48,974 nucleotides of DNA from positions 1 through 48,974 of IMG/VR virus record IMGVR_UViG_3300042314_002510; one strand, given 5' to 3'. Of the stretch, positions 1 to 48,974 are shown piece by piece. Origin of the DNA: a virus. Position numbers and translations under genes: made by a program. The notes beneath the pieces are model-generated. The model was not told the DNA's origin, made no database searches, and worked only from the letters and a program-made list of their open reading frames with translations. How positions within the stretch are numbered: the first letter of the stretch is position 1; each line of letters begins with the position of its first letter.

Positions 1-15
1 AAAAACTTTTGAGGA

Positions 16-630
16 ATGGAAAGAGACGATAAAATAACAGTATTTGAAAAAATAAGATTGTGGTGGAAATTTGATGGTAGATACTGGCACAAAAATTTCA
101 TTGAAGGAGTTAAAAACCTTTGGAAATGGTTTCCTGTGATATGGAGAGACCGTGATTGGGACCACTCTTTCATATATGAACTTATCAAAGTTAAATTAAA
201 CAACCAAGCGGATTATATTGGTGGTCACAATAGACACACAAGAGCTAAACGAGATGCTGAATTAATGAGATTAACTTCTCGTTTAATCCAACGTTGTCAA
301 GATGACCACTACGATATGGAATATATGGACTATCACGAATCTAACTTTAATTGGTTAGACATTACTGATGAAGATGATATCCCTGAAAAATATAAAGATT
401 CCAAAAGATTAGAGGTTGATTTGATTTCTGAGAATTTTGACGACTACTTCAAAAAATACCCACGTCAATACAAACGTGTAATGTCAGGTGAAGTTAGTAG
501 ATTCAATAGACCTATTGAAGAAAAAGACAAACAACTAATTGCAATGGAGATTGCTCACGAGAATCAAGATAGATGTCGTAAATTAGTATTCAAAATAATG
601 GAAAGGAGAATTGAGGGATGGTGGGATTAG
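16..630 (+). CDS. conserved-looking phage protein of unknown function
   Basis: I do not recognise this 204-residue protein. It is soluble and highly charged, with a Trp-rich N-terminal third (WWKF, WKWFPVIW near residues 15-45) and a C-terminal basic helix (KLVFKIMERR). No membrane segment or catalytic motif is evident. GAGGA lies immediately before the ATG, too close to be a normal ribosome binding site. A TGA at 10-12 is probably the stop of an upstream gene. Its last 13 bases overlap the next gene, which suggests one operon with the following two genes. The frame has no internal stops over 615 bases and nothing competes with it on either strand. Confidence 0.75.
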   Translation: MERDDKITVFEKIRLWWKFDGRYWHKNFIEGVKNLWKWFPVIWRDRDWDHSFIYELIKVKLNNQADYIGGHNRHTRAKRDAELMRLTSRLIQRCQDDHYDMEYMDYHESNFNWLDITDEDDIPEKYKDSKRLEVDLISENFDDYFKKYPRQYKRVMSGEVSRFNRPIEEKDKQLIAMEIAHENQDRCRKLVFKIMERRIEGWWD

Positions 631-809
631 TGATAAACACACCCAATGGTGAGGGTGAACTAACAAAAATATACTTGAGTGAATTGGGTTATTTGATGGT
701 GAAAGTTGAAAACGATAATAAAACTTTCACCACATATAATCTTGGTAAACCAAAGGATGGATTGAGTATAGATGATTTAATAATATATTTAACTAAGAAC
801 AATGACTGA
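618..809 (+). CDS. small protein of unknown function
   Basis: A 63-residue acidic protein, unrecognised. It starts inside the end of the previous gene and overlaps the next by eight bases, so the three genes look translationally coupled. The sequence is beta-rich (GYLMVKVENDNKTFTTYNLG), which would suit a small SH3- or KOW-like barrel, but that is a guess from composition only. Its C-terminal half is a predicted amphipathic helix (IDDLIIYLTK). Confidence 0.6.
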   Translation: MVGLVINTPNGEGELTKIYLSELGYLMVKVENDNKTFTTYNLGKPKDGLSIDDLIIYLTKNND

Positions 810-1302
810 GAAATATAACAGAATTTACAGAATGATATCATCATTCAATGATGAGGAAAGTGATTCAGGAATAAAAAATTTAACTGATGTTGAATTAGAA
901 AAAATTCATCAATTAGTTGATAGTGAAGTCATTATTGATTTAAAATATAACGGTAAGGTTTGTCATTGGAGAGAAGGTGATTTGAATTACAATGTTTTAT
1001 ATTTAACAGAATCACAAATTGAGTTCATAAAATTAATTGATAAAAAACTTCACGAAGGTTTGAGTGGGTATACTCTAATTGACGACATTACTGAAGATGT
1101 TTTATATGATAGATTTGATACTTCAGTGTTTGGATTTTTTGAATTTGAAATGAAATTTGATTTTTTTAAATATCGTCAAGAAAATCTAACAAAAGATGAT
1201 GTCTTAGATAAGATATTAAAATACGGTAAAGAAACATTATCAGAAAATGATAAATTATTATTAGAAGATAAACAAATGATATCACCGATAGATGAAATTT
1301 GA
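802..1302 (+). CDS. acidic protein of unknown function
   Basis: A 166-residue, strongly acidic, largely helical protein with no recognised motif. It overlaps the preceding gene and is the last of a three-gene unit. Its TGA stop at 1300-1302 runs into a promoter-like TATATTTG. The 94-residue minus-strand frame at 1166-1450 is a shadow of this gene and the next. There are no Cys clusters, signal peptide or membrane segment. Confidence 0.65.
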   Translation: MTEKYNRIYRMISSFNDEESDSGIKNLTDVELEKIHQLVDSEVIIDLKYNGKVCHWREGDLNYNVLYLTESQIEFIKLIDKKLHEGLSGYTLIDDITEDVLYDRFDTSVFGFFEFEMKFDFFKYRQENLTKDDVLDKILKYGKETLSENDKLLLEDKQMISPIDEI

Positions 1303-1303
1303 T

Positions 1304-1311
1304 TATATTTG
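1304..1311 (+). promoter_or_regulatory. Bacteroidetes-type -7 box before phosphoesterase gene
   Basis: TATATTTG fits the Bacteroidetes -7 consensus TAnnTTTG and lies 15 bases before the ATG at 1327. A convincing -33 TTG at the usual distance is not visible, so this is a half-site call. Confidence 0.4.
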
Positions 1312-1326
1312 TAAAAAACAAAAGAT

Positions 1327-2040
1327 ATGACTTACGATTTAACATTAATAAGCGACACACACAACAAACACAAACACGTTCACAATCCAAAGTCAGGATT
1401 AGGTGATTTAAAAGGTGGTGACATATTGTTACACGCAGGTGATATCTCATCTATGGGGTACGAACACGAAATAACTGAATTCGCATCTTGGTTTGATAAA
1501 TTAGATTACGCTCACAAAATATTCATAGCTGGTAACCACGATTGGGGTTTCCAAAACAACGCTGAGAAAGTGAATGGTATATTGACAGGTTACAAAACTA
1601 TCAATTACATACAAGACGAATTAATAACTATCCAAGATGGTGATAAACCTGAAGTGAAAATATGGGGAAGTCCTTGGCAACCTGAATTCTACGATTGGGC
1701 ATTTAACTTACCAAAAAATGGACCTGGGTTAATGTCAAAATGGGAAATGATACCTGAAGATGTGGATATCTTAATCACTCACGGACCAGCTTGGGGTTTA
1801 TTAGATGATGTTGAAGGTAGAAGAGGAGACCACTTAGGTTGTGAATTGTTGGCTGAAAGAATAAAATCTATCAAACCAAAAATACACGTATGTGGTCACA
1901 TCCACACAGGTCACGGTCACTACTTCGACGGACACACTCACTACTTCAATGCTTCATTGTTGAATGAAAGATACTTATACTCTCAAACACCTTGGAAAGT
2001 AGAATGGAATCCTATCACTAATGAAATAGTGTTCAAATAA
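1327..2040 (+). CDS. calcineurin-like metallophosphoesterase
   Basis: A 237-residue metallophosphoesterase. The full motif series is present: DTH in SDTHNKH (residues 8-14), GD in AGDISSMG (about 37-44), GNHD in AGNHDWG (about 68-74), a histidine in ITHGPAW, and GHIH in CGHIHTGHG near residue 190. These are the two-metal ligands of the family. The substrate cannot be told; relatives act on phosphodiesters, nucleotides or phosphoproteins. The protein is cytoplasmic, with no signal peptide. It ends directly at a strong terminator. A second, only distantly similar phosphoesterase lies at 37882-38550 within the putative RNA-repair cluster, so a role in end processing is possible but unproven. Confidence 0.9.
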   Translation: MTYDLTLISDTHNKHKHVHNPKSGLGDLKGGDILLHAGDISSMGYEHEITEFASWFDKLDYAHKIFIAGNHDWGFQNNAEKVNGILTGYKTINYIQDELITIQDGDKPEVKIWGSPWQPEFYDWAFNLPKNGPGLMSKWEMIPEDVDILITHGPAWGLLDDVEGRRGDHLGCELLAERIKSIKPKIHVCGHIHTGHGHYFDGHTHYFNASLLNERYLYSQTPWKVEWNPITNEIVFK

Positions 2041-2066
2041 AAAACCCCCAATTAAGGGGGTTTTAT
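2040..2066. terminator. bidirectional intrinsic terminator
   Basis: CCCCC-AATTAA-GGGGG stem flanked by A and T runs. It ends the phosphoesterase gene on the plus strand and the endolysin gene on the minus strand. An almost identical hairpin lies near 19830-19860. Confidence 0.85.
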
Positions 2067-2884
2067 TATTTCAGTAAATTATAGTATTCTTTAAATTTCT
2101 TTAGTCTATCAGCTAAACCATTAGTTCCACCATTTATTCTTTTGGTTAGTTGTTTTACAACATCGTCACTAATTCCTTTATCACAGATACTCCAAAGACC
2201 GTTAGAGTTAAAGAAATAAGCCGCAGATGCTAATGGGTATTTAGTTGATACCAAATCAGGATTACTCACACAATCTTCACCAATAAACTTAGTGAAGTTT
2301 ACATAATTAGATTTACCGGTTAATTGGATATATCCTCTACCACGAAATTTAAAACCTTCCATAGTTAATTCAGAACCATTCCCCATTCTATCACCATAAA
2401 CTCGTGAAGCAATTTTTTCAGGTTTTTTAGCGTATGATTCAGATAGATTACCAGGAAAATATTTACCAAACACTTTCTTTAATCCGTCAGATGAGTAATT
2501 TAAGTTTTCCTCAACTGCTCTAAAACTACCACTTTCGTGAGCACATTGTGATAAGAAGTGAGCCAATCTTAAAGGTGATGTAATGTTGAATTTTTTAGCA
2601 ACCTCATCAATTTGATTAATAACTGTTCCGGGAACAACACCAACTAACTTATCAAGTTTGAATGTTGTATTTTTAGGATTAACAACATCTTCCTTAATCA
2701 TAGTTCCTAATTTTAATTTATCCCAAGATAATTGTCCGACAATACCATCATCAACTAATCCATTACTTCTTTGCCATTCTTTAACTTTTTTTTCAGTCCC
2801 TGGACCAAAAATACCGTCGGGGTTTAAACCTAACTTCGTTTGTAGTAATTTAACGTCTTCCCCTGTTGAACCAATTTTTAACAT
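2066..2884 (-). CDS. endolysin: peptidoglycan-binding domain plus GH19 chitinase-like lysozyme
   Basis: A 272-residue modular endolysin. Residues 1-60 form a PG_binding_1 domain (GEDVKLLQTKLGL, DGIFGPGTEKKVKEWQ, DGIVG). Residues 85-272 are a glycoside hydrolase family 19 lysozyme with the catalytic glutamate in CAHESGSF (E117), the NLNYSSDGL segment, and the conserved FRGRGYIQLTG and N(Y) blocks. It should cut the glycan backbone of host peptidoglycan at lysis. No signal peptide is visible, so a holin or other membrane lesion would be needed to release it. It is the only minus-strand gene in the first 7 kb and is divergent from the YceI-like gene, so it probably has its own promoter in the 72-base gap. 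Confidence 0.93.
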   Translation of the reverse strand: MLKIGSTGEDVKLLQTKLGLNPDGIFGPGTEKKVKEWQRSNGLVDDGIVGQLSWDKLKLGTMIKEDVVNPKNTTFKLDKLVGVVPGTVINQIDEVAKKFNITSPLRLAHFLSQCAHESGSFRAVEENLNYSSDGLKKVFGKYFPGNLSESYAKKPEKIASRVYGDRMGNGSELTMEGFKFRGRGYIQLTGKSNYVNFTKFIGEDCVSNPDLVSTKYPLASAAYFFNSNGLWSICDKGISDDVVKQLTKRINGGTNGLADRLKKFKEYYNLLK

Positions 2885-2956
2885 AACTTTATCGTTTTTA
2901 TTATTGATAAATACTTTTGAAATGATTAATATTTGATTATAAAACTATATTAAAAT

Positions 2957-3487
2957 ATGTCTAAATTTGTTATTGATAATCTCCATTCAGAGATTGAGTT
3001 TAAAGTGAAACATTTAATGATTTCAACCGTTACAGGTCGTTTCACAGAGTTTACCGCAGAAATTACTGCAGAAAAAGAAGATTTTACAGATGCTCAAATT
3101 AGTTTTGAAGCTGACGTAAATTCTATCACAACAAGTGTTGTAGATAGAGACAACCACCTTAAATCTCCTGATTTCTTCGACGCTGAGAGTTACCCTAAAT
3201 TAGCTTTTAAATCAACAAATGTTGTATTGGAAAATAATACATACAACGTAACAGGATTATTGAATATCCACGGTGTTGAGAAAGAAGTTACATTGGTTGG
3301 TGAATACAATGGTAATGACACTGACTTATATGGTAACAAAAAACACGGGTTTGAATTAACAGGAACAATTAAACGTTCAGAATTTGGACTTACATTCAAC
3401 GCAACAACCGATAAAGGTGGTTTATTAGTATCCGATGAAGTAAAATTAATTGCAAGTGTGCAATTTATTGAGGTTGTGATGGCGTAA
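2957..3487 (+). CDS. YceI-like lipid-binding protein
   Basis: A 176-residue YceI-family protein. Family hallmarks run the whole length: F-x-VKHLMISTVTGRF near the N-terminus, SI-x-T in VNSITTSVVDRDNHLKSPDFFDAE, YPKLAFKS, and LTIHGV-like VTGLLNIHGVEKEVTL. The fold is a lipocalin-like barrel that binds isoprenoids or other lipids. Host YceI proteins are usually exported, but this one has no signal peptide and starts directly with the first strand, so it should be cytoplasmic. It precedes the kinase-phospholipase operon by 86 bases with a terminator between. A lipid link with the patatin is tempting but is only inference. Confidence 0.9.
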   Translation: MSKFVIDNLHSEIEFKVKHLMISTVTGRFTEFTAEITAEKEDFTDAQISFEADVNSITTSVVDRDNHLKSPDFFDAESYPKLAFKSTNVVLENNTYNVTGLLNIHGVEKEVTLVGEYNGNDTDLYGNKKHGFELTGTIKRSEFGLTFNATTDKGGLLVSDEVKLIASVQFIEVVMA

Positions 3488-3509
3488 TTTGTTATTAGTA
3501 TCTTTGTTA

Positions 3510-3540
3510 ACCCTCATCTTAATTGATGGGGGTTTTTTGT
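3510..3540 (+). terminator. intrinsic terminator after YceI-like gene
   Basis: AACCCTCATC-TTAATT-GATGGGGGTT followed by a T run. It separates the YceI-like gene from the kinase operon. Confidence 0.8.
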
Positions 3541-3573
3541 TTTATAAAATATTTATAAAGTAAATAGTTAATT

Positions 3574-5343
3574 ATGATATCACTAGAAAAAAACACACGA
3601 TACTGTTTTTACACCTCAGTAGTTGTGATGACAATGTTTTTGATAATAAAACTTTTAGTGGTGTTTAATTTTCTACCCCTATGTAATTCAGTGATGTGGG
3701 CTGAATTTATCTGTTTTGTTTTATTTATCCCTCTTTTTTTCAAAATAATTTATGATTATGTGAAAAAAAATAAAGAATCGGTTAAATTAAACTTTTATGC
3801 TAGAAATTTAAATGAAACTTTAATATCTCAGACACACAACCATTTATTCTATGAGGGAAATGTTAATGAAGGTGCTAAATTATTAACTAAAGAAGTTACT
3901 AATAGTATATGTGCCGACAGATGTTCTATTTGGTTATATAACAAAAAAAATAACGGGATTGTTTGTGAACAATTATACGAGAAAAAAGACGATGAATGGT
4001 TTCAAGGTGTTGAAATATTTGAGAAGGATTTTAAACCGTATTTCGAAGGGTTAAAAACTAACCCAATCATTATTGCGAATGATGTTGACTTACATCCTGC
4101 AACAAGTTGTTTTAAAGAAACGTATTCAGGACCCCTTGGTATTAGAGCAATGTTAGACGTTCCAATTATTTATAAGGGAGAAGTTATTGGTGTTATTTGT
4201 ATTGAAAGTTATACCGTTAGAGAATGGCATAAAGTGGAAGTAAATTTCGCTGAAATGTTATCATCATTGTATTCATTCGCATATTCTGTGGAAGAAGGTA
4301 ATGAACTTAAAAATGAATTATCTGAGTTCGAACATTTTGTTGATTCATCAGTATTGGTTAGTAAAGCAGATAAAAGAGGTAAAATTACATATGTGAACAA
4401 AAAATTCGAAGAGGTATCAGGATGGTCATTGGAAGAATGTTTGGGTAAAGACCATAGAATTGTTAATTCTAACATTCACGATAAGAAATATTGGTCTAAT
4501 ATGTATAAAACTGTGAAGTCAGGTAAAATTTGGAATGACTTGGTTATCAATAAAAATAAAGATGGTGAATTATATTGGGTTGATACATATATTAAAGCCG
4601 AATTTGATGTTGATAATGGTAAACTAAAAGGTTATACCTCAATTAGACAAGACGTAACTGAAATCCATAAAAACATTGCGGAAATTAATAAAAAGAACAC
4701 GTATCTAGAACACGCCGCGAAGATTCTAAGACACGATATGCACTCAGGGATTAATACATACATCCCAAGAGGTATTAGTTCATTAGAACGAAGATTAAAA
4801 CCTGAAGATATTGAAACATTAAAATTGGAGGCCCCACTTAAAATGTTGAAGGAAGGTTTGAAACATACTCAAAAAGTTTACAAGGGAGTTTATGAATTTA
4901 CCAATTTGGTTAAGACTGATGTTGTTTTAACTAAGGAAACTCATAATCTTAAAGATGTCTTAAACGCTTACCTATCCTCAACAGCTTATTCAAGTCAAGT
5001 GGCGATAGATTGGTTACCAACAATAGAAATTAACGAATCATTATTCTGTACCGCGATTGATAATCTAATCCGTAATGGTTTAAAGTATAACGATTCTGAC
5101 GCTAAAATGGTTGCTATCTTTATGGAAAATGAAGAAAATATTGCAATACAAGATAATGGTAGAGGTATGACACAAGAAGAATTTGAACACTTGTCATTAC
5201 CATATAATAGAAAAGACGGTCAAAAAGAATCAGGTACAGGTTTAGGTTTAAATATTTGTATCGCAATCCTACACGAACACGGTTTCACTATTAAATGTGA
5301 AAAAAATGAAGTGGGAACTAAATTAACAATTAAAATAAAATGA
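3574..5343 (+). CDS. membrane sensor histidine kinase (2 TM, GAF, PAS, HisKA, HATPase)
   Basis: A complete 589-residue sensor kinase. Two membrane helices lie at about residues 12-35 and 42-62. A GAF domain follows at roughly 75-225 (ICADRCSIWLYN, GIRAMLDVPI, GVICIESY), then a PAS domain at about 245-365 (KRGKITYVNKKFEEVSGWS, YTSIRQDVTE). The dimerisation helix carries the phosphoacceptor in LRHDMHSG (H387). The ATPase has an N box (DNLIRNGLKY), G1 (DNGRGM) and G2 (GTGLGLNI). It should phosphorylate the response regulator encoded two genes downstream. The stop overlaps the patatin start (ATGA), so the two are translationally coupled. A full sensor kinase is very unusual on a phage. Confidence 0.93.
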   Translation: MISLEKNTRYCFYTSVVVMTMFLIIKLLVVFNFLPLCNSVMWAEFICFVLFIPLFFKIIYDYVKKNKESVKLNFYARNLNETLISQTHNHLFYEGNVNEGAKLLTKEVTNSICADRCSIWLYNKKNNGIVCEQLYEKKDDEWFQGVEIFEKDFKPYFEGLKTNPIIIANDVDLHPATSCFKETYSGPLGIRAMLDVPIIYKGEVIGVICIESYTVREWHKVEVNFAEMLSSLYSFAYSVEEGNELKNELSEFEHFVDSSVLVSKADKRGKITYVNKKFEEVSGWSLEECLGKDHRIVNSNIHDKKYWSNMYKTVKSGKIWNDLVINKNKDGELYWVDTYIKAEFDVDNGKLKGYTSIRQDVTEIHKNIAEINKKNTYLEHAAKILRHDMHSGINTYIPRGISSLERRLKPEDIETLKLEAPLKMLKEGLKHTQKVYKGVYEFTNLVKTDVVLTKETHNLKDVLNAYLSSTAYSSQVAIDWLPTIEINESLFCTAIDNLIRNGLKYNDSDAKMVAIFMENEENIAIQDNGRGMTQEEFEHLSLPYNRKDGQKESGTGLGLNICIAILHEHGFTIKCEKNEVGTKLTIKIK

Positions 5344-6332
5344 GTAAAAAATTTAAAATACTATCAATAGATGGTGGAGGACTTAGAGGTCTAATCCCCC
5401 TATTGATATTAAAAGAAGTTGAGAAAATAACCGGAAAGAAAATTTACGAGTTATTTGATTTAATAGTTGGAACGTCAACAGGTGGTATAATCGCTTGTGG
5501 ATTAACCGCAAGTAAAGACGGTAAAACTCCGGTATTGTCAATTGACAAATTGATTGAATTATACACCACAAAAGGTAATGTGATTTTCCCATATAAAAAT
5601 AATATCTTCAATAAAATCAATTCGGTATTCAATCCTAAATTTTGTCCTGAAGGATTAGACAATGAGTTGTCAAATTACTTTCAAACATTAAAATTGAGTA
5701 ACACATTAAAACCAATTATTGTAACATCATATGATATTAGAAATAATGAAGTTGTAATGTTTAAAAGTCGTAAATCAAATGAAGTAGGTTATGATTGTTT
5801 ACTGAAAGATGTTTGTAGAGCAACATCAGCGGCACCAACTTATTTACCTTCATATGAAATGAATTATGGTGGTAAGTTAAGAACTTGTATAGATGGTGGT
5901 GTGTTTGTAAATAACCCCTCATTGGTAGGTATATCGGATGTCGTAAGAAATACTTATGGGTTTGGTGAAATTAATGTTGAGGATATCTCATTATTTTCTT
6001 TAGGTACAGGTATTTATACAGAAAACTTAGGAGTTAAAGAAACTAAGAGCTGGGGGTTAAAAGATTGGGTTAAACCAATCACCGATGTTATGTCACAAGC
6101 AACCTCAAAAGTTGTTGATTATGAGTGTAACGAGTTCTTAGACAATTATCTACGTGTTCAGGTAACAATAGATGATGAAAGTAAAAGTGATATGTCAGAT
6201 TCAAGAATTGAAACGACAAATTATTTGATTAGTAGAGTAAACACTCAAGTTTTAAAGAACGTTAATAAATTAAACGAAATAAAAGAATTTTTAAAAAAGT
6301 TAGGTAATGATAGAATCAATCTTATTAGTTGA
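5340..6332 (+). CDS. patatin-like phospholipase
   Basis: A 330-residue patatin-family lipid acyl hydrolase. The oxyanion loop is DGGGLRG (residues 9-15), the nucleophile is in GTSTG (S46), and the dyad aspartate is in DGGVFVNNPS (D185). All catalytic parts are intact. The family removes acyl chains from membrane phospholipids; relatives include the CapV effector of CBASS defence. No signal peptide or membrane helix is visible, so it would act on the inner leaflet from the cytoplasm. It is coupled at both ends, by ATGA to the kinase and by a 26-base overlap to the response regulator, which implies fixed stoichiometry and control by phosphorelay. Whether it serves lysis, membrane remodelling or exclusion of other phages is not known. 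Confidence 0.93.
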   Translation: MSKKFKILSIDGGGLRGLIPLLILKEVEKITGKKIYELFDLIVGTSTGGIIACGLTASKDGKTPVLSIDKLIELYTTKGNVIFPYKNNIFNKINSVFNPKFCPEGLDNELSNYFQTLKLSNTLKPIIVTSYDIRNNEVVMFKSRKSNEVGYDCLLKDVCRATSAAPTYLPSYEMNYGGKLRTCIDGGVFVNNPSLVGISDVVRNTYGFGEINVEDISLFSLGTGIYTENLGVKETKSWGLKDWVKPITDVMSQATSKVVDYECNEFLDNYLRVQVTIDDESKSDMSDSRIETTNYLISRVNTQVLKNVNKLNEIKEFLKKLGNDRINLIS

Positions 6333-6744
6333 TGACGAGGATTTATTCCACTTAGTATTTGAGGACGCATGTTCATTATTAGATATTAGTTTATCACTAA
6401 AATCTGTGAACAGTTCTGATGAAGCCGCAAGGATGTTTAAACAATGGTTTGATTCAGGTGACCATAAAGAAAAACCTGAATGTGTATTTGTGGATTTAAA
6501 TTTAATTGGTTCAGCATTTGATGGGATTGAATTAGTTAGAAAGATAAATTTTGAATACGGTAACCACGTTGTTATTGGAATTATTTCATCATCAAATGAA
6601 CCATCAGAACAAGCGAAAGCGGTACAAGCCGGAGCACAGTTTTGGTTAGTTAAATCAGATGAAATTGAACCAAGATTAGAAGAGTTCAGAACAGATTACC
6701 CAAATTTTAAAAATAGAACACAAACATTTAAAGTTTACAAATGA
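6307..6744 (+). CDS. single-domain response regulator (CheY-like)
   Basis: A 145-residue receiver domain with no output domain. The acidic pair is D9-D10 (LLVDDED), the phosphoacceptor is D63 (VFVDLNL), the switch Ser/Thr is in GIISSSNE, and the invariant lysine is in WLVKSD. It begins inside the end of the patatin gene and ends in an ATGA overlap with the coiled-coil gene. Lacking a DNA-binding domain, it most likely signals by protein contact, with the adjacent patatin or the coiled-coil membrane protein as the obvious candidate partners. Confidence 0.92.
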   Translation: MIESILLVDDEDLFHLVFEDACSLLDISLSLKSVNSSDEAARMFKQWFDSGDHKEKPECVFVDLNLIGSAFDGIELVRKINFEYGNHVVIGIISSSNEPSEQAKAVQAGAQFWLVKSDEIEPRLEEFRTDYPNFKNRTQTFKVYK

Positions 6745-7418
6745 TAAAGTTTAGTGCAAATACTAAAAAACAATTATTAGACCTTTACAAGGCCAAGAAT
6801 ATTGGCCTTGAAGGTAATTTATTGAAAGTAGTTGATTCTGAAGAAGATTCTGAGTTTTCTCAATACATTAAATCCTGTATTGATAAAGATAAAGAATCAA
6901 GAAAAAAACGTTTAGATATAACTAAACAAATTCAAAACAAAAATACCGAACTTGAAAATTTAAATACCGAGAATACCCGAATATTAGAAGAATTACAAAT
7001 AACCTTAGAAAATGTCGAAACATCTAAGAAACAAATTGAATCTCAAAATACCGAACTATTATCTTGGAAAGATGAAAATGAGAGAATTCAATTAGAACTC
7101 CAAGAAGAAATGAAACGAACTGAATCTGCAAGAGAAGAGGCGGAGCACGCTAAAGCAAACGCACTTTCTGATTTAGATTTGTTACAGAAAAAAACCCAAA
7201 CAGAATTAATGGGTAATATTGTTAAAGTAGCCTTAGGTGTTATTATGTTTGTTGCAGTTATTACAACCGCAATGTATGTATTCTCAATTGTGATGGGTAA
7301 AGAAGTTAACACAATCGGACCAGCTTGGAGTAATATGTTCGGAATCCTATTAACTAACGCATTTAGTATCGTTGGGACAATAATGGGTGTAAAATACGCA
7401 ACTAAAGATAAAGATTAA
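6741..7418 (+). CDS. coiled-coil membrane protein
   Basis: A 225-residue protein of unknown family. Residues 40-155 form a long heptad-rich coiled coil full of E, K, Q and N. Two hydrophobic helices follow near residues 162-185 (VKVALGVIMFVAVITTAMYVF) and 193-217, leaving a short charged tail. The likely topology is a cytoplasmic coiled coil anchored by a C-terminal hairpin. As the last gene of the coupled kinase-patatin-regulator operon, it could be a membrane scaffold or the regulated target. Its end overlaps a small convergent minus-strand gene by four bases. Confidence 0.8.
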   Translation: MIKFSANTKKQLLDLYKAKNIGLEGNLLKVVDSEEDSEFSQYIKSCIDKDKESRKKRLDITKQIQNKNTELENLNTENTRILEELQITLENVETSKKQIESQNTELLSWKDENERIQLELQEEMKRTESAREEAEHAKANALSDLDLLQKKTQTELMGNIVKVALGVIMFVAVITTAMYVFSIVMGKEVNTIGPAWSNMFGILLTNAFSIVGTIMGVKYATKDKD

Positions 7419-7576
7419 TCTTTCTTAACCACCTTTTTTACCGTTTTATATTTAACCTCAACTTCATATGGGTTAACCATACTTCTTTTACTATCATATT
7501 TCCAAATAGTGATATAATCTTCAAACTCGTGGACTTTTTCCCACTTCTTATGTTCTATTTTTACTTCTTTCGCCAT
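7415..7576 (-). CDS. small basic protein of unknown function
   Basis: A 53-residue frame (MAKEVKIEHKKWEKVHEFED...) ending in a Lys-rich tail. It converges on the coiled-coil gene with a four-base overlap. Charged codon pattern, an ATG preceded by an A/T-rich leader, and filling of an otherwise empty 150-base gap support it. No family is recognised. Confidence 0.5.
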   Translation of the reverse strand: MAKEVKIEHKKWEKVHEFEDYITIWKYDSKRSMVNPYEVEVKYKTVKKVVKKD

Positions 7577-7624
7577 ATCTGTCAATTATTTTGTCAAATA
7601 TAAGTATTTTTTTATTAAAAAACC

Positions 7625-7724
7625 TGACAAATTATTTTTTTTAACTGACAATTTGTCATACTTGACCTATTGGCATAGTTTTGTTATATTATCAATCAAT
7701 AATAAATAAATTAATAAAAAAAGT
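7625..7724 (+). promoter_or_regulatory. dnaK control region with inverted repeat
   Basis: An eight-base perfect inverted repeat, TGACAAAT (7625-7632) and ATTTGTCA (7651-7658), lies 66 bases before the dnaK ATG. A third related half-site, TTTGTCAAA, is near 7593. Downstream are TTGACC, then TTGGCA, and TATATTAT about 35 bases before the ATG. The repeat looks like an operator. CIRCE is not present. Confidence 0.5.
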
Positions 7725-9584
7725 ATGAGTAAAATTATTGGAATTGACTTAGGAACTACGAATTCGTGTGTTGCCGTAATGGAAGGGAATGAACCTGTTG
7801 TAATCCCTAACAGTGAGGGAAAAAGAACAACACCATCAGTAGTTGGATTTGTTAATGAAGAAAGAAAAGTTGGTGACCCTGCTAAAAGACAATCAGTTAC
7901 TAACCCAACTAATACGGTTTATTCTGTTAAACGTTTTATGGGTTCATCATTTGATGAATGTGTGAATGAAACTACAAAAGTTCCATATTCTGTAATTAAA
8001 GGGAAAAACAATTCCCCAAGAGTAAAAATTGATAATAAAGAATTTTCACCACAAGAAATTTCAGCAACTATCTTACAAAAGATGAAAAAAACTGCGGAAG
8101 ATTATTTGGGGTCAACTGTAACTGAAGCGGTTATTACTGTTCCTGCTTACTTTAATGACGCACAAAGACAAGCAACAAAAGAAGCTGGTGAAATCGCAGG
8201 TTTAACTGTTAGACGTATTATCAACGAACCAACCGCTGCGGCATTGGCTTACGGTTTAGATAAGAAATCAAAAGACGCTGTTGTTGTTGTATTTGATTGC
8301 GGTGGGGGTACGCATGATGTTTCAATCCTTGAATTAGGTGACGGAGTATTTGAAGTAATGTCAACAGATGGGGACACTCACTTAGGTGGTGATGACTTCG
8401 ACCAAACAATTATTGATTACTTAGTAGGAATCTTCAAAGATGAAAATGGTATTGATGTTAGTAAAGACCCAATGGCGTTACAAAGATTAAAAGAGGCTGC
8501 TGAGAAAGCGAAAATTGAGTTATCATCAACCTCATCAACAGAAATTAACTTACCTTACTTAATGCCGGTTGATGGTGTTCCAAAACACTTAGTAACTTCT
8601 TTAAGTAAATCTAAATTCGAACAATTAGTTCAACCATTAGTTGACAGAACTATTAAACCGTGTGAAAGTGCGTTGAAAAGTGCGGGTATTAAAGTAACCG
8701 ATATTGATGAAGTTATTTTAGTAGGTGGAACAACAAGAATTCCAGCAATTCAGGAGGCCGTTAAAAAATTCTTTGGTAAAGAACCTTCAAAAGGTGTTAA
8801 CCCTGATGAGGTAGTTGCGTTAGGTGCGGCAATCCAAGGTGGTGTATTAGCTGGTGATGTAAAAGACGTGTTATTATTAGATGTTACCCCACTTTCATTA
8901 GGTATCGAAACTATGGGAGGTGTATTCACTAAATTAATTGAATCTAACACAACAATCCCAACTAAAAAATCACAAGTATTCTCTACGGCAGTTGATAACC
9001 AACCAAGTGTTGATATCCACGTATTACAAGGGGAAAGAGCGATGGCTAAGGACAACAAAACTATTGGTAAATTCCAATTGACTGATATTCCACCATCACA
9101 AAGAGGTGTTCCGCAAATCGAAGTAACTTTTGATATTGACGCTAACGGTATCATTAATGTATCTGCGTTGGATAAAGGAACAAACAAAGTTCAATCAATT
9201 AAAATTGAAGCGTCTTCAGGATTGTCTAAAGAAGAAATTGAAAGAATGAAATCTGAAGCTGAAGCAAATGCTGAAAACGATAACAAATTACGTGAGGAGG
9301 TTGAATTAATTAATAAAGCTGACAGTGTTGTGTTCCAATCTGAAAAATCAATTAAAGATTTGGAAGATAAAATCTCAGAAACTGATAAAACAGAATTAAC
9401 TGAATTGGTTTCAAGTTTAAAAGAATCTGTTGAGAAACGAGAATTAGACGTTTTGGAGTCGAAAATTGAATCAGTCAATACTAAGTTCCAATCAGTATCT
9501 CAAAACTTGTATGATGAGTCAAATGTAACTGATGAGGTGAATGATAGTGATTTTTCTGATGTGGAATTTGACGAAGTGAAATAG
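7725..9584 (+). CDS. dnaK: Hsp70 chaperone DnaK
   Basis: A full-length 619-residue DnaK. The nucleotide-binding domain starts [14 protein letters not shown] and includes [19 protein letters not shown] and [11 protein letters not shown]. The substrate-binding domain has [16 protein letters not shown] and [13 protein letters not shown], and the tail ends DVEFDEVK, close to the EEVD-like end of bacterial DnaK. One oddity is the phosphate-2 loop, [11 protein letters not shown], where DnaK normally has FDLGGGTFDVS (C192 and H197 here). No dnaJ or grpE is in the window, so it may use host co-chaperones. Probably acquired from a Bacteroidetes host. It could fold abundant phage proteins or replace a stressed host chaperone. 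Confidence 0.97.
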
Positions 9585-9606
9585 TCAATAGTTTTAGAAA
9601 AAATTT

Positions 9607-9639
9607 ATCCCCAAGGTTGTTTTACTTTGGGGATTTTTT
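9607..9639 (+). terminator. intrinsic terminator after dnaK
   Basis: ATCCCCAA...TTGGGGAT hairpin with a T run, 23 bases after the dnaK stop. It runs straight into the next promoter. Confidence 0.85.
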
Positions 9640-9648
9640 ATATCTTTG
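9617..9648 (+). promoter_or_regulatory. Bacteroidetes-type promoter
   Basis: TTG (9617-9619) and TATCTTTG (9641-9648) with 21 bases between, just before the ATG at 9653. It overlaps the dnaK terminator and implies a nearly leaderless mRNA. Confidence 0.5.
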
Positions 9649-9652
9649 AGAT

Positions 9653-10135
9653 ATGAAAACGAAAGCACCATACGAAATAACATCTAAAGCGATTAAAGGA
9701 TACGACGAGTCAAAAATCGCTAAATCTGAAACTAATGATTGTGTTGTAAGAGCATTTGCGTCATCGTTTGATATTCCATATGACAAGGCGTGGAAGATTA
9801 TCTCTGAGAAATTTGGTAGACAACCAAGACAAGGAACTCGTGGTACATTCGCAACACTTAACAAATTGGCGGAAGTTCGTTATACTTGTAATTACAAGAA
9901 AATTAAACCGATTGGTGGAACATACGGAGCATTACATTACGATGTTAAAGTAAAGGGTGAGGTTGTTAAAAGAAAAATGACTGTTGGGACATTCATTAAG
10001 AAATACCCTGAAGGAACATTCTTCATCATAGTTAAAGGACACGCATTCACAATCAAGAATGGTGTGGTTATCGGTAACTACGAAGACGCAATAAAATTGA
10101 GAAAAGAGATATATTTCGCATACCAAATTAAATAA
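9653..10135 (+). CDS. possible papain-like cysteine peptidase
   Basis: A 160-residue protein with the arrangement of small papain-fold peptidases found in phages. The candidate nucleophile is C30 in TNDCVVRAFA at the start of a helix. The candidate histidine is in VKGHAFTIKNGVVIGN, followed by an Asn/Asp-containing strand. The spacing and the GHAF strand support the fold, but activity is unproven. It is separated from the following HAD gene by three bases, so the two form an operon. The substrate is unknown; processing of phage or host proteins and isopeptide cleavage are all possible. Confidence 0.6.
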   Translation: MKTKAPYEITSKAIKGYDESKIAKSETNDCVVRAFASSFDIPYDKAWKIISEKFGRQPRQGTRGTFATLNKLAEVRYTCNYKKIKPIGGTYGALHYDVKVKGEVVKRKMTVGTFIKKYPEGTFFIIVKGHAFTIKNGVVIGNYEDAIKLRKEIYFAYQIK

Positions 10136-10138
10136 ATT

Positions 10139-10657
10139 ATGAAAGTATTATTTTTAGACCACGACGGAGTTATCTGTTTGTCGAGTAATTGGGGTGGACG
10201 TTTTAAGAAAGTGGGGTTTGATAGTAACCCTGAAACACCATTGGATATCCGAATGGATAACTTTGATGTTAAGGCGGTTAAACTATTAAACAGTATTGTT
10301 GATATTACCGGTTGTGAACTTGTTATATCATCAGATTGGAAATTACAAGGGACATTAGAACAAATGAAAAAAATGTTTGTTACCCGTGGAATTAAACCAC
10401 CAATTGACTACACACCTAATTTAAAGACTTTTGATGAGGGTGCGGAACATTTATTAAAAGCGACTCTTGATTTCGAGGAAATACGAGTATTAGAAATTAA
10501 AAAGTATTTGGAAGACCATCCTGAAGTAACACATTGGGTTGCGGTTGATGATATGGACTTATCTAAATTAGAAAATTTCGTTCAAACTAAACGACCATAT
10601 AATGAAGGAATCAAACAATCCGGAGTTAAAGATAAAATTATTGATTTTCTAAAATAA
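10139..10657 (+). CDS. HAD-like phosphatase, RNA-repair (Swiss Army Knife) type
   Basis: A 172-residue HAD-fold protein. Motif I is FLDHDGVI (D7, D9), motif II is VISSDWK, and the acidic motif IV is VAVDDMDL. The SDWK after strand two resembles the HAD domains described in Swiss Army Knife RNA-repair proteins, where they trim terminal phosphates. Together with the two RNA ligases, the cREC_REC-like protein and the P-loop kinase elsewhere in the window, this points to RNA end healing. That role is inference; a nucleotide phosphatase is the alternative. It is cotranscribed with the putative peptidase and ends at a terminator. Confidence 0.75.
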   Translation: MKVLFLDHDGVICLSSNWGGRFKKVGFDSNPETPLDIRMDNFDVKAVKLLNSIVDITGCELVISSDWKLQGTLEQMKKMFVTRGIKPPIDYTPNLKTFDEGAEHLLKATLDFEEIRVLEIKKYLEDHPEVTHWVAVDDMDLSKLENFVQTKRPYNEGIKQSGVKDKIIDFLK

Positions 10658-10658
10658 A

Positions 10659-10682
10659 AAAACCCTCTTTATTGAGGGTTTT
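10659..10682. terminator. bidirectional intrinsic terminator
   Basis: AACCCTC-TTTATT-GAGGGTT with A and T runs, between the convergent HAD gene and the small membrane protein gene. Confidence 0.8.
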
Positions 10683-10947
10683 CTGTTTCATCAGTGTTTT
10701 CAGTATTGGTTGATTTTTCTTTTTGAATTTTACTAATCATCCATCCCGCAACTGCGAATTCGGCGGTAGCCCAAAGTAAAAATTCACCCATACTTAATGT
10801 CGAATGTTTTTCCAATAAGAAGAAAATCATACCCCATTGTGCGATTACAAATGCGATACCTGACTCAATTCTTTTTTTAGAAAAGTAAGATGTTCTTGCT
10901 GAATACATATTCATTAATTCAGTGAATAACCATTTAATTTTTTTCAT
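10669..10947 (-). CDS. small two-helix membrane protein (possible holin)
   Basis: A 92-residue protein with a basic amphipathic N-terminus, two hydrophobic helices (about residues 29-45 and 53-72) and a charged hydrophilic tail rich in E, T and N. This plan fits class II holins but also many other small phage membrane proteins. It is not next to the endolysin at 2066-2884, which weakens the holin reading. Its first codon follows a structured intergenic segment that ends the upstream minus-strand gene. Confidence 0.5.
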   Translation of the reverse strand: MKKIKWLFTELMNMYSARTSYFSKKRIESGIAFVIAQWGMIFFLLEKHSTLSMGEFLLWATAEFAVAGWMISKIQKEKSTNTENTDETENPQ

Positions 10948-10977
10948 AACTGTTTTTATTGATAAATATCAGGCATT

Positions 10978-11042
10978 AAAAAAGGGGGATGGTAGCGAAC
11001 CTCCCCCTAGTCAGTGTTACCGAAACGGTAACGGTCCTAACT
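10978..11042 (-). terminator. structured terminator between two minus-strand genes
   Basis: On the minus strand a GTTACCG-TTT-CGGTAAC hairpin is followed by AGGGGGA...TCCCCCT and a T run. The second is a strong terminator for the gene at 11048-11575. The first hairpin is extra structure, so a short 3'-UTR-derived RNA is possible. Confidence 0.7.
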
Positions 11043-11047
11043 GAAAA

Positions 11048-11575
11048 TTATTTACCTTTTAACAGGTTAAGACATTGTTTTAAATATTCTTTAGACCTAG
11101 CCGATGGTGTTAATTCATCCTCTCTACTTTGAATATTAAGAATCCTTTCAATATCTTTAACTAATTCTGTCCCGTGTTCGTGTTCTTTGTAAAGTTCAAT
11201 TACTTTATCCATTGCTTTATGACAATTACCTGTAGTTTCATCATAATAATTTTTATTTCTAAATTGATTTAAGTGATTCATCATTTCGTATGACAAATGA
11301 GCACCACCATCTTTGATATCTTTGAATAATCTGATGTTATTTAAAATACCTAAAGTATCAACGATTGAATTTACACCGTTTTGTCTTTTATAAACACCTG
11401 GTGAATAACTAGCGGCGTCTTTAACACTACCAACAATATCATCTAAATTAATGACGTTGTTTGTCAAACATCTTGGTTTTTGTTCTTCATCTTGTTCACC
11501 ATTAGAAACTTGTTCCATTATTTTTGTTCGAATAATTTTTCTAAGTTCTTTTTCGTCTATTATAATTCTTTTCAT
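11048..11575 (-). CDS. unknown protein with N-terminal helical tag
   Basis: A 175-residue, mostly helical protein of unknown function. It begins MKRIIIDEKELRKIIRTKIM and then EQV, one version of a short basic amphipathic N-terminal segment that recurs on unrelated proteins in this window (17341, 21403, 23821, 33386, 45192). The I-M-E step after the helix resembles a T4-type prohead-protease site, (L/I)-x-E. By analogy the first 20 residues could be a removable capsid-targeting peptide. The rest has no recognised motif; one Cys sits in each of three helices. Confidence 0.65.
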   Translation of the reverse strand: MKRIIIDEKELRKIIRTKIMEQVSNGEQDEEQKPRCLTNNVINLDDIVGSVKDAASYSPGVYKRQNGVNSIVDTLGILNNIRLFKDIKDGGAHLSYEMMNHLNQFRNKNYYDETTGNCHKAMDKVIELYKEHEHGTELVKDIERILNIQSREDELTPSARSKEYLKQCLNLLKGK

Positions 11576-11674
11576 ATGTCAATATTTTATTTTTCTTTTA
11601 ATAAATATTTGAATATTTATAATTAACCATCGGTTGTGCTAAAATGAGCATAAATTTTAATTTAAAATATATGG

Positions 11675-11896
11675 ATGATGAGAGTAGGAAACAAGACTTG
11701 GAAACAAATATTTATGGGAAATGTGGCAGTGAAATGTCTTGTCTTGGGAATGTTCTTCAATCCTTTTGGGTTCGATGCGGTTCAATATTATCTTTATACT
11801 CTAACAGGAAGTTTAATGAAAGCAAATTTAATTTTGTATGGTATTTCGGGGTTTTTCTTTGGTTTATATTTCTTCTTTCGAAATCGTTCTAAGTAA
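11675..11896 (+). CDS. small two-helix membrane protein
   Basis: A 73-residue protein starting with a double ATG (11675 or 11678). It has two long hydrophobic segments separated by LTGSLMKAN and ends in a basic tail (FFRNRSK). The competing frame at 11644-11892 has no hydrophobic organisation and is probably spurious. The family is not recognised; a membrane or host-envelope role is likely. Confidence 0.6.
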   Translation: MMRVGNKTWKQIFMGNVAVKCLVLGMFFNPFGFDAVQYYLYTLTGSLMKANLILYGISGFFFGLYFFFRNRSK

Positions 11897-11900
11897 AACT

Positions 11901-12305
11901 TTACAGTTTTAACTCAAAACGATTCTTCATTATTTCTAACTTATCTTCAGGAACGTTATGTTGATTAACACCACCGTGTCTATTTTCAACAACCATTGAA
12001 AACACTGTGAATCCGAATTCTTTTGCCAATTCATAATAAACATCCATTTCCCATTCTTGGGTGAATGTATTAGCAACTGCGATTCTTGTTGGTGTCATTC
12101 CACCATTTGCGTTCTTCATAGATATTCTAACTTGGTTTTGACACCAAGCGTGAGCGTCCTTTAATTTAAGGGGGTTGAATTTATATTCATTACCTTCCAT
12201 AAAGAACATATCAGCTTCAAAATAAACAGCACCGATAGATTTTGCTAACGTTGATTTACCCGCTCCAGGTAAACCTCTCAAGAGATATAAAATTTTTCCA
12301 TTCAT
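11901..12305 (-). CDS. P-loop kinase (AAA_33/polynucleotide kinase-like)
   Basis: A 134-residue P-loop NTPase. The Walker A motif is GLPGAGKST (residues 11-19). A DxD-like acidic segment (FEADMFFMEG) follows where nucleotide and polynucleotide kinases bind the acceptor, then a Q/R-rich helix and VANTFTQEWEMDVYYELAKEFGF. This layout matches the small kinases related to NEDD4BP2 and T4 Pnk. At 134 residues it is a minimal kinase domain without the phosphatase half; the HAD protein at 10139 could supply that activity. A 5'-OH RNA kinase role is inference from the RNA ligases in the same genome. Confidence 0.8.
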   Translation of the reverse strand: MNGKILYLLRGLPGAGKSTLAKSIGAVYFEADMFFMEGNEYKFNPLKLKDAHAWCQNQVRISMKNANGGMTPTRIAVANTFTQEWEMDVYYELAKEFGFTVFSMVVENRHGGVNQHNVPEDKLEIMKNRFELKL

Positions 12306-12346
12306 AAGTCAAATGTAGTGATATTTATAATATAAAACAACAAATA

Positions 12347-13741
12347 ATGGATGTTAAAAAAATAGTTCTTGATGTATTATCAGAATCAAAGAAAAAGAAT
12401 AAAAAAGATGATAGATGTGTGAGATTAGCCAAACAAAAATATGATACTTGGCCGTCAGCGTATGCTTCAGGTGCGGTTGTTAAATGTCGTCAAGGAAAAA
12501 TATGGAAAGAAGAAGTTGAATCACTTGATGAAGCAACTAAAACAGATTATAGTAAAGAAAATGAGTCGGGATTACACGGATGGTTTTCAAGACAAGGTGG
12601 GAAAGGTAAATCTCAAGGTTGGGTTGATTGTAACACTTGTAGAACAGACTCAAACGGTAAAAAAACTTGTAAATCTTGTGGTAGAAGTGATGGTGAAGAT
12701 AGGTCAAAATATCCGGCTTGTAGACCAACCCCATCAGCTTGTGGAACTAAAGGTAAAGGTAAAAAGTGGGGTAAAAAAACTAAAATGGGTGTGAAGGAAA
12801 ATGTTAAAGTTTCAAAGGATTTACAATACCATTTAGATAACGAAATTACATTATCAGAAAACGTATTTAGAATTTATTCAGAGAAATATTTCAAATTAAT
12901 TAATGAAGTTAGGTCACTTTATAATAGAGATTTAATCAGATTAAATGAAGAAGATTCTTGGATTGTTGAATCTGATTTAGGTAAAAAAGTGTTACTTGAA
13001 AATGGTGAAGAGGTTTACTTAGACGCACCAATGTATGAAGAAGAAAATGAAGATGAAAGAGAACTTAGAGAGAAATTAAATTTAGATAAAGACCACGTAG
13101 TAAAAATCATTAAAAAAATGGGGTCTATGAGATATTTTAGTATAACATTTGATGGTATTACTAAATTATTCTTAATGGGTAATGTTTATAACATTTTATT
13201 TAAAACAATTATCAGACATTTTAAAGTTACCGGTGTTCCACATTTCAAAAGATTTTTAGATTTAGATTTTGATTATTTTGTCTTTATGGATAGAAATGAA
13301 CCGAATTTCTATAAGAAAGATTTAGAAAAAATGGATGTCGATGCTCGCGACCCATTTGGTAGAGATAGTTTTCTTTTTGAGTATTCCCCAATTGATAAAA
13401 GAAATTTTGATTCAACAGTATTCAAACACGAAGAATTGGAGGATTCTATTAATGAAGCATTACACCGAGGTAAGAATGTAAAAATAGGTAGTCCATTCAG
13501 AACACCGGGTGGTCCTAAGAAATTTGCGGTGTATGTTAAGACAGGTAAAGGAACAGTTAAAAAGGTGACATTTGGTGACCCCAATTTAAGAGTTAAAAAC
13601 GCAAATAAAGGTCGAGCAAAATCATTTAGAGCAAGACATAAGTGTGACCAAAAGAAAGATAGAACAACGGCAGGGTATTGGTCTTGTAATGTTGGTCGAT
13701 ACGCTAAAAAATTGGGATTAAAATCATCAAGTAGTTGGTAA
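12347..13741 (+). CDS. multidomain protein with DUF5872-like segments; probable virion protein
   Basis: A 464-residue protein. An N-terminal tag-like helix (MDVKKIVLDVLSES) precedes DRCVRLAKQKYDTWPSAYAS, a block I associate with the DUF5872 family of marine and T4-like phages. A Cys-rich stretch follows at about residues 95-132 (CNTCRTD, CKSCGR, CRPTPSACGT), probably a zinc ribbon. The middle (200-370) is acidic and helical. The C-terminus has FRTPGGPKKFAVYV, VTFGDPNLRV and SFRARHKCDQ...YWSCN, another block frequent in phage virion proteins. VESLDEAT near residue 64 looks like a prohead-protease site. It is followed after one base by the next gene, so the two are coupled. Function unknown. 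Confidence 0.75.
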   Translation: MDVKKIVLDVLSESKKKNKKDDRCVRLAKQKYDTWPSAYASGAVVKCRQGKIWKEEVESLDEATKTDYSKENESGLHGWFSRQGGKGKSQGWVDCNTCRTDSNGKKTCKSCGRSDGEDRSKYPACRPTPSACGTKGKGKKWGKKTKMGVKENVKVSKDLQYHLDNEITLSENVFRIYSEKYFKLINEVRSLYNRDLIRLNEEDSWIVESDLGKKVLLENGEEVYLDAPMYEEENEDERELREKLNLDKDHVVKIIKKMGSMRYFSITFDGITKLFLMGNVYNILFKTIIRHFKVTGVPHFKRFLDLDFDYFVFMDRNEPNFYKKDLEKMDVDARDPFGRDSFLFEYSPIDKRNFDSTVFKHEELEDSINEALHRGKNVKIGSPFRTPGGPKKFAVYVKTGKGTVKKVTFGDPNLRVKNANKGRAKSFRARHKCDQKKDRTTAGYWSCNVGRYAKKLGLKSSSSW

Positions 13742-13742
13742 T

Positions 13743-14930
13743 ATGGAAGAAAAAATTAAATTTTTATTTGACAAAATATTAGAGAAGACTGTTAAAAATT
13801 ATAATCAATATAATGACAGTCGCGTTAAAATTGAATCAACTCCGACAATTGATTTAGTTAATAAAGTTAAAACACATAGAGGTTCAAAATACGAAGTTTA
13901 TGTTAAAATTCCTGAATTAAAAGTTTTTGCCGATTTTACACATATATTTCATAAGGTATGGAAAACAATGGGTTTACATAAGACATTAGAAACTAATTTG
14001 TTTATTAATACAATAATTCCCAGAAACTTTGATACTTTAAAATATAAAGCAAACCAATACAAAAAAGAATTACAAGAAGAGGTTGATAAATATGTTAAAA
14101 GACAACGTGTTGTTGGTAATGAAATTAGTATTAATATTGATGATGTTGAAGTTATTAACAATAATTGGGTTGGTGGATATAGAATGAGTTTTAGTGTATA
14201 TGCAACCTGTATAAACAATGGAAATCAAGAAGAAATCCTAAGAGTTGATAACCCTATAATCGAAAGAGAATTAAATTATATTTGCACTGAACTACTTGGA
14301 CACGAATATATGGATGGTATTATTCAAGGTTACGGTTTAACTGTTGATTTTGTTAAAAACGAACCAAGTGAAATCAATGAGGGTAAAATGGATGATATTA
14401 AAGATTTCATTAAGAAAAACACTGATAAAATAAAAACCACATTTAAAGAAGAATTAAAAAATTCTAGTGATGATGCTAAAACAGCTTTCAAACATTTAAT
14501 CACAAAGAAAAAAGATTTAACAAAAGAAGAACGTGAAGAAATTTCAAAAGAATTAAAACAAGTATTCAAGAGAACGGCTAAACGTTTAGGTATGGCTAGT
14601 TTGTTTATTTTACCGGGTGGAACTATATTAGTTATCTTACTTAATTTATTTACTAAGAAAAAAGAAGTTCCATACGATGAAACGATAAGTGAAGGTAAAA
14701 AAGTTAGGTTATTTACTGAAAGTATTGATAATCACGAATTGAAGTGGCATAGAGACCGTGAGGATAGATTAGTTGAAGTTATTGAAGGTGAAGGTTGGCA
14801 ATTACAATTTGATGATGAATTACCGTTTAATTTAGAAAAAGGGATGAGTGTTATCATCCCCGAAGGTGTGTATCATAGAGTTATTAAAGGAAGTGGAAAT
14901 CTAAAAGTATCAATTACTGTATTAGACTAA
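13743..14930 (+). CDS. protein with LETM1-like helix bundle and C-terminal cupin
   Basis: A 395-residue protein combining unrelated parts. Residues 1-210 are an unrecognised alpha/beta region. SEINEGKMDD near 215 matches the recurring hydrophobic-x-E-G motif. Residues 220-310 resemble the LETM1 domain: long basic helices, LTKEEREEISKELKQ, then a membrane-like LGMASLFILPGGTILVILLN. Residues 330-395 resemble a cupin barrel (WHRDREDRLVEVIEGEGW, IIPEGVYHRVIKG) with candidate metal-binding His residues. It follows the DUF5872-like gene by one base. LETM1 domains bind ribosomes in mitochondria; whether that holds here is unknown. A virion or ejected protein is equally plausible. Confidence 0.65.
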   Translation: MEEKIKFLFDKILEKTVKNYNQYNDSRVKIESTPTIDLVNKVKTHRGSKYEVYVKIPELKVFADFTHIFHKVWKTMGLHKTLETNLFINTIIPRNFDTLKYKANQYKKELQEEVDKYVKRQRVVGNEISINIDDVEVINNNWVGGYRMSFSVYATCINNGNQEEILRVDNPIIERELNYICTELLGHEYMDGIIQGYGLTVDFVKNEPSEINEGKMDDIKDFIKKNTDKIKTTFKEELKNSSDDAKTAFKHLITKKKDLTKEEREEISKELKQVFKRTAKRLGMASLFILPGGTILVILLNLFTKKKEVPYDETISEGKKVRLFTESIDNHELKWHRDREDRLVEVIEGEGWQLQFDDELPFNLEKGMSVIIPEGVYHRVIKGSGNLKVSITVLD

Positions 14931-15335
14931 TTCAACTTTCTCTTCAAAAATCTTATTGATTTTATTTTTCACTCTTTCACTTATTGGAATTGGAGAACCC
15001 CCATCGTCGATTCTAACAAACGTAATGTTAGTTTTCAATACAAGTTCTTGTTTACCTGTATAAACGTTGTGAGACCTCGCCTCCATATAGATTGTTATGG
15101 AAGTATTACCAATTTTAGACGGAAAACCATAGATTTTCAATAATTGATTTTCTTTAGCGGGTTTTTCAAAATTACACTTATCTATTGAGACTGTAACCAT
15201 TCTTGGGGTATCACATAATTGCATCGCGTAACCCGCTGCCGCTGAGTCAATCCATTTAAGTAACGAACCACCAAATAAATTACCGTGAAATCCTAAATCG
15301 GACTTTTTGATTGGATGACTAGAAATTAATTCCAT
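14922..15335 (-). CDS. acyl-CoA thioesterase, hotdog fold (YciA-like)
   Basis: A 137-residue single hotdog domain. The signature NLFGGSLLKWIDSAAAGYA (residues 20-38) contains the helix and catalytic Asp region of YciA-type thioesterases. VSIDKCNFEKPAKENQLLKI and IYMEARSHN complete the fold. It would hydrolyse acyl-CoA esters. Its 3' end overlaps the end of the convergent gene by nine bases. An acyl-CoA thioesterase is rarely noted on phages; with the patatin and the YceI-like protein it makes a third lipid-related gene in the window. Confidence 0.88.
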   Translation of the reverse strand: MELISSHPIKKSDLGFHGNLFGGSLLKWIDSAAAGYAMQLCDTPRMVTVSIDKCNFEKPAKENQLLKIYGFPSKIGNTSITIYMEARSHNVYTGKQELVLKTNITFVRIDDGGSPIPISERVKNKINKIFEEKVELV

Positions 15336-15399
15336 AAAAATAAAATAGAGTTTACATTTAATACCTTTTCGGTATTTATAAGTATATTAATATGGTAAT

Positions 15400-16623
15400 A
15401 TGAGCAACGAAACTTACATAAAAAAAATAAATAATTTACTGTCAAAAAAAACTTATCATTATGAGTCAGAAATATATTCATTTGACTATATTCTTGAGTT
15501 AACAGGTGAGATAAAACCATTGATTAGTATTGGTGAATGGAAAGACTTTTATTTATTGAATTTCAAGATTTTTAATCTTAATGATACCGCAAAAAGAATA
15601 ATATCATTTCTTATAAAAGAACATCCTGAATATAAAACTGAAGATAAAGAAATTTATGATGTAAAAAAACCATTACGTCAATTAGGAATTGAAAGAAGTT
15701 TAGGTGGTATGGCCAGAAAAATGTTGAGAGCACTTAATATTAAAGAGACAATTACTAAAGAAGTTTTAGTATCTTTGTCAGAACTTGAGGGGGATTATGA
15801 AGAAATTAAGTTAAATATTGATGAATCAAGTACAAGTATTTCGTCAGGTGAATATACCGGACCATTAGAATTGGGGTTAATAAAATGGAAAAATAAAACA
15901 CTATCACCATTTAGTGAGTTTGTTGATACTAAATTTAACCATAAGAAAAAACAAAAAACAGTTAAAAACAATGTGAAACGTGTTGTTGGGGTTTGGGAAA
16001 AAAATCCTGATGGTTCATATAAAACAAATCAACACGATGTACACACAATTAATGAAGGTATGATTGATAGATTAGCCATTAGAACAGTTGTTAAAGACAT
16101 TGTAAGTATAATTAAACAAAATGAAGAAGGTGGATTTTATTTACCTGAAGATATTAATGGAGAACTTCAATATAAGTTAACAAATAAAAAGATATTATTT
16201 AGTGTTGAATTAACTTTACGATTTAATGACATTATTGGTGGGTTTGGTGTTAATGGTGCCTACTCACACGAGGAAGATGTTATAGAAATGGTTGTCGAAT
16301 ATAATCCAAAAACTATTAATCAACAATTATATGATTTAATTGGTGAGATTAACGAGGTATTGACTCACGAAATGGTTCACCTTAAACAAAATTATAGGGG
16401 CGAATTAAACTATGAGGATGTTGAAGGTAGTAATTTAGAATATTACTCAAGAAATCATGAAATACCGGCACAATATTATGGGTTTAAACGTTTATCAAAA
16501 TTAAGGAAATTACCTTTAGAGGATGTTGTTAGAGAATGGTTCGACACTCATAAAAAAACCCATATGTTAAATCCTGATGAGGTGAAAATCGTAATAGAAA
16601 AAATACTTAATTATAAAGCATAA
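15400..16623 (+). CDS. zincin-like metalloprotease, probably virion-associated
   Basis: A 407-residue protein with a zincin motif near the C-terminus: VLTHEMVHLKQNY (H323, E324, H327), followed by an acidic helix (NHEIPAQYY) that could give the third ligand. The N-terminal half is helical and unrecognised. VHTINEGMIDRLAIRT near residue 220 sits just upstream of the catalytic region and matches the hydrophobic-x-E-G motif of neighbouring proteins. Cleavage there would release a free metalloprotease domain, as in a zymogen matured in the prohead. That is inference. It has its own terminator. Confidence 0.75.
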   Translation: MSNETYIKKINNLLSKKTYHYESEIYSFDYILELTGEIKPLISIGEWKDFYLLNFKIFNLNDTAKRIISFLIKEHPEYKTEDKEIYDVKKPLRQLGIERSLGGMARKMLRALNIKETITKEVLVSLSELEGDYEEIKLNIDESSTSISSGEYTGPLELGLIKWKNKTLSPFSEFVDTKFNHKKKQKTVKNNVKRVVGVWEKNPDGSYKTNQHDVHTINEGMIDRLAIRTVVKDIVSIIKQNEEGGFYLPEDINGELQYKLTNKKILFSVELTLRFNDIIGGFGVNGAYSHEEDVIEMVVEYNPKTINQQLYDLIGEINEVLTHEMVHLKQNYRGELNYEDVEGSNLEYYSRNHEIPAQYYGFKRLSKLRKLPLEDVVREWFDTHKKTHMLNPDEVKIVIEKILNYKA

Positions 16624-16653
16624 AAAAAGGTCATCAATTGATGACCTTTTTTA
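16622..16653. terminator. bidirectional intrinsic terminator
   Basis: AAAAAAGGTCATC-AATT-GATGACCTTTTTT, a perfect hairpin between convergent genes. Confidence 0.9.
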
Positions 16654-16667
16654 TTAATTAACAAATC

Positions 16668-17270
16668 TTATTTGTTTTTCAATTTACTAATTTTATCTCT
16701 ATACTTGATAGCGTCTTCGTAATTTTGAGAATTAATCGCCTTGTTTAACAAAGTTGTTAAATCATTGATTTGTGAGTTGTTTTTTTCATAATCTCTGATT
16801 TCGTCTCTCAATCTGATAGCTTCTTCATAGTTTTGAGTATTAATCGCTTTGTTTAATGAAATTTTTAACTCAGTAACAGGAGAATTTGTTGTTGGTGTTG
16901 TTGTTTTTCTTTTTGGTGAGTATGTCGGCCACTCGTTAGTTGGGAAAAATGAAGACCACTCATTTTTAGTTAACCAATCTTTAGTTGGGAAAAGTGAATC
17001 CCAATTAGTTGGGTAATTGTAGTTAGATGGCCACTCGTTAGTTGGGTAATTAGAACTAACATAAACTGATTGTGTGTAATTTCCATCTTTAGTAGTATAA
17101 GTGTTTTTATACCATTTTGAACCATCTTCATTGTAACCTGTTTCAGTTTTAGTTTCACCTACAGGTTCACTAATTTTTTTTAGTTCATTATAAAAATTAT
17201 CAAACAACGTAGTGTCGTTGAAAAAATTGTCTAAGCCACCATAAAATGGTTGATTTCTTTTTGAAAACAT
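16668..17270 (-). CDS. protein with PTNEW-type repeats and two UVR-like motifs
   Basis: A 200-residue protein. Residues 75-120 contain degenerate repeats built on YPTNEWP, FPTKDWL and FPTNEWP, low in charge and rich in Trp, Tyr and Pro. The C-terminus holds two copies of a UVR-type helical hairpin: LNKAINTQNYEEAIRLRDEI and LNKAINSQNYEDAIKYRDKI, about 35 residues apart. UVR motifs mediate protein contacts in UvrB/UvrC and in the McsA activator of protein kinases. The rest is unrecognised. The Trp repeats suggest an adhesive or structural role, but no secretion signal is present. Confidence 0.65.
   Translation of the reverse strand: MFSKRNQPFYGGLDNFFNDTTLFDNFYNELKKISEPVGETKTETGYNEDGSKWYKNTYTTKDGNYTQSVYVSSNYPTNEWPSNYNYPTNWDSLFPTKDWLTKNEWSSFFPTNEWPTYSPKRKTTTPTTNSPVTELKISLNKAINTQNYEEAIRLRDEIRDYEKNNSQINDLTTLLNKAINSQNYEDAIKYRDKISKLKNK
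16925..17055 (-). repeat. degenerate repeats encoding PTNEW-like units
   Basis: Five imperfect repeats, readable on the plus strand as copies of tTAGTTGGgaAAA..., lie within the UVR-motif gene. They differ enough to be old rather than freshly duplicated. Confidence 0.5.
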
Positions 17271-17340
17271 AAATTTATTATTTTTGATTTATTTTATTAA
17301 CAGAACTAATAATATACAACGTTTTCTTAAAAGTCAAATA

Positions 17341-17967
17341 TTATTTTCTAAAACGTTTAACAATTAAACCTAATAGTTCTTTTAAAGAAATACCCCCAAC
17401 ATTAAGTGCAACAAACCCTGATAGTCTTTTAATAACCTCATAGATTTGATTTTCATTAAAATCCCCACTTGTAGATATTTGGTATATCAACGGTACTAAA
17501 GGTATTAAAAATGTGTAACCGATTATGTTTGAAGTTTTTTTTACACTAACACCTAAACTTTCAACAAAAGATAAGAAAGAATCTTTTAATAATTCGGCTT
17601 TCTGAAGTCCGGCTTTATAAGTCTCATATAAACCTTTCTCTTTGATTTTTGAAATTAATAATCTTAATGGTTTTTTATTATCAATAATATACTGAAAGGC
17701 GATACCTGCCAATATTAAACTTCTTTCCATAGGAGAGACGGTTGGATATTCCCCCGATAAAAACTGTTCAACAGGACCCATTAGACCCCCAATAGACATA
17801 CTAAATGTTGCTAATATTGATAGGTCAAATTTAATTTGGTCCGAGGCCTCTTTAGTAATACGTTTCATTAAATTGTCATTTTCACCAATTGTTTTATCCA
17901 TTTCTTCATTGGCCATTTCTCGTAAAATAACTCTCCTTTGTTGTTCAGTGATTATTATTGTTCTCAT
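17341..17967 (-). CDS. unknown protein with N-terminal helical tag
   Basis: The start is placed at 17967, giving MRTIIITEQQRRVILREMAN, rather than the upstream ATG at 18027, because that start matches the recurring N-terminal tag of this genome and the 20 extra residues would overlap the divergent gene. The protein is 208 residues, with hydrophobic helices near 55-75 and 140-165 that could be membrane segments. L-R-E after the tag helix fits a T4-like cleavage site. Function unknown; a packaged protein is suggested only by the tag. Confidence 0.65.
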   Translation of the reverse strand: MRTIIITEQQRRVILREMANEEMDKTIGENDNLMKRITKEASDQIKFDLSILATFSMSIGGLMGPVEQFLSGEYPTVSPMERSLILAGIAFQYIIDNKKPLRLLISKIKEKGLYETYKAGLQKAELLKDSFLSFVESLGVSVKKTSNIIGYTFLIPLVPLIYQISTSGDFNENQIYEVIKRLSGFVALNVGGISLKELLGLIVKRFRK

Positions 17968-18014
17968 ACTAATAAATACTTTATTATATATATTTATTAT
18001 TAAAACAAAAAAAA

Positions 18015-18860
18015 ATGAGTCATTCAAGATTATTAGATAGACATTTAAATAACAATATTTGTCCCGATTTAAAAAAAGGGGATAGAATCGTATTAATCAG
18101 AATGTCTGACCCAATTAGTCCTATACCACCAAAATCGAGAGGGACAGTATTAAAAGATGGGGTTAACTTTGTTGATGAAACAATTTATTCAATTAGATGG
18201 GATAAATCAGGGTCATTAAACATTATTTCAAACATTGACACTCTTAAAGATTTAGATAATATGATTAATAATTCAAATAATGAATCTCAAATTGAGAACC
18301 ATATGAAAACTATTAAAAATATTGAAAGTGACCACGATGTTTGGATGTTTGAAGAGGATTTTGATAATTTAAAAAACAAAGTTAAATCAATAACTGAGGG
18401 AGCCAAAGATGTTGTTAACATACTAAAAAAGAGTAAAGATAAGTTTAAGAATTACGAGGTTTCTAAATTGATAAAGTATTTAACCGCAGTTAGAGATGCT
18501 AGTTTTACCAATATGTTACAAGCTTCGTATTTTTTAATTTGTGGTGAGGAAAGAGCCGAACACGAAACAAGATACACTAATAAGACCAATAAAAAAGCAT
18601 ATCAATATGTTTTGGATAATGCGGGCGAAGTTAGAGATATTATGATACGTGGGGCTATGAAGAGTCTTGAAGAGACTAATAAAGAAATCACACCTGAATC
18701 TGTTGAGAGACTTATGAGGAGGGATGCACAACAGTTCTTGTTATTATATATGACATTACCTATTAAACAACAAGATTACCCGGAATACGATGATATTGAG
18801 GATGATGAAGATTACTACGAAGATGGGTATGAAGATGATGAGGACGAAGATGATTATTAA
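18015..18860 (+). CDS. DUF4314-like domain protein with acidic tail
   Basis: A 281-residue protein. Residues 15-75 (LKKGDRIVLIRMSDPISPIP, GTVLKDG, SIRWDKSGSLNIIS) match the small beta-barrel I know as DUF4314, common in phages and conjugative elements. KSITEGAKDVVNIL near residue 133 carries the hydrophobic-x-E-G motif. The middle is helical. The last 30 residues are almost entirely D, E and Y, a polyacidic tail that could mimic DNA or bind basic proteins. The start is A-rich with no Shine-Dalgarno site. It forms a run with the next two genes. Confidence 0.65.
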   Translation: MSHSRLLDRHLNNNICPDLKKGDRIVLIRMSDPISPIPPKSRGTVLKDGVNFVDETIYSIRWDKSGSLNIISNIDTLKDLDNMINNSNNESQIENHMKTIKNIESDHDVWMFEEDFDNLKNKVKSITEGAKDVVNILKKSKDKFKNYEVSKLIKYLTAVRDASFTNMLQASYFLICGEERAEHETRYTNKTNKKAYQYVLDNAGEVRDIMIRGAMKSLEETNKEITPESVERLMRRDAQQFLLLYMTLPIKQQDYPEYDDIEDDEDYYEDGYEDDEDEDDY

Positions 18861-18893
18861 TCAATAAACGATATTTATAAGAAAACAAAAATT

Positions 18894-19457
18894 ATGAACC
18901 AATATTTTTTTAAAGTAACAAACGAAGAACGTGAAAATATTTTAGATAAACATAAAACAATCTACGATGGTTATGTTACTGAATACGGACAAGGTAATAC
19001 ATACCCAATTACAGTTCAAGACCTGGCAAATGATAAACAAGGTATAACCGTTAACAGTAGAGGTGAAGTTAGTGGGTATAAAAACTTTGGAATTAATGAG
19101 TCAATCAATGAAATGAGACATGATGGTAAATCAACAGGTTTATTTCAAGAAGAAGAAAACAACTATATGAGTGTGGGAGCACCTTTGGATATGATTGCCG
19201 ATAGACAAGATGATGTTAAACACGGAACTGTAGATTTTGAAGATGATATCGAATTTTTTGATTTAGGTGATGTGTTACCGTTTGAGGATGAAGATTATGA
19301 GGGTAGTTTTGATATTTATTTTCCTGAAGATGAAAATGACGATGAAGAAGTTGTATTACATTTAGATAGTGATTTTGATGAAGATTTAATTGAACCTTTA
19401 CAGGAACAATTAGATAAAACTCGTGAAATGTTCTTACGTTTTAATAAATATAATTAA
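18894..19457 (+). CDS. acidic protein of unknown function with N-terminal tag-like helix
   Basis: A 187-residue protein beginning MNQYFFKVTNEERENILDKH, related to the ITESEKKNIL tag of the gene at 21403. GINESINEM near residue 67 fits the hydrophobic-x-E motif. The C-terminal 70 residues are extremely acidic and beta-rich (FDIYFPEDENDDEEVVLHLD). No family recognised. Confidence 0.6.
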   Translation: MNQYFFKVTNEERENILDKHKTIYDGYVTEYGQGNTYPITVQDLANDKQGITVNSRGEVSGYKNFGINESINEMRHDGKSTGLFQEEENNYMSVGAPLDMIADRQDDVKHGTVDFEDDIEFFDLGDVLPFEDEDYEGSFDIYFPEDENDDEEVVLHLDSDFDEDLIEPLQEQLDKTREMFLRFNKYN

Positions 19458-19510
19458 TTGTTTTCTTAACTTTTAATTGATATTGTTATATATATGTTAT
19501 AAAATAACTT

Positions 19511-19825
19511 ATGGAAATTAAAGAACTCGTAGGATATTATGTAAATGACACAAGTCAAACATTAGATGTGACGTTTAGACTTATTACAGATAATGAAGAT
19601 ATCATAAGAACAGACCAAATTGATTTAGATGAAGCAGAATCGTTTGGTTTAGGTTTAGAAAACAATAATACAGACCCATTTGATTCTGATGACGATGATT
19701 ATTTTGCGGAAATGATTAGAAGTTATGAAAGTGATTTAGAAGTCGATGAGGATGAGGTTATCAGTTTTTTAAATGAATATTATATGGTAAACCCTAAAAG
19801 ACTACCAAAACCTGAATTATTTTAA
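19511..19825 (+). CDS. small acidic protein of unknown function
   Basis: A 104-residue acidic protein with no recognised motif. An N-terminal beta-like segment (ELVGYYVNDTSQTLDVTFRL) precedes an Asp/Glu-rich middle and a short basic end (NPKRLPKPELF). It follows the preceding gene after 53 bases and ends at a bidirectional terminator. Confidence 0.6.
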   Translation: MEIKELVGYYVNDTSQTLDVTFRLITDNEDIIRTDQIDLDEAESFGLGLENNNTDPFDSDDDDYFAEMIRSYESDLEVDEDEVISFLNEYYMVNPKRLPKPELF

Positions 19826-19829
19826 ATTA

Positions 19830-19860
19830 AAAACCCCCAATTAAGGGGGTTTATTTTTTT
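19830..19860. terminator. bidirectional intrinsic terminator
   Basis: CCCCC-AATTAA-GGGGG with A and T runs, nearly identical to the terminator at 2040-2066. Confidence 0.85.
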
Positions 19861-20201
19861 TACCATTTTCGTTTGTCAATTAGATGACCTTCATCATCCC
19901 ATTGTTTACCCTTTCTTTTTTCACCGTTGATATAAAGGACTTCAAAGACTTTTCTACCATTGTCATTATAACAATACCAATAACCATTTTTAACTCCATG
20001 TGAATAAGAACCTTCACCAACGACTTTTCCTGATTCATTGTATTGAGTCCATATCGAATCCTTTTTACCGTTTTGGTCTAAATAACCAACTTGTTCAATT
20101 GTGTTATTATCATATTTTAACACAACCATTGTTATTTCTTCTTGTGCCAATAAAACATAACTGATTAGAAGAAACATTACTGAGATAATATATTTTTTCA
20201 T
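19860..20201 (-). CDS. exported MORN_2-repeat protein (YwqK-like)
   Basis: A 113-residue protein with a Sec signal peptide (MKKYIISVMFLLISYVLLAQ, cut probable after LLAQ) and three MORN_2-type repeats: GYLDQNGKKDSIWTQYNESG, GEGSYSHGVKNGYWYCYNDN and a shortened third. Such repeats are common in secreted Bacteroidetes proteins. The export signal means it acts in the periplasm or at the surface of the infected cell, perhaps altering the envelope. Precise function unknown. Confidence 0.75.
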   Translation of the reverse strand: MKKYIISVMFLLISYVLLAQEEITMVVLKYDNNTIEQVGYLDQNGKKDSIWTQYNESGKVVGEGSYSHGVKNGYWYCYNDNGRKVFEVLYINGEKRKGKQWDDEGHLIDKRKW

Positions 20202-20288
20202 AATGCTACTTTATTATTAAATATATTAATAAAACGTTAACAAATCAAATTTAACCTTATTTGAGTAAAATTTAATATACGTATTGAT

Positions 20289-20525
20289 ATGAAAACAGTA
20301 TTATTTGCGTTGATGATTAAAATTTGGTTTTTAGATGTTCAAACCAAAGAAACTTTACCAGCCGTTAAAGTAACCACAGATAAAAAAGTTTACTACTCAA
20401 ATTTTGATGGTTATGTTACCATTCCAAATGATGAGAAAGTGTTGAAGGTAACTTATAACACCTATAAGACGGTAGAGAATGTTAATGTTGGTAACGACAC
20501 AACAATTATGTTGGTTCAACACTAA
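20289..20525 (+). CDS. small carboxypeptidase-regulatory-like beta protein
   Basis: A 78-residue protein. The part after residue 12 looks like a carboxypeptidase-D regulatory (transthyretin-like) beta-sandwich: WFLDVQTKETLPAVKVTTDK, SNFDGYVTIP, VLKVTYNTYKTVENVNVG. The N-terminus (MKTVLFALMIKIW) may be a short signal sequence, though no cleavage site is clear. This domain is frequent in exported Bacteroidetes proteins. It lies between two minus-strand genes for exported proteins, forming a small envelope-directed patch. Confidence 0.6.
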   Translation: MKTVLFALMIKIWFLDVQTKETLPAVKVTTDKKVYYSNFDGYVTIPNDEKVLKVTYNTYKTVENVNVGNDTTIMLVQH

Positions 20526-20530
20526 TAAAT

Positions 20531-21040
20531 TCACGGACCTATTCTTGTTAAATAAATGGTTGCGGATTGAGCGGGACCTGAACCACCGTAGACACCCCAA
20601 TTATTAGTAGTTCTTAATACTAAACTTTCAACACCATCGTCAATAATTTTAAAGATACGTCTTCCACCATTATCCATAGTAATATCTATATAACCTAAAT
20701 CGTAGTTAGTGTAGTGATTAATCACCGAATAAACGTATCTATCACCCCATATCACAGTTCCACTTGGTAATATATTAGGATTAAAAGAAATGACACTATA
20801 ATCTAAATGCCATCTAGTAAATCCAATTGCAATACTATCCATTGGGAATGATTCATTTGGGTTTATAAAAATATCCCCACTATAATAAACCTGTTCGTTA
20901 GGGTTTGAATTTTCAATGTTAGAATAGGTTATCTTATCTATAATATACTCACCACTTAATGATAATGTCTTTGGTTGTGAGTATTGTTTATAACAAGATG
21001 TTAAAATAAGTAATAATGGAATTATTAATAGATGTCTCAT
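20531..21040 (-). CDS. lipoprotein of unknown function
   Basis: A 169-residue protein with a lipoprotein signal (MRHLLIIPLLLILTSC, Cys at residue 16). The mature part is beta-rich (SLSGEYIIDKITYSN, GYIDITMDNGGRRIFKIIDD), resembling small Bacteroidetes lipocalin-like lipoproteins, but I cannot assign it. It should be anchored in the host envelope. It converges on the preceding small gene with only a five-base gap. Confidence 0.7.
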   Translation of the reverse strand: MRHLLIIPLLLILTSCYKQYSQPKTLSLSGEYIIDKITYSNIENSNPNEQVYYSGDIFINPNESFPMDSIAIGFTRWHLDYSVISFNPNILPSGTVIWGDRYVYSVINHYTNYDLGYIDITMDNGGRRIFKIIDDGVESLVLRTTNNWGVYGGSGPAQSATIYLTRIGP

Positions 21041-21102
21041 AATTTTATTGTTTACACAAAAATATGAAAATTTTCGAATATTTATAAATAAAGTCTTCGG
21101 AT

Positions 21103-21363
21103 ATGAATAAAATTGATAAAATCATAGATATATTAAATTCCCATACATTTTTTAATGACGAATCTGATTATGATGAATTAGGGGAACAGGAGGAAGCTGC
21201 GGCCGCCCCCTCTAGTTCAAGTGGTGGTGGAGGTAAACCACCGTACCCAACAGTTACTAAATGGGAGTCAGGTGTGACAAGAGGACCTGCAAATCAAATA
21301 GGGTTAACTAAATGGGCCGACATTGTTAAAATAAATAGAGGTAAAGCCAACACTTTATTATAA
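21103..21363 (+). CDS. small linker-rich protein, possible virion component
   Basis: An 86-residue protein. The N-terminal helix (MNKIDKIIDILNSHTFF) ends in DELGEQEE, a weak form of the tag-plus-E-Q pattern. A low-complexity segment (AAAAPSSSSGGGGKPPYP) and a short C-terminal domain (WESGVTRGPANQIGLTKWAD) follow. It is upstream of three long genes at 21403-25506 with a 39-base gap. Function unknown. Confidence 0.5.
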   Translation: MNKIDKIIDILNSHTFFNDESDYDELGEQEEAAAAPSSSSGGGGKPPYPTVTKWESGVTRGPANQIGLTKWADIVKINRGKANTLL

Positions 21364-21402
21364 TTTTTTTGTTTTTACTAATATTTATTTATAAAAATTC
21401 AG

Positions 21403-22617
21403 ATGGGTAAATTATTAATTACAGAATCGGAAAAGAAAAATATTTTATCATTATATAATAACCAAATTATAGATGAAAGTATCGTGTTTACCGATTGGTT
21501 ATCACCTGACGAAAAATACGCAATCTTTCTTGACGAACTTTACGATATTGAAACTAAAACTAAATTAGGTAATATTTGGGAAAACTTTGATAATTTTAAA
21601 TTATTCCTTAAACATTCATTTGACGTATCTAACTTACCAAAACAAATTAAAGAAGATTTTAACCTGTCTTTTGATAAAGTATTAATTACCGAGAACATTC
21701 AAAACATTATTGAATTAAAAAATGATTTTAAACAATTAATGACTGAAGGGTTATGGAGTAGTTTTAAAAATTGGGCGGTAGAAACAGGTAAATCAAGTTG
21801 GGAAGGGTTTAAAGAATTTGGGAAAAGTGTTTATAAAGGAACTGGTGATTTTTTTGATAAAATCTCTAAAGGTCAATGGAAAGAAGCGTTTTCAATTATA
21901 GGTAAGGGTGTTCTTTATTTAGCCAGAAAATTGAGAAGTGCAATGTATAACCCAATAGGTATGATTTTAGACGCTATATTAATAGCATCTCAAATTGGTA
22001 TTGGTGTTCAAAAAGTGGTTTGGGGTATTATTGTAGCATTAGATGTTTATGAAATAATTACAGGTAATTACGAAGAACAATTACCAATATGGCAAAGACT
22101 TTTATTTTTAGGTGTCGATATCTTAGGACTAGTATTTGCAGGTGCCGCAGCAAAATCAGCTAAAGCACCACTTAAAACCGCCCTTCAAGGTTTAGAAACC
22201 ACCGAACAAGTTGCGGTTGCCGTAACTAAAAATTCTTGGTTAAAGAATCTTTTATTAAAAATTAAAAGTGGTTTAGATAGTGTTCCAGGTTTGTTGAAAC
22301 AAGCCTCAGAATATTTATCAAAAAAGTTTAAACCGGCAGCCAAATTTATTGACGGAATCCTTAATGGTCTTGGTAATGTTATTAAACAAATGACTGATTT
22401 TTTAGCGAAAGTGTTTGGTTCAACTTCTAAACTCGCTAAAGGAACTAGAGCTGGTGTTGGTACTGCCGCATTAGTTGGTGGAATTGGTACTTATGATGAA
22501 TATAATAAAGAAAAAGTTACTAACACAAAAATTCAACTCGCTGATAAAATTGTTAGTAATCCTAATCTAGCTAATAGTATAAATAACAATTTATTACAAC
22601 AATTAAATAACGTATAA
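21403..22617 (+). CDS. large membrane-active-like protein with N-terminal tag
   Basis: A 404-residue protein starting MGKLLITESEKKNILSLYN, a form of the recurring tag. LMTEGLWSSFKNWAV near residue 118 is a clear hydrophobic-x-E-G site. The part after it is amphipathic and Gly/Lys-rich (WEGFKEFGKSVYKGTGDFFD), then contains hydrophobic helices at about 190-220 and 232-255. The C-terminal part has long Lys/Ala/Leu helices. The composition suggests a protein that inserts into membranes, such as a phage ejection protein, but no family is recognised. One base separates it from the next gene. Confidence 0.65.
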   Translation: MGKLLITESEKKNILSLYNNQIIDESIVFTDWLSPDEKYAIFLDELYDIETKTKLGNIWENFDNFKLFLKHSFDVSNLPKQIKEDFNLSFDKVLITENIQNIIELKNDFKQLMTEGLWSSFKNWAVETGKSSWEGFKEFGKSVYKGTGDFFDKISKGQWKEAFSIIGKGVLYLARKLRSAMYNPIGMILDAILIASQIGIGVQKVVWGIIVALDVYEIITGNYEEQLPIWQRLLFLGVDILGLVFAGAAAKSAKAPLKTALQGLETTEQVAVAVTKNSWLKNLLLKIKSGLDSVPGLLKQASEYLSKKFKPAAKFIDGILNGLGNVIKQMTDFLAKVFGSTSKLAKGTRAGVGTAALVGGIGTYDEYNKEKVTNTKIQLADKIVSNPNLANSINNNLLQQLNNV

Positions 22618-22618
22618 T

Positions 22619-23809
22619 ATGAAAAATAATGAATTTATAACCAACTTTAAACTTTTAAGTGGTTATCAACCAAATAAAACTTTAACTGAAAATATTGAAT
22701 CAATATTAGTTGTTGAAGGTATGGCGGAAACTGCAATGTCAGTTGCCCAAACTTTTAAAGACATTTTATCAAGTGAGAAAGGTTTATTTTCACAATTTAA
22801 AAATGATATACCTGCATTTAGTAGATTTAAGAATGCTGATGAATTACTAAAAGCTCTTGAGACAGTAGGTAAAGATGGTTCAGTATTAAAAAATACTGAT
22901 ATGATTAATATCGCAGCAAAGTTAAAAACAATTTCACCTGAAATTGCTTCGAAATTAAAAGGTATGATTGGTAAGTCAGATGCTATTTTAGATATTGCTA
23001 AAAAAGTATATCCAAATGGTGCGGTTATGGGTGCCGAAGCTAAATCATTAGAAATCGCCCAAAGATATTATAAAAAATTTGGAATTGAAGCTAAAGAAGT
23101 TGAACAAATGTTAAAGGATTCACTTCAAAAAAGTCGTGATATTAAAATAAACCCAAAAATAAATATTAAAGCAACTGAAGAAATTGTTGCAGCATCAGGA
23201 AAGTCGGAAAAAGAAATTAAACAATTAATTAAACAAGATTCTTTCTTCGCTAAAAAGAAAAAATACTTCACTGATTTATACAGTAGATTAAAAAGTGGTG
23301 GTATCTCAAAAGAAACACTTCAACGATGGAAACAAAAAGGGTTTTTAAATAGTGCGGGAAAAATTTCTTGGAAAAAAGTTGCACTTTGGGCGGTAGCTAT
23401 TGGTGTTGGATATAACGTTTTAAAAGATTTGTTAAATAAAAATGGAGTACCAATTGATAATACTGACACAGGTGGTGGAACAGGAGGTTCTGGAGGTGGA
23501 ACAGGAGGTTCTGGAGGTGGAACAGGAGGTTCTGCTTTTAAAGAATGTACTGATTTCCCATATAAAAAAGGATGTAGTAGTTCTGTAGTCTCTGAAGTTC
23601 AAAAATGTTTAGGTTTAAGTGCTGATGGTAAATTCGGTTCAAAAACAGAACAAGCATTAACTGCTGGTGGATACGGTACTGAAATAACTAAAGAAGTTTA
23701 CGATAAAATAAAAGAAAAATGTGGTACAGGTGGTACAACCACGACAACAACAGTACCAGCTCCTGAATTCCAACAATTGGACGTTAGAGCGAATGAAATA
23801 ACTTGGTAA
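22619..23809 (+). CDS. helical protein with hydrophobic helix and PG-binding domain
   Basis: A 396-residue protein. VVEGMAETAMSVAQ near residue 32 fits the hydrophobic-x-E-G site, so the first 34 residues may be a propeptide. Residues 35-245 are helical and Lys/Ala-rich. A membrane helix lies at about 257-272 (WAVAIGVGYNVLKDLL). A 21-residue Gly/Thr/Ser linker of three 7-residue repeats follows (near 284-305). The C-terminus is a PG_binding_1-like domain (VSEVQKCLGLSADGKFGSKT) with flanking Cys. A protein that crosses the envelope and grips peptidoglycan would suit genome ejection. This is inference. Confidence 0.7.
   Translation: MKNNEFITNFKLLSGYQPNKTLTENIESILVVEGMAETAMSVAQTFKDILSSEKGLFSQFKNDIPAFSRFKNADELLKALETVGKDGSVLKNTDMINIAAKLKTISPEIASKLKGMIGKSDAILDIAKKVYPNGAVMGAEAKSLEIAQRYYKKFGIEAKEVEQMLKDSLQKSRDIKINPKINIKATEEIVAASGKSEKEIKQLIKQDSFFAKKKKYFTDLYSRLKSGGISKETLQRWKQKGFLNSAGKISWKKVALWAVAIGVGYNVLKDLLNKNGVPIDNTDTGGGTGGSGGGTGGSGGGTGGSAFKECTDFPYKKGCSSSVVSEVQKCLGLSADGKFGSKTEQALTAGGYGTEITKEVYDKIKEKCGTGGTTTTTTVPAPEFQQLDVRANEITW
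23471..23533 (+). repeat. three 21-base tandem repeats (Gly-rich linker)
   Basis: Three copies of GGAGGTGGAACAGGAGGTTC+T, the first differing by one base, encode the GGGTGGS linker of the gene at 22619. Near identity suggests recent expansion; copy number may vary. Confidence 0.9.
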
Positions 23810-23820
23810 TAAAAAAAAAT

Positions 23821-25506
23821 ATGAGAAAAATAATTTTAAAAGAAACCACAGACGTAGGTGGTACTCCAGTAACAGCTTCAGGTGATTTGAAATCATTTTT
23901 AAGTTTATGTCCTGAAGATGCACAAGGATTATCCTTTGTATCTATGAATGGACAAGAAGTCTTAAAAAAAGAATTTCCTGGTCAAGGTTATATGATAATC
24001 AAACCTGATTTTACTTTTGTTAAATATAACTTACCTGATAACACCGAGAAAAAAGAAAACGGTAGAGGTAGATTAGCAAAATGTCAAGCATTTACTGAGA
24101 AAGTAACCGCACCTATGGGTCCCGATATGGCAGCTGCGGTTAATGGTTTAATTGCTAAAGACAAAACTTTAATGAGAATTGAAGATAAGGGTGTTAGAGA
24201 AGGTATTGTAACCGGTACATTTGTACCTGTTGATTTGAATACTTTGAATGCCGAAAGTAAAAAAATATTTACTGTACCAAACAAATACTTTTTATATAGA
24301 CAAAAAGGTATTGGAGGTGTTGTAGCAAATGTTAGTCCTCAAATCGCAAATTGGTTATCGGATAATAATTTTACATTAGACGAACCAACAGGTGAAAAAA
24401 AGGATGATATTGAAAGATGGAAAACTCAACAACCTTTAGTTGTTGCATTACAAAATGTACCGGGTAGTGCCGCATTTATTCCAAAAATTGAAGGTGAGTT
24501 AGGTAAAAAGAGAAGTGAGATTAATGTATATAACATCAAACTTCAAAATTTAGGAGGTATAAAACCTTTGGATAAGTTTAATAAACTTGCGGGTGAATTA
24601 GATTCTCAAAAAATTGAAAGACAAACGTGTAGAAGTGTTGTTAAGTCTTTGTCCGAAATGTCACAGTTATTTAGAAAAAATCCTGTTTTAGTACAAAACA
24701 TTAATTCAACATTATTAAATAAAATGACAGATTATGCAATGAATTGTGATTTGAAAAAGTTTTTAACAGGGGCTTTAGGTGTTGGAGATGAGATTGCTAG
24801 ATTGAAACGTGATTCTTCACCGTTTGGTTTATTAAATAAAGTTAATACGGCTCAAAATCAAGGAAATATGAACGAATCAGTTGATGATTATTTAAAATCC
24901 GTGTTACGAAAAAAATTATTTGTCTTATCTGAGAGTAAAAAAAAAAGCGTAATAACAACTAAAGAATTTAAAAATTATATAAGAACAATTGATGAGGCGT
25001 TTGAATCATTAAATTCAGGTAAAAAAAGAATTAATGAAGATGGTCTTAAAGATATGTTATCAGGAGCGTTAGGTTATGGGGGTGAAGGTATTATAAGTTA
25101 TTTTAAAGAAAAATTAGTTAAAAGTATTATTGACAAATTTGTCCCTGGTGGTTCAAAAACTTGGTTAGGTGGTGTTGTATCAACAACAATAGGTAACATT
25201 AAAATAGGGGATTTTTTAAATGGTAACGTTTTAAAATGTGAATTTTTAGTTCCTGAATTAGCAAAAGGTATTGGTGAAAATGCTATCAACCAATTTGCAG
25301 ATAAAAAAGGATTAACAGGTGGGTTTTACGACGTATTGAGAAATTCAGTGATTGAAGTTGTTGATGACGTTCCATTTGTTGATAGTATTCAAAATGGGTT
25401 ATCAACTGTTTTATGTCCGACATTAGGTAAACTTAAAGGTGCTTTAGGAGGACTTTTTGGTAGTTTAGGTTCTGAACTTAAACAAGAAATAATACCAAGT
25501 AAATAA
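23821..25506 (+). CDS. large protein of unknown function with N-terminal tag, probable ejection-module member
   Basis: I place the start at 23821 (MRKIILKETTDVGG) rather than 23803 because it matches the recurring tag and follows an A-run typical of starts here. The protein is 561 residues. Residues 15-330 are a mixed domain with several Cys (LSLCPEDAQGLSF, KCQAF, RQTCRSVV). Two further Ser/Glu-rich helices resembling internal tags follow (MNESVDDYLKSVLRKK, LSESKKKSVITTKEF), then RINEDGLKDMLSG. The last 140 residues are Gly-rich and hydrophobic, similar in feel to colicin-like or pore-forming tails. Third of a tight gene trio; no family recognised. Confidence 0.65.
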   Translation: MRKIILKETTDVGGTPVTASGDLKSFLSLCPEDAQGLSFVSMNGQEVLKKEFPGQGYMIIKPDFTFVKYNLPDNTEKKENGRGRLAKCQAFTEKVTAPMGPDMAAAVNGLIAKDKTLMRIEDKGVREGIVTGTFVPVDLNTLNAESKKIFTVPNKYFLYRQKGIGGVVANVSPQIANWLSDNNFTLDEPTGEKKDDIERWKTQQPLVVALQNVPGSAAFIPKIEGELGKKRSEINVYNIKLQNLGGIKPLDKFNKLAGELDSQKIERQTCRSVVKSLSEMSQLFRKNPVLVQNINSTLLNKMTDYAMNCDLKKFLTGALGVGDEIARLKRDSSPFGLLNKVNTAQNQGNMNESVDDYLKSVLRKKLFVLSESKKKSVITTKEFKNYIRTIDEAFESLNSGKKRINEDGLKDMLSGALGYGGEGIISYFKEKLVKSIIDKFVPGGSKTWLGGVVSTTIGNIKIGDFLNGNVLKCEFLVPELAKGIGENAINQFADKKGLTGGFYDVLRNSVIEVVDDVPFVDSIQNGLSTVLCPTLGKLKGALGGLFGSLGSELKQEIIPSK

Positions 25507-25510
25507 AAAT

Positions 25511-25530
25511 CTTTTAGATTTGTCTAAAAG
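25511..25530 (+). terminator. hairpin after ejection-module gene
   Basis: CTTTTAGA-TTTG-TCTAAAAG stem four bases after the stop. It lacks a strong T run and may protect the 3' end while the next hairpin terminates. Confidence 0.5.
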
Positions 25531-25566
25531 GCTTAACACTTCAAAAGAAAGGAGAGCAAATCTAAC

Positions 25567-25594
25567 AAAAGGGTGTCGTGAGACACCTTTTTGT
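25567..25594. terminator. bidirectional intrinsic terminator
   Basis: AAAAGGGTGTC-GTGA-GACACCTTTTT between convergent genes, with a GNRA loop. Confidence 0.85.
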
Positions 25595-25595
25595 T

Positions 25596-26087
25596 TTAAT
25601 AGAAAGTTTTTTGAAATTCAACCCAAATTTCTTCAATATTAGGATTAATTACATTAGAAAATATTGATGGTTCAAATGGTTTAATTAATAATTTCATACC
25701 CGCTTCATCAGGTGTTTTATTATCCTTAACTCGATTACAACTTTTACAACAAGTAACTAAATTACTCCAAGTATTTCCCCCACCTCTTGATTTAGGTAAT
25801 ACGTGGTCAATGGTTAAGTTTTTAGAACTACCACAATACGCACATTTATGATTATCACGTCTAAAGACCCTGTGTCTATTTATTTTTAAAGTCCGTACTC
25901 TAAATCTAACATAAGATAATAATCTAATTATCAAAGGTCTAACAAGAGTAGTTGACCCGGCAATAATAGGTGATTCACCTGATTTCAATATTTCGGCTTT
26001 ACCTTTAGTAACTAAATTAAAACCTCGTATTGTTGTAGTTACATTAATCGGTGTGTAATCAGCATTTAATACTAATACTTTGTCCAT
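25596..26087 (-). CDS. HNH endonuclease
   Basis: A 163-residue HNH nuclease. The start is set at 26087 ([15 protein letters not shown]), the usual beginning of this family, instead of 26117. The zinc knuckle is CAYCG, the catalytic His is in [20 protein letters not shown], and the second Cys pair is CCKSCN, followed by the conserved N in RVKDNKTP. The N-terminal half is the characteristic alpha/beta lead-in. It is a free-standing gene like those common in Bacteroidetes and their phages. It could be a homing nuclease or act on host DNA. Confidence 0.9.
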
Positions 26088-26195
26088 TCTAAATAATTTT
26101 ACAACTAATATAGACAAAAAAAAATAAAACTCAAATTTTGTTTTTATGTGGATTTATATTTATGTTTGTCCTATAACTTTTTAAAACAAAAAAAT

Positions 26196-26372
26196 ATGTA
26201 CGTAATAATTAAGAATGTAAAGAACAAAAAAGGAATCTCAATTCCTGTTATTATTTTGAATTCAGACCACGAAGTTTGGGAATTTGATACTTACGAAGCA
26301 GCCGAAAAAATGAAAGATATTTTCGAAACTAACTCAGATTCAGGTCATACATATTTAGTTAAAAAAATCTAA
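26196..26372 (+). CDS. small protein of unknown function
   Basis: A 58-residue protein when started at 26196 (MYVIIKNVKNKKGISIPVI), which follows an A-rich leader; the ATG at 26148 would add 16 unlikely residues. The compact beta-alpha sequence (VIILNSDHEVWEFDTYEAAEKMKDIF) suggests a small single domain. One base separates it from the next gene. Confidence 0.6.
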   Translation: MYVIIKNVKNKKGISIPVIILNSDHEVWEFDTYEAAEKMKDIFETNSDSGHTYLVKKI

Positions 26373-26373
26373 G

Positions 26374-26571
26374 ATGGGAAGTTTTCACGAAATGTTAGAA
26401 GAAGAACACAGAAAATTCTGTAATTCATTAGATGGTCAATCATATATGAATATGATGAGTGAAATTAATGATTCGGAAGAATATGTTTCAGTTCCTAAAA
26501 AATTTATTGAGGACCTAAAAGATTTTGATTATTGGAAAGAATGGAAAAATAGTGATAACAATTTGGTGTGA
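26374..26571 (+). CDS. small acidic protein of unknown function
   Basis: A 65-residue helical acidic protein (MGSFHEMLEEEHRKFCNSLD). It starts one base after the previous stop, so the pair is likely cotranscribed. No family recognised. Confidence 0.55.
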   Translation: MGSFHEMLEEEHRKFCNSLDGQSYMNMMSEINDSEEYVSVPKKFIEDLKDFDYWKEWKNSDNNLV

Positions 26572-26615
26572 TTGAATTATAATTAGTATCTTCGTTAAAA
26601 TTAAAAAAAAGAGAT

Positions 26616-27164
26616 ATGAAAAAATTATTAATGTTTGGTTTGATTGGTTTATCGTTATTTAGTTGTGAAAATAATTCATCTAATTTAGATGTGTTTGATA
26701 TGAAATGTATGAGTGATGGGGACACAATTGTAATACAAGGTTTGGGTGATTTCAATCAATTAGAGGTGTTAAGAATTAAAGACATTCTTGAAAGAAGATG
26801 TCACATCCCAACTAAAATTGGTGAACCACTCGAATTAACACCTGACAAATGTTATGAAGGTAAACTTAATATTGAAAAGTCTTTAATGGATTTTGACGAT
26901 AACACAAATAAAATTTTGGTAACCAACACCAAGTGTTATTCAACGGTAGAAAAAAGACCTGTTGGTGGTGTTGGTGAATTGGGTGGTAATCTTATTATAA
27001 TTGGTAAAAACCCAGCTAACACAACTGAACGAGTATTAATACACGAAATGGGTCACTGTTATGGTCTTGACCACTGTGAAAACCCAACGTGTGTTATGTC
27101 ACAAACTCGTGAAAATGATAACTTAAAATTAAATTTTTGTGACGATTGTCAAAAAAAGTTTTAA
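26616..27164 (+). CDS. archaemetzincin-like lipoprotein metalloprotease
   Basis: A 182-residue protein with a lipoprotein signal (MKKLLMFGLIGLSLFSC, Cys at residue 17) and the full archaemetzincin zinc signature: HEMGHCYGLDHC (H143, H147, H153 as ligands, E144 catalytic), then CVM with the Met-turn, and a closing CDDC. The canonical pattern has four Cys in this layout, and all are present. It should be an active metalloprotease tethered in the host envelope. Archaemetzincins are rare on phages and usually not lipoproteins. Possible roles are remodelling surface proteins or blocking other phages. It precedes the stable-RNA block. Confidence 0.88.
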   Translation: MKKLLMFGLIGLSLFSCENNSSNLDVFDMKCMSDGDTIVIQGLGDFNQLEVLRIKDILERRCHIPTKIGEPLELTPDKCYEGKLNIEKSLMDFDDNTNKILVTNTKCYSTVEKRPVGGVGELGGNLIIIGKNPANTTERVLIHEMGHCYGLDHCENPTCVMSQTRENDNLKLNFCDDCQKKF

Positions 27165-27170
27165 AAAAAC

Positions 27171-27200
27171 TTGACTACTAAAGAACTTTTACTAAATTTG
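27171..27200 (+). promoter_or_regulatory. Bacteroidetes-type promoter of micro-ORF cassette 1
   Basis: TTG (27171) and TAAATTTG (27193-27200), 19 bases apart, a near-perfect consensus. Confidence 0.75.
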
Positions 27201-27226
27201 TTGATATATATTAAAAGAATTAAAAA

Positions 27227-27346
27227 ATGAGAACAACTGAACAACATATTAAACAAGTAAGTCAATCGAAACAGATTCGCGTGTGTAGCGTATCGTATCC
27301 GATGTGGTTTATCACGTCATATGGTTCAGAAAACATATTAAGTTAG
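27227..27346 (+). CDS. 39-residue micro-ORF in promoter-terminator cassette
   Basis: An ATG at 27227 opens a 39-residue frame (MRTTEQHIKQVSQSKQIRVC...). It has its own consensus promoter 27 bases upstream and an intrinsic terminator 27 bases downstream, so a discrete 0.2-kb transcript is likely. Whether the product is the peptide or the RNA is unclear. A second cassette of the same plan lies at 29933-30117. Confidence 0.45.
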   Translation: MRTTEQHIKQVSQSKQIRVCSVSYPMWFITSYGSENILS

Positions 27347-27372
27347 TTATAAACGTATAACAATTTGATAAG

Positions 27373-27405
27373 ACCCCTGAACCAAAAGTTCGGGGGTTTT
27401 TTTTT
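27373..27405 (+). terminator. intrinsic terminator of micro-ORF cassette 1
   Basis: CCCCTGAAC-caaaa-GTTCGGGG with a nine-base T run. Confidence 0.9.
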
Positions 27406-27414
27406 GAAATAAAA

Positions 27415-27481
27415 TTTGGAAGTTACGAAATGAAATTCGTACCTTTGACAACAGAAAAGTTCATTGACATATTGGTTTAGA
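27415..27481 (+). promoter_or_regulatory. promoter and rRNA-leader-like motif of first tRNA unit
   Basis: TTTG (27415) and TACCTTTG (27440-27447) form the promoter. GTTCATTGACATATTGGTTTAG (27459-27480) follows and recurs before other tRNA units at 29001, 30175 and 30964. It resembles the boxA-containing leader of rRNA operons. Confidence 0.7.
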
Positions 27482-27488
27482 TAAATAA

Positions 27489-27575
27489 GGAGAGTATCTG
27501 GCAGGATGAAGAGCTACTCTTGAAAAGTAGTAAGACGTGTAATGGGTCTTGTGGGTTCGAGTCCCACACTCTCCT
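27489..27575 (+). tRNA. tRNA-Ser(TGA)
   Basis: Acceptor GGAGAGT/ACTCTCC. Anticodon arm CTACT-CTTGAAA-AGTAG, anticodon TGA. Long variable arm closed by AAGAC/GTCTT, as in class II serine tRNAs. T-arm GTGGG-TTCGAGT-CCCAC. CCA is not encoded. First tRNA after the leader motif. Confidence 0.95.
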
Positions 27576-27590
27576 CAAAAAAATAGAGTT

Positions 27591-27716
27591 ATGGTAAAAA
27601 GAGAAGTATTGACGGGAACATTTGAGTCAAGTAAAAGATTTTTAAGACAAGAGCCTAAAGAGGTTAAACTAAAATTCAGATTAATTAGAAAATTAATCAA
27701 AAGGTTACATAAGTAA
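27591..27716 (+). CDS. small basic peptide gene
   Basis: A 41-residue highly basic frame (MVKREVLTGTFESSKRFLRQ...), ending in an Arg/Lys/Leu helix. It fills most of the gap between two tRNA genes and has a normal ATG after an A-rich leader. It could bind RNA; unrecognised. Confidence 0.45.
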   Translation: MVKREVLTGTFESSKRFLRQEPKEVKLKFRLIRKLIKRLHK

Positions 27717-27723
27717 CCATTAT

Positions 27724-27798
27724 TGTCCTGTAGGCGACGTTGGCAGAGCCACCACACTTTGAATGTGGATATCGCAGGTTCGATTCCTGCCGGGACAA
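27724..27798 (+). tRNA. tRNA-Gln(TTG)
   Basis: Acceptor TGTCCTG/CGGGACA with U1:A72, typical of glutamine tRNAs. Anticodon arm CCACA-CTTTGAA-TGTGG, anticodon TTG. T-arm GCAGG-TTCGATT-CCTGC. No CCA. Confidence 0.95.
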
Positions 27799-27809
27799 CA
27801 ATAAAACAA

Positions 27810-27875
27810 TTAGTTATTTCACGTTAAAAGATGGTCTTATAGGCTCACGAAGGCCGTGTCAACATCAATAACTAA
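27810..27875 (+). ncRNA. structured spacer closed by nine-base-pair stem
   Basis: TTAGTTATT (27810) pairs perfectly with AATAACTAA (27867). Inside, CACG/CGTG and GATG/CATC can pair. It is tRNA-sized but has no T-loop TTCRA. No open frame. Confidence 0.4.
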
Positions 27876-27881
27876 TAAATT

Positions 27882-27954
27882 GGGTCAGTTGCCAAGTTGG
27901 TCAAGGCACTTGTCTGAAGAACAAGCAATGGGGGTTCGATTCCCTCCTGTCCCA
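27882..27954 (+). tRNA. tRNA-Phe(GAA)
   Basis: Acceptor GGGTCAG/CTGTCCC with one T-T mismatch. Anticodon arm CTTGT-CTGAAGA-ACAAG, anticodon GAA. T-arm GGGGG-TTCGATT-CCCTC. Discriminator A. No CCA. Confidence 0.93.
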
Positions 27955-27955
27955 C

Positions 27956-28030
27956 GAGGTCCTGAATTAACAGGATACCCCCACCTCCGATATGGCAGTC
28001 AGTCCGTTAAGCTGATGAAGTGGGGTTTTT
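27956..28030 (+). ncRNA. structured spacer with two competing stems
   Basis: GAGGT (27956) can pair with ACCTC (27983). CCCCAC (27979) can instead pair with GTGGGG (28020), which precedes TTTTT and would be a terminator. The stems share two bases and exclude one another, as in an attenuator. CCTG/CAGG forms a local hairpin. Confidence 0.4.
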
Positions 28031-28034
28031 ATAT

Positions 28035-28109
28035 GGTGGCTATAGTGTTAGTGGTCGAGCACGTAAGTTTGTGGTTCTTATAGGTTGGGTTCGAATCCCA
28101 ATAGTCACC
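28035..28109 (+). tRNA. tRNA-His(GTG)
   Basis: An extra 5' G pairs with discriminator C, the histidine identity element (G-1:C73). Acceptor GTGGCTA/TAGTCAC. Anticodon loop TTGTGGT, anticodon GTG. T-arm TTGGG-TTCGAAT-CCCAA. One T-T mismatch closes the anticodon stem. Confidence 0.92.
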
Positions 28110-28123
28110 CAATTAATTTTTAA

Positions 28124-28339
28124 AACTTAGAAATCACAGAGACAGAAAAAACATTTATCAGTTCCGACTTAGAAAATGGTCGATGGTTATCTCCAATCGT
28201 AAGTGAAAGGAAATGGCAAGAAGAAAAATTAGTTGAGATATTCGGTCATTATCCGAACGCAAGTCCTAAATGGCAATATCTCAATGGTTTGATACACATT
28301 GCATTAGATTACATTAAACAAAATGAAGAAAAAATTTGA
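28124..28339 (+). pseudogene. 71-codon open frame without a usual start codon
   Basis: A frame after the TAA at 28121 reads NLEITETEKTFISS...GRWLSPIVSERKWQEEKLVE and ends at TGA 28339. It has protein-like composition (WQEEKLVEIFGHYPNASPKW) but no ATG, GTG or TTG near its beginning. It is either a decayed gene whose 5' end was lost beside tRNA-His or uses an unusual start. The next gene starts 26 bases later. Confidence 0.35.
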
Positions 28340-28365
28340 CAAGTTGTAGGTTAAAAACCACAACT

Positions 28366-28563
28366 ATGAGTACAAACATCAACAGAGCAAAACTGAACAA
28401 AGCACAAAATGGTAGAGAATACCGAAATAGATTGATAAATGACTTTTATCCAATTTATTGGGATGACGGAATTACTTTCTACGGAAACAAAATGAGTTAT
28501 CAAGTTAGAATGTATAAGACTTGGAAACACTACAGAAAAACTCAATATAAGGTAATAACCTAA
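28366..28563 (+). CDS. small basic protein of unknown function
   Basis: A 65-residue basic protein (MSTNINRAKLNKAQNGREYR...). I prefer the ATG at 28366 to an upstream TTG at 28336. It is rich in Tyr, Arg and Lys (YQVRMYKTWKHYRKTQYKVI), consistent with nucleic-acid binding. Its last codons lie in the first unit of a 29-base hairpin repeat array. Confidence 0.55.
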   Translation: MSTNINRAKLNKAQNGREYRNRLINDFYPIYWDDGITFYGNKMSYQVRMYKTWKHYRKTQYKVIT

Positions 28564-28656
28564 TAATGGGTGAATATTAGGTTAAAACCTAATAATTGAT
28601 GAATATAAGGCTGGAACCTTATAATGGTCGATTATAAGTCTCCAACCTTATTATTT
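28547..28656 (+). repeat. tandem 29-base hairpin repeat array, 3.8 units
   Basis: Units start at 28547, 28576, 28605 and 28634 with the pattern AT(A/T)AGG-nnnnAA-CCT(A/T)AT-AATnnnnGA. In units 2 and 3 both stem arms change together (ATTAGG/CCTAAT, ATAAGG/CCTTAT), which argues for selected RNA hairpins. The last unit runs into tRNA-Arg. Confidence 0.75.
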
Positions 28657-28728
28657 GGTTCCTTGGTGTAATGGATAGCACCTATCGCTACGGACGATAA
28701 TGTCAAGGTTCGAGTCCTTGGGGGACTA
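28657..28728 (+). tRNA. tRNA-Arg(ACG)
   Basis: Acceptor GGTTCCT/GGGGACT with several G-T pairs. Anticodon arm TATCG-CTACGGA-CGATA, anticodon ACG. T-arm CAAGG-TTCGAGT-CCTTG. An A34 tRNA would need host TadA editing to read all CGN-type codons. No CCA. Confidence 0.92.
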
Positions 28729-28768
28729 CGTATCCGATGTGTGATACCGAGCTAGGTCGGTGTAATTT

Positions 28769-28856
28769 GGAAGATTACCCAAGTTGGTGAAGGGGTCACA
28801 TTGCTAACGTGATAGGTCTGAAATATGACGCGTGGGTTCGAGCCCCACATCTTCCG
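28769..28856 (+). tRNA. tRNA-Ser(GCT)
   Basis: Acceptor GGAAGAT/ATCTTCC, discriminator G. Anticodon loop TTGCTAA, anticodon GCT. Long variable arm as in class II. T-arm GTGGG-TTCGAGC-CCCAC. An ACCGA/TCGGT hairpin lies just upstream (28746-28761). Confidence 0.93.
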
Positions 28857-28863
28857 CAGAAAC

Positions 28864-28933
28864 ACCGAGGCTTAGAGGAAAAGAACTATCTCTCATAAGG
28901 ATGGTCAAGTGGGTTCGAAACCCATACTCGGTA
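28864..28933 (+). tRNA. tRNA with CAT anticodon (elongator Met or Ile2)
   Basis: Acceptor ACCGAGG/ACTCGGT with the last pair mismatched. Anticodon arm TATCT-CTCATAA-GGATG, anticodon CAT. T-arm GTGGG-TTCGAAA-CCCAT. The D-arm is short and A-rich. It lacks initiator features. With another Met tRNA at 44731 and an Ile(TAT) tRNA at 30284, its charge cannot be decided by eye. Confidence 0.85.
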
Positions 28934-28954
28934 CAAAAAAATATTACAAAGGTA

Positions 28955-29024
28955 TTGTGAGAATGGAAATGATTACTTATCTTTGTTAGACAAAAGAAAA
29001 GGTCTTTGACATATTGGTTTAGAA
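28955..29024 (+). promoter_or_regulatory. promoter and leader motif of second tRNA unit
   Basis: TTG (28955) and TATCTTTG (28978-28985), then GGTCTTTGACATATTGG (29001-29017) and TTTAGAA. The same leader as before the other tRNA units. Confidence 0.75.
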
Positions 29025-29032
29025 AGAAATAA

Positions 29033-29107
29033 CGGGGTGTAGTCTTGGGGTGAGACGCTTGGTTTGGGACCAAGAGGCGGCAGGTTCGACACCTGCCACC
29101 CCGACCA
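29033..29107 (+). tRNA. tRNA-Pro(TGG), CCA encoded
   Basis: Acceptor CGGGGTG/CACCCCG. Anticodon arm CTTGG-TTTGGGA-CCAAG, anticodon TGG. T-arm GCAGG-TTCGACA-CCTGC. Discriminator A followed by encoded CCA, the only canonical tRNA here with it. Confidence 0.96.
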
Positions 29108-29115
29108 AAAATTAA

Positions 29116-29189
29116 CGGAATGTAGCTCAGCTGGTAAGAGCATTCGCCTGATACGTGAAAGGTCGTAGGTTCGAACCCTACCATTCCGA
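29116..29189 (+). tRNA. tRNA-Ile(GAT)
   Basis: Acceptor CGGAATG/CATTCCG. D-arm GCTCAGCTGGTAAGAGC. Anticodon loop CTGATAC, anticodon GAT. T-arm GTAGG-TTCGAAC-CCTAC. No CCA. Confidence 0.95.
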
Positions 29190-29315
29190 CTACTTAATAC
29201 CGAATCGGGTTTGTCAGTAAAGTGGGACCCTGCGACTATGACACTTAGGTGTAATTAGAGAAAATGACATTAAATAACCCACCACGGAAGGTGTTATCGG
29301 TGACCTTCTATTTTT
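29190..29315 (+). ncRNA. structured spacer ending in terminator-like hairpin
   Basis: No open frame. GAAGGT (29287) pairs with ACCTTC (29303), followed by TATTTTT, so some transcripts may end here before tRNA-Lys. GTGGG (about 29222) can pair with CCCAC near 29278, closing the upstream part. Confidence 0.35.
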
Positions 29316-29390
29316 GACTTCGTAGCTCAGTTGGTTTAGAGCAGTACACTTTTAATGTACGGGTCGTGAGTTCGATTCTCACCGGGGTCA
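29316..29390 (+). tRNA. tRNA-Lys(TTT)
   Basis: Acceptor GACTTCG/CGGGGTC. D-arm GCTCAGTTGGTTTAGAGC. Anticodon arm GTACA-CTTTTAA-TGTAC, anticodon TTT. T-arm GTGAG-TTCGATT-CTCAC. No CCA. Confidence 0.96.
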
Positions 29391-29398
29391 CAATAATT

Positions 29399-29470
29399 AG
29401 CCCTTTAGCTTAAAGGTGAAGTACTTGTTTTACATACAAGATAGTGTAGGTTCGAGTCCTACAGGGGCTA
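29399..29470 (+). tRNA. tRNA-Val(TAC)
   Basis: Acceptor AGCCCTT/AGGGGCT. Anticodon arm CTTGT-TTTACAT-ACAAG, anticodon TAC. T-arm GTAGG-TTCGAGT-CCTAC. No CCA. Confidence 0.95.
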
Positions 29471-29477
29471 CAAAATG

Positions 29478-29571
29478 TTAAGTTGGGTTTCCTAGTGGTA
29501 ACGGTATGAACTATAGTAAGTAAGCCACAAGATTCTAGTAATAAGCGACAGATGGATTACTCGCGACTTAA
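29478..29571 (+). ncRNA. tRNA-like structured spacer
   Basis: TTAAGTTG (29478) pairs with CGACTTAA (29564) over eight base pairs. A D-arm-like GTTTCCTAGTGGTAAC follows the 5' strand, and GTAAT/ATTAC forms a 3' hairpin, but the T-loop signature and a clear anticodon arm are missing. It may be a decayed tRNA or a separate small RNA. Confidence 0.4.
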
Positions 29572-29580
29572 TATTTAATT

Positions 29581-29654
29581 GGACAGATGCCTGAGTGGTT
29601 TAAAGGGGTGGACTGCAAATCCACTATCCGGGGGTTCGAATCCCTCTCTGTCCT
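29581..29654 (+). tRNA. tRNA-Cys(GCA)
   Basis: Acceptor GGACAGA/TCTGTCC, discriminator T (U73 is the Cys identity base). Anticodon arm GTGGA-CTGCAAA-TCCAC, anticodon GCA. T-arm GGGGG-TTCGAAT-CCCTC. No CCA. Confidence 0.96.
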
Positions 29655-29680
29655 CAATGAAATATATTGTTTCATTATTT

Positions 29681-29752
29681 GCATCATTGGTGTAATGGCT
29701 AGCATAAATGGTTCCAACCCATTTGGTCAGGGTTCGAGTCCTTGGTGGTGCG
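29681..29752 (+). tRNA. tRNA-Trp(CCA)
   Basis: Acceptor GCATCAT/GTGGTGC, discriminator G as usual for Trp. Anticodon arm AATGG-TTCCAAC-CCATT, anticodon CCA. T-arm CAGGG-TTCGAGT-CCTTG. Confidence 0.93.
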
Positions 29753-29755
29753 CAA

Positions 29756-29819
29756 ATATCGTAGGAGAGTTGATTAAGTTCAAACCCGCCGTTAAATTGT
29801 GAAGGACAATCTACGATAT
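29756..29819 (+). ncRNA. structured spacer closed by nine-base-pair stem
   Basis: ATATCGTAG (29756) pairs perfectly with CTACGATAT (29811). Inside, ATTGT-gaagg-ACAAT forms a hairpin. tRNA-sized without a T-loop. It fills almost the whole gap between tRNA-Trp and tRNA-Tyr. Confidence 0.45.
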
Positions 29820-29823
29820 ATTC

Positions 29824-29906
<83 letters not shown>

Positions 29907-29932
29907 CAATAAAAAAAAATTTAAACCAATTG

Positions 29933-29962
29933 TTGACACTTTTCAAAACTTTGATATATTTA
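29933..29962 (+). promoter_or_regulatory. promoter of micro-ORF cassette 2
   Basis: TTGACA (29933) and TATATTTA (29955-29962), 19 bases apart, one base off the -7 consensus. Confidence 0.6.
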
Positions 29963-29984
29963 ATTAGTAAAGAATAACAAAATT

Positions 29985-30059
29985 ATGCAAAACTTGAATA
30001 ACATACTAATAGCGAGAACGGAGGGAGACAATCCTTGTGTATCGGAGAAGGTGTGTTAA
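29985..30059 (+). CDS. 24-residue micro-ORF in promoter-terminator cassette
   Basis: The frame MQNLNNILIARTEGDNPCVSEKVC lies between its own promoter and an intrinsic terminator, the same design as at 27171-27405. The two peptides share no obvious sequence beyond containing Cys, so the RNA, the act of translation, or the peptide could be the functional part. Confidence 0.4.
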   Translation: MQNLNNILIARTEGDNPCVSEKVC

Positions 30060-30083
30060 TTCATTAAACATAAAATTTAAATG

Positions 30084-30117
30084 AAACCCTTCTCCAAAAG
30101 AGAGGGGTTTTTTTTGT
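30084..30117 (+). terminator. intrinsic terminator of micro-ORF cassette 2
   Basis: AACCCTTCTC-caaaa-GAGAGGGGTT with a T run; the loop CAAAA is the same as in cassette 1. Confidence 0.9.
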
Positions 30118-30125
30118 TACCTACG

Positions 30126-30198
30126 TTTGGTAAATCAAAATAAAAGCATTAGATTTGTCAGACAAAAGAAAAAAGTTCTTTGACATATTGGTTTAGAA
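30126..30198 (+). promoter_or_regulatory. promoter and leader motif of third tRNA unit
   Basis: TTTG (30126) and TAGATTTG (30150-30157), then GTTCTTTGACATATTGG (30175-30191) and TTTAGAA. Closest to the rRNA-leader form. Confidence 0.8.
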
Positions 30199-30204
30199 GT
30201 TAAT

Positions 30205-30277
30205 ATCCTCGTGACGGAAAGGTATACGTCCTTGTCTTAGAAACAAGGTTTTGTGGGTTCGAATCCCACCGAGGATA
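30205..30277 (+). tRNA. tRNA-Leu(TAG) with short variable arm
   Basis: Acceptor ATCCTCG/CGAGGAT. Anticodon arm CTTGT-CTTAGAA-ACAAG, anticodon TAG (reads CUA). T-arm GTGGG-TTCGAAT-CCCAC. The variable region is only about five bases, whereas bacterial leucine tRNAs have a long one. The D-stem GACG/CGTC is also unusual. Confidence 0.85.
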
Positions 30278-30283
30278 CATAAT

Positions 30284-30357
30284 GGTTCAGTAGCTCAACA
30301 GGTGAGAGCAGGACGCTTATATCGTCAAGGTTGGGGGTTCAAATCCCTCCTGAACTA
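30284..30357 (+). tRNA. tRNA-Ile(TAT)
   Basis: Acceptor GGTTCAG/CTGAACT. D-arm GCTCAACAGGTGAGAGC. Anticodon loop CTTATAT, anticodon TAT (reads AUA directly, avoiding lysidine). T-arm GGGGG-TTCAAAT-CCCTC. Confidence 0.9.
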
Positions 30358-30388
30358 CTGAAAAAATAAAAAATAAAAAATAAAAATT

Positions 30389-30904
30389 ATGTCAATATAT
30401 AGTGTTGGTAGAAAAACTTACGGTTCTGAAAATATTAAAATTTACGAATGGGGTGAAGGTAAAACAATTAAAATAGGGTCTTTTTGTTCAATAGCAACAA
30501 ATATTCAAATTTTTATTGGGGGTAATCATAGACCTGATTGGATTACAACATTCCCATTTCCACATTCGTTTAGTGTGGGTCATCCGTCATCTAATGGTGA
30601 TGTTATAATTGGTAATGATGTTTGGATTGGTGCTAATGCAACAATAATGTCAGGTGTTATTATTGGTGATGGTGCCGTTATTGCAAATAATTCTCACGTA
30701 GTAAAAAATGTTGAACCTTACACTATTGTTGGAGGTAATCCAGCTAAACCTATCCGTAAAAGATTTGATGATGAAACAATTCAAAAACTTTTAAAATTAA
30801 AATGGTGGGATTTTAATGATGATGAGATAAATAGAATAACCCCAATTTTATGTTCTAGTAATATAAACGAATTGTTTGAATTATATAAGGATAAATTACT
30901 TTAA
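30389..30904 (+). CDS. left-handed beta-helix acetyltransferase (CatB/Vat type)
   Basis: A 171-residue hexapeptide-repeat acetyltransferase. The isoleucine-patch repeats run through the middle (IGSFCSIATNIQIFIGGNH, VIIGNDVWIGANATIMSGVI, IGDGAVIANNSHV). The catalytic His is in GGNHRPDWITTFPF and the family ends YTIVGGNPAKPIRKRF. This matches the CatB/Vat group (xenobiotic or polysaccharide O-acetyltransferases). It sits between two tRNA transcription units, an odd place for a cargo gene. Acetylation of host surface glycans to exclude other phages is one possibility; the substrate is unknown. Confidence 0.9.
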   Translation: MSIYSVGRKTYGSENIKIYEWGEGKTIKIGSFCSIATNIQIFIGGNHRPDWITTFPFPHSFSVGHPSSNGDVIIGNDVWIGANATIMSGVIIGDGAVIANNSHVVKNVEPYTIVGGNPAKPIRKRFDDETIQKLLKLKWWDFNDDEINRITPILCSSNINELFELYKDKLL

Positions 30905-30912
30905 AAAAAGTC

Positions 30913-30987
30913 TTGTATAATCAAAAGTAAATACTTAGATTTGTAAGACAAAAGAAAACAAAAGGTCTTTGACATATCGGAATAGAA
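30913..30987 (+). promoter_or_regulatory. promoter and leader motif of fourth tRNA unit
   Basis: TTG (30913) and TAGATTTG (30936-30943), then GGTCTTTGACATATCGG (30964-30980) and AATAGAA, a slightly diverged leader. Confidence 0.75.
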
Positions 30988-30997
30988 AAAATAAAAT

Positions 30998-31071
30998 GTC
31001 GCGTTAGACGAGTGGTTTAAGTCGTCACCCTTTCAAGGTGAAAATCACGGGTTCGAATCCCGTACGCGATA
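30998..31071 (+). tRNA. tRNA-Glu(TTC)
   Basis: Acceptor GTCGCGT/ACGCGAT. Anticodon arm TCACC-CTTTCAA-GGTGA, anticodon TTC. T-arm ACGGG-TTCGAAT-CCCGT. No CCA. Confidence 0.95.
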
Positions 31072-31076
31072 CATAT

Positions 31077-31148
31077 CGCGGGATGGGGGAGTGGTCACCC
31101 CGCTGGGCTCATAACCCTGAGACACAGGTTCGAATCCTGTTCCCGCTA
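31077..31148 (+). tRNA. initiator tRNA-fMet(CAT)
   Basis: Anticodon loop CTCATAA with three consecutive G-C pairs (GGG/CCC) in the stem, the initiator hallmark. The first acceptor pair is mismatched (C1-T72), as needed for formylation and to avoid EF-Tu. T-arm ACAGG-TTCGAAT-CCTGT. A phage-borne initiator is uncommon. Confidence 0.92.
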
Positions 31149-31157
31149 CTAAATAAA

Positions 31158-31342
31158 ACAAGTGAGGACGGTGAGTAAACCCTCACTGTCTATAAATCCC
31201 AAGACGGTACTTGATTCGCGGTAGTAAAGTTATTGAGGGTAGAATTACTATAAGTCTGGGATTAGCTACCCAAATGACGAAAATGTAATCACCGAGTAAA
31301 ATTGGTTATGATGTGTAATGGTCACGAAAAACTTGTTTTTTT
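31158..31342 (+). ncRNA. ~185-base structured RNA between tRNA genes
   Basis: ACAAGT (31158) pairs with ACTTGT (31331), followed by T7. Inside are GTGAGG/CCTCAC, AATCCC...AGAC with GTCT...GGGATT (ten pairs with one bulge) and TAGTAA/TTACTA. No meaningful open frame. The nested long-range stems and the T run make this the best small-RNA candidate in the tRNA block. Confidence 0.5.
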
Positions 31343-31347
31343 AAAAT

Positions 31348-31419
31348 GGTCTATTAGTGTAGTGGCTAACATACATCCCTGTCACGGATGTGCCGCGAGT
31401 TCGATTCTCGCATAGACCG
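31348..31419 (+). tRNA. tRNA-Asp(GTC)
   Basis: Acceptor GGTCTAT/ATAGACC, discriminator G. Anticodon arm CATCC-CTGTCAC-GGATG, anticodon GTC. T-arm GCGAG-TTCGATT-CTCGC. Confidence 0.96.
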
Positions 31420-31423
31420 CGGG

Positions 31424-31635
31424 AGTGTACACAGTAGAGTTCTGTTTGAGAGAGGATTGTAACACGCACTTTAAAATGAGGTTACAAGGTATCAAACCGT
31501 TTATTCAGTTTTGACCGATAAAAACTGACGATTTTTTGAGAAATTTTAAGTCGATATAAAATTTCTTCGTGATATTAGTAGGTTTGGCCGCCTCATCACG
31601 TTAATGTGATGAAACATACCCAATGGAGTAATCAC
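31424..31635 (+). ncRNA. spacer of consecutive hairpins
   Basis: Successive stems: TTGTAAC/GTTACAA, CAGTTTT/AAAACTG followed by ATTTTTT, GAAATTTTA/TAAAATTTC, and CATCAC/GTGATG. No open frame. The second resembles a terminator, so read-through control is possible. Confidence 0.4.
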
Positions 31636-31640
31636 AACTT

Positions 31641-31713
31641 GCGGTAGTCGTATAATGGTTTATTATATAACCTTGCCAAGGTTAGGACGGAGGTTCGATT
31701 CCTCTCTACCGCT
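31641..31713 (+). tRNA. tRNA-Gly(GCC)
   Basis: Acceptor GCGGTAG/CTACCGC. Anticodon arm TAACC-TTGCCAA-GGTTA, anticodon GCC. T-arm GGAGG-TTCGATT-CCTCT. Discriminator T. Confidence 0.95.
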
Positions 31714-31843
31714 CAAAATAAAGGAGTTATAACCCTTTATATGGATGGTTCGAAACATCCGATTGAGTATGGTGTACGGTGCACGGATGATGGTAATACG
31801 GATTCAAGATTAAGGTTCAATTCCTTATTATTCAGCAAAGAGA
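31714..31843 (+). ncRNA. two degenerate tRNA-like elements
   Basis: The first (31714-31770) has a T-arm-like GGATG-GTTCGAAA-CATCC and an arm AAAGG/CCTTT but no D-arm; CTCAA/TTGAG would close it. The second (31760-31832) has T-arm TAAGG-TTCAATT-CCTTA and a weak acceptor TGAGTAT/TTATTCA, but no normal anticodon arm. Probably decayed tRNAs or tRNA-like regulators. Confidence 0.4.
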
Positions 31844-31859
31844 AATAACACTCTTAATT

Positions 31860-31932
31860 GGTCTCTTAGTATAATGGCTTATTATTCTGGCTTTGTAACC
31901 CAGAGATAACGGTTCGAATCCGTTAGGGACCT
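31860..31932 (+). tRNA. tRNA-Thr(TGT)
   Basis: Acceptor GGTCTCT/AGGGACC. Anticodon loop TTTGTAA, anticodon TGT; the last stem pair is a C-C mismatch. T-arm AACGG-TTCGAAT-CCGTT. Discriminator T. Confidence 0.92.
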
Positions 31933-31938
31933 CACAAT

Positions 31939-32010
31939 GGACTATTAGCTCAGCGGTAGAGCAATCGGCTGTTAACCGATAGGTCGTAGGTTCGAATCCT
32001 TCATGGTCCG
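31939..32010 (+). tRNA. tRNA-Asn(GTT)
   Basis: Acceptor GGACTAT/ATGGTCC, discriminator G. Anticodon arm ATCGG-CTGTTAA-CCGAT, anticodon GTT. T-arm GTAGG-TTCGAAT-CCTTC with one mismatch. Confidence 0.95.
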
Positions 32011-32027
32011 CAAAAAAGAGGAAAAAC

Positions 32028-32069
32028 TTGTGTAGGTGCCTCAAGGGACTGCTGCCCTACTACACTCAA
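32028..32069 (+). ncRNA. short structured spacer
   Basis: GTGTAG (32030) pairs with CTACAC (32060), extended by TTG/CAA. It abuts tRNA-Leu directly, leaving one base or none between them. Confidence 0.35.
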
Positions 32070-32149
32070 GGACCTGTGGTGAAATTGGTATACACGCTTT
32101 CTTTAAGCGGAAGTTCTTAGGATTGTGGGTTCGACTCCCACCAGGTTCA
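32070..32149 (+). tRNA. tRNA-Leu(TAA)
   Basis: Acceptor GGACCTG/CAGGTTC. Best anticodon arm CTTTC-TTTAAGC-GGAAG, anticodon TAA (reads UUA). D-arm GTG...CAC. Variable arm about 11 bases, short for leucine. T-arm GTGGG-TTCGACT-CCCAC. A shifted fold gives other anticodons but with a worse stem. Confidence 0.88.
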
Positions 32150-32155
32150 CAATAG

Positions 32156-32231
32156 TGTCTCAGAACGCTCTGATAAGGTAACTTATTAACGATGAGGTCT
32201 CGGTAGACAGAACGCGTCTGATTCTACCCAA
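32156..32231 (+). ncRNA. structured spacer
   Basis: CAGA/TCTG, ATAAG-gtaa-CTTAT, and GGTAG...CTACC enclosing AGAC/GTCT. No open frame. It fills the gap between tRNA-Leu and tRNA-Gly. Confidence 0.35.
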
Positions 32232-32235
32232 ATTA

Positions 32236-32308
32236 GCGGGTGTCGTATAGTGGATTATTATATTAGACTTCCAATTTAAAGACGAGGGTTCGATTCCCTC
32301 CACCCGCT
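32236..32308 (+). tRNA. tRNA-Gly(TCC)
   Basis: Acceptor GCGGGTG/CACCCGC. Anticodon loop CTTCCAA, anticodon TCC; stem TTAGA/TTTAA includes a G-T pair. T-arm GAGGG-TTCGATT-CCCTC. Discriminator T. Confidence 0.94.
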
Positions 32309-32314
32309 CAAAAT

Positions 32315-32418
32315 AGACAACAAACTCTTCACCGAGGAAAACCTTTAAAACAGATTCACAACTATAAAGGTCGTTGAGTTGGGTAATAATAAATGTGAGT
32401 ATTACCTGTTGTCTTTTT
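32315..32418 (+). ncRNA. ~104-base structured RNA with closing stem and T run
   Basis: AGACAACA (32315) pairs perfectly with TGTTGTCT (32407), followed by TTTTAT. Inside are AACTC/GAGTT, CCTTTA/TAAAGG and GGTAATA/TATTACC. It has the same plan as the 31158-31342 element: outer stem, inner arms, terminal T run. Confidence 0.5.
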
Positions 32419-32423
32419 ATTAT

Positions 32424-32496
32424 GGGGGTATCGTATAATGGCTTATTACGGTAGATTTGCAATTTACAAATCTGGTTTCGATTACCAGTACCTCCA
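32424..32496 (+). tRNA. tRNA-Ala(TGC)
   Basis: Acceptor GGGGGTA/TACCTCC. The usual alanine G3:U70 pair is present. Anticodon loop TTTGCAA, anticodon TGC; stem GTAGA/TTTAC. T-arm CTGGT-TTCGATT-ACCAG. Confidence 0.94.
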
Positions 32497-32505
32497 CCAT
32501 ATTTT

Positions 32506-32578
32506 GGTCCTATGATGTAACTGAATAGCATAAGCCCCTTCTAAGGGTTTCGTTGGGGTTTGAATCCCTGTAGGACTA
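32506..32578 (+). tRNA. tRNA-Arg(TCT)
   Basis: Acceptor GGTCCTA/TAGGACT. Anticodon loop CTTCTAA, anticodon TCT; stem AGCCC/GGGTT. T-loop TTTGAAT departs from TTCRA and is shared only with the tRNA fragment near 32983. Its 3' end overlaps the HNH gene stop. Confidence 0.9.
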
Positions 32579-32938
32579 CTCGTTGTGATGACGGATACGA
32601 TGACAATTTGAACAAAGTAAATCACATTTATCAAGTTCTTTAATTATTTTATCCCAAGAACGTTTTCGTAAGTGAGTCCATTCAACATCTTTTTGTGATG
32701 GGTCACGATGATGAAAATCAAAAATAACATATGGTGATTTAGGGTATGAATTAGAACAATCTAAACATTTACCACCTTTATACTCAATAGCTTTTATTTT
32801 TGTTTTAATCCAACGTTCAGAACAATATTTATTGAAGCAGACTTTACATTTTGATTGTTTTGAAGGTCTATCGTTTTGTTGATAGAATTCAGTTACTGAT
32901 TTTTCTTCATTACACGAAGTACAAATTTTAGTTTCCAT
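32576..32938 (-). CDS. HNH endonuclease inserted in the tRNA array
   Basis: A 120-residue HNH-type nuclease. I place the start at 32938 (METKICTSCNEEKSVTEFYQ) because the upstream ATG at 33028 would extend through tRNA-derived sequence. An N-terminal treble-clef-like region (CTSC, CKVC, YC) precedes FDFHHRDPSQKD with the catalytic His and a closing CSNCHRIRHH. It runs against the tRNA genes, overlaps the tRNA-Arg 3' end by three bases, and is followed on its 5' side by a tRNA 3' fragment. This is the pattern of a homing nuclease that has landed in a tRNA gene. Confidence 0.88.
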   Translation of the reverse strand: METKICTSCNEEKSVTEFYQQNDRPSKQSKCKVCFNKYCSERWIKTKIKAIEYKGGKCLDCSNSYPKSPYVIFDFHHRDPSQKDVEWTHLRKRSWDKIIKELDKCDLLCSNCHRIRHHNE

Positions 32939-32958
32939 AACAATAAATATGTGGATAG

Positions 32959-33008
32959 TATCAAAAAGACTAATTCCATAATCAGGGTTTGAATCCCTGT
33001 GGGGCAAC
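32959..33008 (+). pseudogene. tRNA 3'-half remnant
   Basis: A complete T-arm, CAGGG-TTTGAAT-CCCTG, is followed by TGGGGCA, but there is no matching 5' acceptor strand or D-arm upstream. It shares the rare TTTGAAT loop with tRNA-Arg(TCT) on the other side of the HNH gene. Confidence 0.55.
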
Positions 33009-33009
33009 A

Positions 33010-33214
33010 ATGAGTTCGAGAAACTCAATGGGTTTTTAAGAGTCCCTCAAAACTTAACGGAACTGATACCATCCACGTTACGGGGTATTCATTGGGAATC
33101 GGAAGGAAGACTCTCCTATCCCCCAAGTAAGAGTTGATTTTTAAGCGGTAAGACGCGTTGGGTTTTGCATAAGAAAACTGTGAATATCTACTCTCCGTAA
33201 TCTCAGGAGGGGTT
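33010..33214 (+). ncRNA. structured spacer without genes
   Basis: GAGTT-cgaga-AACTC hairpin, then a G/C-richer segment with TTTTTAAG(A/C)G twice (33034, 33136). No open frame of note. Similar in texture to the other interleaved spacers. Confidence 0.3.
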
Positions 33215-33321
33215 TATTTATTGACCGAGTGGTTTAAGGTTGAGCATACATAAAGTCTGGGAATGTGGTATGTATGATACCTATACACGGGGACTCACAG
33301 GTTCGAATCCTGTATTGATAA
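33215..33321 (+). tRNA. atypical tRNA with enlarged anticodon arm
   Basis: A class II D-arm (ACCGAGTGGTTTAAGGT) and a canonical T-arm (ACAGG-TTCGAAT-CCTGT) lie between acceptor strands TATTTAT and ATTGATA (one mismatch). Between them, an eight-base-pair stem CATACATA/TATGTATG (33245, 33269) holds a 16-base loop, so the element is about 20 bases too long. Anticodon not assignable. It may contain an insertion or be a non-decoding tRNA-like RNA. Confidence 0.5.
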
Positions 33322-33326
33322 CGTAA

Positions 33327-33351
33327 TTCTAAACCAATATGTTTTTTTTTT
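33327..33351 (+). promoter_or_regulatory. trailer complementary to the tRNA leader motif
   Basis: TTCTAAACCAATATGT (33327-33342) is the exact reverse complement of ACATATTGGTTTAGAA found in the leaders at 29009 and 30183, with 14-15 matching bases at 27467. A T run follows. It could close a processing stem around the tRNA transcript or act as a terminator arm. Confidence 0.55.
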
Positions 33352-33385
33352 CATTTAAGAATATTTATTAATAAACAATTTTAAG

Positions 33386-34654
33386 ATGAAAAAAACAATT
33401 CGTTTAAAAGAAACAGATTTAATAAATGTTGTTAATTCAATAATCAAAGAAAATAACTATCTTTTTGAAGATTCTGTTGAACAAATATTTGACAATATTG
33501 ATAGAAAATACGATTACAAAATATCAAATAACACTTGGTACGCTAAACTAAAAAATGGAACTGAATGGGTGGATTTATCAGGATATCCTAAAGCCATAAC
33601 TATATTAAATAATAAAACAGGTATTAATGTTGTACCTGATGTTGAACCTACTCCAAAACCTATTCCTGACCCAAGACCTATTCCTGACCCAAAACCAAAA
33701 CCTATTCCTGAGCCAAAACCAAAACCAAAACCAAAACCTATTCCTGAGCCAAAACCAAAACCTGAAGATGACACTAAATTAACCCCACAACAAAAATTAA
33801 TGAGAGCGAAATCTTGTGGGTTCAATTCTTGGATTGAATATAAATCAAGTGGGTTTAAATGTGGTGAAAAACCTGTTCCAAATCCAATTGATAAATCAGA
33901 CACTATTGTTAGTAAAACAACTAATCCTAATTTTTTATCAAAAATAGTTAAAGTTGGTCCTAAAATTAGTACGGGTAAATCAACACCTGTCTTTGGTGCG
34001 GGTCAACGTGAATGTGCTCAGTTTGTTAACGATTTTGATACTAAACTTGAATCCGTTGGGGATGCTTGGTTAGCTCATAGTAAAGACCAAATAGGTCCAC
34101 GTATTTTTACGTCATTTAGAGGTTTATCACCTGATGATGTTAAAAGAATCACTGATTTATGGGTTAAAATAGATAAATCAGGTGGTGCTAAAGGTAATTA
34201 TATTAATGATGCTAGAAATTTAGTAAGAAGTTTGATTAAATCAGCACCGCCTAAATTACAACTTAATGATGTTGTTGGTATATACTACCCAACTTCAGAA
34301 AATCACGAAAAAGCTTTTTATCTTGGGGGTAAAAACGCCATATCAGGTAATAAACCATATATTCTAAAAAATAATGGTAAATACGTTCCAGGTAATACTC
34401 TTAAATCAGGTAATGCTTGGGGTATGAATACTCACGTAGGTATAGTAGGTGCGATTAAAGATGGTGTTCCAATTATATTCCATAACGTTCACGGACAAGT
34501 TTATGCCGACCCTTATAATAGGTTATTAGATGGTGGTAAAATTGCTTGGGTTAGACGTGCGGGTAACTCATCACCAATAGCTTTAAATAAAGTTAAAGGT
34601 CCTGGGTCAATTACTGAAGAAATCACAAACAGTGGATTAAAAAAAAAACTTTAG
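33386..34654 (+). CDS. CHAP/NlpC-like wall hydrolase with N-terminal tag and proline-rich linker
   Basis: A 422-residue protein. It starts MKKTIRLKETDLINVVNSII, then KENN: the recurring tag. Residues 88-128 are a P-K/E-P repeat linker. The C-terminal domain (about 195-400) resembles a cysteine amidase: candidate nucleophile C210 in GQRECAQFVND and candidate His in NTHVGIVG (H350). It should cut peptidoglycan peptides, probably as a virion protein. It ends in a run of ten A's; a -1 shift there would join it to the downstream transglycosylase-like frame. Confidence 0.75.
   Translation: MKKTIRLKETDLINVVNSIIKENNYLFEDSVEQIFDNIDRKYDYKISNNTWYAKLKNGTEWVDLSGYPKAITILNNKTGINVVPDVEPTPKPIPDPRPIPDPKPKPIPEPKPKPKPKPIPEPKPKPEDDTKLTPQQKLMRAKSCGFNSWIEYKSSGFKCGEKPVPNPIDKSDTIVSKTTNPNFLSKIVKVGPKISTGKSTPVFGAGQRECAQFVNDFDTKLESVGDAWLAHSKDQIGPRIFTSFRGLSPDDVKRITDLWVKIDKSGGAKGNYINDARNLVRSLIKSAPPKLQLNDVVGIYYPTSENHEKAFYLGGKNAISGNKPYILKNNGKYVPGNTLKSGNAWGMNTHVGIVGAIKDGVPIIFHNVHGQVYADPYNRLLDGGKIAWVRRAGNSSPIALNKVKGPGSITEEITNSGLKKKL
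33648..33762 (+). repeat. low-complexity P-K-P/E-P repeat
   Basis: Imperfect repeats of CCAAAACCTATTCCTGA-type units encode the PIPDP/PKPKP linker of the wall hydrolase. Prone to copy-number change. Confidence 0.8.
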
Positions 34655-34674
34655 TTGAACAGAACGACAATTTA

Positions 34675-35433
34675 ATGCCGGGACAAAGTGATAACTATTA
34701 TAACATATATAAAAACGCTCAAGAAGAAAACATAAAATATAAACAATATTCTTGTGTTCCTAACGGATTTAAACCATCAATATCTCAATTAATTAAAAAA
34801 GGTTATAACCCTTTATTATTAAAGGCGGCATTGGGTATGATTGGTCGTGAAACATCATACGGTAATAGTCTTCGTTATAAAATATTATCACCTTTAAAAA
34901 ATATAGGTGCTTACTTAGGGTTTGATACTTCTGCAGGATTAGCACAAATGAAAAATAGTACTAAGGAAAGTCTTAACATTAAAGAAGATATTAATACGGT
35001 TACAGGTGCGTTAATTGCGATATATAAGTTTTTGGACCGAAGTTACAAAAAGGCAATTCAAGAAGGTTATTCAACATCACAACCTTCAACAACCCCAAAA
35101 ACAAGTACAGGTAACGCAGCTTTAGATATTTCAATTGCGTCATATAATATTGGATTTGGTAGGATTGTTAAATATTGTAAAACTGATGACCCTAATATTA
35201 AAAGACCTTGTTCTAAGGCAGGAAAAATCGTAGAACAATCAGTAGTCGGAGCACCAAATATGGGGGTTACCGGACAAAAAAGTAACCCCAATGATAATGT
35301 TAAAAAAACTAAGTTTAAAGTTTCAAATCAATTAGTTAAAAACTATTTACCAAATATTCCGATTAATAAATTAACAACTTACGGATATGTTGATGAGGTT
35401 GCTAACAGAATAAAAGGGTTTAATTGTTTTTAA
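34675..35433 (+). CDS. lytic transglycosylase-like domain (possible frameshift extension of previous gene)
   Basis: A 252-residue frame with a lysozyme-like transglycosylase pattern: a catalytic-type Glu in GMIGRETSYG, then DTSAGLAQMK and IASYNIGFGRI. The frame is open upstream of its ATG back to 34618, across the poly-A end of the previous gene. Read through a -1 shift, the junction would be KKKTLVEQNDNLMPG, which contains an L-V-E-Q step like other possible cleavage sites. It is thus either a separate gene or the second half of a bifunctional hydrolase. It overlaps the convergent glycosidase gene by 14 bases. Confidence 0.7.
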   Translation: MPGQSDNYYNIYKNAQEENIKYKQYSCVPNGFKPSISQLIKKGYNPLLLKAALGMIGRETSYGNSLRYKILSPLKNIGAYLGFDTSAGLAQMKNSTKESLNIKEDINTVTGALIAIYKFLDRSYKKAIQEGYSTSQPSTTPKTSTGNAALDISIASYNIGFGRIVKYCKTDDPNIKRPCSKAGKIVEQSVVGAPNMGVTGQKSNPNDNVKKTKFKVSNQLVKNYLPNIPINKLTTYGYVDEVANRIKGFNCF

Positions 35434-36127
35434 AGTTACCGTAGATATAAGTTGTTGGTTGATTAATATCCATTGCTGATTTAACAATGTCAGGAACTGA
35501 TTGAAAAACTATTTCATCAGAATCATCTGAGAATTTATAATCAACTGACGACCCACCATCTAATAATATACCTTCAACCATACCTTGATTTTCGGCAAAC
35601 TCAACAATTTCTCTAATAGTAACTAAACCAACTCTATTAGATGATATAATCATAATGTCCCCGTCACGATTTTCACCCATAATTGTTCTATATGCGGTTT
35701 CATTAGCGTGTCTTGTATTAAGTAAACCTTCATTTTTAATACCGTTATCAATCGCCCAAAGAATACTTTGTGATGCGTAATCGGTCATTAAAGGACAAAA
35801 CCCTGACGCTACGTGAGGTATGCCATTAACAACATAAAAATAACCACCACCACGTTGTCTTTTACTATGTCTTAAACGATTAATAACTACAAGACCAATT
35901 GAGGTATTACTTTTAGTGAAAAAATTACTGTTAACATAAAAATCAGCATCACTTGGTTTTTCAGTTGAAACTCCAAAAGACATCTCATCTTTTTTAAGAA
36001 TTAAAACGTTATAATTCTCATTTGATTGAATTTGAGACATATGAATTGATTTGGGTAATCCACATCCGACAATACTCATAATTAATAATCCTACAATTAC
36101 TAAAGAAAATTTATTTACATTTTTCAT
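35420..36127 (-). CDS. phosphodiester glycosidase (NAGPA-like) lipoprotein
   Basis: A 235-residue protein with a lipoprotein signal (VGLLIMSIVGC, Cys at residue 22). The mature part matches the NAGPA/phosphodiester glycosidase fold: VNSNFFTKSN, GIPHVASGFCP, then the signature LLDGGSSVDY near residue 198, where Asp and Gly residues form the active centre. The family removes alpha-linked N-acetylglucosamine or related sugars from phosphodiesters in polysaccharides. As an envelope-anchored enzyme it might edit capsule or teichoic-like polymers of the host. Single-gene unit, opposite to its neighbours. Confidence 0.85.
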   Translation of the reverse strand: MKNVNKFSLVIVGLLIMSIVGCGLPKSIHMSQIQSNENYNVLILKKDEMSFGVSTEKPSDADFYVNSNFFTKSNTSIGLVVINRLRHSKRQRGGGYFYVVNGIPHVASGFCPLMTDYASQSILWAIDNGIKNEGLLNTRHANETAYRTIMGENRDGDIMIISSNRVGLVTIREIVEFAENQGMVEGILLDGGSSVDYKFSDDSDEIVFQSVPDIVKSAMDINQPTTYIYGNFKNN

Positions 36128-36196
36128 AACACCAATATTTCTTACAAAGATAAATAAAGATTTGACAATACAAAAACCATTTATTATTATTTTTTT

Positions 36197-36541
36197 ATGA
36201 AAACAATTATAGCTGGAGGTAGAGATTTTGAAGATTATAATCTACTACGAGAAAAGTGTGATAAGTTGATTAATTCAAACCTAACAGAAATTGTTAGTGG
36301 TCGTGCTAAAGGTGCTGACACATTAGGTGAGAGATATGCCAAAGAACGAGGATTTGACGTTAAGTTGTTTCCTGCGGATTGGAAAACTCACGGAAGAAAA
36401 GCGGGGCATATTAGAAATAAACAAATGGCCGATTATGGTGAAATGTTGATAGCATTTTGGGATGGTAAAAGTAGTGGTACTAAAAATATGATTGAGAATG
36501 CCAATAAATTAGGATTAATAGTTCATATTGTTAATTACTAG
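36197..36541 (+). CDS. SLOG-family protein (DUF2493, YspA-like)
   Basis: A 114-residue Rossmann-like SLOG protein. GGRDF (residues 7-11) starts the nucleotide-binding loop. VSGRAKGADTLGERYAKERG is the family signature, followed by FPADWKTHGRKAGHIRNKQM. SLOG domains bind nucleotide-derived ligands and occur in defence and stress systems. Here it leads the cluster with the cREC_REC-like protein and RNA ligases, so sensing or processing of RNA-derived nucleotides is a reasonable but unproven idea. Twelve bases separate it from the next gene. Confidence 0.9.
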   Translation: MKTIIAGGRDFEDYNLLREKCDKLINSNLTEIVSGRAKGADTLGERYAKERGFDVKLFPADWKTHGRKAGHIRNKQMADYGEMLIAFWDGKSSGTKNMIENANKLGLIVHIVNY

Positions 36542-36553
36542 ATATTTATTAAT

Positions 36554-36859
36554 ATGATTAACGAAGAAATTGATAAAATTAAATATTTGTTCGGTTATAA
36601 ACCCGGTGTGGTTATTAGTGAACAAACAACAGGTACAACAACACCCACGACGGGTACGACTACACCAGCAACAACACCACCTGCTGAGACTAAAATAACA
36701 CAAAAAGACCTTGACAAATTAAGAGATTGTGCCGACTATAATTCAACAGGTTCTAAATCAACAAACAAACTTACTAAAGGTGAAGAAACTAAAGAATTTC
36801 TAGTCTTTAAAGGAAGTGACGGTAAACCGGCGTGTAAGAAACCTAAAGAGAAAAAATAA
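36554..36859 (+). CDS. small tagged protein with Thr/Pro linker
   Basis: A 101-residue protein. The N-terminus MINEEIDKIKYLFGYKPG is related to the EDIKRIKKLL segments at the C-termini of the two M23-like proteins at 42178 and 42828. VVISEQ near residue 20 fits the hydrophobic-x-E motif. A TTTPTTGTTTPA linker follows, then a small Lys-rich domain with two Cys. Function unknown; a virion protein is suggested by the tag. Confidence 0.55.
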   Translation: MINEEIDKIKYLFGYKPGVVISEQTTGTTTPTTGTTTPATTPPAETKITQKDLDKLRDCADYNSTGSKSTNKLTKGEETKEFLVFKGSDGKPACKKPKEKK

Positions 36860-36880
36860 AATTTAATAGATAATAAGTTA

Positions 36881-36910
36881 AGAGGGGTTTTTAAATCCCT
36901 CTTTTTTTTT
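36881..36910 (+). terminator. intrinsic terminator
   Basis: AGAGGG-gtttttaaat-CCCTCT with a long T run, immediately before the next promoter. Confidence 0.8.
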
Positions 36911-36917
36911 ATATTTG
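36910..36917 (+). promoter_or_regulatory. -7 box before cREC_REC-like gene
   Basis: TATATTTG, five bases before the ATG at 36922, implying a nearly leaderless transcript. Confidence 0.45.
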
Positions 36918-36921
36918 TGGT

Positions 36922-37380
36922 ATGGAAAAAGTAAGAATATATTTAGATGATGTGAGAACACCGGTTGATAAAGATTGGTTAGTTGTTAGAAATTTTCACG
37001 AGTTTATTAATTTGGTAAATAAAGTTGGTTTAACTAATATATCATTAATCTCATTGGACCACGATTTAGGTGATACTGCGATGAAAGAATACTTCAATAA
37101 CGTATCTAAAAATTATAAATTAGATTATGAAAATATTGAGGAAAAAACCGGATATGATGCTGCTAAATGGTTAGTAACAGAATTTTACGAGATAAACGAA
37201 AACCGTATTAATATGTCAAGATTTGATAAGAAACAAAAACCTATCAAATTTCCTGATGTTGTAGTTCACTCGGCAAATCCGATTGGGTCAGCAAACATTA
37301 TGGGTTATATCAATAACTTCCTAATGAATGAGGGACAAGAACAAACTTGCGTTAGAGTTAAAATAGAACACACTGTTTAA
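36922..37380 (+). CDS. cREC_REC-like protein (cyclic-phosphate processing receiver domain)
   Basis: A 152-residue receiver-like domain: VRIYLDDVRTP (acidic pair), ISLDHDLGD, GYDAAKWLV and VVVHSANPIGSANI. These match the receiver-like domains assigned to RNA repair by comparative genomics, predicted to process 2',3'-cyclic phosphate ends. It opens a run of genes leading to two RNA ligases. An insert between the DHDLGD and GYDAAKW blocks (about residues 55-70) is longer than I expect. Activity on RNA ends is predicted for the family, not shown here. Confidence 0.85.
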   Translation: MEKVRIYLDDVRTPVDKDWLVVRNFHEFINLVNKVGLTNISLISLDHDLGDTAMKEYFNNVSKNYKLDYENIEEKTGYDAAKWLVTEFYEINENRINMSRFDKKQKPIKFPDVVVHSANPIGSANIMGYINNFLMNEGQEQTCVRVKIEHTV

Positions 37381-37402
37381 TTTTTTTTTATATATTAGCC
37401 TT

Positions 37403-37885
37403 ATGAACGTTTTTATATTAGATTTCGATGTTAAGAAATGTGCTGAATATCATTGTGATAAGCACGTAGTTAAAATGATACTTGAGACTGCACAACTTTT
37501 ATGTGGTGTTCATCACGTAATTGAGACTCAAACTGAGATACCTTATAGGTTATCTCATAAGAACCACCCAAGTGCGATATGGTCGAGAGAGTCGTTATCT
37601 AATTATCTATATTTGTGTGAGTTAGGTTTAGAGTTATGTTATGAATACACATACAGATATGGTAAACGTCATAAATCACAAGATGTTATTGAGTGGTGTT
37701 TAGATAAAAAACCAAATATCGTTGACAAAGGATTTACTGAACCCCCAAAGGCAATGCCTGACGAATATAAAGTTGACAGTGTTGTCGATTCGTATAGAAA
37801 TTATTATAAAGGAGCCAAATCAGGATTTGCGGTATGGAAAAACAGAGAAGTTCCTGAATGGTATAAAGAATTAGAATTAGTATGA
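37403..37885 (+). CDS. conserved phage protein of unknown function (CDKHVVKM family)
   Basis: A 160-residue protein. The pattern is one I know from many phages and some bacteria, always annotated as hypothetical: MNVFILDFDVKKCAEYHCDK, HVVKMILETAQLL, NHPSAIWSRES, LCYEYTYRYGKRHK, KAMPDEYK and AVWKNREVPEW. The invariant Cys, His and Asp/Glu residues suggest an enzyme. The ATGA overlap with the following phosphoesterase indicates coupled expression and possibly a shared pathway in RNA repair or nucleotide metabolism. Confidence 0.75.
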   Translation: MNVFILDFDVKKCAEYHCDKHVVKMILETAQLLCGVHHVIETQTEIPYRLSHKNHPSAIWSRESLSNYLYLCELGLELCYEYTYRYGKRHKSQDVIEWCLDKKPNIVDKGFTEPPKAMPDEYKVDSVVDSYRNYYKGAKSGFAVWKNREVPEWYKELELV

Positions 37886-38550
37886 TAAAAATTGAAAAAG
37901 ATAGAAAAGGAAATTTACCTGATGTTTGGATAACATCAGATACTCACTACAATCACTCAAACATTTGTCGTGGGACTACTAATTGGAGAAAACCTGATGG
38001 TTCAGTTCCAATCAAAGAAACTCGTGACTTCAAATCGTTGGATATAATGAACGATATGATTGTGGATAATATAAACCAATATGTTAAACAAGATGATGTG
38101 TTAATTCACTTGGGTGATTGGTCATTTGGTGGTTTTGAATTCATTAGAAAATTCAGAGAAAGAATTATATGTAAAAACATACACTTAATTTTGGGTAACC
38201 ACGACCACCACATTGAGAATAACAAAGAAAACATTCAATCGTTATTCTCAAGTGTTTCACAATATAACACATTGGTATTGGGTAAAATTAATATTAGATT
38301 GTTTCACTACCCGATTGATTCTTGGAATGGATTGAATAAAGGTGAAATACATCTACACGGTCACTGTCACTTACCTAATGATATTAAATTAGGGAAAGGA
38401 AAACGAATGGATGTTGGTATGGACGGACATCCTGAATTTAGACCATACCACATTGTTGATGACATTCTACCAATAATGTCAAAACAACCAATTCATTCAC
38501 ATTTGGAACACGACCACCATACAGAAGAAATGTTAAACGTAGTAGGATAA
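37882..38550 (+). CDS. metallophosphoesterase
   Basis: A 222-residue calcineurin-like phosphoesterase. Motifs: TSDTHYNHSNIC, LGDWSFGG, LGNHDHH and HLHGHCH, plus RLFHYPID. This order matches the YfcE/MJ0936-related phosphodiesterases common in phages. A His-rich tail (HSHLEHDHHTEEM) could bind metal. Coupled by ATGA to the upstream gene and six bases from the next, within the RNA-ligase cluster, so 2',3'-cyclic or terminal phosphate removal is plausible. Confidence 0.9.
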   Translation: MIKIEKDRKGNLPDVWITSDTHYNHSNICRGTTNWRKPDGSVPIKETRDFKSLDIMNDMIVDNINQYVKQDDVLIHLGDWSFGGFEFIRKFRERIICKNIHLILGNHDHHIENNKENIQSLFSSVSQYNTLVLGKINIRLFHYPIDSWNGLNKGEIHLHGHCHLPNDIKLGKGKRMDVGMDGHPEFRPYHIVDDILPIMSKQPIHSHLEHDHHTEEMLNVVG

Positions 38551-38556
38551 AAGATT

Positions 38557-38907
38557 ATGGAAGATTACGACAAAAGAGATTTATTTTTAGAGTCTATCAA
38601 AATGTTAGAAGAACTAAGAAAAATACAAGAAGAAAACAAAGACAATAGAGTCAAAGAAATTGGTGATAGAGTTATTGTTTGGGATGGTAGTTATAACATA
38701 GATAAAAACACCTCAAAACATCGTAGTGGTATTGATAAATTATTTCAAAACCCCGGTATTGTTATTCAAACAAACTGTGATATAAACCATTTTGAACCAT
38801 TGATTGAAAAATTAGTGATTCTTGATTTATTGATTAGATTTGAAACGGGTGAAGAAGTATACACTAGTTCAGATATGGTTAAACGAATTGATAAAGATAA
38901 TGTATGA
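38557..38907 (+). CDS. protein of unknown function
   Basis: A 116-residue protein with a Lys/Glu helical N-terminus and a beta-rich remainder (IGDRVIVWDGSYNID, IVIQTNCDINHFEP, VLDLLIRFETGEEVYTSSDM) that looks like a small barrel binding domain. Not recognised. It overlaps the next gene by ATGA and is part of the RNA-ligase operon. Confidence 0.65.
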   Translation: MEDYDKRDLFLESIKMLEELRKIQEENKDNRVKEIGDRVIVWDGSYNIDKNTSKHRSGIDKLFQNPGIVIQTNCDINHFEPLIEKLVILDLLIRFETGEEVYTSSDMVKRIDKDNV

Positions 38908-39104
38908 AAAAATTTAATTACAAAAAATATCAGTTATTAGATTGTTTAGATGAAATATCATCAACACAAAAAATGATTGATTTACATAGTGATAATTCAG
39001 ATAGAATTAGTAATTTTATGATGTCTCAATATAGAGATATGAGAAAACAAAGTATTATAGAATTTAATAAAATATCATATGGAAAGAAAATTAGCAACGA
39101 TTAG
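38904..39104 (+). CDS. small helical protein of unknown function
   Basis: A 66-residue basic helical protein (MKKFNYKKYQLLDCLDEISS). It overlaps genes on both sides (ATGA upstream, 26 bases downstream), so it is embedded in the ligase operon. No family recognised. Confidence 0.6.
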   Translation: MKKFNYKKYQLLDCLDEISSTQKMIDLHSDNSDRISNFMMSQYRDMRKQSIIEFNKISYGKKISND

Positions 39105-40113
39105 ACAAATTGACAACATCCAACCAATCGAAGGTGCGGATATGATTGAATTAGCAACCGTTGGGGGGTGGAAAGTCGTAGTTGCAAAAAATGTTAACCA
39201 CAAAGTTGGGGATTTAGTTGTTTACTGTGAGATTGACTCTTTTTTACCAATCGAACCTGAGTTTGAATTTTTACGTAAAAGTTCTTACAAGAAAATGGCC
39301 GACGGTACTGAAGGTTTCAGATTAAAAACTATTAAATTAAGAGGACAAGTTTCTCAAGGTTTAATTTTACCATTAAAAGATGCTTACGAAGTTTTCAAAA
39401 GAAACACTCCCAATATAGATATGGATTGGTTTGAAGGTTTAGAAGTAACTGAAATGTTAAACATTGTAAAATACGAACCACCTGTTCCTGCACAATTATC
39501 AGGACAAGTTAAAGGTATGTTCCCATCTTTTTTAAAGAAAACTGATGAGGAAAGAATTCAAAACTTGACAAGAGAGTTTGAAGGGTACAAGAACGAAGTG
39601 TTTTATGTGACTGAAAAGTTAGATGGTTCTAGTGTAACTTACTACGTTAAAGACGGTGTGTTTGGTGTATGTTCTCGTAACTTAGATTTAGTTGAGAGTG
39701 AAGGTAACTCAATGTGGAAATTTGCAATCACAAGTGGATTAAAAGAACGTTTACTAGCGTTAGATAGAAACATTGCGGTCCAAGGGGAAATCATTGGTGA
39801 GGGTATTCAAGGTAACCCATATAAAATCATCGGACAAACTGTTAGATTGTTTAATGGTTTTGATATTGATAAGTATGAATATTTATCTTTGGATGATTTA
39901 CTTAAATTATCTAAATGGTTAGAGGTAAAAACAGTTCCAATCTTAGATTTAGAATTTAGATTACCTGACACAATTGATGAGTTATTATCTTATGCCGATA
40001 GTAAATCAGTATTGAATGAAAAGTTCGATAGAGAAGGAATTGTAATTCGTTCTCACGATAGAAAAATCAGTTTTAAGGTGATTTCTAATAAATTTTTATT
40101 AAATGAAAAATGA
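39079..40113 (+). CDS. RNA ligase, Rnl5 (DraRnl)-like
   Basis: A 344-residue ATP-dependent RNA ligase. The N-terminal OB-like domain (about 1-140) matches Rnl5: KLATIRQIDNIQPIEGADMI, VGDLVVYCEIDSFLP. The nucleotidyltransferase domain has motif I EKLDGSS (lysine K180), motif III FNGFDI, motif IV EGIVIR and motif V SFKVIS. Rnl5 ligases seal 3'-OH/5'-phosphate nicks in duplex RNA or RNA-DNA hybrids. It would repair nicked tRNA or mRNA, including host anticodon-nuclease damage. Coupled to the preceding small gene and overlapping the next by ATGA. Confidence 0.92.
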   Translation: MERKLATIRQIDNIQPIEGADMIELATVGGWKVVVAKNVNHKVGDLVVYCEIDSFLPIEPEFEFLRKSSYKKMADGTEGFRLKTIKLRGQVSQGLILPLKDAYEVFKRNTPNIDMDWFEGLEVTEMLNIVKYEPPVPAQLSGQVKGMFPSFLKKTDEERIQNLTREFEGYKNEVFYVTEKLDGSSVTYYVKDGVFGVCSRNLDLVESEGNSMWKFAITSGLKERLLALDRNIAVQGEIIGEGIQGNPYKIIGQTVRLFNGFDIDKYEYLSLDDLLKLSKWLEVKTVPILDLEFRLPDTIDELLSYADSKSVLNEKFDREGIVIRSHDRKISFKVISNKFLLNEK

Positions 40114-41051
40114 AATTTTTAATATTTTTATTAATGTTATGTTTGTCTGTGGTTGTTCACGGGCAAACATATCTTGTTGACCAACACTTTTCAAATGTAT
40201 CACCAACAGGGTGGTCGTCAACCTCTAATGTGTGGGTGTTTAACCGAAATGAGACGGCCACAGGTAATTATCGAGGTGTGTTTGACGCGACAAAATATTC
40301 GGCAAGATTTTCATCGGCAGCTAATGGTAATTCAATTTATATTTACATACCTATTAATTTTGTTAATAGTAATAGTTACACAATTACTTTTTACACTAAA
40401 AGAGCCTGCTCAGTTACGGTTAACACTAATGAATTACCAAATCAAACAACATTATTAACAACTGATACTCAAACTAACTCAAACTGTAATTCAAATTGGA
40501 ACACCTGGTATAAATGGTCATTTACTGTAGTTCCATCTTATACAGGTTCAGGTTATTTTCAAATATGGATTAAAACTGTGTATGGTGGTCCAACATCGGT
40601 ATATTTAGATGATTTATCAATATATGAGTCACCACCGGTATCCTTACCGATTGATTTGTTATACTTTAAAGGTAAACAAACTGAAGAAGGTAATTTACTT
40701 GAATGGGCAACTGCAACTGAAACTAATAATCAATATTTTACAATCTATAAAACGTATTATCCAATTAATTGGAAAGAAATTGCTAAAGTTGATGGTGTTG
40801 GAACTTCACCATTTCAACATTATTACAAGTATTTAGAAAGAGATTATTTTAATGACATTTCATATTATTATTTAACTCAAACCGATTTTGACGGTAAAAC
40901 TAAAAATTTTGAAATTATATCTATAGACAATCGTAACATCACACCAGTATTAATTAAGATAACAAATCTTTTAGGTCAAGAAGTTACATTAGATTCACCC
41001 GGTGTTAAATTTTTTCACTATTCAGACGGTACTATTATAAAAAGAATTTAG
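40110..41051 (+). CDS. secreted protein with T9SS-like C-terminal region
   Basis: A 313-residue protein with a Sec signal peptide (MKFLIFLLMLCLSVVVHGQ, cut after Q). Residues 20-175 are a beta-sandwich (DQHFSNVSPTGWSS, GYFQIWIKTVYGG, VYLDDLSIYE), like carbohydrate-binding modules. Residues 180-275 (IDLLYFKGKQTEEGNLLEWA, DISYYYLTQTDFDGKTKNF) and the end (ITNLLGQEV...GVKFFHYSDGTIIKRI) match the C-terminal domains of Bacteroidetes proteins exported by type IX secretion. It lies between two RNA ligases, coupled by ATGA, and has no obvious link with them. Confidence 0.78.
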   Translation: MKFLIFLLMLCLSVVVHGQTYLVDQHFSNVSPTGWSSTSNVWVFNRNETATGNYRGVFDATKYSARFSSAANGNSIYIYIPINFVNSNSYTITFYTKRACSVTVNTNELPNQTTLLTTDTQTNSNCNSNWNTWYKWSFTVVPSYTGSGYFQIWIKTVYGGPTSVYLDDLSIYESPPVSLPIDLLYFKGKQTEEGNLLEWATATETNNQYFTIYKTYYPINWKEIAKVDGVGTSPFQHYYKYLERDYFNDISYYYLTQTDFDGKTKNFEIISIDNRNITPVLIKITNLLGQEVTLDSPGVKFFHYSDGTIIKRI

Positions 41052-41059
41052 TATATTTG
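41052..41059 (+). promoter_or_regulatory. -7 box before Rnl1-like ligase
   Basis: TATATTTG, five bases before the ATG at 41064. It overlaps the end of the secreted-protein gene. Confidence 0.45.
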
Positions 41060-41063
41060 TTGT

Positions 41064-42119
41064 ATGAAAGCAACGTTAGAAAAATATTACAACGATGGAT
41101 TATTGTACAAACAAGTACATTCAACTTTACCATTAACTATATGGAATTACACTGAGAAAGTTCAGTTTGAAGACTTATGGGATGAGGTAACCTTGATGTG
41201 CCGTGGTTTAGTAACTGACGATAACGGTAATATAGTTGCAAGACCATTCAGAAAATTCTTCAATATGGAAGAAGGGAAACATACTTCAACTGATGAATTC
41301 AAAGTCTATGAAAAAATGGATGGTTCATTGGGTATATTTTTCCACTATGAAGGTGAATGGGTGATGGCAACTCGTGGGTCATTTACTTCTGACCAATCGG
41401 TAAAAGGTATGGAAATGTTATCTAAATACGACTACAACAAATTACATAAAGATTTCACTTACTTATTTGAAATAATATATTCTGACAACAGAATAGTTTG
41501 TTCTTATGATTTTGAAGATGTTGTTTTACTTGGTGCGGTAAACACTAAAGACGATTACGAAGTTAGTTTACACGGTGACTCAGATATAAGAATACAAAAC
41601 TTAGTGAAAAACATAGGTCTTAATGTAGTTAAACGTTATGATGGTATATCAGACTATTCAGTGTTAAAAGAGATGGTTAGAGACGATGCTGAGGGGTTTA
41701 TAGTTCACTTCTCAAATGGTAATAGAATGAAAGTTAAAGGTGTTGAATACTTACGTCTACACAAAATAATGACTAACGTATCAACTACTGGTATATGGGA
41801 ATGTTTAAAAAATGGTGATGATGTTTTAGAATTGATGAAAGAAGTTCCTGACGAATTCTACAAAAAAATAAAATCTTACGTTAAAGACTTGAGATACGCT
41901 CACTACTCAATATCCGAATACTGTGGTAAAATGCACGACGGATTTAGATACGGAAAATATGGTGACGTTGACCCTGAACCATCTAAGAAAGAATACGCAG
42001 AGTTTGTTATGAAAAACATAAAAGAAGGTCTTAGAGGTGTAATGTTTCAGATGTGGGATAAAAAAGATTACGATGAAACTATATGGAAACTAATAAGACC
42101 GGAATTCAAAAAGTTATAA
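41064..42119 (+). CDS. RNA ligase, T4 Rnl1-like
   Basis: A 351-residue RNA ligase of the Rnl1 group. Motif I is EKMDGSLG (K84), preceded by the family CRGLVTDDNGNIVARPFRKFFN. Motif III is FEII in YLFEIIYSDNR, motif IV EGFIVHF and motif V RMKVKGVEYLRL. The C-terminal helical domain (about 240-351) suits recognition of tRNA anticodon loops, as in T4 Rnl1, which restores tRNA-Lys cut by PrrC. With about 27 phage tRNAs, an Rnl5-like ligase, a P-loop kinase and phosphatases, it completes a plausible repair pathway. Confidence 0.93.
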   Translation: MKATLEKYYNDGLLYKQVHSTLPLTIWNYTEKVQFEDLWDEVTLMCRGLVTDDNGNIVARPFRKFFNMEEGKHTSTDEFKVYEKMDGSLGIFFHYEGEWVMATRGSFTSDQSVKGMEMLSKYDYNKLHKDFTYLFEIIYSDNRIVCSYDFEDVVLLGAVNTKDDYEVSLHGDSDIRIQNLVKNIGLNVVKRYDGISDYSVLKEMVRDDAEGFIVHFSNGNRMKVKGVEYLRLHKIMTNVSTTGIWECLKNGDDVLELMKEVPDEFYKKIKSYVKDLRYAHYSISEYCGKMHDGFRYGKYGDVDPEPSKKEYAEFVMKNIKEGLRGVMFQMWDKKDYDETIWKLIRPEFKKL

Positions 42120-42145
42120 AAGTGGGGAAACCCACTTTTTTTTAT
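42117..42145 (+). terminator. intrinsic terminator after Rnl1-like gene
   Basis: AAAGTGGG-GAAA-CCCACTTT with a T run and a GNRA loop. Confidence 0.85.
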
Positions 42146-42177
42146 AACCTAACTATTTATATGATATAGAAAATCAT

Positions 42178-42831
42178 ATGAAATTAGAATTTCCATTAGA
42201 AAAAAAATTCCCATTAGGTTCAGGTTTTGGTCCGAGAGGTTCTTTAGCCGGTGGTCGTATAAAAGCTCACAATCATAAGGGGCAAGATATTGCAGCACCG
42301 ACAGGAACTAAAGTTAAATCAGTTGATGATGGTGTGGTTGTTAGGTCATCACCTGTTGCTCAAGGTGGTGGGTATGGTAATTTTATTGTTATTAAACATA
42401 AAGATTTTTATAGTGCCTATGGTCACTTATCAAAAAGAGAAGTTAATAAAGGTGATACGGTTAAAAAAGGTCAATTAATTGGTTTAGTTGGTAGCACAGG
42501 TTTATCAACAGGTCCACATTTACATTTTGAAATACGTAAATCTGAAAATGGGTCTCAAATAGACCCAAAACCATATTTGACAGGTAGCGAACTTTCATCA
42601 ACCATTTTAGGGAAAGAAACTAATGATGAAAAAACTGACGGTGAAAAACCTGATGATGAAAAACCTGATGATGAAAAAACTAACAGTGAAATAGAAAAAC
42701 CTGAAGAACCTGAAGACTACGGATTAATGGGTCAATTATTAAAAATGGTAGGGTTTAAAGAAAATTACACAACAGAAAATCAAAATACCATTATGGAAGA
42801 TATTAAACGTATTAAACAATTACTAAAATGA
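42178..42831 (+). CDS. M23 metalloendopeptidase
   Basis: A 217-residue peptidoglycan peptidase of the LytM/M23 family. The zinc ligands are in HNHKGQDIAAPTGT and GPHLHFEIR (HLH), with GYGNFIVIKH and SAYGHLSK completing the fold (residues about 15-130). A charged E/D/K repeat linker (DEKTDGEKPDDEKPDDEK) follows. The C-terminus ends IMEDIKRIKQLLK, a segment shared with the next protein and with the N-terminus at 36554. No signal peptide, so it may be a virion enzyme for entry. Overlaps the next gene by ATGA. Confidence 0.9.
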   Translation: MKLEFPLEKKFPLGSGFGPRGSLAGGRIKAHNHKGQDIAAPTGTKVKSVDDGVVVRSSPVAQGGGYGNFIVIKHKDFYSAYGHLSKREVNKGDTVKKGQLIGLVGSTGLSTGPHLHFEIRKSENGSQIDPKPYLTGSELSSTILGKETNDEKTDGEKPDDEKPDDEKTNSEIEKPEEPEDYGLMGQLLKMVGFKENYTTENQNTIMEDIKRIKQLLK

Positions 42832-43520
42832 TAAAGTTCGATAACTTAACCAATAGTTCAAACCCTAATGGTGATTATTCACTTAAAACTAAAAAATCGG
42901 TAATTCAATCAAAAAGTATGGGTAAATTATTTTGTCCGTATGATGGTGTTGTTATTGGTACGTACAGTACTAATTGTTCCGGATATTTGTTAATTGGTCA
43001 TAAAATTAATAACGATATGTATTATTCAGAATTTTGTGGTATTCCAAAAGTATTTGTTGGTAAAAATGATACGATTAGAAAAGGTCAAACTATTGGATAT
43101 TTTTTAAATGATACTGATAATGTTGAATACACATTATATAGTTTAAATCATAATAAACTTGACCCAAGACCATTTTTTAAAGGATTTAGTGTTAAAAATA
43201 CAACACCAAATAACACCACATCAAATAACACACCTAACTATTCTACACCTAAAAAACAGTCAAAAGAAAAAAAATCATCAAATGATGATAAGGATGATTA
43301 TAAAGAAAGAAATGTTGTACCAGCCGATAATAATCTATTTTTGAGTTTAGCGTTATCACCATTTGACTTTATTAGTAAACAAACAAAAAAAATAGCCAAA
43401 AATGCTGGTAAAGAAATTAAAAAATCAGCAAAAGGTATTTTCGATTTTAAAACCACTAAGAATAAAGAAGATGAAGAAACTCTTAACGAAGATATTAAAA
43501 GAATCAAAAAATTATTGTAA
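42828..43520 (+). CDS. degenerate M23-like protein with C-terminal tag
   Basis: A 230-residue likely paralogue of the preceding protein. The M23 beta core is visible (LFCPYDGVVIGTYSTNCSGY, GKNDTIRKGQTIGYFLN, LYSLNHNKLDPRPFF), but the H-x-x-x-D and H-x-H ligands are gone, so it is not a zinc peptidase. A T/N/S-rich linker and a basic domain follow, ending LNEDIKRIKKLL. It may bind peptidoglycan, act as a scaffold, or regulate the active enzyme encoded just upstream. Confidence 0.75.
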   Translation: MIKFDNLTNSSNPNGDYSLKTKKSVIQSKSMGKLFCPYDGVVIGTYSTNCSGYLLIGHKINNDMYYSEFCGIPKVFVGKNDTIRKGQTIGYFLNDTDNVEYTLYSLNHNKLDPRPFFKGFSVKNTTPNNTTSNNTPNYSTPKKQSKEKKSSNDDKDDYKERNVVPADNNLFLSLALSPFDFISKQTKKIAKNAGKEIKKSAKGIFDFKTTKNKEDEETLNEDIKRIKKLL

Positions 43521-43527
43521 CCACCTG

Positions 43528-43558
43528 TTGACTGTTCAAGATTAAATATTTAGATTTG
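43528..43558 (+). promoter_or_regulatory. Bacteroidetes-type promoter
   Basis: TTG (43528) and TAGATTTG (43551-43558), 20 bases apart, before the small gene at 43580. Nearly the same -7 as the tRNA promoters. Confidence 0.75.
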
Positions 43559-43579
43559 TAGAGTAATTAAAATTTAAAT

Positions 43580-43747
43580 ATGGAAAACGAAACAAACCCA
43601 ATTGAATTAATCTATTCTTATAAGAATAACAAAGGTGGTGTATTATTCACACCTAACGCTAAATTAGCTGAGGCTAGAGCGTATTACTTCGGAACTGACG
43701 ATGTTTACGCACACAAAGTAGATACATTGTTATCTGAAAACAACTAA
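43580..43747 (+). CDS. small protein of unknown function
   Basis: A 55-residue protein (MENETNPIELIYSYKNNKGG...) with its own consensus promoter and an A-rich start. Its compact alpha/beta composition (VLFTPNAKLAEARAYYFGTD) looks like a folded mini-domain. No family recognised. It lies just upstream of the large RNA locus. Confidence 0.6.
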   Translation: MENETNPIELIYSYKNNKGGVLFTPNAKLAEARAYYFGTDDVYAHKVDTLLSENN

Positions 43748-43765
43748 AAAAGTTTTAAAAAAGAC

Positions 43766-43840
43766 TTGACAAATCAAAAAGAAAGTCTTAAATTTGTAAA
43801 ACAAAATCGGAAAAGTCCGAAAGAGTTCTTTGAAAAATTG
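43766..43840 (+). promoter_or_regulatory. promoter and leader motif of large RNA locus
   Basis: TTGAC (43766) and TAAATTTG (43789-43796), a strong consensus, followed by a TCGGA/TCCGA hairpin and GTTCTTTGAAAAATTG (43825-43840), a variant of the leader motif found before the tRNA units and the tmRNA. Confidence 0.75.
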
Positions 43841-44730
43841 AATTATCCGTTCAGAATGTTTGATGATGAGACCCTTGTGGTTGATTTTGAGTAACAAACT
43901 GATAAAGATATTTGGCCGTGTATGGTCATTAAATAAACTACGAAAGTAGGATAAAGTGGACCCCCAAGTGTAACGGGTCTGCGTCTTGGGAAACTGAGGT
44001 CGAGTACACAAGCGGGATACCGTATAACCTTTAGTATCGAGGTCAACGATGTAGAGAAAGTGGTTATATGATTTGGTGATGTGGGTCATCAAATTGAGGT
44101 GGGAACACCAATAGGAATAACTCGTAGGAATTATGTGAGAAATAGTGTTATCCGATATTATTATTACGAGTTCCAATATAAGAGGTGACTTAAAACCGAA
44201 AGGTATGAAAACAAACAGGTGGTGCTGACATTTTCCTTGATTATTCTTTACCAAAAGAATTTTCTCGAAGTAATCTTAAAATATTGAGGTAGGGATACTT
44301 CACAGAGTAGTTTGGTATTTCGTTGTTCAAAAGACGACGAATCTAAAAGACGGACCACTACTTTGATTCATCCACAACACAAAAACTTTAATTTACAAGG
44401 TTAATGTAAAAATTAAATTATAAATTTAAGCAAAAGTGTTCGTCAGGTAATAGTGAAAGGTGACTACATAGTAATGAGCAGTTCATTGCCTAGGAAGACC
44501 GCAAGTCGACCTAAATTCTTACCAAAAACCTCTAATCTCGCAAGGATTAATTGGGAAGGCATTCTCGAAGAGAGTTGAGTAATGAGAGAGTAACTATTAT
44601 CTCAAGGAGTGGTTCACCTAAAAAACCGTCACTGAGGAATACTTCTCAAAAGGAAGTGGATAAGAAGGGAAACAATAATCCTTCAAAAGGTTCTCAATAA
44701 TACGTATAATCTCAGCGTTTTTTTATATAT
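43800..44730 (+). ncRNA. large (~0.9 kb) structured non-coding RNA, GOLLD/ROOL-like candidate
   Basis: About 930 bases without a plausible plus-strand gene. Local structure is dense. GNRA tetraloops occur in CTAC-GAAA-GTAG (43938), GGTG-GGAA-CACC (44098), ACC-GAAA-GGT (44195), and stems around GCAA near 44501 and 44540. Longer stems include ATTTGGTGA/TCATCAAAT (44070), AACTCGTA/TACGAGTT (44118, 44165), ATTCTTT/AAAGAAT (44242), AGTAGT/ACTACT (44306, 44356), AGGTAAT/ATTGCCT, and ACTTC/GAAGT. It has its own promoter and leader and runs into a tRNA-Met and terminator. Giant phage RNAs near tRNAs (GOLLD, ROOL) have this setting, but I cannot confirm the family by eye. Confidence 0.7.
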
Positions 44731-44803
44731 AGCAGGGGGGAGGTAAGGTATCTCATCGGTCTCATAAGCCGACCCAAGCTGGTTCGATTCCGGTCCGTTG
44801 CTA
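44731..44803 (+). tRNA. tRNA-Met(CAT), elongator type
   Basis: Anticodon arm TCGGT-CTCATAA-GCCGA, anticodon CAT. D-arm GAG...CTC. T-arm GCTGG-TTCGATT-CCGGT. Acceptor pairing AGCAG/TTGCT is imperfect toward the stem base. It sits at the 3' end of the large RNA, so it may serve as that transcript's processing signal. Ends are approximate. Confidence 0.85.
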
Positions 44804-44812
44804 CGATACAAT

Positions 44813-44839
44813 AAGGGAAAGTTATCTTTCCCTTTTTTT
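44813..44839 (+). terminator. intrinsic terminator of large RNA/tRNA unit
   Basis: AAGGGAAAG-TTAT-CTTTCCCTT with a T run, ten bases after the tRNA. Confidence 0.92.
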
Positions 44840-44866
44840 GTTTCATAAACTTTTAATCTTAAAAAT

Positions 44867-45127
44867 ATGGAAACAGTTTATTTTGGTTTAGGGGCTCTAA
44901 CGGTGATGGTTGTAATATTAATTACAGTTGTTGTTATAGGTGCAATTAGGTTAAAGAATGTTCTACAAGATTTACGTGAAGAACGTGAAGTTAGGAGACA
45001 TGTTAATGATGATTTTAGACGTGATATTGAGAATATCTATAGAAACATCCAAGATGAGGTCTCAGGGTTAAATCGACAAATAGATAGTCGATACGACCAA
45101 TTAAGAAATTACGTTGATAAGAAGTAA
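44867..45127 (+). CDS. small membrane-anchored coiled-coil protein
   Basis: An 86-residue protein: one N-terminal membrane helix (LGALTVMVVILITVVVIGAI, about residues 8-27) and a charged coiled coil (LREEREVRRHVNDDFRRDIE). This type-III-like layout resembles spanin subunits or small anchoring proteins, but the sequence is not diagnostic. Transcribed alone between two terminators. Confidence 0.65.
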   Translation: METVYFGLGALTVMVVILITVVVIGAIRLKNVLQDLREEREVRRHVNDDFRRDIENIYRNIQDEVSGLNRQIDSRYDQLRNYVDKK

Positions 45128-45129
45128 TT

Positions 45130-45161
45130 AAAACCACCATAATTGGTGGTTTTTTTTTTTC
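45130..45161 (+). terminator. intrinsic terminator
   Basis: AAAACCACC-ATAATT-GGTGGTTTT with a long T run. Confidence 0.88.
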
Positions 45162-45191
45162 TATAACATATTTATTAATAAAATTAAATTT

Positions 45192-45878
45192 ATGAAAAAA
45201 GTAATAAGATTAACAGAATCGGATTTGGTTCGTATAGTTAAAAGAGTTATTAGAGAACAAGAAGGTGGACTTGACCCTCAAGACCCATCAACACATTTTG
45301 ATACAGTTATAAAGGCCTTAACACCTAAAGGTTTTAAAAAAGATACTAGTATGACAAAATCAATGGGTGTTATACAATTAACTAAAGGTGATGTTGATAG
45401 TCATAAAGGTATTCTTGTTCGTTATAATAGTCCTATGCACCAATTAAGTAATAAAAAAAATGTGGTGGAATTAATTGTTAACAACAAACTTGTTAAATCG
45501 TGGAGCCCATCTAACGCTAATATGTATGACGTTATTAAAAGTGTTGAGAAATATTTTAATAGGGTCGTGATGAATGAACAAGATAATACCAAAAACATAC
45601 CCCAATTAAAAGTTGGTATGAGTATTGATGTTATTAATCAAGAACGTAGAACCGGATTTATGCCGGTAAATGACCCAAGTGAAGTTGTTACATTTTATGG
45701 GACCGTTTGTAAAATAGGTAGATTCATCACAATTAAAAATTCTAAAAATGAATGCGTGGAAGTTCTTAATGACCCTAAAAAATTCTATAAAGCGGGTAGT
45801 AATACTTTAGGTGTTGTTTCTTTTTCATTAGATAAAAGTCAGATACAAAAATGTAGTTCTTTTTCTTGTCAAAAATAA
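45192..45878 (+). CDS. unknown protein with the clearest N-terminal tag
   Basis: A 228-residue protein starting MKKVIRLTESDLVRIVKRVI, then REQEGG, nearly the same as the wall hydrolase at 33386 over the first 22 residues. The remainder has two mixed alpha/beta halves: residues 30-120 (HFDTVIKALTPKGFKKDTSM, VRYNSPMHQL) and 135-228, where LKVGMSIDVINQERRTGFMP and FYGTVCKIGRFITIKNSKNECV form a small barrel. Not recognised. The tag with I-R-E-Q suggests packaging and cleavage. Confidence 0.7.
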   Translation: MKKVIRLTESDLVRIVKRVIREQEGGLDPQDPSTHFDTVIKALTPKGFKKDTSMTKSMGVIQLTKGDVDSHKGILVRYNSPMHQLSNKKNVVELIVNNKLVKSWSPSNANMYDVIKSVEKYFNRVVMNEQDNTKNIPQLKVGMSIDVINQERRTGFMPVNDPSEVVTFYGTVCKIGRFITIKNSKNECVEVLNDPKKFYKAGSNTLGVVSFSLDKSQIQKCSSFSCQK

Positions 45879-45884
45879 TATAAA

Positions 45885-45920
45885 TAAAAAAACCCCATTC
45901 CTAAAAAGGTGGGGTTTTTT
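45885..45920. terminator. bidirectional intrinsic terminator
   Basis: AAAAAACCCCATTC-ctaaaaa-GGTGGGGTTTTTT. It ends the tagged gene on the plus strand and lies just beyond the tmRNA 3' end on the minus strand. Confidence 0.85.
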
Positions 45921-45923
45921 ATT

Positions 45924-46312
45924 TGGTGGAGATAGAGGGACTCGAACCCTCGTGTCGTACATTTTAAGTATTAAGGACTACACGCTTAGGTCAACATTTT
46001 CTAATGTTCCGAAAATAGTTATTTTTGTTCTTCACCATCGTAAAAATAACAACCAATGGACGATTCGATTTACGGACTCAATCGTTTTTCCGTCTTTTTA
46101 AAGACTTCTGTTCCTGGGTTATATGTCCATCGACCCGCGTCGTCGTAACTTCTTAAGCTACAACAACTTCTTCTTCACGGATTAATCCGATTTTAGAAAG
46201 AGTATTTAAAACGTTGCCGTTTGTACTTCGATACCATAGATTTAAGTGATAGATATCGTCTCACTGCGTGCCCCGAATAGTTAACCATGTCGGTCAATTC
46301 CAAGTTATCCCC
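45924..46312 (-). ncRNA. ssrA: tmRNA with unusual, long tag frame
   Basis: A 389-base transfer-messenger RNA. The 5' acceptor GGGGATA pairs with TATCTCC near the 3' end, which encodes ACCA. T-arm GAGGG-TTCGAGT-CCCTC. The D-loop-like start is AACTTGGAATTGACCGAC. The probable tag frame ends EEEVVVA and then TAA, TAA at about 46154-46156 (minus). If resume is at GGC near 46221, the tag is 21 residues (GNVLNTLSKIGLIREEEVVV plus A), far longer than the usual 8-12 and without the ALAA end. The tag start is uncertain. Confidence 0.88.
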
Positions 46313-46317
46313 ATAAA

Positions 46318-46375
46318 TCAAAGAACTTTGTTTGTTTCTCTATACAAATATAGAATAAATATTGATATATATCAA
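46318..46375 (-). promoter_or_regulatory. tmRNA promoter and leader motif
   Basis: On the minus strand, TTG (46375-46373) and TATATTTG (46352-46345) form the promoter, followed by GTTCTTTGATTTATGG, whose core GTTCTTTGA (46326-46318) matches the leader of the tRNA units and the large RNA. Confidence 0.75.
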
Positions 46376-46409
46376 GAAGGTCTAATATTTATAATAAAAG
46401 TTTTTAGAA

Positions 46410-47765
46410 ATGAGTGAAATCCTATATCAAGATGACCTATCAAAAGTTATATTAGTAGATAACGTAGAAGATATTAAACAATACACAGATGTTGAATTTG
46501 TTGATAATGTAGTTGAGTACTTTGAGGATTATAAAGATGATGGTGATTTGTATTTAATACATAAGAATCGACAACATCAATATTACATTTTCCAACAATC
46601 AATCTCTAATATGGATTACTTTGATGAAGAATTTAATAAGGTAAGTGTGGTTGATTTCAAGACAAATTTGAAAGATGCTGGATTTACAGGTGCTCTTAGA
46701 TATATCAATGAGAATATAGGTAGTGATAATACTGATATTTATGATGCCGTTTTAAAACTATCTAAAAACATACCTATTAATAAAAGTTATCTGAGACTGT
46801 ATAACGATAACATTAGTGATGTTAAAATATCTGAAAAAAATCCTAGTAGGTCTATTTTTGTGTTAAAATTTGACGATGACGAATACTTTCAGATATTAAA
46901 TTTAGATGAGGATGAAAGATATTTTTTAAATAGTGTTTATTCTTATTACGGGTATCAATGGTCCGAATCTGCGGATTTACAATCTGAATGGGATGAGGGT
47001 TATATAATGGGAGGTTTAAATGTTGAAAATTTGAATAAGATTAAAACGGTATTAATAAATAATGGTGAAGAAGAATTATCACAATTAATTGATGACGATG
47101 CGGTTCGTAAAGCTGTTAGAATGTTGGAGGATTTATATCCTGATGAGGTCGATAGGATTATTCGTGAATATGGTTATGCTATGGATGAGGAGTCCGATAA
47201 GGAGGCTAAAGCAGATATTAATAAGTATTATTGTAATCCATTATTTAGATACGGTATTATTATGTCTAGTTGTATGAGTAAATATCTTGTATCAGTAACT
47301 AAATTGAAACAAATATATGATGAGGTTGGTATCCCTGAATTATCACTTCCTGAAGTATTACAAAAATATTTTGAAGACCGTGGTGTTAGTTTTGACCAAA
47401 ATCTTCAAGAATATAGATACGAATATCAACAGGTTGATACCGAACAATTTAACCGTAATGCTAGTTCGGAATTAGATAAAATGGTTTCGGATTCTGAATC
47501 TGAAATGGATGAAAATTCTGGAAAAATTAAAGAAATTATTAAAAAATACGGAGTAAGAAAGAATGTTAAAACACCAAAAGGTGCGTTCCGTATTAATAGT
47601 TATGATTTAAATAATGGAACTATTGATTACACTTTTAGTAAAGGGGAAGACTATGTTGGGTATAGACCCGAAAGAAGACGAGCAACATTGGATGATTTTA
47701 ACACATTCTTAAATAACTACGAATTATTCGAAAATAAAATAATTCAATTATTGAAACGATTATAA
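46410..47765 (+). CDS. large acidic protein of unknown function
   Basis: A 451-residue acidic protein, helical and Tyr/Asp-rich, with no recognised domain. Noticeable segments are FVLKFDDDEYFQILNLDEDE and a Gly/Tyr C-terminal piece (DYTFSKGEDYVGYRPERRRA). It is divergent from the tmRNA gene and ends 23 bases before the peptidase gene, so the two may be cotranscribed. Confidence 0.7.
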   Translation: MSEILYQDDLSKVILVDNVEDIKQYTDVEFVDNVVEYFEDYKDDGDLYLIHKNRQHQYYIFQQSISNMDYFDEEFNKVSVVDFKTNLKDAGFTGALRYINENIGSDNTDIYDAVLKLSKNIPINKSYLRLYNDNISDVKISEKNPSRSIFVLKFDDDEYFQILNLDEDERYFLNSVYSYYGYQWSESADLQSEWDEGYIMGGLNVENLNKIKTVLINNGEEELSQLIDDDAVRKAVRMLEDLYPDEVDRIIREYGYAMDEESDKEAKADINKYYCNPLFRYGIIMSSCMSKYLVSVTKLKQIYDEVGIPELSLPEVLQKYFEDRGVSFDQNLQEYRYEYQQVDTEQFNRNASSELDKMVSDSESEMDENSGKIKEIIKKYGVRKNVKTPKGAFRINSYDLNNGTIDYTFSKGEDYVGYRPERRRATLDDFNTFLNNYELFENKIIQLLKRL

Positions 47766-47788
47766 AAAAGTTTTCATACATTTACAGT

Positions 47789-48574
47789 ATGGAAACAAAT
47801 TTTTTAAAATCAGTATTGTCAGTTCCGACAAAAACATATCAGGAAAAACTTATGATTGAGTTTTTGGTTAATTATTTAACTGAAAAACAATATGACTTTT
47901 ATCTTGATGAACATCAAAATATCTACATCACAAAACAAACTGATGAAGTGAAATATTTCCCCTGTGTAGTCGCACATACTGATACTGTCCATAATTTGGA
48001 TATAATCAATATTCGTGAAGAAATGTTACCTAACGAACAAGATGAACTCAAACTATCATTAAAAGCCTACAATAACGATGGTAAACCAACAGGTATTGGT
48101 GGTGATGATAAATGTGGGGTATTCGCTTGTTTGACATTATTAGAGGAATTACCGAACTTAAAAGTTGCGTTCTTTGTGTCGGAAGAAACAGGTTGTCACG
48201 GTTCATTAAAAGCTGACCCTAAATTTTTTGAAAACGTCGGTTACGTAATTCAATTTGATGCACCTGGTAACTCAATGGTTACTGAATATTGTTGGGGAAC
48301 TCAATTATTCAAAAAGAATAGTAAATTCTTTAAAACTTGTGATAAAGTATTAACTGAGAGTTTTAATGGTAGAAATCATTATGAATCACACCCTTATACT
48401 GACGTATACGCATTAAAGAAACAGTTTGATTTTTCTTGTATCAATTTCGCAATTGGTTATTATGATTATCACACTAAAAATGAGTATGTCGTGATAGAAG
48501 ATGTGTTTAACGGTATTAATGCGGGTAGAAGGATTATCGAATCATTAGGTTGTGATTTGTACAAAACAAAATAA
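47789..48574 (+). CDS. M20/M28-like zinc peptidase
   Basis: A 261-residue co-catalytic metallopeptidase. Ligand motifs are in order: VVAHTDTVH (metal His and the conserved Asp two residues later), GIGGDDKCGV (bridging Asp), FVSEETGCHGS (catalytic Glu pair), QFDAPGNS (Asp) and YYDYHTKNEYV (final His). It matches the M20 dimetal peptidases but is shorter, lacking the dimerisation insert. It may be an aminopeptidase or act on a small peptide or amide. Phage copies of this enzyme are uncommon. Cytoplasmic. Confidence 0.85.
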   Translation: METNFLKSVLSVPTKTYQEKLMIEFLVNYLTEKQYDFYLDEHQNIYITKQTDEVKYFPCVVAHTDTVHNLDIINIREEMLPNEQDELKLSLKAYNNDGKPTGIGGDDKCGVFACLTLLEELPNLKVAFFVSEETGCHGSLKADPKFFENVGYVIQFDAPGNSMVTEYCWGTQLFKKNSKFFKTCDKVLTESFNGRNHYESHPYTDVYALKKQFDFSCINFAIGYYDYHTKNEYVVIEDVFNGINAGRRIIESLGCDLYKTK

Positions 48575-48600
48575 TAATATATTTATTAAAAAAAAATATT

Positions 48601-48974
48601 ATGAATCCAAAGATTAATAAAATTAAACATATACAAGAATCTAATAAACTATTAGAAAAACGATTAATTAACGAAAAAGAAGAAGTTGATGAAGGGTTAT
48701 TTAGCAGTGTTAGGGACGCATACAACGGATTAAAAGGTGTATGGAGAGGTTATGGTTATGATTTCTCAAAACATGCTAGTACATTACGTGGTTTAGTAAG
48801 AAGATTACGTAAATTAGATGAACCTAACGCTGGTATTATGACTGAATTATCCGTATTAAGAACTAAAGTTCAATCGTCTTCAATGCCACCTGATAGAAAA
48901 AAAGAATTAATAGATAATATTGACGGAGCAATCTATAACTTCAATACCTATTCAAGTTATATAGTCAACATAGA
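48601..48974 (+). CDS. tagged protein, 3' end beyond window
   Basis: A frame of at least 124 residues that runs off the window. The N-terminus (MNPKINKIKHIQESNKLLEK) resembles the short helical tags, and EEVDEGLFSSVRDAYNG near residue 30 is a clear hydrophobic-x-E-G site, very like MTEGLWSSF of the gene at 21403. The visible remainder is helical. Function unknown; probably another packaged protein. Confidence 0.65.
   Translation, partial: MNPKINKIKHIQESNKLLEKRLINEKEEVDEGLFSSVRDAYNGLKGVWRGYGYDFSKHASTLRGLVRRLRKLDEPNAGIMTELSVLRTKVQSSSMPPDRKKELIDNIDGAIYNFNTYSSYIVNI

Follow-up and report, generated by a model that had tools for sequence, protein, structure and literature searches.

A GOLLD RNA with a boxA-like leader in a large uncultured phage

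The window (the whole 48,974-nt stretch of viral DNA analysed here) carries stable RNA genes in three places (Table 1): (i) a 25-tRNA array with internal leaders, (ii) a GOLLD RNA with its own leader, a 5' domain and a 3' domain, followed by a tRNA-Met and a terminator-like stem, and (iii) a tmRNA on the opposite strand. Two RNA ligase genes reside upstream of the GOLLD RNA, and 10 and 11 loci, respectively, have relatives of them at a distance of 3-6 kb on the upstream side of GOLLD. Elsewhere, the window includes a full-length HSP70/DnaK gene at 7725-9584 (PF00012, 850.8 bits) and a GAF/PAS/HATPase sensor-kinase-like gene (3574-5343) that overlaps a patatin-like phospholipase gene (5340-6332).

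Table 1. Features of the window that bear on the GOLLD RNA and its setting.
Feature	Position	Strand	Basis and remarks
25-tRNA array	27489..32579	+	ARAGORN; 11 kb upstream of GOLLD
Internal promoter and boxA-like leaders in the tRNA array	28955-29009, 30127-30183, 30913-30972	+	composite motif
Two RNA ligase genes upstream of GOLLD	39079-40113, 41064-42119	+	PF09414 with phrog_968; PF09511
Longest open frame, 174 aa	43730-44254	antisense	spans the 5' domain
Bacteroidota-form promoter, TTG-N20-TAAATTTG	43766..43796	+	predicted; TTGACA at 43766-43771
Leader hairpin, TCGGA-AAAG-TCCGA	43807..43820	+	boxB-like position, ahead of the boxA-like element
boxA-like element, GTTCTTTGA	43825..43833	+	kept in 19 of 21 aligned sequences
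GOLLD 5' domain	43844..44301	+	nhmmer relatives, covariation; outside the Rfam model
GOLLD 3' domain, RF02032	44303..44718	+	cmscan, 314.4 bits
Long-range 7-bp helix, strand 1, GACGGAC	44349..44355	+	pairing and covariation; outside the nested Rfam structure
Variable linker	44381..44430	+	29-51 nt among 21 sequences
Long-range 7-bp helix, strand 2, GTTCGTC	44438..44444	+	strands 1 and 2 enclose the linker
Atypical tRNA-Met (CAT)	44729..44802	+	ARAGORN; ~10 nt past the GOLLD 3' end
Terminator-like 9-pair stem, then T run TTTTTGTTTC	44813..44834	+	sequence
tmRNA	45924..46312	-	RF00023, 74.5 bits (cmscan); own leader 46375-46318

The initial annotation described a giant structured RNA and left its class between GOLLD, ROOL and a new family, to be decided by cmscan against Rfam. 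When the whole window is searched, RF02032 (GOLLD) matches the plus strand at full length (model positions 1-416 of 416) with 314.4 bits against a gathering score of 150 (E 2.8e-89). From this match the RNA is confidently identified as a member of the known GOLLD family, and a new class is not needed. ROOL, which is one of the families of Rfam, has no match in the window by cmscan. The RF02032 model represents the GOLLD 3' domain only, and the ~460-nt 5' domain matches no Rfam family by cmscan. The upstream stretch is also conserved, as an nhmmer query with window positions 43766-44304 finds relatives (at least 44 records among the matches listed, the window included).

Relatives were drawn from a scan of viral contigs with a GOLLD pattern (49 stretches), and the window was aligned with 20 distinct relatives over the leader, 5' domain and 3' domain (alignment A1, 21 sequences). 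RNAalifold predicts 222 pairs for A1, and 110 of these show a two-sided change in one or more sequences. The Rfam structure, once transferred to the 3' domain, has 93 pairs; it holds in 92.3% of cells, and two-sided changes are seen in 55 of these pairs and in 218 cells; the shuffled mean is 66.5 with none of 500 shuffles as high, and partners slid by 1-3 columns give at most 34 such cells. Weak spots of this domain are helix 11 (61% of cells paired) and helix 5 (74%). For the 5' domain and leader hairpin, the RNAalifold structure (121 pairs) pairs in 97.0% of cells, and 68 of its pairs show two-sided changes, which amount to 334 cells (94.8 +- 9.7 in shuffles, 0/500 as high); slid partners give at most 66 two-sided cells, an excess that is partly by construction, since the 5' structure is derived from A1 itself. 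The A1 sequences are related, and the shuffles therefore overstate the case. Both domains covary in the alignment, a check that the initial annotation had proposed. Folding energy is -229.5 kcal/mol compared to -205.4 +- 7.9 in 20 shuffles (z -3.05); this excess is modest, and the covariation forms the strong structural evidence for the stable folding first described. Identity to the window within its subgroup is 69-95% in the 5' part and 75-90% in the 3' part; thus, the 5' domain does not look clearly less conserved than the 3' domain.

At least five GNRA loops had been noted by inspection, and the five tetraloops of the 5' domain (closing bases 43941, 43989, 44101, 44197 and 44291) are kept in 21, 17, 21, 17 and 21 of the 21 A1 sequences, respectively. 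In the 3' domain, 146 of the 147 cells of the long-range helix are paired, and 12 cells have two-sided changes against 3.1 +- 1.4 shuffled; the numbers of pairs and of types do not rise above the shuffles, of which 134 and 144, respectively, reach the same level out of 500. The variable linker enclosed by this helix would roughly correspond to the place that is disordered inside the published cage, as judged by rough model coordinates. ARAGORN detects no tRNA within the linker in 53 records, several of them partial, nor in the wider set described below. A GC-bearing loop that reads CGCAA in all 21 sequences is presumed to be the L21a of GOLLD env-38.

The leader begins with a predicted promoter. 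The initial annotation had called a consensus promoter here, and TTGACA with a -10-like hexamer ending at 43794 does give 10 of 12 consensus matches, with the proviso that comparable sites are common (21 in the 3.1-kb stretch concerned versus 13.4 in shuffles). The window's TTG-N20-TAAATTTG fits TTG/TAnnTTTG, which is presumably the promoter form of the Bacteroidota. The hairpin that follows has two-sided changes in five of its five pairs, with 89.5% of cells paired among the 21 sequences. The two A1 sequences that lack GTTCTTTGA carry GTTCTTTAA and GTTCTTTTA instead.

Conservation of the boxA-like element was assessed in a wider set of 199 records, of which nhmmer finds a GOLLD-like 3' domain in 130 (94 distinct), by seeking GTTCTTTGA 300-900 nt upstream of the domain; 211 control windows, each 600 nt long, were taken from these loci. 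Of 67 GOLLDs with the window's type of 5' domain, 61 have the element upstream (410-525 nt away in 60), compared to one of the 211 controls. The remaining hit among the 61 (L030) lies 831 nt upstream, outside the leader. Window-type GOLLDs in which GTTCTTTGA was not found are L051 (LR756502), L346, L007, L259, L267 and L032. The element is also absent upstream of 8/8 GOLLD-like 3' domains with other 5' ends, which are GOLLD-like by nhmmer (scores 56-184), that of phage AM24 alone being checked by cmscan; thus, it is not claimed for GOLLD at large. TCTTTGA resides 27-40 nt after a Bacteroidota-form promoter in 20 of 27 loci, is farther from it in L005, L039 and L052, and does not follow one in L028, L007 and L030; a promoter was sought in L032 and none was found. 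In the 634,780-base phage LR745206, GTTCTTTGA resides ~510 nt upstream of GOLLD, just past a tRNA-Met, with a hairpin discerned by eye.

The promoter and core of the leader also precede other stable RNA genes, as the initial annotation had suggested of a leader motif for tRNA and tmRNA. The composite of promoter and TCTTTGA occurs five times in the window, whereas 100 first-order simulations average 0.06 and never exceed 1, and all five precede stable RNA genes: tRNA groups (28955, 30127 and 30913), GOLLD (43766) and, on the minus strand, tmRNA (46375). On its own, the 7-mer TCTTTGA shows no clear enrichment (15 in the window versus 12.5 +- 3.2 simulated). Across 52 loci (L002-L053), 30 distinct composites are noted, with 20 before GOLLD, three before tmRNA and one before tRNA (ARAGORN), and six unlabelled. 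Five of the unlabelled composites start a tmRNA by eye, which is confirmed in L041 and in L004 is the window's own tmRNA; the sixth is ahead of a protein frame. The tmRNA is on the strand opposite GOLLD in seven of eight relatives given to cmscan. ARAGORN missed the tmRNA of the window, and its tag, placed by eye, reads GNVLNTLSKIGLIREEEVVVA; tags of similar type called by ARAGORN in relatives end in VAVA, AVAA, VTVA and VEVA. Bacterial tmRNA tags typically end in LAA.

The phage element resembles boxA in its core and order and is read as boxA on that likeness. The GOLLD copy, GTTCTTTGAAA, differs at one position from GYTCTTTAANA, given as the gamma-proteobacterial boxA consensus in PMC5725501. 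In E. coli, boxB-boxA-boxC come after promoter P2 of the rRNA leader and again ahead of 23S; boxA is described as both necessary and sufficient for factor recruitment, yet its loss lowered rRNA-based translation only 2- to 3-fold (PMC10250234). A 17-mer from the window's tRNA leader, GTTCTTTGACATATTGG, of which the GOLLD copy GTTCTTTGAAA is not an exact match, was sought in GTDB genomes and found in at least 120 stretches, and the 80 listed were examined. About 73 of these are of Bacteroidota, judged from titles. A 16S-end or 23S-start mark is detected by regular expression on the expected side in 42 of the 80 and is not in 38. Of five loci given to cmscan, three (L059, L081 and L102) have the 17-mer between 16S and 23S, and no rRNA is reported at two (L057 and L124). 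An open frame of more than 70 aa lies downstream in 14 of 15 inspected loci without an rRNA mark. Thus, GTTCTTTGACATATTGG is not rRNA-specific. The Bacteroidales open frames preceded by GTTCTTTGACATATTGG (among L054-L133) include some with P-loop-like motifs by eye, and the 17-mer is often followed there by TTTACACG or ATTACCG; such sites are possibly other boxA-controlled host genes or the end of a mobile element.

At the 3' end, the strong terminator described earlier is recovered as a 9-pair stem followed by TTTTTGTTTC. The terminal tRNA-Met is real by ARAGORN and atypical, scoring 27.2 bits by cmscan, under the Rfam gathering score of 29; the array tRNAs listed by cmscan score 44.5-70.9 bits. 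A tRNA is detected by ARAGORN within 20 nt downstream of GOLLD in 10 of 35 distinct flanks, with four more by eye (L041, L007, L028 and L052), and L023 retains a remnant with acceptor- and T-arm-like parts, also by eye. These tRNAs range from good (L010, L009 and L039 with 61.4, 61.3 and 55.8 bits) to marginal (27.2-28.7 bits in L005, L013 and L024), whereas cmscan at E 0.5 gives no tRNA for either L041 or L007. Stem changes look compensated by eye among the window, L024 and L041. In the wider set, ARAGORN places a tRNA starting within 40 nt downstream in 19 of 85 flanks (13/61 window-type, 1/6 other and 5/18 unassigned). Wherever a tRNA is present, including Acinetobacter phage AM24, the GOLLD-tRNA spacing is 9-20 nt. 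The only other CAT tRNA of the window is the array tRNA-Met at 31077-31149; its GGG/CCC anticodon stem, seen by eye, is presumably an initiator tRNA feature.

The setting is that of a phage near tRNAs, with the array upstream and a tRNA 3' of GOLLD. Over the GOLLD region the window is matched identically by L004 and L015, which come from contigs of 126 and 174 kb, and a terminase match is found on 10/10 relatives' contigs searched. The terminase of L175 is less than 30% identical to the best 20 of 2450 phage records; these 20 are mostly from T4-like cyanophages and Flavobacterium phages, and the phage is thus probably T4-like. Comparison of neighbouring proteins reveals nothing close to any named phage. 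The host is probably a member of the Bacteroidota, based on the promoter form and the occurrence of the leader motif in Bacteroidota 16S-23S spacers; thus, of the Bacteroidetes-phage GOLLD originally suggested, the GOLLD part stands on RF02032 and the host part on these two leader features. Among 599 relatives, 80 loci were kept, and GOLLD is present on 12 of all 20 terminase-bearing contigs of at least 20 kb in this set (8 of 16 without the four already found by GOLLD) and is not found on one of 272 kb. GOLLD is not universal in the phage clade. It also occurs in two huge phages whose records are unannotated, LR756502.1 (L051, 642 kb, 275.3 bits) and LR745206.1 (L052, 635 kb, 287.3 bits).

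Other readings of the locus differ widely in probability. A giant-RNA class unrelated to GOLLD, to which the unmatched ~460-nt 5' domain could point, has a negligible probability and is ruled out by the full-length RF02032 match, which exceeds the cut-off by 164 bits; known GOLLDs, moreover, show lower conservation in their 5' region (PMC12286853). Equally negligible is that a protein-coding region was misread as RNA: a 174-aa antisense frame does span the 5' domain, yet this frame, the longest, has stops in 20/20 relatives, both domains covary, and the antisense gene is ruled out. The original view that the region holds no plausible gene, and the check for a conserved reading frame proposed with it, thus come to the same result.

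Less improbable, while still unlikely, is that GTTCTTTGA belongs to the fold of the GOLLD RNA as one of its strands and is not an antitermination signal. In the RNAalifold structure, TCTTT of the element is paired with AAAGR close to the 3' end of GOLLD and the pairing has few breaks, so conservation of the element could be partly structural, and the distance to the 3' domain is similar (410-525 nt) in 60 of 67. By contrast, the promoter and TCTTTGA are also ahead of three tRNA groups and the tmRNA, none of which is GOLLD, and the proposed pairing has zero cells changed on both sides; it was omitted from the counted structures because Rfam folds that part otherwise, leaving the AAAG unpaired. 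More evenly poised, a little short of an even chance, is that the 3' tRNA serves ordinary translation and simply adjoins GOLLD, a frequent situation for phage tRNAs, without a role in GOLLD maturation. The healthy tRNAs of L010, L009 and L039 and the absence of a 3' tRNA from most relatives are consistent with this; against it are the 9-20 nt spacing, shared with AM24, the remnant in L023, and the tRNAs of the window subgroup, which score 27-29 bits or go unreported and yet keep their stems by eye.

The locus as a whole is, with good confidence, best explained as a ~915-nt GOLLD RNA with a boxA-like leader in a large uncultured phage. A host sigma factor would start GOLLD transcription at the Bacteroidota-form promoter. 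By analogy to rRNA, the boxA-like element would likely recruit host NusB/S10 and Nus factors, such that the polymerase escapes Rho termination over ~1 kb of RNA that is structured and untranslated. RNase P cleavage at the tRNA 5' end may help to set the GOLLD 3' end, a step given slightly less than an even chance, with the terminator doing so where the tRNA is absent. By homology, the RNA would likely form a hollow homo-oligomeric cage, as GOLLD env-38 does. The weakest step, and a doubtful one, is that late in infection this cage serves the stable-RNA or translation programme of the phage, for example as a holder or protector of tRNAs or parts of the ribosome. It is somewhat probable that GOLLD, the tRNA groups and the tmRNA form a phage stable-RNA regulon, in which a common promoter and boxA-like leader take over the host rRNA antitermination machinery, so that the cage RNA would be produced in the manner of rRNA.

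What is new here, and open to testing, is the boxA-like leader. By having an rRNA-like leader in common with tRNA and tmRNA genes, GOLLD is linked to the phage translation programme; this leader suggests how the virus makes the GOLLD RNA, and its boxA-like element offers a cheap, testable handle on GOLLD. A literature search finds no paper linking GOLLD with boxA or with huge phages, as the four that contain both GOLLD and boxA, and the single one retrieved for huge phages, deal with plants, judged from titles; the founding GOLLD papers are outside its coverage, so priority is unproven.

Of the known systems, GOLLD env-38 forms a 14-mer cage, and GOLLD is among the largest known RNA-only assemblies; in the same source, its function is unknown, its expression rises during lysis, its linker sometimes holds tRNAs, and ribosomes bound GOLLD in pull-downs (PMC12286853). 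Two further papers note that GOLLD was dispensable in a Lactobacillus brevis prophage (PMC7567579) and that a mycobacterial GOLLD is part of a cluster of 32 tRNAs, with a pseudo-tRNA inside it (PMC6582537). The RNA of the window shares with env-38 a full-length 3' domain, a separate 5' domain, a variable linker and a phage setting with tRNAs, and may differ in its leader hairpin and boxA-like element. Reportedly, env-38 is downstream of a Met-tRNA and other GOLLDs have linker tRNAs, whereas the tRNA of the window is 3' of the RNA. The GOLLD of AM24 (L053) is likewise matched by RF02032 (214.7 bits) and followed by a tRNA 9-11 nt downstream; by contrast, its 5' end is mostly different (26 bits to the window's 5' profile), with no boxA-like element in the stretch searched. 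ROOL, which forms a cage (PMC12286853), is similarly a phage RNA near tRNAs; the window has no ROOL match. The window resembles rRNA leaders and spacers with boxA in the core GTTCTTTGA, a hairpin ahead of it and a longer form confirmed between 16S and 23S at three of five loci, whereas its element precedes phage GOLLD, tRNA and tmRNA genes.
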